From: Candidatus Zixiibacteriota bacterium
GTDB taxonomy: Bacteria; Zixibacteria; MSB-5A5; GN15; FEB-12
DNA length: 39,288 bases
NCBI GenBank assembly: GCA_040753875.1
Contig: JBFMDV010000008.1
Span: 1-39,288, forward strand
Reading direction: 5' to 3'
The notes beneath the pieces are model-generated. The model was not told the DNA's origin and did no database searches. It saw only the letters and a list, made by a program, of their open reading frames with translations. Shown one piece after another: positions 1 to 39,288 of this stretch. The number at the start of each line of letters is the position of its first letter. The first letter of the stretch is position 1. Position numbers and translations under genes: made by a program.

Positions 1-127
1 CTTTTCGTGGCTCCAGTGGCAGCGACGTATCCTCGTGCGTTGGGAATACTACACCGCTAATTTCCTGGGCTTTGTACAACTCGCCTGTACCCTCATCCTG
101 CTAAAGCAATTTTGAGACAGGTTCTAG
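1..127 (+). mobile_element. Right end of an IS5-like insertion sequence (partial)
   Basis: The first 115 bases read in one frame as a transposase C-terminus. About 12 bp past its stop, the sequence GAGACAGGTTCTAG (114-127) looks like a terminal inverted repeat. The opposite end lies outside the window, so the repeat partner and target duplication cannot be checked. The boundary at 127 is inferred: the minus-strand nuclease reading frame loses its own sequence here and ends in residues encoded by the element. Confidence 0.6.
2..115 (+). CDS. IS5-family transposase, C-terminal fragment
   Basis: An open frame enters from the left edge and stops with TGA at 113-115. The 37 residues contain WQRRILVRWE and LGFVQLACTLILL. 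This matches the usual C-terminal helix of IS5-group DDE transposases, where an arginine-rich RRxxxRxE segment is followed by a hydrophobic LGFxxLAC segment. The catalytic DDE residues would lie upstream, outside the window. Because only the tail is visible, I cannot tell whether the element is intact. It faces the nuclease gene on the other strand and overlaps its last codons by 15 bp. The family call rests on remembered family character, not on a database search. Confidence 0.6.
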   Translation, partial: FSWLQWQRRILVRWEYYTANFLGFVQLACTLILLKQF

Positions 128-721
128 ATTGAGATGCCCTTCTCGATGCAAGATCGCCATGTCCCGCAGAATTTGGGCAGCTCGCTCCCTCAGTTGAGCG
201 TGACACGCTTCATCCCAAAGGTCTTCGATTTCGCGTATGTCAGTCAGCGATCCGTAAGCGTAGTACCTGTGTGTATGAGTTACATTCTGCCCAACTGGGG
301 GCGTGCGCCAGATTACAGTATCGCGCATATTCCACGTGACGAAAAAGTCAGCGCGAATGGCCCGCGCTTTCTCGGCTGCATTTCCTAGGAGTTCAGAGTC
401 ATCCACTGCGACCGTCGGTGGCTTGCACTCCCATCCGCAAAATGCTAAGCCAGCCTTTCGGTTAAGCCAGAGTTGTACATCCGGAAAACGTAGCTTCTTC
501 TTGCCAGTATGAATTGTCGTCTCGCCCGTGATCTCACGGAAAGGATAGGCACCATGGTCCAGCAGCTCATTCAACCAACTGACCACCTGACCAGTAAACT
601 CCCGTTCGTTTGTAGCTATCTTTGCAGTCATACTTTGGAGCCGCTTGTGCGTAAAGTCCAGCTTAGGTAAATGTCGTGGCTGCATAGGGTTTTCGCAACA
701 ATAATGGCTCAGTAGCTCCAA
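101..721 (-). CDS. PD-(D/E)XK nuclease-like protein, truncated at its C-terminus by an IS
   Basis: This frame has a nuclease core with RFPD at residues 78-81 and WECK at 97-100, that is PD-x16-ExK, the catalytic signature of the PD-(D/E)XK superfamily. The composition resembles the N-terminal nuclease part of type I/IIG restriction-modification proteins, which usually continue into an N6-adenine methylase domain. Here only 206 codons remain. The last eight residues (LEPVSKLL) are encoded by the end of the IS5-like element, so the original C-terminus has been lost. The longest frame starts at TTG (719-721). ATG at 683-685 and ATG at 629-631 are alternatives, and none has a strong Shine-Dalgarno. 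What it would cut, and whether the remnant is active, cannot be told; a solitary defence-gene relic is the simplest reading. Confidence 0.5.
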   Translation of the reverse strand: MELLSHYCCENPMQPRHLPKLDFTHKRLQSMTAKIATNEREFTGQVVSWLNELLDHGAYPFREITGETTIHTGKKKLRFPDVQLWLNRKAGLAFCGWECKPPTVAVDDSELLGNAAEKARAIRADFFVTWNMRDTVIWRTPPVGQNVTHTHRYYAYGSLTDIREIEDLWDEACHAQLRERAAQILRDMAILHREGHLNLEPVSKLL

Positions 722-1012
722 TCGCAGTCAGTCGACCTGCTAATCAGTCGCTCCCCCCCACTTTCCCCTCCAATCCGTAGCAATTCCCGTCCCCGCTCCC
801 TCTATATAAACAGCAAGGGAGTACCATGTCTGCTAGTGGAAAGCAGATCGGCTGCAAAAACAAAAAACGCGCAAACAAACCCAAACAGTCATTGGGCCAC
901 AACAACTTGCTTGTCGCGATGACGATTCGGCGAGGCCTTGTCAAACAAACCCAAAATGGCGGGCTACCAACCAAAGCGTGTCAGGTCACAACGTCCGCCT
1001 TTCGGCAGACGC

Positions 1013-1112
1013 CAGGACCCGACACAACAGGGATCGGTTCTCGACTGCGCTCGAACCGACGGCAGGACCTGACACCACAGGGATCGGTTCTCGACTGCGC
1101 TCGAACCGACGG
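1013..1112. repeat. Two-copy 50-bp tandem repeat with internal stem-loop
   Basis: Positions 1013-1062 and 1063-1112 are the same 50-bp unit with two differences (C1020/T1070 and A1026/C1076). Each unit contains TCGGTTC and GAACCGA arms (for example 1034-1040 and 1053-1059) that can form a 7-bp stem with a 12-base loop. There is no spacer between the copies, so this is not a CRISPR array. Confidence 0.85.
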
Positions 1113-1168
1113 CAGGGGGTGGGGCAAAGGAGTCGCACTGGGTTGGTTCGGCGCACTTCCCCCGTGAA

Positions 1169-1190
1169 CGGCAGACCTCCCGGTCTGCCG
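1169..1190. repeat. Perfect 9-bp hairpin
   Basis: CGGCAGACC pairs with GGTCTGCCG around a TCCC loop. No T-tract follows, so it is more likely a dispersed palindromic element than an intrinsic terminator. Confidence 0.6.
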
Positions 1191-1294
1191 ACTGTCGGCA
1201 CACGCGGACGTGCGCCGTTTACTGGACACGGGGTCGTACGTTCGGTTCTACCAGACGGACGGGCTGGCAATGGCGGCGTCTCGAATCAACGCGA

Positions 1295-1316
1295 TGTCGG
1301 GCGGGGACGCCCGACA
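1295..1316. repeat. Perfect 9-bp GC hairpin
   Basis: TGTCGGGCG pairs with CGCCCGACA around a GGGA loop. It has the same architecture (9-bp stem, four-base loop) as the hairpin at 1169-1190 and also lacks a T-tract. Confidence 0.6.
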
Positions 1317-1545
1317 CCACAATGTCAACGTGTAGCCCAGACATCGACTGGGTCCACGGTTGCTCCGTTTCCCCACCCGGCCAAGTGCCGCAGTAGCGAG
1401 ACGGGAAAAATATCACGGGATTTCGGCAATATATCCCGCGGAGTCGTGATAGAAACTGGGAACCCATCTCTCAGATGGGATACACATGTCGGGGCGTTGG
1501 CCGCGCACAGAAGGGCGGGCTAATCCATCCACCTTATTCGTCCGA

Positions 1546-1551
1546 TATAAT
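1546..1551 (+). promoter_or_regulatory. Possible -10 box upstream of the response regulator
   Basis: A perfect TATAAT lies about 150 bp upstream of the response-regulator start. No convincing -35 hexamer is visible 16-18 bp before it, so this is only a candidate. Confidence 0.25.
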
Positions 1552-1703
1552 TCTCATGTGTTCGGGCGACAACATGGCAGACAGAATATAGCCGGCACAA
1601 CCCACCTGGTGGGGAGGGGAATGGTCAGCGACCACCGGAAAAGAACGGACCAACCAGCAGATTGCAGGCGGGAGCGCGCATGCGTTGGGACCGCGGAGGA
1701 CCT

Positions 1704-2315
1704 ATGAAAATCGTCATCGCCGATGACAGCAACACTTCGCGGCGGATGCTGGAATCGATCATCAAGCAGTGGGGCTTCGAGGTGGTCTCGTTCGAAAACG
1801 GCGCCGACGTTTGGGATGCCCTCAAAAAACAGACCGAGCCGAGTCTGGTGATTCTGGACTGGGTCATGCCCGGGCTGACCGGGGTCGAGATCTGCAGCCT
1901 TCTCCGCAAACATGAAAAAGGGATGCCGTCATACGTCATACTCCTGACCGCCTGTGATTCCAAGGATGAAGTGATCAAGGGGCTGGAGGCGGGCGCCAAC
2001 GATTACGTGACCAAGCCGTTTCACAAAGAAGAGCTGCGGGCGCGCATGGCCGTCGGGAAGCGGGTCCTCGAACTGCAGCTGGGCTTGTCACACAAGATCC
2101 AGGAACTGGAGCTTTCGCTTCGCGAAATCAAAACCCTTCGCGGCATAGTCACCATCTGCATGCACTGCCACAAAATGCTCAACGACGAGCGTTCGTGGGA
2201 ACGGCTGGAGAAATATGTCCAGGAGCATTCCGAGGCGCAGTTCAGCCACGGGCTTTGTCCGGAATGCCTTGAGAAGTATTACCCGGAACGCGAAGAGAGC
2301 AAGGCGACGCAATAG
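1704..2315 (+). CDS. Response regulator with Cys-rich C-terminal module
   Basis: The protein has 203 residues. Residues 1-120 are a CheY-like receiver with the acidic pair D7/D8, phospho-acceptor D52 (in LDWVMPG), T82 and K104 in KPF, so all the switch residues are present. A coiled-coil-like linker (about 118-145) leads to a module with CMHCHK (152-157) and SHGLCPEC (181-188). This tail recurs on response regulators and sensor kinases of deltaproteobacteria and relatives. The two Cys pairs could bind a metal, but that is inference. There is no DNA-binding or enzymatic output domain, so it probably signals by protein contact. I chose ATG at 1704 because GGAGG (1695-1699) lies 4 bases upstream; an earlier ATG at 1662 has no such site. 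No kinase is adjacent. Confidence 0.9.
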   Translation: MKIVIADDSNTSRRMLESIIKQWGFEVVSFENGADVWDALKKQTEPSLVILDWVMPGLTGVEICSLLRKHEKGMPSYVILLTACDSKDEVIKGLEAGANDYVTKPFHKEELRARMAVGKRVLELQLGLSHKIQELELSLREIKTLRGIVTICMHCHKMLNDERSWERLEKYVQEHSEAQFSHGLCPECLEKYYPEREESKATQ

Positions 2316-2332
2316 CTGTCCACAAGCCGGCC

Positions 2333-3682
2333 TTATGGGCAACTCGGCAGAGTCGCGCTGAAGAACAGGAAGTCGATCAGTGTCTGAAGGTCGGAGATAT
2401 CGATCGAACCGTTCCGGTCAACATCGTTCGCCACGCCGCAAGGTCCCAGTGCGCCGCTGAAGAACAGAAAATCGATCATCATCGAAAGGTCTGATATATC
2501 GATGCTGCCGGACTGGTCCAGATCGCCGGTGGTGCCGGTACAGCATTGCGAGGCTGTGATTCCGTGCGGCCCTGCTCCGGTTGGCGTAACACCATGACAA
2601 ACTGAACATTTATTGAGCGTTCCGGCGTATCCCTGGAGCGCGATATTCTGGACGTTGTCGCGGGGTTCGCCACTCGGCACGATTGCATGTGGCTCGCCGT
2701 GACAGGCGCTGCAGAACAGGCCCCCGTGTCCTCGCGATTCGCGGAACAGTTTGCCGGGTTCCTCGCCGAATTGCGGCCCATGACAGGCGGTCGCGCCGCA
2801 CGACGGCTCTTCCAGCCACGGCTCGCGCCCGTCGCTGATACTCTCGCCCACCTGCTTGACGCTTCCGTGGCAGCTTTGGCAGGTGAACCCGTGTTCGGTC
2901 TTCATCACGTCGCGAAGACACTGGGTGTTGGGACCGGGGTGGCATTTGTAGCAGTCGTTGGTGCGTTCGCCGTGATGCTTGTGCACAGCCTCCGACAACG
3001 ATGGCAGCCCCGGCCTTCCGGGTGTCCCCAAGGCGTGCGATGAGTGGCAGGAAGCGCAGAGAATGGGCGTCTGGGTTGGATCGAATCCCGCTTCCGAGGC
3101 GTGCTGATTCAGGATCGATTGTTCGCCGGAGTGGCAGCCCGAGCCGACGCAGTTGATCTCGTTGGAGACAGGCACCACTGGTGGGGCCGTGGCCAGCATC
3201 TGGCCACCGTTAGTGTATAGCGTCAGAAGTCCCAATTGGAACGGGTCCTCGTTCGCCAGGTCGGCATCGGTGTACGGTGTGATCGGCACGCCGGTCACAT
3301 GAAAGTAGTTCTCGACCGGCGCCATCTCGCCGGAGAGGCCGGAGCCGGTCAGGCCGATGTTCGGCGGCAGGTTGACGCCGAAGATCTGGTCCTCGAAGTC
3401 CCAAAAATTGGTCTTGCCTACCGAACAGGTATTGCCGGGGATCTCATACGTGACTCGAAGGTTTGCCGTCATCACGGCCGGCAGGTTGAGAGAGTCTCCC
3501 ACTCGAATCACCTGCGCCCTGACGTTATTGAATGGGGGCAGAACGACCAGTTTGGAGAAGTCTCTGTTGCTGCAGTGCATGCCAAGGTCGTTCCATCCGA
3601 TGATGATATATTCCTGGGCCGCCAGAGTTGAACTGACCAGCGAGACCAGTATTAGAACAAACGCTCTCCTCACCGTGGCCAT
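2333..3682 (-). CDS. Secreted heptahaem cytochrome-like protein with C-terminal dockerin
   Basis: The protein has 449 residues starting with a signal peptide (MATVRRAF, hydrophobic core, cleavage near LAAQE), so it is exported. Seven haem-c attachment motifs follow: CVGSGCH (178-184), CASCH (209-213), CYKCH (244-248), CQSCH (268-272), CGATACH (295-301), CSACH (324-328) and CSVCH (359-363). Two of them have the longer Cx4CH spacing. The N-terminal part carries GWNDLGMHC, a segment I associate with uncharacterised multihaem proteins. The C-terminus (about 386-449) has two Ca-binding dockerin repeats (GDLDQSGSIDISDL and NDVDRNGSIDISDL). The second ATG (3680-3682) sits 9 bases after GGAGG; the first ATG abuts the site and is less likely. 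A role in extracellular electron transfer is inferred from the haems. The redox partner and any cohesin partner are not in the window. Confidence 0.85.
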   Translation of the reverse strand: MATVRRAFVLILVSLVSSTLAAQEYIIIGWNDLGMHCSNRDFSKLVVLPPFNNVRAQVIRVGDSLNLPAVMTANLRVTYEIPGNTCSVGKTNFWDFEDQIFGVNLPPNIGLTGSGLSGEMAPVENYFHVTGVPITPYTDADLANEDPFQLGLLTLYTNGGQMLATAPPVVPVSNEINCVGSGCHSGEQSILNQHASEAGFDPTQTPILCASCHSSHALGTPGRPGLPSLSEAVHKHHGERTNDCYKCHPGPNTQCLRDVMKTEHGFTCQSCHGSVKQVGESISDGREPWLEEPSCGATACHGPQFGEEPGKLFRESRGHGGLFCSACHGEPHAIVPSGEPRDNVQNIALQGYAGTLNKCSVCHGVTPTGAGPHGITASQCCTGTTGDLDQSGSIDISDLSMMIDFLFFSGALGPCGVANDVDRNGSIDISDLQTLIDFLFFSATLPSCP

Positions 3683-4236
3683 CCTATCCATCCTCCGCGG
3701 TTATCGTATACCTTCCGATGGCGTGGCATCGTCGGGCGGGGAGGATACACCCACAGGACGAACCGACTCCTCATCACAGAGCATTCGACTACTCATTGTC
3801 GTACATCAGAAAATTGCTGTGCCGTTGGGCGTCACTGCTGATTGCTCCGTGATCCATCGCGGTGTCGACAACCCAAGGCGGTTCTGCGCTTTGGGCTGTT
3901 AACTCATCCATCATCAAACTTCATACGCTCAGTGGGACAGGCGCTTGAACCTTGGTGTTCAACTTGGATTAGGTGCGTTGTCCGATGAGCCGTTCTCGCT
4001 AAAGGACAGAGATGACGCACCGATAATGTACGATAGAGTCTATTACGACAGACCCGTACAATACCTCAGTCGGTCTACGACTAATGGCGATTGCGGTCCG
4101 CGGCGGGAGAAGATAATGGGAAGCGAGTTGTTGCATCATCGGTCGTCTGCGGAGTTCCCGAATTCGCCGACCATCATCGCCGTGCAATTCGTTCTGTTGA
4201 CGTGAGAACAAGAGCCACCAACGTAAAGAGAGTCGT
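3683..4236. other. Divergent intergenic region
   Basis: About 550 bp between the cytochrome (leftward) and the chemoreceptor (rightward). It must contain both promoters, but I see no pair of convincing -35/-10 hexamers. Short frames across it (for example from 3945) lack a ribosome site and any recognisable sequence. Confidence 0.5.
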
Positions 4237-5997
4237 GTGAATTTTCTACACAACCTGTCCATCAAGAGCAAGCTGTCACTCCTTGTAGGGATGTTCATTG
4301 CGGGATTTGTCATCTTTGGGCTTATGAGTCATTCGCTCCTTAACGGGCTCAAGGATGGCGAGGTGTTCCGCGATGTTTCCCTTGGAAAGGACCTCCTGGC
4401 GGATGTCCTGCCGCCGCCGTGTTACATTGTGGAATCGTACCTCGTAGCGCATCAAATGGCGCTGCCGGCTTCGCGAGAGGCCCTCAACCAACACGTGGAA
4501 AATCTGAATCGCCTGAAGCAGGATTTTGAGGCACGGACAACGTTCTGGCGGGACACACTCGCGGAGGGCGACATCCGGGAAAAGATCACCGTAACGTCGC
4601 CTGAACTGGGTCGAGAGTTCTTCGCGGTTGTAGAGTCGGAGTATGTACCGGCTCTCCGGCGCGGCGACTACACCTCAGCACGGCGCATTCTTGATGACAA
4701 ACTTTCGACACTGTACGTCGCTCACCGGAAGGTGATCGACGATATTGTCCGGCGTGAAAATGATGCGATCGTGGCCGCAGATCGTGATGCTCGTGAGCAG
4801 ATTGCCGGCAGCGCGTCATTCACATTGACGGTCGCGGCTTGCGTTGTCGTGGCGTGTATTGTGTTCGCTATGATCGTTGTCGCGCAGATCGTTCGTCCTA
4901 TTCGCGCCCTTGCCGGCGTTGCAGATGCGGTCGCAAAGGGAAACACCGAGCAATCGATTACCGTCGAGGCGCGCGATGAGATCGGCGTCCTGGCGCGGTC
5001 ATTCCGTGATGTCATGCGCTACATGCAGAACCTCTCCCAGAGCGCACAGCGCATCGCGGGCAAGGATCTCACTGTCGAGGTGCAGCCATCCTCCGACAAA
5101 GATATTCTCGGATCGTCATTCAAGGTCATGAGCGACAACCTGCTTGTGACCATTCGTCAGGTGTCGGACAACGCGCGCAACGTATCCTCGGCCGCAACCG
5201 AGGTGGCGTCCTCGGCCGAACAGATGTCGGCTACGGCGAAAGGACAGAATGAGCAGGTGAGGTCGATCGTCGCCTCAGTCGAAGATATGAAGGAAGTTCT
5301 GACACTGAGTGCCGAACAGACGAAGGAGGCCGCAGTGAAATCGTCGACGGCGTCAGGAGCTGCCGTCGAGGGAGGGAAAGCTGTCTACAGTGTCGTCGAC
5401 GGCATGACGAGGATCAACGAGGTCGTAACACGCGCCGCAAAAACCATCGAGGGGCTGTCGACATCTGCCGAGCACATCGGCGAGATCATTGGTGTCATCG
5501 ACGATATAGCCGATCAGACCAATTTACTCGCACTCAACGCCGCCATCGAGGCAGCGCGTGCGGGTGACCAGGGGCGTGGTTTTGCCGTCGTTGCCGACGA
5601 GGTCCGCAAGCTCGCCGAGCGCACTACCAAGGCCACCGGCGAGATCACCGCAATGATCCGCGGTATCCAAAATGAGACCAACGATGCCGTGAGTGCTATG
5701 CACACCGGGATCGGGGAAGTGACCGCTGGACGGGAAATGAGTGTCAAAGCAGGTGAGAAACTCGACCAGATCATTCGCATTGCGAACGAATTGGAATCGG
5801 TCATCGAGGAGCTGGCGCATGCCTCCATGCGGCAGAATCTGGCCGCCGAATCGATCACCTCGAGCATCAAGGAGATATCGCAATTTGCCGATGAGAACTC
5901 CGCCGGTGCGGTTCAGTCGGCGCAGGCCGCCGGACTTCTGAACCAACAGGCGACAGAACTGCAGAGAACAATCGAGGAGTTCAGAATCAGACAGTGA
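4237..5997 (+). CDS. Methyl-accepting chemotaxis protein
   Basis: The protein has 586 residues with classic transmembrane chemoreceptor topology. TM1 is at about 12-30, followed by a periplasmic helical sensor region (about 35-190), TM2 at about 193-217 and a HAMP domain beginning RPIRAL (about 218-270). The long cytoplasmic coiled coil has its hairpin tip at about 425-463 ([18 protein letters not shown] and [15 protein letters not shown]). The tip contacts CheA and CheW in this family. There is no C-terminal CheR/CheB pentapeptide; it ends EEFRIRQ. The start is GTG at 4237 with a weak AGAGAG site. No other chemotaxis gene is nearby, so it must work with a system encoded elsewhere. The ligand is unknown. 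Confidence 0.95.
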
Positions 5998-6122
5998 CTG
6001 GTTGTGCCATTTGAGATCTCGGCGCTCAGTGCTGTACCTAATCAGGTACGATTCCGCTGAAACGAGACCTCGGGCACACCTGCGAGGGGTGTCACCGCAC
6101 ATGCGCAGGTCTTCGATCCCGT

Positions 6123-6986
6123 TTACGACTGGAGGTATCTCTCCAGCCATGCTTTCCTATGGAGATCAATCTGTTTGTAGCTGCCGTCTTTGAGCGCCAC
6201 ATGTCCTGCCCCCTCGAGAATCACGAATTCATACGGAATATCGTGTTTCTTCAGCTCATTCGCCATGCGCTGTGATTGCTCGATCGGTACTCGCTTATCA
6301 GCAGTGCCATGAAACAGGAGCACAGGTGTTGTCTTGGGAAACTGTGCAACCAGGTTGATTGCGGAGCGGCGGCGCACTTCTGCCTGAAGCTGATCCTCGG
6401 TCAGATGCGAAAGTTTCTGCCGCATGAACTTGCGGAAGTCCTCATTGGCGGCGCATCGAGCAGCGAGATCGGTCAAGCCGGCATGGACTATGGCGCAACG
6501 AAATTTGTCATAGCGAGTCAGAAGCTGGTAGGTGGTCATGCCGCCGCGGCTGGCCCCCTCGACAGCTACGCGCGAGAGGTCACACTCCGGTATGTTCTTG
6601 GCTACTTCCAGCATGGCGAAGGCATCGTTGACATCGTCGCCGCCAAAATCCTCGGTCCCTTCGCCCCCCTTGTTGCCGCGATACTGGGTAGCCAGTACGA
6701 CGTAGCCCCACACGGCGGCGGATGCAAGAATGAGATATGCGGTCAGATCATCGAGCGCCCCACGGTCCCCAAACCCGCCCCGGTTCCAGATGAGCATCGG
6801 ATACACGCCCGGTTCTTTGGGACGTGTGACATACCCTTTTACTTTCAGACCATCGGACAGATAGGTTATCCGTTCCACTATGGTATCTTCGATCACCCGG
6901 ACACCGTACATCCGTTTGACGGTCGCATGAGCGTAGCGGTTCAGTTCGACCGTTTCGGTATCAAGAATCGTGCCGGTAGGCTGCAT
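6123..6986 (-). CDS. Alpha/beta hydrolase, prolyl oligopeptidase (S9)-like
   Basis: The protein has 287 residues and no signal peptide, so it is probably cytoplasmic. The nucleophile elbow is GASRGG with Ser146. The acid is Asp230 in HGTADKRVP, and the base is His262 in EGAGH, in the order and spacing of the S9 peptidase/dienelactone hydrolase fold. An N-terminal segment with DGLKVKGYVTRP resembles the strand leading into the hydrolase fold of acyl-peptidase-like proteins, and no beta-propeller is present. The substrate (peptide or ester) cannot be told. It stands alone, convergent to the chemoreceptor, and is not obviously part of the polysaccharide cluster. Confidence 0.8.
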   Translation of the reverse strand: MQPTGTILDTETVELNRYAHATVKRMYGVRVIEDTIVERITYLSDGLKVKGYVTRPKEPGVYPMLIWNRGGFGDRGALDDLTAYLILASAAVWGYVVLATQYRGNKGGEGTEDFGGDDVNDAFAMLEVAKNIPECDLSRVAVEGASRGGMTTYQLLTRYDKFRCAIVHAGLTDLAARCAANEDFRKFMRQKLSHLTEDQLQAEVRRRSAINLVAQFPKTTPVLLFHGTADKRVPIEQSQRMANELKKHDIPYEFVILEGAGHVALKDGSYKQIDLHRKAWLERYLQS

Positions 6987-7208
6987 GGATGCGAATATAC
7001 GGTGTCAAAGGGAATATCGGCGAGTCCAATCTGTACCGGATCACCGGTCGAGCGTCAGATGGGGAGTCATCGTGTCATTTTTCTGTCACCAGCGCATGCG
7101 AGTGTATTGATTAACACCACTCAATCCAACCGAAGAATGCTGTTGTGCGTATAATGGTTCGACAGGTTGAGCACAATATACTCACATCGAACCAGGAAAG
7201 GGCTCGTC

Positions 7209-7664
7209 ATGGCCATGTACTCGGCTATTACTCGCCGCAAACCGGGTCGGGGCAAAGTCTATTCTGTCTTGGGGGATCATGTCGCGTGCAAGCTGGTGGG
7301 CGAAGAATGCGGCGACGCCATCTCGGTGTTTGAGGTCACCGTAGCACCTCACAGCGGACCGCCGCCTCACGTCCATCTGCATGAAGAGGAAGCGTACTAT
7401 GTCTTGCAGGGGAGTTTCGATTTCCTGCAGGGAGAACGGATCATTCATGCAAAACCTGGCGAATTCATCCGTTTTGCGCGTCGGACCATGCATACGTACA
7501 AGAACACCGGGGACATGCCGGGTCGGCTCCTCGCGATTTATACACCGTCGGGTGTGGAACACTATTTTGAGGAGATGGACCGTCTGACCAGAGCCCAGGC
7601 GCTCGATGCGGAACGAGCACAGAAAGTGGCCAATCGGCACGCCATTCTGTCGTTTCCGTTGTGA
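7209..7664 (+). CDS. Cupin-domain protein
   Basis: The protein has 151 residues forming a single cupin barrel. Metal ligands fit motif 1 as His54, His56 and Glu61 (PPPHVHLHEEEAYYVLQG) and motif 2 as His95 (RRTMHTYKN), so a metal-binding cupin is likely. I chose ATG at 7209 because AGGAAAGG lies 7 bases upstream; an in-frame start at 7167 would add residues unlike the family. Small cupins of this type include dioxygenases, isomerases and sensors, and nothing here separates these options. Its 3' end faces the deacetylase gene with a gap of about 30 bp. Confidence 0.8.
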   Translation: MAMYSAITRRKPGRGKVYSVLGDHVACKLVGEECGDAISVFEVTVAPHSGPPPHVHLHEEEAYYVLQGSFDFLQGERIIHAKPGEFIRFARRTMHTYKNTGDMPGRLLAIYTPSGVEHYFEEMDRLTRAQALDAERAQKVANRHAILSFPL

Positions 7665-7695
7665 GGATTGCCAGGCGCCAGAGAGGCGGCAAGTA

Positions 7696-8769
7696 TCAGA
7701 ACAGCCGCCGCAGGTAACAGGCGAAGAGCGCCGGGGAGAAGCGGCCGGTGGCGGTCGATGATACACCCTCGTGCACGCCGACCCGCTGTAGTGCATATAT
7801 GTCACGCATCAGCGCCGTCCCTTCCGGGTTGTGCGTAGCGATACCGCAGTGATAGCCGGTCTCACGGGCAAGACGGCGGACCTCCTCGTTATGGTCGCCA
7901 TTGGGATAGGCTATTGAGGTTACGGGACGTCCGGTCTTCTCCTCGATGAGGAGTTTTGATTCCACCAGTTCGCGCCGGATCTCCGCCGACGACATCTGGG
8001 TGAGGATCTGGTGTGACCGGGCGTGCGACCCGATCTCGATGAGGGACGGGTCCATGGCGCGAATATCGTCCCACGAGAGTGTCCACCGCCGGTCGGGCCA
8101 TTTATCGTCAGTGAGTCGGCTCCGACACATTAACTCGCCCAGCGCCCTGCGGAGATTCTTCTGGTCAAGCTCTTTGAGCGCCTCCATGAATCTATCGTGG
8201 TCGGAAGCGACCCATTCAAGATAGTCGCGCGTCACCGTCTTCCCATGTTGCTCGCCGCCGTTGTCGCCGTACAGTTCCTGGAGCACGTCGGCGAGTTGCG
8301 CGGTGGTCAGTTTTCCTTCCTCCAGATAGAACCCGACTCGCAGAAACCAGAACTTCTCGGCGCTTTCGATGAAATCCGTGGAGACGAAGATGGTCGCCGG
8401 AAGGTCGTATTTCTTGAGTATCGGGTATGCCAGCGTGAAGTTGTCGCGCCAGCCGTCATCGAACGTGATCACCAGCGCTCGTCGCGGCAGTGGTGTCCCT
8501 TGTTGGAGATGTGCCACCAGCTGCCCAAGCGGAACGACTGAATACTCTTTCGCCAGGAACGCCATCTGTTTTTCGAACGCAGCCAGCGAAATGTTAATTC
8601 CCGCTTGCGTATACTCGGTCCGTGACCGGATATCCTCGACCACCCGATGATACATGAGTATCATGTACGGTTCTGTTTGGCCCGATAGTCGCCGCGCCAG
8701 GCTCAGGAGGGCCATCAAGCCGCTATAGTAGCAGGCCGAGGCCAACAGATGTTTGATAAAGCGTCTCAT
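7696..8769 (-). CDS. Polysaccharide deacetylase (NodB/CE4 family)
   Basis: The protein has 357 residues. CE4 motifs are present in order: TFDDGW with Asp104/Asp105, the zinc-ligand motif GSHARSH with His249 and His253, and a later AYPNGD. An N-terminal hydrophobic stretch (about 8-25) may anchor it to the membrane. The insert between motif 1 and motif 2 (about 135-230) is helical and common in exopolysaccharide-locus deacetylases. The family removes N-acetyl groups from amino-sugar polymers. It is the last gene of the minus-strand operon, 21 bp after the aminotransferase. Its paralogue at 16642-17676 is the first, so the operon begins and ends with a deacetylase. Confidence 0.9.
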   Translation of the reverse strand: MRRFIKHLLASACYYSGLMALLSLARRLSGQTEPYMILMYHRVVEDIRSRTEYTQAGINISLAAFEKQMAFLAKEYSVVPLGQLVAHLQQGTPLPRRALVITFDDGWRDNFTLAYPILKKYDLPATIFVSTDFIESAEKFWFLRVGFYLEEGKLTTAQLADVLQELYGDNGGEQHGKTVTRDYLEWVASDHDRFMEALKELDQKNLRRALGELMCRSRLTDDKWPDRRWTLSWDDIRAMDPSLIEIGSHARSHQILTQMSSAEIRRELVESKLLIEEKTGRPVTSIAYPNGDHNEEVRRLARETGYHCGIATHNPEGTALMRDIYALQRVGVHEGVSSTATGRFSPALFACYLRRLF

Positions 8770-8790
8770 GTAGAAATGCCGGATGCCCGG

Positions 8791-9996
8791 TTACCCTTCG
8801 CACAGACAAGATACTATGCGGGCTACGTCCTTGTCACGCACATAAGGATGGGTCGGCAACGTGAACAGACAGGCCACCACACGTGCTGCTCCCGGGAACG
8901 GAGCTTCGGGGTTAACCAGGAGTGACCGCAGCTCTGGAATCGCCGCGATGGTAGACGGATACATGGTGGAGGACATGACGCCGGCATGTCGAAGCGACAT
9001 GACCATCCGGTCACGCGTGGTGCTGTCGGGCGCCAGGACCGGCAGGCGCAGGTACGCAGGGCAATCCGTTTCGGAATACCCGGCGATCTGGAATCGACCG
9101 GTTGCCAGTATCGGTTCTGCCAGTTTGCGGGCGTTATCCCTTCGAGTCTGAGTCAGAGAGCTGAGGCGATCAATGACGAGCGCGCCGAGCGATTGTTGAA
9201 GGCGTGAGAGTTTTGCTATTGGAAAGTCGGGATTGTATTCAGTCTCTCCGAGCCCCAGAAACGGCAGCAGATTGGGAAACCAATAGAACCGCGGATGAAG
9301 AAAGAGCTTGTACAAGAGAAGCTTGACAAGCAGCGCCAACCCCGTTATCACGCCGGGCGATGGGAACGCTTTGATCGCGCTGTCCAGGTATTCACCTAAC
9401 CGTTGATCGGAAGTGACGATCACGCCACCGGCATATGTGGAGAGGTTCTTCCCTCGATCAAGGCTGTAGAAGCCGCCATCTCCGAATGTTCCGGAAATTC
9501 GCCCGGCATGACTGGCGCCAAGCGACTGGGCGGCGTCATCGATCAGGAAAACATTCTTCGTCCTGCCAATGGACAATAACCGTTCCCAATTGCTCACGAT
9601 CCCGAACAGATTGCAGGCAGTGATCGCCAGGACATTCGAAAAGTCTATCGTCTCAAGTTCGTCGTATCGGTAGTCCATGGTGAGCGGGTCAATATCGACC
9701 AACCGTATTTTCAGTCCGGCCCGTGTCACTGAAGCCGCTACCGAGAAACAGGTGTAGGCAGGCATGACCACCTCGTTCCTCTGGTGACCGGCGATGTCGG
9801 CCATACCCTTCATCAGGAGATACTGCGCGGTCCGTCCGCTGTTGACCAGATGAATACTCAGGGCGCCCGTGAGCGAGACCAGTTTTTGCCCGAACAAGTC
9901 GGGCGAACCGGACGTTGCGCGACTCCAGAGCGCGTGCGCCAATTCATCAAGGGTGATCGGCGTGCCGGAAGGAGGGAGCAGATAGAAAGGTTTCAT
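8791..9996 (-). CDS. DegT/DnrJ/EryC1/StrS-family PLP aminotransferase
   Basis: The protein has 401 residues with the fold-type I sugar aminotransferase pattern. DDAAQSLG at 153-160 supplies the Asp that holds the PLP nitrogen, and Lys183 in RGKNLSTYAGG is the expected Schiff-base lysine. Family members transaminate nucleotide-linked keto-sugars. An unusual hydrophobic stretch (about 219-253, containing LALLVKLLLYKLFL) interrupts the usual middle region and may touch the membrane or an acceptor. No sugar dehydratase or epimerase is in the window, so the keto-sugar supply must come from elsewhere. It lies 10 bp after the FemAB-like gene in the operon. Confidence 0.85.
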   Translation of the reverse strand: MKPFYLLPPSGTPITLDELAHALWSRATSGSPDLFGQKLVSLTGALSIHLVNSGRTAQYLLMKGMADIAGHQRNEVVMPAYTCFSVAASVTRAGLKIRLVDIDPLTMDYRYDELETIDFSNVLAITACNLFGIVSNWERLLSIGRTKNVFLIDDAAQSLGASHAGRISGTFGDGGFYSLDRGKNLSTYAGGVIVTSDQRLGEYLDSAIKAFPSPGVITGLALLVKLLLYKLFLHPRFYWFPNLLPFLGLGETEYNPDFPIAKLSRLQQSLGALVIDRLSSLTQTRRDNARKLAEPILATGRFQIAGYSETDCPAYLRLPVLAPDSTTRDRMVMSLRHAGVMSSTMYPSTIAAIPELRSLLVNPEAPFPGAARVVACLFTLPTHPYVRDKDVARIVSCLCEG

Positions 9997-10006
9997 GTGG
10001 ACGCCA

Positions 10007-11038
10007 TCACGGGAAATTCCGGATCACCCGCGGTCCGAGCCAATTGGCAACCCTCAGCGGGAGTCTTTGCCACAACTTGATAAAGAGTCGGTATTTGGGA
10101 TTGCCGGGATTGATGGCGGGCAGGTCCGGCGCTTTATGGAGCGCGTACTGCCAGTGAAGTTGGGTGGGTGGTGCTCCCCATTGTTTCTTGAAATTAAACG
10201 TGGGGCCATCCCAACTCGAACGACCGAAGTCCAGATATTTCAGACCGTGCTCGCACCCGTACCTGATAACCGCCCAATAGAGCGCGTGATTGGGGCAGTA
10301 GCTGAGCGACCATCGGTACGATGATGCCGATGGCACATACACGCGATCTTTGAACGACAGGACCAGCCCCCCGGCGATAACTTCGTTGTCTCTCTTCACC
10401 AAAATAAGCTGGGCGCTGTTGGGAAACTGCCTGAGAATCGCGCGGAAGAAATGCTTTCCCCAAACCGGCGTGCCCAGATCCCGCATGTTGTACGCAAAGA
10501 CCCGATAGAATGAATCGAGCTTATCCACCCCTCCGAACTCGGTCGTCAGGCCCGACTTCTCCGATTTCCGGATTTGGTTTCGCAGCTTGGCGTCGAAGCG
10601 TTTCCATACGATTTCAGAATCGGACTCAAGAGGCATTAGGAATGTCACCTTATCGGTTCGGGTCGTGAGGTCCAGCGGTTGTTGTTCGACGGATCGGAAT
10701 TCAACAAATTCGACACCGTGCGCCGAGGCGAGTTGCCGCGCCTCAGCGAGCAATGCCTGTTCTGTACTTTCGTCATCGGCGCAGATACCGCCGTAATCAA
10801 TCCAGGGAAGACTCACTAAATACCTGGTCCGCCACCAGGTAGTAACCAGGAACAGCGGCAGGATTCCGGTGAGACGTTGGCCGTCGAGTGCCATTCGATA
10901 CAGCGGCGTGTGCCCCAGCCCTTCAGCCATGACATCGCGCCAGCCCGATCGGTGCGCAATTGTCGAGTGGGGAGAACGGGTAACGTACTCATCCCAGGCA
11001 TCGGCGTATGAGGAATCGTAGGGGGCTATTCGTGTCAT
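10007..11038 (-). CDS. FemAB-like protein, XrtA/PEP-CTERM-locus type
   Basis: The protein has 343 residues with tandem GNAT-fold character. The C-terminal half includes LRNQIRKSEKSGL, a basic helix typical of FemAB-like proteins, and the late motif YLDFGRSSWDGPTFNFKKQW, close to the FGRS(x)nGtxxFKxxW signature I associate with exosortase-A-linked FemAB proteins. FemABX enzymes transfer aminoacyl groups from tRNA to peptidoglycan precursors. Locus-associated members have no proven reaction, but acyl or aminoacyl transfer to a glycan intermediate is the usual guess. It lies between the O-antigen-ligase-like gene (41 bp) and the aminotransferase (10 bp). Confidence 0.85.
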   Translation of the reverse strand: MTRIAPYDSSYADAWDEYVTRSPHSTIAHRSGWRDVMAEGLGHTPLYRMALDGQRLTGILPLFLVTTWWRTRYLVSLPWIDYGGICADDESTEQALLAEARQLASAHGVEFVEFRSVEQQPLDLTTRTDKVTFLMPLESDSEIVWKRFDAKLRNQIRKSEKSGLTTEFGGVDKLDSFYRVFAYNMRDLGTPVWGKHFFRAILRQFPNSAQLILVKRDNEVIAGGLVLSFKDRVYVPSASSYRWSLSYCPNHALYWAVIRYGCEHGLKYLDFGRSSWDGPTFNFKKQWGAPPTQLHWQYALHKAPDLPAINPGNPKYRLFIKLWQRLPLRVANWLGPRVIRNFP

Positions 11039-11079
11039 GGGAGATAATCAGAACTGCCGAGTGAGATTCACGGCCATGC

Positions 11080-12543
11080 TCAACCGACCTTCTCCAGCGC
11101 GGGCTGTGCAGGTGTTGACGGTTCGAGCAGAGTCCTCTGGCTGGAAACATGAAGTAAAATCATAATAAACGTGTACAGGATCCACAGATGTGGGTAATAG
11201 ATGGTCGACAGGAATGTCGCTCCCGCAAAATACGCGATCAGGCCGCCGATGAGAGAATTGGCCATGAAGCCCACTCGTTCGCTGTCGGCGGTATCCGGCA
11301 GTTTTCGCTTTATTCGTCGGAGTTGCTTCACCGCATACACGACCATGAACGCATAGAACAGGAAGCCGACTGTCCCGACCTCCGCCAGAACCTGCGGCAA
11401 TGTCCCGTGGAACGCACGACCCCAGTAGCGATCCGGATTCGACACGCCCCGGATATATCGCGGAAAATGTATGCCGCCGTTGCCGGGTCCGACACCGATG
11501 ACCGGATAATCAAGATACATACGTCCGGCCGCCTGCCAGGAGAGAAGCCGTTCCTCGGCCGTGCCTTCTTCGGTCTGAGTCATGGAGGCCATCTCGTGCC
11601 AGTAGTATCCCGGTGCCACTGCCGCGAATCCCAGCACGACTACGAACGCCATGGCGAGACTCCGTGCCTTGTTCGGCGAGTTCAGAAGGCAATACAGCAG
11701 CGCTGCCATGAGGGCCACCATGCCGCCGCGCGACATGCTGCTCACCACGCCCCACAGAAAAACCAGAAGGATAAACACGCTGATCAGTTTGAGCTTGATA
11801 CTTCGAAAATACTGGAACATGAAAAAAGCGAAGGGAACCCAGACCACCAGCGCCAGGGCAAAATCGTTCTCGTCCGCGATATAGCCGCTGCCCACCCGTC
11901 CGCTGGCCGCCTCCCCACGCACCACCACGTGAAGGACCTCGCGATTGATCGTCCCCTGGACTGCGAAATACAGGTTGATGAGCAGTACCAACCAGACCAG
12001 TTTGTTCAGGCGGTCAAGTGAGTCCACCACGTTGGTGGCGATCAGGAACATGATGAAGGTGATGAGCATGGCTTCGAGCGTGTCATAGGCCATCCTGTTG
12101 TTGGCCGCCATGGCGACGCCAAGCGCCATCACGCCGAGGAAACCGAGGTACCCCCAATTGAAGATCGACCACTTGATACTGGTCTTGCTTCGGATAATAT
12201 AAATGACCCAGGAGATAAGGGTCAGGATCTCCAGCACCATGGCCAGGCGAAGCGGCTGGAGCGCCGGAATGAAATCGTACGGGCGAAGCAGGTTGTACAA
12301 GTAGAAGAGATAGATGCCGACCCACGGATTTTTGAGCACCCATATACCAATCACGATGGCGGGAAACACGAACAGCATAACCGGTTGAAACTTTCCCGGC
12401 AGCAGCAAAAAAGTCACGGCGGCGGCGACCGAAAGGAGAATCAGCGCCGCATACCCGATCACCTTTCCCGTGATAATCGGAGCGGCTGACTCGATCCCGT
12501 GTGGTCGACCGGCTAAGACTGCAGATTTGTCTTCTGTTTCCAT
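11080..12543 (-). CDS. O-antigen ligase/Wzy-like polytopic membrane protein
   Basis: The protein has 487 residues with about 11-12 hydrophobic segments. The RGGMVAL segment, a large periplasmic-type loop with VGPGNGGIHFPRY, and then FHGTLPQVLAEVGTVG match the Wzy_C/O-antigen-ligase family. The latter segment contains the His of the ligase-type H(x)nE pattern. The layout and length recall the putative O-glycosylation ligase of exosortase-A loci. It could polymerise the repeat unit or transfer the glycan to an acceptor, and sequence does not decide which. ATG at 12541-12543 follows an AGG at about 6 bases. It lies 48 bp after the pyruvyl-transferase gene. Confidence 0.85.
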   Translation of the reverse strand: METEDKSAVLAGRPHGIESAAPIITGKVIGYAALILLSVAAAVTFLLLPGKFQPVMLFVFPAIVIGIWVLKNPWVGIYLFYLYNLLRPYDFIPALQPLRLAMVLEILTLISWVIYIIRSKTSIKWSIFNWGYLGFLGVMALGVAMAANNRMAYDTLEAMLITFIMFLIATNVVDSLDRLNKLVWLVLLINLYFAVQGTINREVLHVVVRGEAASGRVGSGYIADENDFALALVVWVPFAFFMFQYFRSIKLKLISVFILLVFLWGVVSSMSRGGMVALMAALLYCLLNSPNKARSLAMAFVVVLGFAAVAPGYYWHEMASMTQTEEGTAEERLLSWQAAGRMYLDYPVIGVGPGNGGIHFPRYIRGVSNPDRYWGRAFHGTLPQVLAEVGTVGFLFYAFMVVYAVKQLRRIKRKLPDTADSERVGFMANSLIGGLIAYFAGATFLSTIYYPHLWILYTFIMILLHVSSQRTLLEPSTPAQPALEKVG

Positions 12544-12591
12544 AGTGACCTGTGATGGTCGCCGTCATGTGGCGATTCTGAGGGAAACATC

Positions 12592-13791
12592 TTACCGGCG
12601 ATGCCGCACGTCAAGTTTTTCTGCCAGCAGCGCAAAATTGGCAAGCGCCCGTTGGCGAAGGTCCCGATGGGCGCGAGCAAGCTCTGCGGCCACCTGCTGC
12701 CGGTCATTCCAGAGTCTGCCGAAACCCTCGATCAGCGTCTCCGGCGTCAGATCGTCGATCCCGATCTGCCAATCCGGCCGTCCCAATTCCTTGTAGACGC
12801 GTTCCACTTTGGGCATATAGGAGATCCCGAATACCGGCGTGTGGTTGTTCATCGCCAGAATAACACCATGCAATCTGACTCCCAAGATAGCATGGCAATG
12901 GGCCATAAGTCCCATTGTCTCCCAGGGGGTGTACTGTCCCTCGATCAGGGATATCCGGTCGCGGCCCGACAGCTCGCTTGCTATTTCCCGGGCACCGGGC
13001 CGGTCGTCGAAGCCGCCACCTGTCTGCATAGGTATGAACCATAGATCCGCACCCAGCGTGCCCAGGGCGTATTCGCAGAACCGCACCATGCTCTCTTTCA
13101 TCACCGGTCTCTTAACATAGTCACCCTGAAGGCAGATGCCGATCCGCGGTCGTTCCGAGAGATGCAGTTTCTCTGCGGCAAGTATCTGATCGATTCGGTC
13201 TTTCGGCGCCGGTTCGAGAAGGAATACGAAATCGCCGGTCGTGTGAACCGGTGGTCCGTCGACACCAATTTCGTTCAGAAGCCGGGCGGACTCTTCGTCC
13301 CTGACCGTGATCAGATCGACCGATGATAAGGTCTTGCGAAGGAGCTCACGGGACTCGGCGAGGTGCAAAGGTCCAACGCCGACGCCGAAGACTACTACCT
13401 GCTTGCCGAGCCGTTTGGCCCAGTCGATCTTAAGGAGGGTCTTACGGAACCAGACGTTGGAATCGGCATGGTCAAAAAAAAGTCCGCCGCCGCCGACTAT
13501 GAGCGTGTCCATATTGCGGAAGGTTTTCAGAGCCTTACGGTATCCGGCGCGGTCACCGCGCACGAAGCGGTAGAAAAAATCAAACCAGGTGGTGGGCAGG
13601 ACACTGGGAATCGCCGTGGCAGCGTGAATCCGGGCGGTCGTTTTCACATCTCCGGAAAATACCGCCAGATCGAGGTGCGGACGTTCTTGCTGGAGCTTGC
13701 GAAGCTCTCCCAGCATGCAGTGCAGAATGGCTTCATCACCGGTGTTGGCGAAGCCAAAGTAGCCGAGGATCGCGACCAACTGGCGTTTCAC
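12592..13791 (-). CDS. csaB: Polysaccharide pyruvyl transferase, CsaB type
   Basis: The protein has 399 residues. The N-terminal GYFGFANTGDEAIL (10-23), a glycine-rich VGGGGLFFD (98-106) and the C-terminal GVRLHGVILA are the characteristic segments of the pyruvyl transferase (CsaB) family, which has a GT-B-like fold. The family transfers pyruvate from phosphoenolpyruvate to a sugar in a cell-wall or capsular polymer, giving a negatively charged ketal; in Gram-positives this anchors S-layer proteins. The start is GTG at 13789-13791, overlapping the flippase stop by 4 bases (GTGA), so translation is probably coupled. The gene symbol is by family resemblance. Confidence 0.85.
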   Translation of the reverse strand: MKRQLVAILGYFGFANTGDEAILHCMLGELRKLQQERPHLDLAVFSGDVKTTARIHAATAIPSVLPTTWFDFFYRFVRGDRAGYRKALKTFRNMDTLIVGGGGLFFDHADSNVWFRKTLLKIDWAKRLGKQVVVFGVGVGPLHLAESRELLRKTLSSVDLITVRDEESARLLNEIGVDGPPVHTTGDFVFLLEPAPKDRIDQILAAEKLHLSERPRIGICLQGDYVKRPVMKESMVRFCEYALGTLGADLWFIPMQTGGGFDDRPGAREIASELSGRDRISLIEGQYTPWETMGLMAHCHAILGVRLHGVILAMNNHTPVFGISYMPKVERVYKELGRPDWQIGIDDLTPETLIEGFGRLWNDRQQVAAELARAHRDLRQRALANFALLAEKLDVRHRR

Positions 13792-15308
13792 GGCAGGCCA
13801 CCGTCGTCACCGCGTGTTGCACTTGTCCACACGACACCTATGCCGCCTTTGACCTTCTCGGTGACACGATTACGCAGCGATTTGAGTTTCTGAATCTCTT
13901 CGTGTGAATAGAACCGACACAAATACAGGAAGAACGGAAACGTGAGAGCGATGAGAAACTTGATTCCCAGCGAGAGCCAGACACCGGGAGGGCGAACAAA
14001 CCAGGCAATAGCGTACAAGGCTACGGCCACGAGGGTCATGGTGACCAGACGCCCGGTCTGGTACGGGATGTGATACAGCCTCTGGCCCGCGACGAACACC
14101 GTGATGAAAAGAAAGAAAAACGAAAGCAACGTAGCCAGAGCGGCGCCCCAAATACCGAGCCATGGGATGAGAATGAAATTGGCGGCCAGGTTCACCGCCG
14201 CCGCCATCAGCCCGAACGAAGCCAGATACTTGGTGCGTTTTTGCAGCAGGATGCCAAACTGTGCGTAGGAATAGGCGCCATAGAACATGTATGATACTAA
14301 GATGGGCGGAACGTACTGAAACGCGCTCTGGAACTCGACATCGGCGACTATCGCTATCACATCCTTGATCATGACAGACACGCCCAGCGAGAGAAACAAC
14401 TGGATGAACCAGAAATAGGTGAACACCAGCGCGTAGATGCTCCTGGCGTCCGGTTCTTTCACCAACTCGAATCGCTTGGGGCCCCAGATCTGGAGGAACG
14501 GCGCCAGCACCAGAAAGTTTGGCATCATGCCGAATTTGTACGCCAGCGAGTAGATCCCCACGTCCGACAGCGAAGCCAATCGCTGGAGAAAGAAACGATC
14601 GCCAAAATTGAGCACGTACATCCCAACCCAGCTCCCCACCAGCGGCACGCTGTACGTGAGAAGAGCGCGGGCGATCTCGCGTGAATACGTGAGCCGGATT
14701 CCGCGGAGTGTGGAGATCAGTAGATAGATACCTATCGCCGTGGCCGAAATAAGACTGCTGACGAGAATCCCCCATACGCCCATCTTCAGATAAACGATGA
14801 ACAGGACATTAAGCGACAGATTCAGAATGAGTCGGATGAGGGAGATGGCCACATACGAGACCGACTTCTGCTTGATCCGAAGCAGTGTCATCGGGATCTC
14901 GTTGGCCAGCCCGATGAGCAACGTGAGAAACACCAGGTTGAACAGGCGGCCATTGTCCGGTGTCTTGAACACGAGACTGGATATACCGTCCGAAAGGAAG
15001 AAAAGCGGTATGTAGGCGATCCCGGCGACGCACCAGATCGTGATCAGCGCCACCGACACCACCTGATTGCGCTTTTCCTCCTCCTGGTATTCGTAGTAGT
15101 AGCGCACCACCGACTGCGAGATCCCCATCGCCAGCAGCGTGCCGACGATATAGGAGGTCAGCTCCAAGAGTTCGAGCGTGCCGTACTGCGCGGTCGAAAG
15201 GTAGTGCGTGTAAATGGGGATCATGACGAAGGCGATGGATTTGGACAGCAGGTCCCCGACGCCATAGATGGCGGAGTGTTTGGCGAGATTCTTGACGACG
15301 TGGAACAT
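13788..15308 (-). CDS. Polysaccharide flippase (Wzx/MATE-like)
   Basis: The protein has 506 residues and about 12-14 hydrophobic segments across its whole length. It begins with KNLAKHSAIYGVGDLLSKS, the usual amphipathic entry of RfbX/Wzx-type exporters, and carries a short charged C-terminal tail. The family moves undecaprenyl-linked oligosaccharide across the inner membrane. I chose ATG at 15306-15308; extending the frame would add a charged stretch that overlaps the glycosyltransferase. It starts 11 bp after the glycosyltransferase stop. With the O-antigen-ligase-like protein it gives a Wzx/Wzy-dependent export route, although no Wzz or Wza homologue is in the window. Confidence 0.9.
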   Translation of the reverse strand: MFHVVKNLAKHSAIYGVGDLLSKSIAFVMIPIYTHYLSTAQYGTLELLELTSYIVGTLLAMGISQSVVRYYYEYQEEEKRNQVVSVALITIWCVAGIAYIPLFFLSDGISSLVFKTPDNGRLFNLVFLTLLIGLANEIPMTLLRIKQKSVSYVAISLIRLILNLSLNVLFIVYLKMGVWGILVSSLISATAIGIYLLISTLRGIRLTYSREIARALLTYSVPLVGSWVGMYVLNFGDRFFLQRLASLSDVGIYSLAYKFGMMPNFLVLAPFLQIWGPKRFELVKEPDARSIYALVFTYFWFIQLFLSLGVSVMIKDVIAIVADVEFQSAFQYVPPILVSYMFYGAYSYAQFGILLQKRTKYLASFGLMAAAVNLAANFILIPWLGIWGAALATLLSFFFLFITVFVAGQRLYHIPYQTGRLVTMTLVAVALYAIAWFVRPPGVWLSLGIKFLIALTFPFFLYLCRFYSHEEIQKLKSLRNRVTEKVKGGIGVVWTSATRGDDGGLP

Positions 15309-15319
15309 GGGCAGGTGAC

Positions 15320-16594
15320 TCAATGCCGTGCGGATGACGGATCCGCCGCCGGGGCGAGTTTTCCGGCGCGATATTCGGCGACGCGGCGTGACATCACCTC
15401 TTCTACCATATGCGCGCCGGCATCCCAACTGTACTGGCGTTCAACTTTGCGCCGACCGTTGGCCGCCAGTCGCTCCCGTAGCTCTCTGTCACGCACCAGA
15501 TGCACCACCTGCCGGGCAAACTCAGCCGCGTCATCAGCCACCATGACATCTTCGCCCGGGCTCACCTGGATTCCCTCGCAGGCCATACTGGTGGCCACCA
15601 CCGGTTTCTGCATGGCCCAAGCCTCGAGAATCTTGTTCTTAATTCCGGCGCCCGAGCGGATCGGGCAGACGTAGATCATCGCTCTGTCGAAATACTCGCG
15701 AATGTCGTCCACGCCACCCGTGACGGTGATCCCCAACTCGGCGCTGTGCAGCGCTGCAACTTCTTTCGACGGATACCGCCCGACGATCAGAAGTGAAATG
15801 TCCGGGATCTCTTTGCGAATGAGCGGATAAACTGATCTGGTGAAATACAGTGCCGCCGATACGTTCGGTCCGTAGCTCATCACGCCGGTAAAGATCAGCA
15901 CCGGCCGTTCCGTGTTGCGCGATGCGCCCGGCCGGTAGAACTCACTGTCGACACCATTTGGTACGACCGTGACGCTTGTCTGCGGACAGAGGGGCCGCAG
16001 CGCCTCGGCATCCTGGTACGACACCATGATAATGTCGCGGGATTTGGCCAGTTCCCTTGTGACCATGCGACGCATCATCATCCACTCTTTGACCACTCGC
16101 GCTTTTTCAACCAGCCTTTTGGTCTCGCGGATACGTCTGGCCGTGGCCACCACCGGGTTATCGACGATATCGAACACCACCGGTATTTTGGTCACCGGGT
16201 CCATATACCGTTTCATCCCCCAGCCGAACATGTAGACCACATCGATTGTGCTTTCATCGATACGGCGAAGGATCGCCCGCTGGACATCGTCCCAGTAACC
16301 GTCGCAGTTGAAATAATCAAAGTAGTCGATGGGGGCACGCCAGATCTCCATGAACCGATCCATCGTTGAGCGCGAACGCTGCTGCATCGGACGGGAATCG
16401 GTCGCAAATAATTCCACCGAGGCAAATCGGCTGGACAGATGTTCTATCGCCGGGGCGATCATTTCCTGGCGGGCATGGCCGAGCCAGTGAATGGTATGGC
16501 GCTGCCGAACCGCCATAAACAGATTGTACATCCGGAGCTCCGCGCCGCTGAGGACCGGATAGAGTACCCGTGGTGTGACCAGCAGTATATTCAT
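15320..16594 (-). CDS. Glycosyltransferase, GT4-like (GT-B fold)
   Basis: The protein has 424 residues. The N-terminal MNILLVTPRVLYPVLSGAE is the acceptor-side Rossmann start with the Gly-rich loop. The C-terminal half holds VVPNGVD, then LIFTGVMSY, then RSGAGIKNKILEAWAMQKPV (about 310-330), which is the donor-binding EX7E-like region of GT4. Family members use nucleotide-activated sugars at the cytoplasmic face. The architecture resembles sugar transferases of PEP-CTERM/EpsH loci. I chose ATG at 16592-16594, because codons upstream of it give no family-like sequence. It lies 47 bp after the first deacetylase. Confidence 0.85.
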   Translation of the reverse strand: MNILLVTPRVLYPVLSGAELRMYNLFMAVRQRHTIHWLGHARQEMIAPAIEHLSSRFASVELFATDSRPMQQRSRSTMDRFMEIWRAPIDYFDYFNCDGYWDDVQRAILRRIDESTIDVVYMFGWGMKRYMDPVTKIPVVFDIVDNPVVATARRIRETKRLVEKARVVKEWMMMRRMVTRELAKSRDIIMVSYQDAEALRPLCPQTSVTVVPNGVDSEFYRPGASRNTERPVLIFTGVMSYGPNVSAALYFTRSVYPLIRKEIPDISLLIVGRYPSKEVAALHSAELGITVTGGVDDIREYFDRAMIYVCPIRSGAGIKNKILEAWAMQKPVVATSMACEGIQVSPGEDVMVADDAAEFARQVVHLVRDRELRERLAANGRRKVERQYSWDAGAHMVEEVMSRRVAEYRAGKLAPAADPSSARH

Positions 16595-16641
16595 GATACG
16601 CGACTCGTGAGGAGTGGCAGGATTTCCATACTGATGACCGG

Positions 16642-17676
16642 CTATTCCGCCAGATCCAGAAAGAGCTCGCGGCGGATAAGCGGTTTGGTGGTCACCGCGG
16701 GAAGCGTGTTGCGGTTCAGCAGATATGGCTCGGAATCGGCGCGCACGTTGCCCCACCAACTGGTGCAGGCGTAACTATACCCCAACCGCTTGAGCAAAGG
16801 CGAAAACCGCGCATACCCCGCCACGTCGTAGCCATACGGGTACGCAAACCCGGTCACCGGCTTGCCGACCTGACGTTCGATCTCTGCCTTTCCCTCGATC
16901 AGTTCCGCCTCCGCCGCTTCGTGACTGATGAAACTCATGTTTGGATGTGACCGGGTGTGCGCCGCAAACTCGAAGCCGTCGTTCGACATCTCGCGTATTT
17001 GGTCCCAGGTCAGCGGAGACTTGTCCGGTTTCGGCGAGCCGGCATCGGCATTCAGCGCCCTGCCGATATCGGATAACAGTTGCTGCTTGCGGCCATCTTC
17101 GAGCACCATCAGGGCTCCGGATACCCGGTCCTGCACCCGGCTCCGCGAGAGGTTGTCGTTCCCCAGCTTTTCCGGCAGGCGTAGATTATCAGATCCCAAC
17201 AACTGTCCGAGTTGCTTTGGTTCCACCCTGGTTAGATCGGCTGCACGGACCAGATCGGCCAGATCCTCCCACCACAGTGTCATGCGACCGTTGATCCAGT
17301 CGGTCAGCAAAAAGACGGTGGCCCCCACACCATACTTTCTGAGTATTGGGAAGGCGAGTGAATGAACCGACTTGTAGCCGTCATCGAAGGTTATCGCGAC
17401 GGTGTTCTGAGCAAGCCCCCCCTTCTCCCGCATTTCTTCGACTGCCTGCTGGACGGTCATGGTACGGATGGTCTCGGCCAGCACGCGTATATGGGCCTCG
17501 AAATGGGCACTGCTCAACTCGCCGCTCAGGGGCAATGCCGGCTTGCCCGGTCCCGGTGCCGGAGACAAGTCGTGATACATCAAGATGAGCAGCCGTTTGT
17601 TCAGGCTGGTCACCACGTGATAACGCAAGCGGTAATACCCGATGCCGGACAGTATGGTCTTAAGGAATGTTCTCAC
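16642..17676 (-). CDS. Polysaccharide deacetylase (NodB/CE4 family), first gene of the operon
   Basis: The protein has 344 residues. The CE4 motifs are TFDDGY (about 96-101), the zinc motif AHTRSH and AYPYGYD. The N-terminal region (MRTFLKTILSGIGYYRLRY) parallels that of the deacetylase at 7696-8769, so the two are paralogues, though diverged in the middle insert. The start is GTG at 17674-17676 with GGAG about 9 bases upstream. The family deacetylates N-acetyl-hexosamine polymers. The promoter for the whole minus-strand operon should lie in 17677-17933. Confidence 0.9.
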   Translation of the reverse strand: MRTFLKTILSGIGYYRLRYHVVTSLNKRLLILMYHDLSPAPGPGKPALPLSGELSSAHFEAHIRVLAETIRTMTVQQAVEEMREKGGLAQNTVAITFDDGYKSVHSLAFPILRKYGVGATVFLLTDWINGRMTLWWEDLADLVRAADLTRVEPKQLGQLLGSDNLRLPEKLGNDNLSRSRVQDRVSGALMVLEDGRKQQLLSDIGRALNADAGSPKPDKSPLTWDQIREMSNDGFEFAAHTRSHPNMSFISHEAAEAELIEGKAEIERQVGKPVTGFAYPYGYDVAGYARFSPLLKRLGYSYACTSWWGNVRADSEPYLLNRNTLPAVTTKPLIRRELFLDLAE

Positions 17677-17933
17677 GCCATTCGCTCCGATATACCTCTA
17701 TTCATCGGCAGAACGTTCATCTCTACCAGATGTCTTCGGCCGCCCCGCTTTCCTCCCTGCACCACTACTATCTAATTACCGCCGAGGAACTTGTCAATGC
17801 CCTTCCGCATAAACAGTCTGTCGGGACATTCGTTCCGATTGCCCCAATTTGTTCCGCAGCGAGTTCTGGTTGACTTGGACCGGGCGTTTGGCTAATTGCG
17901 GGCGCAGGCGCTAATGCCAAATGATTCACGACT

Positions 17934-18932
17934 ATGAGTATACAGTACCGTAGACTTGATTTCCATGCCGAGGGCCCCCAAGGGCTATTTGATCTGTACG
18001 CCGCCACATACGGCAGTTCTCAGCCTCTCGAGCGCCGCTGGCAATGGCAGTACATAAGCCATCCGAGAAGTTCCGAGGTGGTGGTACTGGTGGCCGAGGC
18101 GGATGGCAAGCTGGTGGGGACATTGTCGCATTTTCCATCGGACGTCCTGATTGGCGGCGCGCGTTATCCGGGGTTCTTTGCTTCGGATTCCATGGTGCAC
18201 CCCGAGTACCGACGTCGTGGCATCATGGATACGCTCCTGAAAACCTGCGCCGATACTCTGCCGCTCATGTACGCCAAAGGGACCACCGACAGCATGTACG
18301 GCGTTCGGCTGAAATTCGGTTTCCGTCCAGTTTTGCCTAACGGCTACCTGCTCAGTATTGTCGCCCCGTCCGGGTGGGCCCTTTCCAAGCTCCGGCTGAT
18401 GCGCGGCGACGGTCACGAAGACCGGCTTGCCGAATCGGCGGATTCCGAGTTTCGCTTTGTCGATTCTGTCGGTCCGGAATTTGACGAGTTCTTTCAACGG
18501 GCAGCCCCGCGATATCCGGCGATAGTCGTTCGCGACGCTGCTTACATGACGTGGCGATATCTGCGCCATCCGTACAAACGATACCATGTCATCTACCGGA
18601 CGGTCGACGGCAAACTGTCGTCGGTTCTGGTGCTGCGAGTGGCGGGACGGATTGGCCATATCGTGGATATCGTGTGGGATATCGGCGCCGGCGATGAACC
18701 GGACGCCGCGATACGCTTTGCCAGGAAATGCCTCAGACGAGCCGGCTTCACCAATTTGTATTGCTGGTGCACGTCGACAGAACTGCGGCGGCGATTGGCC
18801 CGCCGTTGGTTCTACGATCTCAAGGAGACTCATCGCCTCACGATGTTCGCCTCGCCCGAGATACTGGACAGGGTCGCAGGAGGGGGGCGGATTCACCTGG
18901 TGGACGGGGACGGTGACTTCGAATTCCTGTAA
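17934..18932 (+). CDS. GNAT-family N-acetyltransferase
   Basis: The protein has 332 residues. The acetyl-CoA-binding segment is SMVHPEYRRRGIMDTLL (about 86-102), which fits the GNAT motif A R-x-x-G-x pattern. A second half with LRVAGRIGHIVDIVWDIG and a WFYDLKETH segment suggests a two-domain GNAT of the Eis/glycan-cluster sort. The acceptor is unknown; an amino sugar or the aminotransferase product is possible from context. It is transcribed divergently from the main operon and converges with the BioF2-like gene, leaving a gap of 20 bp. No clear Shine-Dalgarno precedes ATG 17934. Confidence 0.75.
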   Translation: MSIQYRRLDFHAEGPQGLFDLYAATYGSSQPLERRWQWQYISHPRSSEVVVLVAEADGKLVGTLSHFPSDVLIGGARYPGFFASDSMVHPEYRRRGIMDTLLKTCADTLPLMYAKGTTDSMYGVRLKFGFRPVLPNGYLLSIVAPSGWALSKLRLMRGDGHEDRLAESADSEFRFVDSVGPEFDEFFQRAAPRYPAIVVRDAAYMTWRYLRHPYKRYHVIYRTVDGKLSSVLVLRVAGRIGHIVDIVWDIGAGDEPDAAIRFARKCLRRAGFTNLYCWCTSTELRRRLARRWFYDLKETHRLTMFASPEILDRVAGGGRIHLVDGDGDFEFL

Positions 18933-18952
18933 GACGTGCCCAGGCAGATGTG

Positions 18953-20104
18953 CTATTTGGTCGGTGTCCTGTCGACCGGCCTGCTCTGCATCTTCTTCAC
19001 TACAGCCCGCGCGAATTTTCGCGCGGAGCGGACCGCCAGATAGAAGAGGGACCTGTTGCTGCTGCGAAAGAACTGCAGAGTCACGTCGCGCCGTTCTTCA
19101 CTAGTCCAGTGGTACTTGTACGGCTCGTCTCCTCTGAGCATATCAAACTCCCGACATCCGCGCGCGGTTAATGCCTCAACCATATACGCCATCACCACAT
19201 GCCCCATGCTCACTTTGGGATCGACCGTCGTGCTCATCCCCATGACATACCCATAGTGTACCCCGCGATGGTCAAAGCCGTAGGTGGCTGCCAGGGGGGT
19301 CTCATCCAGATACAGCACAAATAGCCCCACCTGTCCTTTGGGGAAATACCGTTCGGAGATCAGCTCATGAAAACGGCGAAACGATGGGCTGGCAAAACTC
19401 CCCGGGAGCCCGCGTGCCTGCCACGCCCGTTGATGCAGATCCACCAACGTCCCCATGAAGCGCGGCAGATCGTCGGTGCGGGTGCATTGTTCGAAATGGA
19501 GGTTTCCTTTGGCCTCCAGCATTCGTCGGCTCTTGCCCACGTTATAGCGGGTTTTGCTTCCCAAACTCGCCATGAACGTCTGAGCGTCGTTCGGCAGAAG
19601 GATGTACGGACAAGAGGTGATGTCCGCAATTTCGGCTACAGCGCATCTCGGTTCCTCCCCTGCCTGTTTCCGGAAAATGGCCAGCGCGGTCGAACCGGCA
19701 TCCATGGCGTCGAGCCGAATTACATCCCACTCTCTCGTCAGCGGACCCCAGAGATATCGCCAGATAGCCGCAGCCGCCTCGAAAGCGTGTCCTTCGTCAA
19801 GCAGCAGGTCCAAATGGTCCGGGCAGGCCTCGCCGCTCCCCAGTATCCGCAATTCGCGCAGCGGTACCATGCCGTAGTGACGGCGTGTCTGCACGTAAAA
19901 CGGGCCAAGACCCACCAGTTTGTCCTCCCGGTATACTGCCAGCAGCAGCAAGGGCTGCCGGTTGAGATAGACGCCGAGCCAGACAGATAACCAATCGAAG
20001 GTCAGGAAAAGGGGCTGACGTCGACATCGCGCCAACAAGCCGTCCCATTCACGCGCGAGCTCGTTGAACGCGGCAATATCCCGAAAAACCCGAATACTGT
20101 ACAC
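18953..20104 (-). CDS. GNAT-fold acyltransferase, BioF2/CelD-like
   Basis: The protein has 383 residues. It has the SKTRYNVGKSRRMLEAKG basic segment and the late EFDMLRGDEPYKYHW motif, both typical of the Acetyltransf_6 (BioF2-like/CelD) family. These are double-GNAT proteins related to FemAB and are found in cellulose and exopolysaccharide clusters. The C-terminus is basic. The reaction is unproven; acyl transfer to a glycan is the working idea. It is one of four FemAB/BioF2-type genes in this window and is separated from the minus-strand operon by the GNAT gene. Confidence 0.8.
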   Translation of the reverse strand: MYSIRVFRDIAAFNELAREWDGLLARCRRQPLFLTFDWLSVWLGVYLNRQPLLLLAVYREDKLVGLGPFYVQTRRHYGMVPLRELRILGSGEACPDHLDLLLDEGHAFEAAAAIWRYLWGPLTREWDVIRLDAMDAGSTALAIFRKQAGEEPRCAVAEIADITSCPYILLPNDAQTFMASLGSKTRYNVGKSRRMLEAKGNLHFEQCTRTDDLPRFMGTLVDLHQRAWQARGLPGSFASPSFRRFHELISERYFPKGQVGLFVLYLDETPLAATYGFDHRGVHYGYVMGMSTTVDPKVSMGHVVMAYMVEALTARGCREFDMLRGDEPYKYHWTSEERRDVTLQFFRSSNRSLFYLAVRSARKFARAVVKKMQSRPVDRTPTK

Positions 20105-20307
20105 CGTTCCGATCCTAACAAAATAACGATTTGCGCGACAATAGGTTGTACTGAACCTGCACGTTGGTCATTGTCGGCATTATCAGGGAATTGCCCAACC
20201 TGGAGCCTGACTTTGGCCAACGATATGTCTGAGTATAGTCTCTGTCAAGCAATGCGGAGACTAACCGCCAAATAGCGAGGGCCAACTGACTACTCTTCTG
20301 ATAAGCG

Positions 20308-20335
20308 TTGCTTCTTTGCCCGGAAACGATAATTT
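20308..20335 (+). promoter_or_regulatory. Candidate sigma-70-type promoter for the first asparagine-synthetase-like gene
   Basis: TTGCTT (20308-20313) and TAATTT (20330-20335) are separated by 16 bp, ending about 48 bp before the ATG at 20384. Both hexamers match the consensus only in part. Confidence 0.3.
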
Positions 20336-20383
20336 ACCTACGTGGACCTATTTTGTTAAAACGACTTACAGAACCGGATATTC

Positions 20384-22252
20384 ATGTTTGGATGTTTTGC
20401 CGCCGTCGGCTCTGCCGCCTTGGCGTTGACAGAAGAAAAAATTTCCTCCCTCTGGCCGCTTGATTCCGACCGTCAACTGCTGACGGTTTCACCCCAGGTT
20501 AAGCTGGCTCGTTTCGTGCCCAAAAGGTTCAGCGGTGATCCGGGATTTGTCCGGTCCCAGGACATGCAGGTCGTAGTATGTATCGATGGCTATCTGATAG
20601 CTGACAGTTCGGTTGCCCATAGCGGGTTGGTCCGACAAGCAGCATTGTTCGCCGAGGAGTGCAGGCGAGTCGGCACGTATGAAGCGCTGCGTTCACTCGA
20701 AGCCGGAGCGTTCACGATTCTGGTGGTCGACCTGTTTCGCCAGGAGTTCTTCGCCGTCGGCGACCCGTTCGGTTCACTCCTGACTTTCCATAGCCATCTG
20801 CGTGATGGCTGGTTGGTTTCAACCAACCCCCTGTCACTGGCCAAGTCGGGTCTGATCGACCTTGAGCCCGATATGACGGCCCTGGCGCAGTGGGTTCAGT
20901 TTGGTTACGCTTTTGGCGATCGCTATGCGGTTCGCGGCATCAAACTGCTTCAGATAGGGCAGTTGATCCGTTTCAACTTGAGATCGCTGCAGGGCGAGGT
21001 GCCATATGAGCCCAACATCGTCTGGAACGTACCACAGCATGCCCGGACACCGTCGCCCGATGAAGTCGCCGACAAGTTTCTGGCTTCCTGTCGCCTTTTA
21101 CAGAGGATCGACCCTCGGCCGGCTCATCTCCAGAGTGCCGGGCTGGACTCGCGTCTCATTCTGGCCGCCTGGCCTGACGGATACAATCCGCCATGCTATA
21201 CCTATGGCGATCCGACCTCCCACGAGATACCGATTGCGCGTTCCATTGCGGACGCCCGAGGTTCCGCGTGGATACACACCTGGCAACACGGCGACGAGGT
21301 GGCGGAGAATATCGAGACGATGTTCCGTGCCGGCGGCAACATGATGTGGCCGGACCGCCTGTTCGCCGCCCGCGAAATGGTGCGCAACGGACACTGCGGA
21401 GTGCTCGACGGACTGGCAGGTGACGCCTGTCTCGGAGGTTCCCTGTATGGATTCAACCGTTTCTTCCCTCGATCAGGAAGGTGGGGGAACCTGTTCTCTC
21501 GCTTGATCGACGAAAGGGTTTCGCGCGTCGGCATTGACCGGCTTGCCGAGGTCATTTACACAGCCGTTTTGCAGGTGCACGACCTCGAATCGCTCCGCCC
21601 ATATGTCACCAGTGATTTCATTGCCGCGGTAAGGGCCGAGAAGCTCCGGATTCTCGAGGATATCCATAGCGAGTTGAAACTGCTACAGCCCGCCAACTCT
21701 GATTCGGTAGCGTTGCTCTGGCGCAATGTGCTTCTGAACAACCGCGGCCCCCACATGACCATACTGCAGAGTGTCATGTGCCGAACGAGTGTCAACGTCT
21801 ATACGCCATTCGTAAACGACCGGGCCTTTGTCACCCTGCTTATGGGACTCAAGCCGGAATATATTGCTTATCACCGGCTCTATCTGAAGGTGTATCGCAG
21901 GCGGTTTCCGAAATACGCGGACCTTCTCTGGAACGCTAGCCTGCTGCCGGTACGCCGCCCGGTGCTGAATCATAAACTCTCCTTGGCGTTGGTTGCCCGC
22001 GGCATAACGATCCCCTTCGTTTCCGGCAGGGCTGGGGGGCGCCAGCGCGATCCCAACGGCTGGGCAATTTGGCTCCAGGAGAGCCGGGCACTCAGAGAGT
22101 ATGCTTCTGATTGTCTTCAGAAGGGGGCCGTGCTTGATTCAAATCGAGCTGCGAATACGTTTCGGGAGATCGCCGAGGGGCGACGCGAGGGGGGCGGCAA
22201 ATTATTCCATCTCGCTGCCGTGGCCCGTTGGCTGGCTCTGGCAAGGTCCTGA
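20384..22252 (+). CDS. Degenerate asparagine-synthetase-like protein (paralogue 1)
   Basis: The protein has 622 residues with the two-domain layout of class-B asparagine synthetase. The N-terminus reads MFGC where active enzymes have MCGI, so the catalytic Cys of the glutaminase domain is replaced by Phe. The RHRGPD-type segment is also missing. The synthetase domain starts near 230. Its ATP loop is SAGLDS (251-256) rather than SGGxDS, followed by LDGLAGDACLGG (341-352), which keeps the family GD and GG positions. The C-terminus has RDPNGWAIWL and a KLFHLAAVARWLAL helix shared with the next gene. Ammonia-independent or non-glutamine chemistry, or a binding role, is inferred. It forms a tandem pair with 22399-24276, with which it aligns without gaps for the first 350 residues. 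Confidence 0.8.
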   Translation: MFGCFAAVGSAALALTEEKISSLWPLDSDRQLLTVSPQVKLARFVPKRFSGDPGFVRSQDMQVVVCIDGYLIADSSVAHSGLVRQAALFAEECRRVGTYEALRSLEAGAFTILVVDLFRQEFFAVGDPFGSLLTFHSHLRDGWLVSTNPLSLAKSGLIDLEPDMTALAQWVQFGYAFGDRYAVRGIKLLQIGQLIRFNLRSLQGEVPYEPNIVWNVPQHARTPSPDEVADKFLASCRLLQRIDPRPAHLQSAGLDSRLILAAWPDGYNPPCYTYGDPTSHEIPIARSIADARGSAWIHTWQHGDEVAENIETMFRAGGNMMWPDRLFAAREMVRNGHCGVLDGLAGDACLGGSLYGFNRFFPRSGRWGNLFSRLIDERVSRVGIDRLAEVIYTAVLQVHDLESLRPYVTSDFIAAVRAEKLRILEDIHSELKLLQPANSDSVALLWRNVLLNNRGPHMTILQSVMCRTSVNVYTPFVNDRAFVTLLMGLKPEYIAYHRLYLKVYRRRFPKYADLLWNASLLPVRRPVLNHKLSLALVARGITIPFVSGRAGGRQRDPNGWAIWLQESRALREYASDCLQKGAVLDSNRAANTFREIAEGRREGGGKLFHLAAVARWLALARS

Positions 22253-22398
22253 ACGACACCGGTTCGTTCGATCTTACGCTCTATCGACCGCCGATTCCGA
22301 TCATGCAATGGTGAGCTTCTTCTGCCGATGTATGACATAGTGCGGGCGCCAGCTCCGGTTCCTGGCGGTATCGTTACGGCGAAAGGTCACCGATCATA

Positions 22399-24276
22399 AT
22401 GTACGGGCAACTCGTAGCTTGCGGCTCGGCCGCGCGGTTACTCAGTCACGAATATCTCCTTAAGGCCTGGCCAATCAAGTCCCATACCGAGATCATCGCT
22501 CCTCATCCGGAGATCGTTCTCGCCCGTTTCACACCCCCACAGACCGAGCACGAAACGTCATTCCTCTGGTCGGATGACAAAGCGGTGCTCGTTTCGGTCG
22601 ACGGTTTTCTTCTGACTGACCGCATCCGCCTATCCGCTCCCCACAGCCAGCACGCCATATCGTTCGCCAATCTTTGCAGTGGTGAGGGGTATGAGGCCGC
22701 CTGGCGGAGTATCGTCGCCGGGTCGTTCAACCTGGTGGTGGTTGATCTGTCGCGGCATGAACTGCACGTGACCAAAGACCACATTGGTACGTTCTCTCTT
22801 TACCACAGTCCAGTCGATGGGGGCTGGTTGTTGTCATCGAACCCGGTGGCGCTGGCATTAACCGGCTTGGTGAACACGGAGATCGACCTGACCGCCTGCG
22901 CCGAATGGGCGTTTATCGGCTACACCATCGGTGATCGCTACATGACGAAGGGAATCAGGAACGTCAGGCCCGACACGGCATTCCGCTGGGACCTCATCGG
23001 CGCCAAAGGGGGATTCGACGCCAATCCGGATTCTCCATGGAACATTCTGCCCGACCGCAAGTCCCCTCCTGTCGACGATGCCATCGATAGTCTGGTCGAA
23101 GCATGCCGGCGCGTCAGTCTGGTCGACCCCGCGCCCGCCAATTTCCAGAGCGCCGGATGGGATTCGCGGGCTATCCTGGCCGCCTGGCCCGACAGTTACA
23201 ATCCAACCTGCTATACCTATGGCGACCCCGATTCACACGAGGTGCATATCGCCCACACCGTGGCAGATACGCGCGCGTCCCGGTGGGTGCATGTATGGCC
23301 CGGCGGCGACGAAGCTGCGCACCACCTGGAAACGTTGTTCGACATGACGGGACACATCGTATTTCCGGATCGGTATTTCACAGCGAGGCAGATGCGCCAG
23401 GATAGCCACACCGGCGCGCTGGACGGATTCATCGGCGGGGTGCTGGTCGGCCACGGGTATTACACGTGCGACCGCCATTTCTCACCTGTGGTGCGCGTGG
23501 TCCGCTTAGCGGGCCTCTATCGCGATCAGAGTGTGTCGGCGGTCGGTTTCGACAGGGTTGCTGAAGCGCTGTTGGATGATATTCAGGAGATTTCTGATCC
23601 GGCCGAGCTTTGTCGATATGTCACGTATGACGTGAGCGGCGCGTTGAACCGCGAAAAACCGGGCATCCTTCAGGATATTCGCGATGAGTTGACGCGTCTC
23701 AAGCAGAGTTCGGATTCGCTGTCGGTGCTGTGGCGAAACTTCTTCATGGCGAACCGAAGCGCCCACGCCATCGTCCAGCAGGCGGTTCTGAGTCGGGCGT
23801 TTGTGCACATCTACTGCCCGTTCTCCGGCGACCTGGATTTCCTGCGGCTACAGATGCGGATTCGGCCCGCGGACGCCGCGCATCATCGCTACTACCGCGA
23901 GATCTATCGCCGGAAATTTCCAAAGTTCGGCAAAATCCTCTATGGCGACAGCCTGATGCCGCTCCATGTGGCACCTCTGCGTCACCGGATCTCGCGCATG
24001 ATCATTGAAGAAGGGTACACCATTCCGGGCCTGACCGCCAACGCCAATGGGCGGGAGCGGGATGCCAATAGCTGGGGGCGGTGGCTGCGCCAGAGCGAGC
24101 GGCTTCGGCTGACCACGCTGCAACTGCTTCGCGACGGCGGCATGATCGACGAGCAGCGAGCCGCCACAACTCTGCACGAAGTCTGCAACGGCTCACGCCG
24201 ATGGTTTGGCAAACTGTTCCATCTGGCGAGTATCGCCCGATGGATGTCGCTTTCAGGAAATAATTCCGGCTATTGA
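22399..24276 (+). CDS. Degenerate asparagine-synthetase-like protein (paralogue 2)
   Basis: The protein has 625 residues and is a clear tandem duplicate of 20384-22252. Position 2 is Tyr (MYGQ), so the glutaminase Cys is again absent. The ATP loop is SAGWDS (251-256), and CYTYGDPDSHEV (271-282) is shared with paralogue 1. The second synthetase motif has changed from LDGLAGDACLGG to LDGFIGGVLVGH, losing Asp347, so this copy is further from an active enzyme. The downstream segments RDANSWGRWL and GKLFHLASIARW match paralogue 1. GAAAGGTC precedes the ATG. The 3' end overlaps the convergent acetyltransferase by 7 bases. The function is unknown; it may be a scaffold or allosteric partner of its neighbour. 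Confidence 0.8.
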   Translation: MYGQLVACGSAARLLSHEYLLKAWPIKSHTEIIAPHPEIVLARFTPPQTEHETSFLWSDDKAVLVSVDGFLLTDRIRLSAPHSQHAISFANLCSGEGYEAAWRSIVAGSFNLVVVDLSRHELHVTKDHIGTFSLYHSPVDGGWLLSSNPVALALTGLVNTEIDLTACAEWAFIGYTIGDRYMTKGIRNVRPDTAFRWDLIGAKGGFDANPDSPWNILPDRKSPPVDDAIDSLVEACRRVSLVDPAPANFQSAGWDSRAILAAWPDSYNPTCYTYGDPDSHEVHIAHTVADTRASRWVHVWPGGDEAAHHLETLFDMTGHIVFPDRYFTARQMRQDSHTGALDGFIGGVLVGHGYYTCDRHFSPVVRVVRLAGLYRDQSVSAVGFDRVAEALLDDIQEISDPAELCRYVTYDVSGALNREKPGILQDIRDELTRLKQSSDSLSVLWRNFFMANRSAHAIVQQAVLSRAFVHIYCPFSGDLDFLRLQMRIRPADAAHHRYYREIYRRKFPKFGKILYGDSLMPLHVAPLRHRISRMIIEEGYTIPGLTANANGRERDANSWGRWLRQSERLRLTTLQLLRDGGMIDEQRAATTLHEVCNGSRRWFGKLFHLASIARWMSLSGNNSGY

Positions 24277-24989
24277 CGTTGCTGGTCGCTGGTCGTGTCC
24301 GAACGGGGGGAATCGGTATCGGGATCCCGTTCCAGCACAGAGCCATCACCGCGGTGCAGGCCGTTGATCGCTTGTTCGTAGAGATACCCGAACAACCGGC
24401 GGTTGTCGTACTCTCTCAGCACCACCCGGCCGGGGTTGCCGGCAACAAGACAGCCGTCGGGTACAGATCGCGACAGAATACAGCCGGGGGCGATAGTGAC
24501 GCCATTCCCGATCTGGATAGGTCCCGAAATAACCGCACCGGTTCCTATCCAGACGTTATCGCCGATAGTCGGCAGGCCAACCGCTCCCTCGGTCTGACCT
24601 ATCCCGATTGTCACGTTGTGGGTCAGACTGCAGTTGGCACCGATCGTGGTCGGTCCGATATAAATGGTGCCGATATGACCTATGTAGAGACCCGGACCGA
24701 AGCTGCCATCCTCAAGGCTCATGTGGTAGAACATCTTCATCCAGCAACTCAATACCAGATGGATCAACTTGAACGGAAGCCCCAGGAATCTGTTCGCTTT
24801 GTAGACGCGGCCAGCCCAGGCGCCGAAGCGGTAAGCCATGACGCAGTGAAAGCCGTAATTGAATACCCACGTGAACAGCCGTCGCAGCATCGACGGACTC
24901 TCTGTCCCATGAGTTATGCGGTAATATTTCCGTCGGTCGGTCTTGAAATACTTGACGTTCGCCATTACCGTTTGTGTCCGTTGCGCCAT
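24270..24989 (-). CDS. Left-handed beta-helix acetyltransferase, serine acetyltransferase-like
   Basis: The protein has 239 residues. An N-terminal helical region (about 15-95) precedes hexapeptide repeats (TIYIGPTTIGANCSL, PTIGDNVWIGTGAVI, IQIGNGVTIAPG), which end in VAGNPGRVV, the usual end of CysE/colanic-acid acetyltransferase-type O-acyltransferases. His124 in LTHNVTIG is in the position of the catalytic His. With no cysteine-synthesis gene around, sugar O-acetylation is more likely than serine acetylation. ATG at 24963-24965 is an alternative start that would drop 8 residues. Convergent overlap with the upstream gene on the other strand is 7 bp. Confidence 0.85.
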   Translation of the reverse strand: MAQRTQTVMANVKYFKTDRRKYYRITHGTESPSMLRRLFTWVFNYGFHCVMAYRFGAWAGRVYKANRFLGLPFKLIHLVLSCWMKMFYHMSLEDGSFGPGLYIGHIGTIYIGPTTIGANCSLTHNVTIGIGQTEGAVGLPTIGDNVWIGTGAVISGPIQIGNGVTIAPGCILSRSVPDGCLVAGNPGRVVLREYDNRRLFGYLYEQAINGLHRGDGSVLERDPDTDSPRSDTTSDQQRQ

Positions 24990-25182
24990 CCGATTCGCAT
25001 CTCAATTCAGTATATCGACCTTTTCAATCTCTTGTCAACGGTGATGACCAAAACCGGACAATCGTGCTTCCATAACCCTGCAGGCCTGATTAAAGTTGCA
25101 ATCGCTCATGCAAACAACTACCTTTGCCACCGTTGTCCGGGTCGGGCCGTGTCCCGACAGGCATGTGTAAAGGAATGATGCA

Positions 25183-26157
25183 TTGGAGCTTACGAAAGAC
25201 AGTCTGAAAATCGATGCGGCCCGAGTGGCCGATGACCTCTGCGTGGCCATCCGTCGCCAAATTCGCGGAAAAATGAAGAAAACCGGCGCCGTCGTTGGTG
25301 TCTCCGGAGGGATCGATTCGTCCGTGTGCGCTGCCCTTTGCAGCAAGGCGCTGGGCCCAGAGCGAGTCCTTGGGGTCATGATGCCGGAGCAGGACTCATC
25401 GCCCCAAAGCGAGAAACTGGCCCGCCTTCTGGCTACGACATTCGGGTTTGAAGTGATCAAAGAGGATATCTCCGCTGGTTTGGCGGGACTCGGCTGCTAC
25501 CAGAAGCAGGATGAAGCGATTAGAGCGGTGTTCCCCGAATTCGACCGGTCATGGCGCTTCAAGATCACCATCCCGACCAATATCCTCGAGAAAGAGACGT
25601 TCAATTTTTTTCACCTGACCATCGAGAACAAAGCAGGTGAGACCAGGACCGCCCGTATGCCGGTACAGCCGTACCTGCAGGTGGTGGCGGCCACCAATCT
25701 CAAACAGCGCCTCCGTATGACCACTCTGTATTATCATGCTGAGCGTCTGAACCGTGCGGTGATAGGGACCGGCAACAAAGACGAGCACGAACAGGGGTTC
25801 TTCGTAAAGTATGGCGATGGCGGCGCCGACCTGAAACCGATAGCCCATTTGTTCAAGATGCAGGTGTTCCAACTGGCCGAATATCTGGGCGTGCCGAAGG
25901 AAATTGTCGGCCGAACGCCCACTACTGATACCTACAGCGCCGAGGTCACCCAGGCGGACTTCTTCTTCGGGCTTGACTTCTATCGGATGGACATGCTCTG
26001 GTATGCGCTGGAGCACAACATTCCGGCGGCGAAGACGGCCAGGGTGCTGGGGCTGAGCGTCGAACAGGTGGAGCACGGGTACGCCAACATTCAGCGCAAG
26101 ATCACGGCCACCGAGCCGCTGCGGATGGCGCCGCTTCATGCCGATGAAACCGAGTGA
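25183..26157 (+). CDS. NadE-like ATP-pyrophosphatase (ammonia-dependent NAD synthetase family)
   Basis: The protein has 324 residues. The PP-loop SGGIDSS is at 41-47, and the segment GTGNKDEHEQGFFVKYGDGG followed by ADLKPIAHLFKMQV (about 192-228) is diagnostic of NadE. There is no glutaminase domain. The region after it, RTPTTDTYSAEVTQADFFFG, differs from the canonical NadE text that I recall (PTAGLWxGQTDExE). That suggests altered substrate use, and such variants occur in polysaccharide loci. The start is TTG at 25183 with AGGA about 8 bases upstream. The ACP start follows 16 bp after its stop. It may be a housekeeping NAD synthetase, but the position between glycan genes and the ACP argues for a role in carboxyl activation or amidation. 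Confidence 0.8.
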   Translation: MELTKDSLKIDAARVADDLCVAIRRQIRGKMKKTGAVVGVSGGIDSSVCAALCSKALGPERVLGVMMPEQDSSPQSEKLARLLATTFGFEVIKEDISAGLAGLGCYQKQDEAIRAVFPEFDRSWRFKITIPTNILEKETFNFFHLTIENKAGETRTARMPVQPYLQVVAATNLKQRLRMTTLYYHAERLNRAVIGTGNKDEHEQGFFVKYGDGGADLKPIAHLFKMQVFQLAEYLGVPKEIVGRTPTTDTYSAEVTQADFFFGLDFYRMDMLWYALEHNIPAAKTARVLGLSVEQVEHGYANIQRKITATEPLRMAPLHADETE

Positions 26158-26173
26158 GGAGAAACGACACGAG

Positions 26174-26434
26174 ATGGCTGTAGATACACAAACGCTGCGC
26201 AGCGAACTGCGTCAATTCGTCGTAGATTCGTTTTTGATCGGTGAAGAGGACGCCGGCTTCGGCGATGCTGATTCGTTCATGCGGTCCGGCATTATTGATT
26301 CCACCGGCATTCTGGAACTCACCGCGTTTTTGGAGCAGAGATACGGCGTGACGGTTGAGGACAACGAAATGGTGCCCACGAATCTCGACTCGATAGAGAA
26401 CCTGGTAACCTATCTCACACGCAAGCTGAGCTGA
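26174..26434 (+). CDS. Acyl carrier protein
   Basis: The protein has 86 residues and is an acidic, helical ACP. The phosphopantetheine site is Ser43 in IIDSTG, with the following ILELTAFLEQRYGV helix typical of stand-alone carrier proteins in ligase-linked systems. I chose ATG at 26174 because GAGGAG lies at 26157-26162; an in-frame ATG at 26138 would overlap NadE and add a charged leader. It lies 66 bp before the AMP-forming ligase, which could load it. Carriers of this sort hold an acyl or aminoacyl thioester for later transfer. Confidence 0.9.
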   Translation: MAVDTQTLRSELRQFVVDSFLIGEEDAGFGDADSFMRSGIIDSTGILELTAFLEQRYGVTVEDNEMVPTNLDSIENLVTYLTRKLS

Positions 26435-26500
26435 GCCGCGCGGTCCGCGATGCAGCCGGCGTGCGGCTGTGTACAGCCCATCGGCCGATGAGTTGGTCCC

Positions 26501-28060
26501 ATGAATGTACTTGAGCTTCTGGAACGAACCGCCGTTGCCCACCCCCAACGAGTGGCGGTCACCGACCAGGAGCGGCAGATAACATACCGAGAACTGGCGA
26601 ACGAAGTTGCCAACGTCGCGACTCATCTGACGAAACTTCCACTTCCGTCCGGCGCACGCGCGGCAATCCTGTACACCAACAGTATCGAGTACGTGGTCGC
26701 CTACTTTGCGGTATTTAAGGCTGGCCTGACAGCTGTTCCGCTCGACACCTCACTCACGCCGGACAGCCTCGCGTATATACTGGCCGATTGCCAGGTTCAA
26801 GTGCTCATTTGCGAACCCAGATTCAAGCGACATCTCAAGCGGATACTGCCGGTCGGTTCGTCGGTCCGGTATCTGGCGATTGACGCGACCGTATCGCTTG
26901 ACCATACTGGCGTATCGGTTCTTCCGTTCAAGACTATGCGGTTCGCTTCGGCACAAGAAGCAGATGCGAGCATTACCGGCGCGCCCGCTGTCTCGATGAT
27001 TCGCAGAGACCGGACGCACGAGTTGGCGGCGATATTTTACACGTCCGGAAGCACCGGCGCCTCGAAAGGGGTGATGCTGTCACACCTGAATCTGGTGTCG
27101 AATACGCTGGCGACGGTTGAATATCTCCGACTAACGTCCGACGACAGTGTCATGGTGATCCTGCCGTTTTACTATATCTACGGCAACTCTCTGCTGCTGA
27201 CCCACGTCGCCGTTGGCGGACGCTGCGTGATAGACAACCGGTTCATGTATCCGGAAGTAGTGCTGGACACGATGGGGGCCGAACGGGTGACCGGATTTTC
27301 CGGCGTACCTTCGAACTTCATGATCCTGCTCAACAACTCAACCTTCACTACTCGCAAGCTCGAATCCTTGCGATACTTCACCCAGGCCGGCGGGGCGATG
27401 GCGCCTGAAGTCACGCGCCGCCTGATGGACGCGTTTCCACACAAACAGATCTTCATCATGTACGGCCAGACCGAAGCTTCACCGCGTGTCTCATGGCTGC
27501 CGCCTGAGCGACTTGCCGAAAAACTGGGCTCGGCCGGCATCGAAGTACCGGGTGCCAAAGTTACAATCCGCGATGACCAAGGCAGAGTGTTACCCGCAAA
27601 CGAAGTCGGTGAGCTGGTGGTTGAGGGGGACCTGGTGATGATGGGGTACTGGAACCAGCCGGAAGAAAGCCGACAGGTACTCAAAAATGACTGCCTGTAC
27701 ACCGGCGACCTGGCTCGCATGGATACGGATGGTTACATCTTCATCGTCGGACGGAAAAAGGAAATCATCAAGACCGGCGGCAATCGGGTCAGCGCGAAGG
27801 AAGTTGAAGAGTGTTTGTTGGAGCATCAGAAGATATCCGAGGCCAGCATCATTGGGGTTCCTGATGATATCCTGGGCGAAGCAATTCGTGCCGTTATCGT
27901 GCTCAAGCCGGGCATGACCGCCGACACCAGCGAGATCAAGAGCCACTGCAAGCGGAAGCTGGCCGATTTCAAAGTGCCCAAGCAAATCCGGTTTGTGGAA
28001 CAACTCCCGAAGTATCAGTCCGGCAAGGTGAACAAGATGGCCCTGAAGGAGCAGTCGTGA
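26501..28060 (+). CDS. AMP-forming acyl/aminoacyl ligase (class I adenylating enzyme)
   Basis: The protein has 519 residues. The adenylation motifs are complete: FYTSGSTGASKGVMLSH (about 178-194), YGQTEASPR (about 320), YTGDLARMDTDGY, then GRKKEIIKTGG, and the C-terminal Lys in PKYQSGKVNK. The family forms an acyl-adenylate and passes it to CoA or a carrier thiol. The upstream ACP is the obvious acceptor. The substrate cannot be read from sequence. It resembles the acyl-CoA ligases seen in exosortase-A loci. ATG 26501 has no strong ribosome site, which may point to translational reinitiation after the ACP. Confidence 0.9.
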   Translation: MNVLELLERTAVAHPQRVAVTDQERQITYRELANEVANVATHLTKLPLPSGARAAILYTNSIEYVVAYFAVFKAGLTAVPLDTSLTPDSLAYILADCQVQVLICEPRFKRHLKRILPVGSSVRYLAIDATVSLDHTGVSVLPFKTMRFASAQEADASITGAPAVSMIRRDRTHELAAIFYTSGSTGASKGVMLSHLNLVSNTLATVEYLRLTSDDSVMVILPFYYIYGNSLLLTHVAVGGRCVIDNRFMYPEVVLDTMGAERVTGFSGVPSNFMILLNNSTFTTRKLESLRYFTQAGGAMAPEVTRRLMDAFPHKQIFIMYGQTEASPRVSWLPPERLAEKLGSAGIEVPGAKVTIRDDQGRVLPANEVGELVVEGDLVMMGYWNQPEESRQVLKNDCLYTGDLARMDTDGYIFIVGRKKEIIKTGGNRVSAKEVEECLLEHQKISEASIIGVPDDILGEAIRAVIVLKPGMTADTSEIKSHCKRKLADFKVPKQIRFVEQLPKYQSGKVNKMALKEQS

Positions 28061-28117
28061 ATCTCGCACGCTTCACGCCATCTCGCCGCCGCCTGCCTCT
28101 GCCCACTCTTAATCCCA

Positions 28118-28139
28118 CCCCAAGGGGTGGGGTACCCCG
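28118..28139. repeat. 22-bp GC-rich repeat, copy 1
   Basis: The sequence is made of two palindromes, CCCCAAGGGG and GGGGTACCCC, separated by a single T. It is identical to 28301-28322. It may be an insertion-site or dispersed repeat element. Confidence 0.75.
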
Positions 28140-28219
28140 ACGCTTGCGGCGGGAGATTGCTTGGGATACTCTTGTTCGTTGTGGCGGGTCTTACAGTCGC
28201 CGGTTATATCATCACCGCA

Positions 28220-28235
28220 CTTCGACTCCGCTCAG
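28220..28235. repeat. 16-bp dispersed motif, copy 1
   Basis: CTTCGACTCCGCTCAG is the exact reverse complement of 37875-37890. Both copies lie in intergenic DNA next to other palindromes. Confidence 0.6.
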
Positions 28236-28300
28236 TGTGACGATGACACAGCATATTGGCATTGACGTGCGGCCGTGTGACCCGCCACTTTTTCAACAGT

Positions 28301-28322
28301 CCCCAAGGGGTGGGGTACCCCG
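28301..28322. repeat. 22-bp GC-rich repeat, copy 2
   Basis: Perfect copy of 28118-28139, 183 bp downstream. The two copies flank the sequence that contains the dispersed 16-bp motif. Confidence 0.75.
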
Positions 28323-28394
28323 CCGCTCATGTCCCGAGCGCGGTCGAAGAATCGCGGCGGGCAACAGCGATGTCTTGAACATCAGGTAATCTCC

Positions 28395-30377
28395 ATGTGC
28401 GGCATAGCAGGATTCTTACAGTTGGGCCAACCGGCGACACTCGATCGCGAACTGCTTGCGCGTATGGTATCAACCATCAGACACCGCGGCCCCGATGAAT
28501 TCGGTGCCTATTTCGATAACCGCTGCGCCATCGGCCACGCCCGACTCTCGATCATCGACCTCTCCTGCGGCCAGCAGCCGCTATCTAACGAGGATGGCTC
28601 GCTGTGGATCGTCTTCAACGGTGAAATCTACAACTACATTGAATTGCGTCCGGAACTCGAGAAGCTGGGGCACCGGTTCCGCACTCACTCCGACACGGAA
28701 GTGATAGTTCATGCGTATGAACAATGGGGGAAGGAGTGCCTGAATCGTTTCAATGGCCAATGGGCGTTTGCGATTTATAACACGAAGAGCCAGTCCCTGT
28801 TTCTCTCACGAGACCGAATGGGGAAACGCCCGATCTTTTACACGACACACCAGGGACGTTTCTATTTTGCGTCCGAGATCAAAGCGATCTTCTGTGACCG
28901 CTCGATTCCACGCCGTCTGGACCGTCACGGTCTGAGCGAAATCTTCACCTGGTGGACCACCGCGCCACCCCGCACGGCCTTCGAAGGGATCAGCGAGATG
29001 GAGGCGGGAAGTTGGCTTGAGGTGAAGGAGGGGAAGGTCACGACCGGTCGATACTGGAATCTGTTGTTCCCGGAACAGTTCGACCGCAACCGCTCCGCCG
29101 ATTCCTGGGCTGAAGAATTGCATGCACTGCTTGTCGACTCCGTGCGCCTTCGGCTGCGTGCCGATGTGCCAGTCGGTGCCTACTTATCCGGTGGGCTCGA
29201 TTCCTCCGCCACCACGGCGCTCATCCGGAATTTTACGACCAATCGGGTCGAGACATTCTCGATCGCCTTTCATGACAAGGCGTACGACGAATCCGGCTAT
29301 CAGAACGAGATGGCGCAGTTCCTTGGGACGAGCCATCACCAGATAAAATGCAGCTATCAGGATATTGCCACGGCGTTCCCCAGGGTCATCTGGCACACCG
29401 AACGGCCAATTGTCCGGACCGCCCCAACCCCCATGTATCTGCTGTCAGGCTTAGTGCACCAGCACAATTTCAAAGTAGTGCTGACCGGCGAAGGGGCCGA
29501 TGAACTGTTCGGCGGCTACGACATCTTCAAGGAGACGCTGATCCGACGGTTCTGGGCGCGGAATCCTGATTCCCAGTGGCGCCCGCTTCTCCTGCGCCGC
29601 TTGTATCCTACGCTTCCGTTATCCCCCGCGCGGGCTCGGTTTTATCTCGAGGAGTTCTACAGGGCAGGTCTGAAGCAATTCGACTTATACCACTACTCGC
29701 ACATGCAGCGCATAAATACGACCAGTCGTATCAGAGACTTTTTCACGCCCGATGTCAAAGCTTCATTGACTGATTATGATCCGGTACAGGCATTCGGTCG
29801 CGATCTCCCTGCCGCCTTTTACAAGTGGCATCATCTGGCCAGGGCGCAGTATCTGGAAGCACGCTCGCTTTTGTCCGGCTATCTGTTGTCGTCGCAGGGG
29901 GACCGGATGGCGGCCGCTAACGCAGTCGAGGGGCGGTACCCGTTTTTGGATCACCGGGTGATCGAATTCGCGGCGACAGTGCCCCCCTCGCTCAAACTGC
30001 TCGGTCTGACGGAAAAGTACATTCTGAAGAAGGCGATGTCCAGGGAGCTGCCGAAAAGCATCCTGTCACGTGTTAAGCAGCCGTATATGGCGCCGGATTC
30101 GAATAGCTTCACGCAGGCGGATTCTCCGGCCTACATTGCCGAGGCGCTGTCGCCGGATGCCGTGAAGCGTGTGGGAATCTTCAATCCGGTGATGTTAACC
30201 AAGCTGCGGGAGAAATGCACGAAGCTTTCGCACGCGCATTTGTCATTCAAGGACAACATGTCGTTTATCGGGATACTGTCGACGCAGTTGCTGGCGGAGC
30301 AGTTTATCGACAACTTCACGCTTGGCACCCCGGTTCCGCGCGAGGTGTTCAAGACCTGGGTGGATAATGCCGCGTAG
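28395..30377 (+). CDS. asnB: Asparagine synthetase (glutamine-hydrolysing), AsnB type
   Basis: The protein has 660 residues with an intact class II glutaminase domain: MCGIAGF, so Cys1 after Met removal; RHRGPDE; FNGEIYNY. The synthetase domain has SGGLDSS (about 265-271) and LTGEGADELFGGY (about 361-373). It is thus catalytically complete, unlike the two paralogues at 20.4-24.3 kb. In glycan loci such enzymes may amidate a sugar carboxylate rather than aspartate. ATG at 28395 is chosen because the conserved Cys must be second; AGG lies 9 bases upstream. It follows the ligase after a 334-bp repeat-bearing gap. The 3' end converges on the SGNH-like gene, 6 bp apart. Confidence 0.9.
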   Translation: MCGIAGFLQLGQPATLDRELLARMVSTIRHRGPDEFGAYFDNRCAIGHARLSIIDLSCGQQPLSNEDGSLWIVFNGEIYNYIELRPELEKLGHRFRTHSDTEVIVHAYEQWGKECLNRFNGQWAFAIYNTKSQSLFLSRDRMGKRPIFYTTHQGRFYFASEIKAIFCDRSIPRRLDRHGLSEIFTWWTTAPPRTAFEGISEMEAGSWLEVKEGKVTTGRYWNLLFPEQFDRNRSADSWAEELHALLVDSVRLRLRADVPVGAYLSGGLDSSATTALIRNFTTNRVETFSIAFHDKAYDESGYQNEMAQFLGTSHHQIKCSYQDIATAFPRVIWHTERPIVRTAPTPMYLLSGLVHQHNFKVVLTGEGADELFGGYDIFKETLIRRFWARNPDSQWRPLLLRRLYPTLPLSPARARFYLEEFYRAGLKQFDLYHYSHMQRINTTSRIRDFFTPDVKASLTDYDPVQAFGRDLPAAFYKWHHLARAQYLEARSLLSGYLLSSQGDRMAAANAVEGRYPFLDHRVIEFAATVPPSLKLLGLTEKYILKKAMSRELPKSILSRVKQPYMAPDSNSFTQADSPAYIAEALSPDAVKRVGIFNPVMLTKLREKCTKLSHAHLSFKDNMSFIGILSTQLLAEQFIDNFTLGTPVPREVFKTWVDNAA

Positions 30378-30383
30378 AAAACA

Positions 30384-31283
30384 CTACCTCCCGGCCTTCA
30401 CCGCCTGCACCCCCTGCTTCTGCCAGGCGACCCAGACCGGCTTAAAGAACTCCATAAACCGGCGAGCCACTTCCTGATTCCCCTTCAGATTCGGATGTGA
30501 ATCTTTTGGATTCTCCCGGCGGTATTCGTCCCTGAGCACGTTGTTGCTGTCGGCCAGAATGTCGAACAGGTCGAATATGACAAAGTTGTCAAGGCCGGTT
30601 TCCTTCTTGTACGACGGCAGATACTCGCCCATCAACCACTGATTGAACGCGCGGCCACGCTTGGCTGCCTCAGGATTTGTCTCCGGCGCCGCCATCGGTG
30701 GATAGGTCATATAAACAAACAGCTTGTCCGGATATTTCTGCATCTCTTTGCTGATCGAAGCAAACGCCGCCTTATAATTCTCAGTCGTCCGTTTCTTGTC
30801 GGTCGGATTCCCCGCGCCACTCCCCTCGGACTCGACATAGCTGTTCGGATAACAGGATTTGAACATCACGATGTCGTTCGTCTTGCCGTCAGTGTAATAC
30901 AGATTCGGGTGCGCCTTGAACATGAAAATGCGCTGCATATCGGCAGTAAACTTCGTCGTCCAGTCGCACATATCCGTATTCTGACCCACCTCATCGCCGT
31001 AGGTGGCCCCTTTCACCGCTACCCCCAGTTGCGCCAGACTGTCCCTCAGCCCACCATCGTACAAGAATCCTTTACCGACTGAATGGTGCAGGTATACCAT
31101 TCGGGTCGGCATGTTCAGCTCGGTGATATCTGTCAGATAATTTATGACCTTCGATGCATCCCTGACCTGGCTCTGCAGGTAATTCACCGAGCGTCTCATG
31201 GTCAGCCATTGGTAGGCGAAAAACAATCCAACCAGATTGCCGATGATTGAAATCGCCAGAATGATCGGTATGATCTTGTTCAT
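30384..31283 (-). CDS. Membrane-anchored SGNH-hydrolase-like protein
   Basis: The protein has 299 residues. An N-terminal signal-anchor (about 4-24) is followed by a coiled, charged linker. The body carries LHHSVGKG (65-72), where SGNH/GDSL-type enzymes have their nucleophile block, then FKSCYPNS (141-148) and DSHPN (261-265), which matches the C-terminal DxxH block as Asp261 and His263. I therefore read it as a periplasmic SGNH-like hydrolase or acyl-ester transferase; the nucleophile would be Ser68. The substrate is unknown, but an O-acetyl or other ester on the exported glycan would fit. ATG at 31281-31283 follows GAGGAG at about 7 bases; starts further upstream have no such site. Confidence 0.65.
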   Translation of the reverse strand: MNKIIPIILAISIIGNLVGLFFAYQWLTMRRSVNYLQSQVRDASKVINYLTDITELNMPTRMVYLHHSVGKGFLYDGGLRDSLAQLGVAVKGATYGDEVGQNTDMCDWTTKFTADMQRIFMFKAHPNLYYTDGKTNDIVMFKSCYPNSYVESEGSGAGNPTDKKRTTENYKAAFASISKEMQKYPDKLFVYMTYPPMAAPETNPEAAKRGRAFNQWLMGEYLPSYKKETGLDNFVIFDLFDILADSNNVLRDEYRRENPKDSHPNLKGNQEVARRFMEFFKPVWVAWQKQGVQAVKAGR

Positions 31284-31468
31284 ATGTGTTCTCCTCGTTG
31301 GGTGCAATTCGGCCAACAGACCGAACGGGTCACAGTGTAACATACAACGACACTACCGCGTTCAACAAGCACTTTGGCTAAGCCACGTCCGTCCGCCCGA
31401 TCGGTGGTGCTTCTAACCCGGGCGATGCTGTTTTGTTCCGACAGGTCGGGGCTACAGCTATTGGCTTC

Positions 31469-31497
31469 TTGACAAGAGACAGATTTATTGATAATCT
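31469..31497 (+). promoter_or_regulatory. Candidate sigma-70-type promoter
   Basis: TTGACA (31469-31474, full consensus) is followed after 17 bp by TAATCT (31492-31497). An alternative -10, GATAAT, is at 31490-31495 with a 15-bp spacer. It lies about 90 bp upstream of the BioF2-like gene at 31585. Confidence 0.55.
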
Positions 31498-31514
31498 GGA
31501 CTAAAGGAGGCTTC

Positions 31515-31538
31515 GTGCGGGTCCGTTTGAAGGACTGA
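31515..31538 (+). CDS. Possible 7-residue leader peptide frame
   Basis: GTG at 31515 begins a frame MRVRLKD ending in TGA at 31536-31538. AAAGGAGG (31503-31510), the strongest ribosome site in this region, lies 4 bases before it. The main gene at 31585 is in another frame and has only GAGGG at about 5 bases. A translated leader or a standby ribosome site is possible, and chance is also possible. Confidence 0.25.
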   Translation: MRVRLKD

Positions 31539-31584
31539 TTATCAACGGCCGACATTCAGAGTAAAGCCTGCTTCCGAGGGACCG

Positions 31585-32805
31585 ATGCCGGTTTCAAAGC
31601 AACAGACAACTGTCACCGAATCGTCGACAGTGGTGCTTCGAAAGGGATCACTGTTTGTCGAGGCAGTCTCCGGGCTGGAGAACCTGTCACGGCACGCTGC
31701 GGCGTGGAACGAATTAGCGTGGGCGTCACCCCAGCGACTGCCTATGGCCTCGTACGCGTGGGTGGTGTCTTATTTCGATCAGCTCCTCTCTCCGGGCAGT
31801 CAGTGGATCTGTTTCTTTGTCTATGATGGCGCCATGCTGCTCGGAGTCCTGCCGCTTGAGATCGGGTATCGGCGGTCAGCGGGAATCAGCCGCCTGACGC
31901 TCAACACCCCCCTGTCGCCACATACGTGTTCAGTCGACCTGCTCCTGAAAGCAGGACGAGAATCAGAAACGCTCGAATTGTTGATTGAAGGGCTCGCTAA
32001 GGCGGTCCCATCCTGGCAGCAACTGGAACTGAAATGCATCCCTGACCTGTCACCGTCGGTGCCGACACTCTCTTCGACGAGGTTGGCCCTGGTGATCTCT
32101 ACACTATCAGGATTCGGAGCCTATATTCCGGTGGACGGCAGCTATCAGAAATACCTCGACAGTCTGAGTCGGAATTTTTCCCACACCCTGAGACGGGTAA
32201 ACCGTAAGCTGTCGTTCCTGTCTGATGTACGTGAACTCTTTGTCGAACGAGAAAACGTGCGTCCGGAACACCTTGACCGGTTTTTGGATGTTGAGGCAAC
32301 AGGATGGAAAGCGGCCGTCGGCACCGCCATAAAGCAATCGGACCAGTTGATTAGTTTCTACCGCGCTCTCACGGCTCGCCTGGCTGAACTGGGGTGGCTT
32401 GAGTATCATTTCCTGGAAGCCGAAGGGAAGACAATCGCTGCGCATCTGGCCGTGCGCATGGGACGGTCGCTGGTGCTGCTGAAGATCGGCTACGATGACG
32501 CGTATGCCGCGTATGCCCCGGGCAACAATCTCATGGCTCGTGTTGTCGAGTGGGCATTTGCGCGGTCGGATATTGACGAAATCAACTGCCTGACCGATAT
32601 GGCTTGGCACCGAAACTGGCAGATGCCGAAGCGTGCCTACTATGACATCCGCCTGTATCGAAAATCCCCACAGGCTTTCATGACGGGGTATCTGCCTGAA
32701 CGGGTCCGGCGCACGGTCGCTGACCTGCCCGGTGTGAGTGCACTTGCCCGAATACTCCGCAAGCGTAGATCTACCGGGTCGGGACCATCGCACGGCGGAG
32801 CTTGA
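31585..32805 (+). CDS. GNAT-fold acyltransferase, BioF2/CelD-like
   Basis: The protein has 406 residues. The family segments are SRNFSHTLRRVNRKL (the basic helix), DVEATGWKAAVGTAI, FLEAEGKTIAAHLAVRMG, and late INCLTDMAWHRNWQMPK. This order is that of the Acetyltransf_6 (BioF2-like) group, double-GNAT relatives of FemAB that sit in exopolysaccharide clusters. The substrate is not known. It is followed by the GT2 gene, and 68 bases of extended frame overlap are possible, so co-transcription is likely. Confidence 0.8.
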   Translation: MPVSKQQTTVTESSTVVLRKGSLFVEAVSGLENLSRHAAAWNELAWASPQRLPMASYAWVVSYFDQLLSPGSQWICFFVYDGAMLLGVLPLEIGYRRSAGISRLTLNTPLSPHTCSVDLLLKAGRESETLELLIEGLAKAVPSWQQLELKCIPDLSPSVPTLSSTRLALVISTLSGFGAYIPVDGSYQKYLDSLSRNFSHTLRRVNRKLSFLSDVRELFVERENVRPEHLDRFLDVEATGWKAAVGTAIKQSDQLISFYRALTARLAELGWLEYHFLEAEGKTIAAHLAVRMGRSLVLLKIGYDDAYAAYAPGNNLMARVVEWAFARSDIDEINCLTDMAWHRNWQMPKRAYYDIRLYRKSPQAFMTGYLPERVRRTVADLPGVSALARILRKRRSTGSGPSHGGA

Positions 32806-32836
32806 TTATCCAACCGACTCGCGTATCTTGATATTG

Positions 32837-33853
32837 ATGCAGTTACTTCGCGTTTCCGTGATTATTCCGACATTCAACCGGGCGCATCTGATAGCCAGGG
32901 CGCTGAACTCCGCGCAGCGTCTGTTGGTCGATGGTGACGAGATCATTGTCGTTGACGATGACTCAAAGGACAACACGGAGGAGATCGTTCGTCGTTATGG
33001 TGAGCCGGTCCGCTATTTTCGTATCCCCAACAACGGCGCTGGACGGGCCCGGAATTTTGGTGTCGGTCAGAGCCGAAATGAACTCGTGGCGTTTTTGGAT
33101 TCCGACGACGAATGGATGCCGCACAAGCTGCAACTGCAACGCGCGGTCATGCAGGCTCGTCCGGATTTGCTGTTCTGCTTCTCCAATTTCGCCGTCACCG
33201 ACACAAGCGGCCGCCCGTTGCGTCGCTTTCTGATTCACTGGAATAATGACCACCGTGGGTGGGACGAAATTCTCGGCCCCGGTTTCTTGTACTCTTCGAT
33301 AGGACCGCTGCCGGAGGGGATCGCAGATTTCCAGGTGTACGTCGGCGATCTCAGCCTGCCGGAGCTTCTGTCTGCATATGTTCTTACCAGTTCGATGGTG
33401 GCCCGCAAAGCGGAGGCAGGGGACGCGCTTCATTTTGCCGAAGATGTGGCGACGTACGAGGACTTGGAGTGCTTTGGGCGGCTTTCGCTTCGGGGGAAAG
33501 CCGCCTACCTTGACACCGAAACCACCTGGCAGCATGGCCATTCGGGGGAACGGCTGACGGATAACGCGGGTCTCAAGCGATCTCACGCCCACGTAACGAT
33601 CCTCGAACGTGTCTGGGGATCAGACCGGGCCTTTATGGAAAAGCACGGCGAGGCCTATCGCCGGAAGCTCGCTCAAGTGCGGCTGGAAAGAATCGCCGAC
33701 TTGATCGCTGTCGGTCAGACCGGCGTCGCTCGCAACGAACTTCACCGTATCGAGCACGCGCCGCTCAGTTATCGGCTCATGGCCGGAGTTCCCGGTCCGC
33801 TGGCCCGCAACCTCTTTCGTCTCAAACGGGCTCTGGCCGGCCGCCGAGCCTGA
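32837..33853 (+). CDS. Glycosyltransferase family 2
   Basis: The protein has 338 residues. The GT-A N-terminus is VSVIIPTFNRAH (6-17), IIVVDDDSKDNTEEIV (36-51), GAGRARNFGVGQSRNELVAF and FLDSDDEW (87-94, the DxD that binds metal and nucleotide-sugar). The family transfers a single sugar from a nucleotide donor at the cytoplasmic face. An in-frame extension upstream has no family-like sequence, so I place the start at ATG 32837, 31 bp after the stop of the BioF2-like gene. No clear ribosome site is seen, and translation may be coupled. Confidence 0.9.
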   Translation: MQLLRVSVIIPTFNRAHLIARALNSAQRLLVDGDEIIVVDDDSKDNTEEIVRRYGEPVRYFRIPNNGAGRARNFGVGQSRNELVAFLDSDDEWMPHKLQLQRAVMQARPDLLFCFSNFAVTDTSGRPLRRFLIHWNNDHRGWDEILGPGFLYSSIGPLPEGIADFQVYVGDLSLPELLSAYVLTSSMVARKAEAGDALHFAEDVATYEDLECFGRLSLRGKAAYLDTETTWQHGHSGERLTDNAGLKRSHAHVTILERVWGSDRAFMEKHGEAYRRKLAQVRLERIADLIAVGQTGVARNELHRIEHAPLSYRLMAGVPGPLARNLFRLKRALAGRRA

Positions 33854-33934
33854 TTTTTTTCGCGAACTTTTCATTCCCGCATGCTGTTTGCATCGGTATA
33901 ATGGTCAACAACGACCGGTTAAGTCCATATATCT

Positions 33935-35194
33935 GTGGCCTCCCCGGTCCTCGTGTCGATAACCGGAAACGCCTATGCAGAGACCGTCACTGTCGTGAAT
34001 CGTTTTTCCTCTATGTCCGGTTCACCGCCCGCCACAAATTCCGGCTCCCATCCAGGATCAGTCGGTTTGCCATATACGGAGCCGGTCCTGGTTGCCGATT
34101 CATGCGAGCAAGCGCAGCCGCTCGTGAACGCTTGGCAGGAACTGGCTGCAAACGCGGTCGAGCCGAATATCTTCTATGAGCCGTGGTCGCTCCTTCCGGC
34201 ATGGCAGGAATTTCCGAATCACCGCGTGCGGGTGGCTTTTGTGTTCGGTCATGACCGCCGGCTGATCGCAGTCTTTCCGTTGATATCCGGCCGCGGCTAT
34301 CGACAGATCCCGGTCACGACGCTCAGCCTCTGGCGGCATCTGCATTGTCCGCTCTGCACGCCGCTGGTGTTGGCCGGGCGGGAATACGAAGCGTTGACCG
34401 CGTTCTTTGGATGGATGCGCAGCAACCCATTTGGAGCATCGTTGTTTCTGTTCGATCACATCACCGCCGACGGTCCGTTCAGCGGGCAACTCGACCGGGC
34501 GCTTGTGACTGCTCGGCGACGTAGCTACGAACATGAGCGCTGGGAGCGGGCTATGATTCGCCCCGCAGGCGATCCAGAGCAATACCTCGAAAGGGCGCTT
34601 GCCTCCAAACGACGCCGGGAACTACGCCGCCAGTCTAACCGCTTGAGCGAACAAGGCGACTTGACATGTGTTGAGCTGACGCCCGGCGACCATCTCACGC
34701 CCTGGCTCGATGACTTCCTTGCCCTGGAACAGGCCGGTTGGAAAGGGCGCGACGGCACTGCCATCGCCAGCCGCGACACCGAGCGTCACTATTTCGAACG
34801 GGTAGCCGGCGCCGCCTTTGAACGCGGCCAGTTGATGATGCTGGCTCTGAAGCTCGATGGCCGGCCGATCGCCATGAAGTGCAATTTTCTCGACCGCGAT
34901 GGAGGCTATGCCGCCAAGATCGCCTACGACGAATCCTTCGCGTCCTATTCTCCTGGTGTCCAACTGGAGCTACATCATCTTCGCTTGTTGCATACTCGGC
35001 CACATATCCGCTGGATGGATTCTTGTGCGGTTCCCAATCACTTCATGAAGGAACGGCTCTGGACCGAACGTCGTCCCATGCGAACCGTTCTGATCAGCAC
35101 CGGGGGTTTACTCGGCAATACCATCGTGTCCGCGCTGCCGCTCGCTGAAGGTGCTTGGCGCCGATTGAAGCGGGCACAAGCTGCATCCGATTAG
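33935..35194 (+). CDS. GNAT-fold acyltransferase, BioF2/CelD-like
   Basis: The protein has 419 residues. SKRRRELRRQSNRLSEQG is the basic helix, LALEQAGWKGRDGTAIAS the central segment, LALKLDGRPIAMKCNF the third, and WMDSCAVPNHFMKERLW the late motif. It matches the BioF2-like acyltransferase family and is a distant paralogue of 31585-32805 and 18953-20104. The first 45 residues are low-complexity, so the GTG start at 33935 is uncertain; ATG at 34013 is an alternative. It is the last gene before the terminator and probably in one transcript with the GT2 gene. Confidence 0.8.
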   Translation: MASPVLVSITGNAYAETVTVVNRFSSMSGSPPATNSGSHPGSVGLPYTEPVLVADSCEQAQPLVNAWQELAANAVEPNIFYEPWSLLPAWQEFPNHRVRVAFVFGHDRRLIAVFPLISGRGYRQIPVTTLSLWRHLHCPLCTPLVLAGREYEALTAFFGWMRSNPFGASLFLFDHITADGPFSGQLDRALVTARRRSYEHERWERAMIRPAGDPEQYLERALASKRRRELRRQSNRLSEQGDLTCVELTPGDHLTPWLDDFLALEQAGWKGRDGTAIASRDTERHYFERVAGAAFERGQLMMLALKLDGRPIAMKCNFLDRDGGYAAKIAYDESFASYSPGVQLELHHLRLLHTRPHIRWMDSCAVPNHFMKERLWTERRPMRTVLISTGGLLGNTIVSALPLAEGAWRRLKRAQAASD

Positions 35195-35372
35195 CGGCGA
35201 CCCACAGCGGTGGGCGGCCTCGTGCCGGTACTATCATTATTGGTTATTAGGTTGTTGGTATGCGTATGCCTTCGGCTATCGTGTTCCGGCGTCGCCCGGC
35301 CCTGGTCTGTTGCCGAGTCTGATTGAACCCCGCACTATACTTCTTCGGAGAAGATCGGTCGCATGTAAAGCA

Positions 35373-35401
35373 AAAGTCAGGCTCGTTAAGAGCCTGACTT
35401 T
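35373..35401. terminator. Bidirectional hairpin terminator
   Basis: A perfect 12-bp stem (AAAGTCAGGCTC / GAGCCTGACTTT) with a GTTAA loop. A-rich bases precede it and T-rich bases (TTTGCGTTTGT) follow. It lies between the rightward cluster end (35194) and the leftward SdrD_B gene (35447), so it can serve both. Confidence 0.8.
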
Positions 35402-35446
35402 GCGTTTGTCTCCGAGGGACAATGAAGGAACGTTACGGGCTATCGT

Positions 35447-36778
35447 TTAATCGTTATCCCCGCCCCCATCATCATCTTCATGTTCTTCGGCGCTGTCGCT
35501 CTCACCGGCGCACTGCCCCGGCCCGATCTCTCCCTGGTTGTATTTGCCGAGTTGACACTGCCAACCTAGAACCAGCTGACGTTCATCCTCGCCAAGGATT
35601 GACCAGTCGAGATAGTCATGATCGGCCAGGAAGGCGTCAGCGTCAGCTACGACCTCAGTCACGGCCGAAGGATCGGCTCCGCTCGCAAAATTCAACTTAG
35701 CCGCCAGCAACTGAGCATACAGCATGGCGATACCGTTGCACTTTCCATAGTACGTGAGGCTGAGAATGTCGAAGGCGATTTGAGAGTCGCTCACCACGAC
35801 GCTTTTGGCACCCCCGTCGCTTCCCAGCGTGATCGGCAGGAGCGGCGTCACTGAATCCGGCTGGCACCCGAATCCGGTGCGGTTTTTCCAGTAGCAGACT
35901 GTGTGTGTACAGCCGCTGTCCGGGATTATGATCGGTGGCGGTTGCGGCAGATAGACGCCGGCATCCAGCGTGTTGTCCGACTCGGACGCCACCAGATCAG
36001 TGCAGGCAGTGAAACCGGTCAACGGGTCGACATCGCTGTCCAGAGAATCATTCACGGCGGCATCCTGTGGGCTGTACTTCCAGCTATCCGGCAGCACAAA
36101 CTGAACTTTGTATGACCCGAGCAGGAGCTGATCGAAGAAATAGAACCCGAAACTGTCGGTCGTGTCGCTGCGGGCTGGCACATCAGCACAGGTGAACAGA
36201 TTTACCACCACGCCGGAGACTCCAGGCTCTCCGGCTTCCTGAACTCCGTTCGAATCGAGATCGTTGAAGACGAGATCACCAAGTGAAGCTTTCGGTGGCG
36301 GACCGGTAAAGACGCCGGCGTCCAGAGTGAGATTGGTTTCACCGTCTGCAAAAGTCACGCAGACAGTGAAACCGTTCCCTGGAAGCGGGTCGCTGTCCAG
36401 CGAATCGTTGCTACCCTGGTCATTGGCCGTAAATGAGTAGTTGGCCGGTTTCATGAACAGGAGCTTGTATTGGCCTGCGGGAATATCGGTGAACGAATAA
36501 TTGCCAAGGGTGTCGGTAGTATCGATCTTGACTGGCATGTTCTGGCAGTTCAGCAACGCCACCGGCAATCCCCTCATGCCGGGTTCGCCCGCGTCCTGAA
36601 TCCCGTTCTGGTTGAGATCGTTCCAGATACGGTCGCCGATGGATGTCACCAGCAGCCCCGAGGCATCGTTATCGTTCGAAAGGCCCGAGGACGCCGTCGG
36701 ATTAGGTTGGCGCTGACAACCGATCACGGTAACAAGCGCAACCACGACCGCAATCAACCCAAGAAAACTTCGATTCAT
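35447..36778 (-). CDS. Lipoprotein with two SdrD_B repeats
   Basis: The protein has 443 residues. The signal peptide MNRSFLGLIAVVVALVTVIGC has a lipobox ending at Cys21, so it is probably a lipoprotein. Two Ca-binding SdrD_B-type domains follow (about 47-160 and 165-280), each with the GDxxxNDLxxNGxQxAGEPG pattern. The remaining part (about 285-430) starts with CYWKNRTGFGC and resembles no domain that I know. The tail is strongly acidic (EEHEDDDGGGDND). ATG at 36776-36778 sits 8 bases after GGAGG; an earlier GTG at 36787 overlaps the site. A surface or adhesive role is inferred. Confidence 0.8.
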   Translation of the reverse strand: MNRSFLGLIAVVVALVTVIGCQRQPNPTASSGLSNDNDASGLLVTSIGDRIWNDLNQNGIQDAGEPGMRGLPVALLNCQNMPVKIDTTDTLGNYSFTDIPAGQYKLLFMKPANYSFTANDQGSNDSLDSDPLPGNGFTVCVTFADGETNLTLDAGVFTGPPPKASLGDLVFNDLDSNGVQEAGEPGVSGVVVNLFTCADVPARSDTTDSFGFYFFDQLLLGSYKVQFVLPDSWKYSPQDAAVNDSLDSDVDPLTGFTACTDLVASESDNTLDAGVYLPQPPPIIIPDSGCTHTVCYWKNRTGFGCQPDSVTPLLPITLGSDGGAKSVVVSDSQIAFDILSLTYYGKCNGIAMLYAQLLAAKLNFASGADPSAVTEVVADADAFLADHDYLDWSILGEDERQLVLGWQCQLGKYNQGEIGPGQCAGESDSAEEHEDDDGGGDND

Positions 36779-37202
36779 GGCTTTCACCTCCGGGTAAGGA
36801 GTGTTCTATACCGGATGAGCTGCCCGTTTCCACTCATCAGTCAATTCATGTGAATAGGCACCTTAACGATCATGGGGCATCAAACTCAGTGCCTTCAGTA
36901 TTATCGGTCTGCTGTTGGTTCAAATTGAAACGAAAGTGCAGGGCTCGTGAAGATCAGCTTAGCGATATGTACCTGTTTGCAGTACAAGATGTTAGCAAAG
37001 CGCGACACCGAAGAAAAAGGGCGAATGACGCCAACTCTACTGTGGGTCAACAACCGGCATCCGCGTTCGTGCTGTTCAATTTCTGAACAGGGCCGCGCGG
37101 ACGGAGAGCTGGTCATTGGAAGGTTGCAGGGAAGCGAGGGTTGCTTCTTGTCCTGGCCTCTTTTGAGTGATATTCTGACTCCACATTACAAAGGAGGATC
37201 TG
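36779..37202. other. Divergent intergenic region
   Basis: About 420 bp between the SdrD_B lipoprotein (minus) and the two-TM protein (plus). Apart from the promoter candidate at 37148-37176 I see nothing that I can support. Confidence 0.45.
37148..37176 (+). promoter_or_regulatory. Candidate sigma-70-type promoter
   Basis: TTGTCC (37148-37153) and TATTCT (37171-37176) with a 17-bp spacer, 26 bp upstream of ATG 37203. Each hexamer matches 4 of 6 consensus bases. Confidence 0.4.
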
Positions 37203-37637
37203 ATGGAAGTGCAGAATCTCGCGAATCACCGCCGTATCATCCCGATGTTTCACGCGGTACTGTTTTTGACCCTCGTGCTCAGCTTTATTGGTTCGATCGT
37301 GAATCTCGTGAAATCGTGGGACGATCATCAGCGGCTCTACAGTGCCGCGTTGTTGGTAGTTGTGTTCGTCTGCCTGCTGCTCATATTCTACTTCATGCGG
37401 GCGTTTCCGCTGCGGGCGCAGGACCGCGCGATCCGTGCCGAGGAGAATCTTCGTTATTATGTCATGACCGGCAAGCTGTTGGACCCTCGACTCACTATTC
37501 GGCAGATCATCGGGTTGCGGTTTGCCGGAGATGACGAGTTTGCCGCCCTGGCCAAACGTGCCGCCGATGAAAACCTCTCCGAGGATGACATCAAGAAAGC
37601 CGTAAAGAACTGGCGCGGGGATTATCATAGGGTGTGA
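37203..37637 (+). CDS. Two-TM membrane protein, DUF6526-like
   Basis: The protein has 144 residues. Two hydrophobic segments (about 15-36 and 46-66) are followed by a basic and acidic cytoplasmic-type tail with RAQDRAIRAEENLRYY, then LTIRQIIGLRFAGDDEFAAL and the C-terminal DIKKAVKNWRGDYHRV. This pattern matches small conserved membrane proteins of the DUF6526 kind that I have seen in diverse bacteria. The function is unknown. The ribosome site AAAGGAGG with a 6-base spacer is the best in the window, and a promoter candidate lies just upstream. Confidence 0.75.
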   Translation: MEVQNLANHRRIIPMFHAVLFLTLVLSFIGSIVNLVKSWDDHQRLYSAALLVVVFVCLLLIFYFMRAFPLRAQDRAIRAEENLRYYVMTGKLLDPRLTIRQIIGLRFAGDDEFAALAKRAADENLSEDDIKKAVKNWRGDYHRV

Positions 37638-37767
37638 GTTCCAAAAGTAGGTCGCTTTCCTAATCCGCTTCGGCGAGAAACCCGACACCGACATTGTCAT
37701 AATCCGTTGTGACAGGTCCTGATGCCTGTCGATAGACAGACGGTGTGACCTGACACTGTACTTTGTC

Positions 37768-37791
37768 ATTCCGGCCGTCGAGAGCCGGAAT
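37768..37791. repeat. 8-bp perfect hairpin
   Basis: ATTCCGGC pairs with GCCGGAAT around CGTCGAGA. It is one of several intergenic palindromes of the same sort in the window. Confidence 0.55.
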
Positions 37792-37874
37792 CCAGCCGTA
37801 GCCACTGTCATCATGAGGAGTCTGCCGGAGGCAGACGACGTGATGATCTTGCGTGGCCACAATGGAATGACACG

Positions 37875-37890
37875 CTGAGCGGAGTCGAAG
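37875..37890. repeat. 16-bp dispersed motif, copy 2 (inverted)
   Basis: CTGAGCGGAGTCGAAG is the exact reverse complement of 28220-28235, 9.6 kb away. Exact recurrence in unrelated intergenic DNA suggests a repeat family. Confidence 0.6.
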
Positions 37891-37897
37891 AGCGGAA

Positions 37898-39178
37898 TCA
37901 GAACTGAAAGCACGGCTTCACTGGCGGAGGCGGGTCCTCTCCCAATTGCCAAAGCCACTCCACATAATGCTCAACATCCGTAACGTCAACATCACCGTCA
38001 CAATCGCAATCACCAAGCAAAGGCGAAGGGAATATTTGATAATTGTACCACAGATAATCTACTAAGGCAACAAGATCACTGATGTCAAGTAGCGCGTCAT
38101 TGTTCGCGTCACCGTGTGCGATGGAAAGCACAGCCCGAAAGGCATCGACTCGGCCATAGCCTCTTTCAGCGGAGGGAACTACTGAGTCTAGGGCAACAGC
38201 CGAGCCCGTTAACACTTGCCTAACCTGCTCGAAGCTCAAAGAAGTGTCGCGGGAGAGTACGAGGGATGCCACGCCAGCCGCGAGGGCGCACGACGCAGAT
38301 GTACCACCAAATCTGCAGGCGTAACCAATGTCGTTACTCCCCGGCGGGCAATTTGTCATATACGCAGGGTTGAATCCTGGTAGACCGTGTTGATCGATAG
38401 ACCAAACATCTCCGAGAAAGTCAGCCAAGCCACTTGGCGCCACAAGGTCAAGGGTAGAATCGTAATTGCTATAATACCAACGCACATCGTTAGAGTCGGT
38501 TGCACCAACAGCAATACACGAACTGAGCCGAGCTGGAAATGCGACCGAGTCGGAAGGTCCCTTATACGTATTGCCGGATGAACATATCGAAACACATCCG
38601 TGATTAGCGGCATCAATGAACGCATCAGATAATTCATCGAAATCATAAGTGTGCCACGCGCAACAGAGCACATTTGCCCCGCGCATCCAGGCCGTATCTA
38701 CCGCTCTGACAAAGAGACTCTCGGGGGTCAGCCATAACCCACCTGTATCGGCAAATATTTTCACGGCCATGAGCAGCGCACTTGAGTTGACAGAAATAAC
38801 TCCGCTCGCAGGATCCATTCCTGCGATGCTGTCAAATGTGTGGGATGCTGCCATGACGCCAGCGCACATCATCCCGTGCCCCCTTGGATTGCTGGGATGT
38901 TCTCCTGGGTCAGGGTCCGTGTCATTTTGCGCAAAATCAAATACAGGAATAATTCTGCCGGCGGGTAGATCTTCGTGATCTTCCAGACTATCATCTATCA
39001 GCGCGATCTTGACTGGTCGACTGAGGCCGGCGAAGTCCCAAACCGAGACCTGATTGAAAATGCCGGTTATCTTCTTGACATGCCATTGCCACGAATTGTA
39101 GTAATCATACAGATGGTAAGAATCCAGATGTGCCCTCACCCAAAAGTTAGGATGGGAGTACCTAGTGTAGTGTTTCAT
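37898..39178 (-). CDS. S8 subtilisin-like peptidase with C-terminal dockerin, 5'-truncated
   Basis: Counting from ATG 39178, the catalytic triad is Asp62 (ALIDDS), His101 (RGHGMMCAGV) and Ser294 (GGTSAS), with the oxyanion Asn near 203 (SSGN), so the peptidase domain is complete. The C-terminus has two dockerin-type repeats (GDANNDALLDISDL and GDCDCDGDVDVTDV). There is no signal peptide or prodomain, which members with a dockerin normally have. The first residues (up to about KHYT) are encoded by what looks like an IS630 end, so the native start has been lost. A longer frame from TTG 39241 runs deeper into the IS and is not credible. The remnant is probably not exported and may be a pseudogene. 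Confidence 0.8.
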   Translation of the reverse strand: MKHYTRYSHPNFWVRAHLDSYHLYDYYNSWQWHVKKITGIFNQVSVWDFAGLSRPVKIALIDDSLEDHEDLPAGRIIPVFDFAQNDTDPDPGEHPSNPRGHGMMCAGVMAASHTFDSIAGMDPASGVISVNSSALLMAVKIFADTGGLWLTPESLFVRAVDTAWMRGANVLCCAWHTYDFDELSDAFIDAANHGCVSICSSGNTYKGPSDSVAFPARLSSCIAVGATDSNDVRWYYSNYDSTLDLVAPSGLADFLGDVWSIDQHGLPGFNPAYMTNCPPGSNDIGYACRFGGTSASCALAAGVASLVLSRDTSLSFEQVRQVLTGSAVALDSVVPSAERGYGRVDAFRAVLSIAHGDANNDALLDISDLVALVDYLWYNYQIFPSPLLGDCDCDGDVDVTDVEHYVEWLWQLGEDPPPPVKPCFQF

Positions 39179-39185
39179 AATTGTA

Positions 39186-39214
39186 TTGACATTTGATTTG
39201 AACTTTGATATTTT
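39186..39214 (+). promoter_or_regulatory. Promoter of the IS630-like transposase
   Basis: TTGACA (39186-39191), a 17-bp spacer and TATTTT (39209-39214), 7 bp before the ATG at 39222. It is a full -35 consensus with optimal spacing. Transcription would begin almost at the start codon, so the message would be leaderless or nearly so. Confidence 0.5.
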
Positions 39215-39221
39215 GGCCGGC

Positions 39222-39288
39222 GATGAATATCGCCGAGCCAATCGCGCTGTCTTCTGAGGAGCAACGGGTGATCGATGCCTGGGTGCGG
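39222..39288 (+). CDS. IS630-like transposase, N-terminal fragment
   Basis: ATG at 39222 opens a frame running off the window: MNIAEPIALSSEEQ, then RVIDAWVR. This fits the start of IS630-family helix-turn-helix transposases (LSxEExxxLExWxR). Only 22 codons are visible, so the call rests mainly on this resemblance, on the promoter and on the truncation of the S8 gene next to it. The catalytic domain lies outside the window. Confidence 0.5.

Follow-up and report, generated by a model that had tools for sequence, protein, structure and literature searches.

What can a pair of proteins built like the asparagine synthetase AsnB do once the cysteine on which the glutaminase depends is gone? Two adjacent genes on a Candidatus Zixibacteria contig, of which we analyzed a stretch of 39,288 nucleotides (the window), raise this question: copy 1 (20384..22252, + strand) encodes an AsnB-like protein of 622 aa with the motifs MFG, SAGLDSR, and DGLAGD, and copy 2 (22399..24276, +) encodes one of 625 aa with MYG, SAGWDSR, and DGFIGG. 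Polysaccharide loci of this phylum hold AsnB-like proteins without a usable glutaminase, and relatives elsewhere are named only “asparagine synthase-related.” Since a strongly kept PP-loop region is combined with replacement of the usual catalytic residues, the family allows a direct test of which proteins of this kind are enzymes and which pseudoenzymes, and it could put a name on a tailoring step of exosortase-linked surface polysaccharides.

The glutaminase domain

Where Met-Cys-Gly is expected, copy 1 begins with Met-Phe-Gly (20384..20392, +) and copy 2 with Met-Tyr-Gly (22399..22407, +); the Phe and Tyr at the Cys2 site are as a first-pass annotation of this DNA had read them. An overlooked upstream MCG start is excluded for both copies by the lengths of the open frames: the listed ATG is the earliest start codon and the frame opens just 8 (copy 1) or 21 (copy 2) codons 5' of it, so no such start has been missed. 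Among the 5 family members with an N-terminus, residue 2 is F, Y, Y, L, or F (Cys2 in 0/5). The glutamine-binding NGE (oxyanion Asn-Gly-Glu) has also been replaced, by DGY/DGF in both copies, a change overlooked by the first-pass annotation. Without Cys2 and NGE, the GATase domain would lack the residues needed for glutamine hydrolysis, a conclusion that the sequences strongly support.

Homology and predicted fold

The proteins are homologous to AsnB, their similarity being much too strong for chance: the hhalign probability for the family against AsnB is 98.7% (E=2e-16), and Foldseek matches to AsnB-type structures have E=1e-13 to 1e-12 (TMt 0.60 at E=1e-13). This profile and fold similarity extends over both domains, which places the proteins in the AsnB-like superfamily (class II GATase fold plus N-type ATP pyrophosphatase) and strongly supports the AsnB two-domain architecture in the copies. 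The domain order is that of AsnB (TIGR01536, PF00733), a class II GATase-like N-domain followed by a PP-loop C-domain, but the pair lacks Cys2, Glu348, and a conserved Lys449. The pair scores 39.1 and 33.8 bits against TIGR01536, below the curated cutoff of 267, and neither copy matches the Pfam asparagine synthase model at E 1e-3.

The AF2 model of copy 2 (pLDDT 74, pTM 0.82) has TsnB9, AsnB, and beta-lactam synthetase as its best PDB matches, which are partly circular because its alignment contained AsnB rows. The same PDB matches were obtained with an earlier low-confidence AF2 model of copy 1 that used five family rows and no AsnB rows; the C-terminal domain of this first model came out badly (pLDDT 50). 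In the copy 2 model, the active-site loop (residues 339-378) lies below pLDDT 50, which may partly stem from the misplaced GEGADE in the MAFFT alignment used for it.

A family under selection

The family comprises 6 intact members in 4 assemblies, 3 of them in the genome of the window; the third copy, elsewhere in that genome, had been overlooked. Judged by sequence, the family is nearer to a group of GATase-dead, AsnB-like proteins of the same phylum with the motif SGGxDSR than to true AsnB: hhalign aligns the two full-length over 506 columns at 99.8% (E=1e-27), the aligned columns being only about 19% identical. Like the family, the SGGxDSR proteins are without Cys2 (most start with MPG), most are without the Glu348 and Asp351 positions, and their C-terminal half is similar; some lie near Wzx/Wzy-type genes. 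They differ in retaining SGG and, for the most part, in matching Pfam PF00733 and GATase_7. The degeneracy is therefore not peculiar to the pair. Some proteins of the SGGxDSR group are annotated “asparagine synthase-related protein,” and we know of no function for them. Our literature search on this class of AsnB-like proteins found nothing.

Copies 1 and 2 are 40% identical and align without gaps for about their first 438 residues, farther than the 350 first claimed. That they belong to one family is borne out by the single clade formed by the six members (support 100/100). A simple tandem duplication, the other half of the claim, is not: the tree does not join the copies as sisters, and the distance between them is about that to members from other genomes, leaving a recent tandem duplication unsupported.

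Could the copies then be decaying AsnB genes? The absence of several canonical catalytic residues would fit decay, but the six members are free of stop codons across four assemblies, Cys2 is missing from every member with an N-terminus, and the nearest relatives are likewise GATase-dead. Between copies 1 and 2, identity at codon positions 1/2/3 is 53/65/37%, the second position being far better kept than the third, and dN (0.58) is well under dS (2.9, saturated). Intact-Cys orthologues were not found in the syntenic loci examined. Purifying selection on the two genes appears strongly supported, decay is practically ruled out by the intact frames, codon positions, and six members, and the earlier view of a repurposed, selected family holds. 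Searches of phages for copy 2 and of plasmids for copy 1 gave no match; a defence system was rejected, with no PADLOC match.

The ATP loop and the synthetase site

Residues 251-256 read SAGLDS in copy 1 and SAGWDS in copy 2, which agrees with the reported replacement of SGGxDS by SAGxDS, and SGGxDS is found in 0/6 family members. The idea that this damages the ATP loop is not supported: the first S, the second G, the D, and the last S all remain in SAGxDSR. All six members carry the S-x-G-x-D-S pattern as S[AS]GxDSR. The surrounding PP-loop block, residues 246-281 of copy 1 (21119..21226, +; P.PAHLQSAGLDSRLILAAWP..Y...CYTYG.P.S.E) and of copy 2 (23134..23241, +), is the most conserved stretch of the family, with 20 of its 36 residues invariant across the 6 members; 0/10,000 random sets reach this level. 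Given such conservation of the ATP-loop region, the ATP site does not seem evidently ruined.

Other residues of the synthetase site fare differently. At the place of TGEGAD, residues 342-347 are DGLAGD in copy 1 (21407..21424, +), which has the Asp351 equivalent and no Glu348 equivalent, and DGFIGG in copy 2 (23422..23439, +), which has neither; the loss of Asp347 from copy 2 had been recognized correctly. In the profile alignment, F/I/G/G of copy 2 fall on E/G/A/D of AsnB, and copy 1 retains the Asp. For this placement we adopted hhalign and smaller alignments, which put GEGADE on DG..G; the MAFFT alignment with AsnBs was about 10 residues off. Two further features had escaped notice: the Glu348 equivalent is absent from both copies, as from all family members (L, F, L, Y, F, and Y at this position in the six), and the family has no invariant Lys and so no conserved Lys449 equivalent. 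Adenylation in the manner of AsnB therefore looks improbable: every member has lost Glu348, copies 1 and 3 alone retain the Asp351 equivalent, and the family is without an invariant Lys.

The missing catalytic residues of the amide-forming enzymes could also speak for another N-type ATP pyrophosphatase chemistry (e.g., sulfur or nucleotidyl transfer) in place of acyl adenylation to an amide, and the PP-loop fold is common to LarE and others (PMC6594144), to which weak structural matches were obtained. We consider such chemistry rather improbable: the Foldseek matches to LarE are not only weak but also partial (E about 0.1-0.2), and among the invariant residues of the family there is neither a Cys pair nor any other signature of sulfur transfer, Cys271 being the only invariant Cys.

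The exopolysaccharide locus

The window holds the core of an EPS locus: a polysaccharide deacetylase (7696..8769, -), a DegT-family aminotransferase (8791..9996, -), a FemAB family XrtA/PEP-CTERM-associated protein (10007..11038, -; TIGR03019, 337 bits, cutoff 260), and an O-antigen ligase/polymerase (11080..12543, -; TIGR03097-like, below cutoff). With the TIGR03019 FemAB in the locus and an exosortase in the same genome (PF09721, 243.6 bits, on C6), the locus is of the exosortase-associated type. In two other genomes, G115 and G090, orthologues of the deacetylase, DegT, FemAB, and Wzy adjoin the family gene, which strongly supports a common core of an exosortase-type exopolysaccharide locus in all three. 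EPS loci with the same core and without the family exist, so the family is an accessory.

Upstream of the pair lie a GNAT acyltransferase (17934..18932, +) and a FemAB/GNAT-like (Acetyltransf_6) protein (18953..20104, -); G115, G090, and L038 have GNATs like the former close to their family members. Downstream are a hexapeptide-repeat acyltransferase (EpsC/CysE-like; 24270..24989, -), a NadE-like N-type ATP pyrophosphatase (25183..26157, +), an acyl carrier protein (26138..26434, +), an AMP-forming acyl ligase (TIGR03098-like, below cutoff; 26501..28060, +), and, 4.1 kb away as the first-pass annotation had roughly placed it, a complete AsnB (28395..30377, +; MCG, SGGLDSS, GEGADELFGG; TIGR01536 535 bits, cutoff 267). 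Of additional note, contig C24 carries a second NadE-like frame (585 residues).

The pair may also be catalytically dead AsnB-like proteins kept as a nucleotide-binding regulator, or as a partner or scaffold for the AsnB, the NadE-like protein, or the AMP-ligase of the cluster. The loss of Glu348 in every member and of Asp351 in most, with no invariant Lys, would suit such a pseudoenzyme, as would the complete AsnB and NadE-like enzyme in the same cluster, and ligand binding alone would fit the conserved PP-loop. On the other hand, conservation is highest at the ATP loop itself; AsnB is not an obligatory neighbor, since in G115 and G090 the DNA that was read near the family gene gave no good match to it; and the third copy adjoins an OPT transporter outside any EPS locus. 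We hold the pseudoenzyme to be a serious possibility, at less than even odds.

Proposed function

Our best reading is a narrow, glutamine-independent, ATP-binding branch of AsnB-like proteins that would take part in tailoring the polysaccharide, either as a ligase of an unusual kind or as a nucleotide-binding pseudoenzyme; the pair probably modifies a sugar or serves as a helper protein. As the main proposal, to which we give a probability of roughly 0.4, the copies would be paralogues that have diverged within a small AsnB-like family, are used in an exosortase-type EPS locus, and act as an ATP-using carboxylate-amine ligase. Against this proposal stand the replaced catalytic residues, the place of the third copy outside an EPS locus, and the EPS loci that have the core without the family. 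The synthetase domain would still bind ATP and activate a carboxylate as its adenylate, possibly that of an acid, an amino acid, or a uronic acid of the polysaccharide pathway, and the adenylate would be joined to an amine of non-glutamine origin by catalytic residues other than the Glu348/Asp351/Lys449 of AsnB. The two copies may have different substrates or form a heteromer. It is unlikely, though conceivable, that they represent a new type of AsnB-fold ligase whose acyl adenylates or amides, made without a glutaminase or Glu348/Asp351/Lys449, would serve to tailor the polysaccharide; such a ligase might be a heteromer of an active copy 1, which keeps Asp347, and a pseudo-subunit, copy 2, which has lost it.

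Beta-lactam and carbapenam synthetases (1JGT, 1Q15) have the AsnB fold with a Cys-less GATase domain and use a Tyr-Glu dyad and a catalytic Lys. The family shares with them the Cys-less GATase domain on the AsnB fold, as well as a Foldseek match, and the former GATase domain may provide structure or a substrate site as in beta-lactam synthetase. However, the combination of Tyr at the Glu348 position, partner Glu, and catalytic Lys is not found in the family, which has Leu, Phe, or Tyr at the Tyr site and no invariant Lys, and its locus is one for EPS. The lasso peptide cyclase is another AsnB-family enzyme whose product is not asparagine; the pair differs in having no NF033535 match at E 1e-3, and the annotated ORFs include no lasso or other RiPP gene. 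With no model match for either, we rejected a lasso or beta-lactam pathway. Beta-lactam synthetases are N-type ATP pyrophosphatases in which an internal amine replaces ammonia (PMC6594144). Uronamides are made by AsnB-type enzymes of polysaccharide loci, WbpS/WbqG (PMC7468200); the pair resembles these as AsnB-type proteins within a polysaccharide locus (PMC7468200) and differs in being without Cys2 and far below the TIGR03108 (eps_aminotran_1/WbpS) cutoff, with 21.7 and 26.2 bits against 816.9.

A tandem pair of altered AsnB-like proteins

The window (39,288 bp) is the whole of contig C8 in an assembly of 3.29 Mb and carries two adjacent forward-strand ORFs: copy 1 (20384-22252; 622 codons), which begins MFG, and copy 2 (22399-24276; 625 codons), which begins MYG. 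Residues 251-257 read SAGLDSR in copy 1 and SAGWDSR in copy 2, and residues 342-347 read DGLAGD and DGFIGG, respectively. The two proteins are 40% identical and align without gaps over about 438 residues; no Pfam model matched either at E 1e-3, TIGR01536 gave them weak scores of 39 and 34 bits against its cutoff of 267, and 4.1 kb downstream of the pair there is a complete AsnB. These checks therefore confirm what the first-pass annotation had read from the sequence: the MFG/MYG starts, the SAGxDS loop, the changed motif and the nearby AsnB.

Copy 3 is in the same genome (contig C9:8411-10279, locus L010), where it immediately follows a gene for an OPT oligopeptide transporter and is not part of the exosortase-type exopolysaccharide (EPS) locus. 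Among 132 species of the phylum, close members beyond this genome were found only in genomes G115 (CP070742) and G090 (DSEQ01000010), each with a single one; publicly named orthologues come from Candidatus Zixiibacteriota MAGs, and this tells which phylum it is. A scan of 84,980 species (one genome each) with alignment-derived seeds, which are short and can miss relatives, added one member, locus L038, whose 3.5-kb contig comes from a MAG that carries a Proteobacteria label. The bin may be wrong: since the GNAT and AMP-ligase neighbours in L038 resemble Zixibacteria ones, mis-binning or transfer is possible. All six members are free of stop codons and have S[AS]GxDSR, and Cys2 is replaced (F, Y, Y, L, F) in all five with an N-terminus. 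The six form one clade (100/100), within which copies 1 and 2 are not joined as sisters, so there is no support for a recent tandem duplication. G090 and another genome, G026, carry a second AsnB-like branch that has SAGWDSR and lacks an MxG start (L036:11571-13346 and L037:2-1252, both minus strand); the G090 gene shares a contig with that genome's family gene.

Selection and active-site residues

Copies 1 and 2 are identical at 53, 65 and 37% of first, second and third codon positions, respectively, other pairs being similar, and dN is 0.58 against a dS of 2.9, with dS saturated in most pairs. We read these values as showing long-term purifying selection on the family, a per-copy ratio being beyond their reach; the selected function proposed earlier is borne out in this sense. 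Residues 246-281 around the PP-loop include 20 of 36 invariant positions, exceeding all 10,000 random 36-position sets; such sets are blind to clustering of conservation along the protein, but sliding windows place the maximum in the same stretch.

Matching the window's AsnB to 1CT9 places Glu366, Asp369 and Lys561 at 348, 351 and 449, and in the profile alignment of family and AsnBs DGFIGG falls on TGEGAD. On this basis, Leu, Phe or Tyr takes the place of Glu348; at the Asp351 position copies 1 and 3 keep Asp, and the remaining members have Gly or Asn. No invariant Lys was found across the family, which thus has no conserved Lys449 equivalent, and in the glutaminase (GATase) domain the oxyanion NGE is replaced by DGY/DGF. 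The roles given to these AsnB residues are those of the E. coli enzyme. Judging from the missing residues, glutamine use is very unlikely and an AsnB-type adenylation mechanism unlikely, while nucleotide binding is still plausible.

The residue losses noted in the pair are real, but those of Cys2, Glu348 and Asp351 are not confined to it. The family profile matches a wider group of AsnB-like proteins from Zixibacteria (most with MPGIFG..., SGGLDSR, NGIFGG) over 506 columns at E 1e-27, and true AsnBs over a shorter 255 columns at a weaker E 2e-16. Most of the wider group likewise lack Cys2, Glu348 and Asp351, so the degeneracy is largely common to a broader class; unlike the family, the group keeps SGG and is mostly matched by Pfam models. 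The SAG/SSG loop and M[FYL]G start are family-specific. We give no weight to the group's placement relative to family and AsnB in a 15-row tree, where it has long branches. Distant plasmid relatives carry the annotation AsnB, N-acetylglutaminylglutamine amidotransferase or "asparagine synthase-related protein."

In the AlphaFold2 model of copy 1, built from five family rows, the second domain has low confidence (pLDDT 50); the model nonetheless matches TsnB9, human ASNS, beta-lactam synthetase and AsnB. Adding AsnB rows gave a model of copy 2 with pLDDT 74 and pTM 0.82; its matches to TsnB9 (E 9.5e-14, TMt 0.60), beta-lactam synthetase and E. coli AsnB (TMt up to 0.60) are partly circular because of those rows. 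The altered motif lies within residues 339-378, where pLDDT is below 50, so confidence is low just where ATP-site closure would be read.

Genomic surroundings and proposed role

The window contains an EPS locus encoding deacetylases, a DegT aminotransferase, FemAB proteins, Wzy, Wzx, glycosyltransferases, a pyruvyl transferase, GNAT, a NadE-like protein, ACP, AMP-ligase and AsnB. At 337 bits, one FemAB (10007-11038) passed the cutoff of 260 for the XrtA/PEP-CTERM-associated model TIGR03019, the O-ligase and AMP-ligase fall below the cutoffs of the exosortase-associated models they resemble, and the genome's exosortase is on contig C6. In G115 and G090, the family gene has orthologues of the deacetylase, DegT, FemAB and Wzy nearby. 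FemAB occurs in 41 of 132 genomes versus three for the family, and seven other examined loci with the same core had no family gene, which makes the family an accessory of the locus.

We propose, at a probability of roughly 0.4, that the family protein would bind ATP, act without glutamine and tailor polysaccharide. Ranked close behind is a nucleotide-binding pseudoenzyme. The tailoring role, which we favour, draws on analogies that are not tests of it: the AsnB-type proteins WbpS/WbqG act on uronic acids in polysaccharide loci (PMC7468200), beta-lactam synthetase can use an internal amine (PMC6594144), and AsnB-like enzymes of RiPP pathways widen the chemical range of the class (PMC13060819).

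A GNAT and AMP-ligase pair accompanies the family gene in G115, G090 and L038, and such a pair is also present in genome G043, which has no family gene. NadE-like proteins (PRK00876 model, 438 bits) are encoded near ACP and AMP-ligase genes in EPS loci (window 25183-26157; L035:3458-4432 and 6362-7336; L063:6299-7267). As another frame similar to NadE, of 585 residues, is found separately on contig C24, the copy in the EPS locus may be an enzyme repurposed for amide formation. An Acetyltransf_6 protein (window 33935-35194) partially matches the GNAT acyltransferase model NF047385 (144 bits; cutoff 775), probably reflecting just the shared GNAT fold. An ORF at 2333-3691 has weak cytochrome c3/c7 and dockerin matches, and C-terminal stretches like its own occur in the ORFs that open contig C9 (L010).
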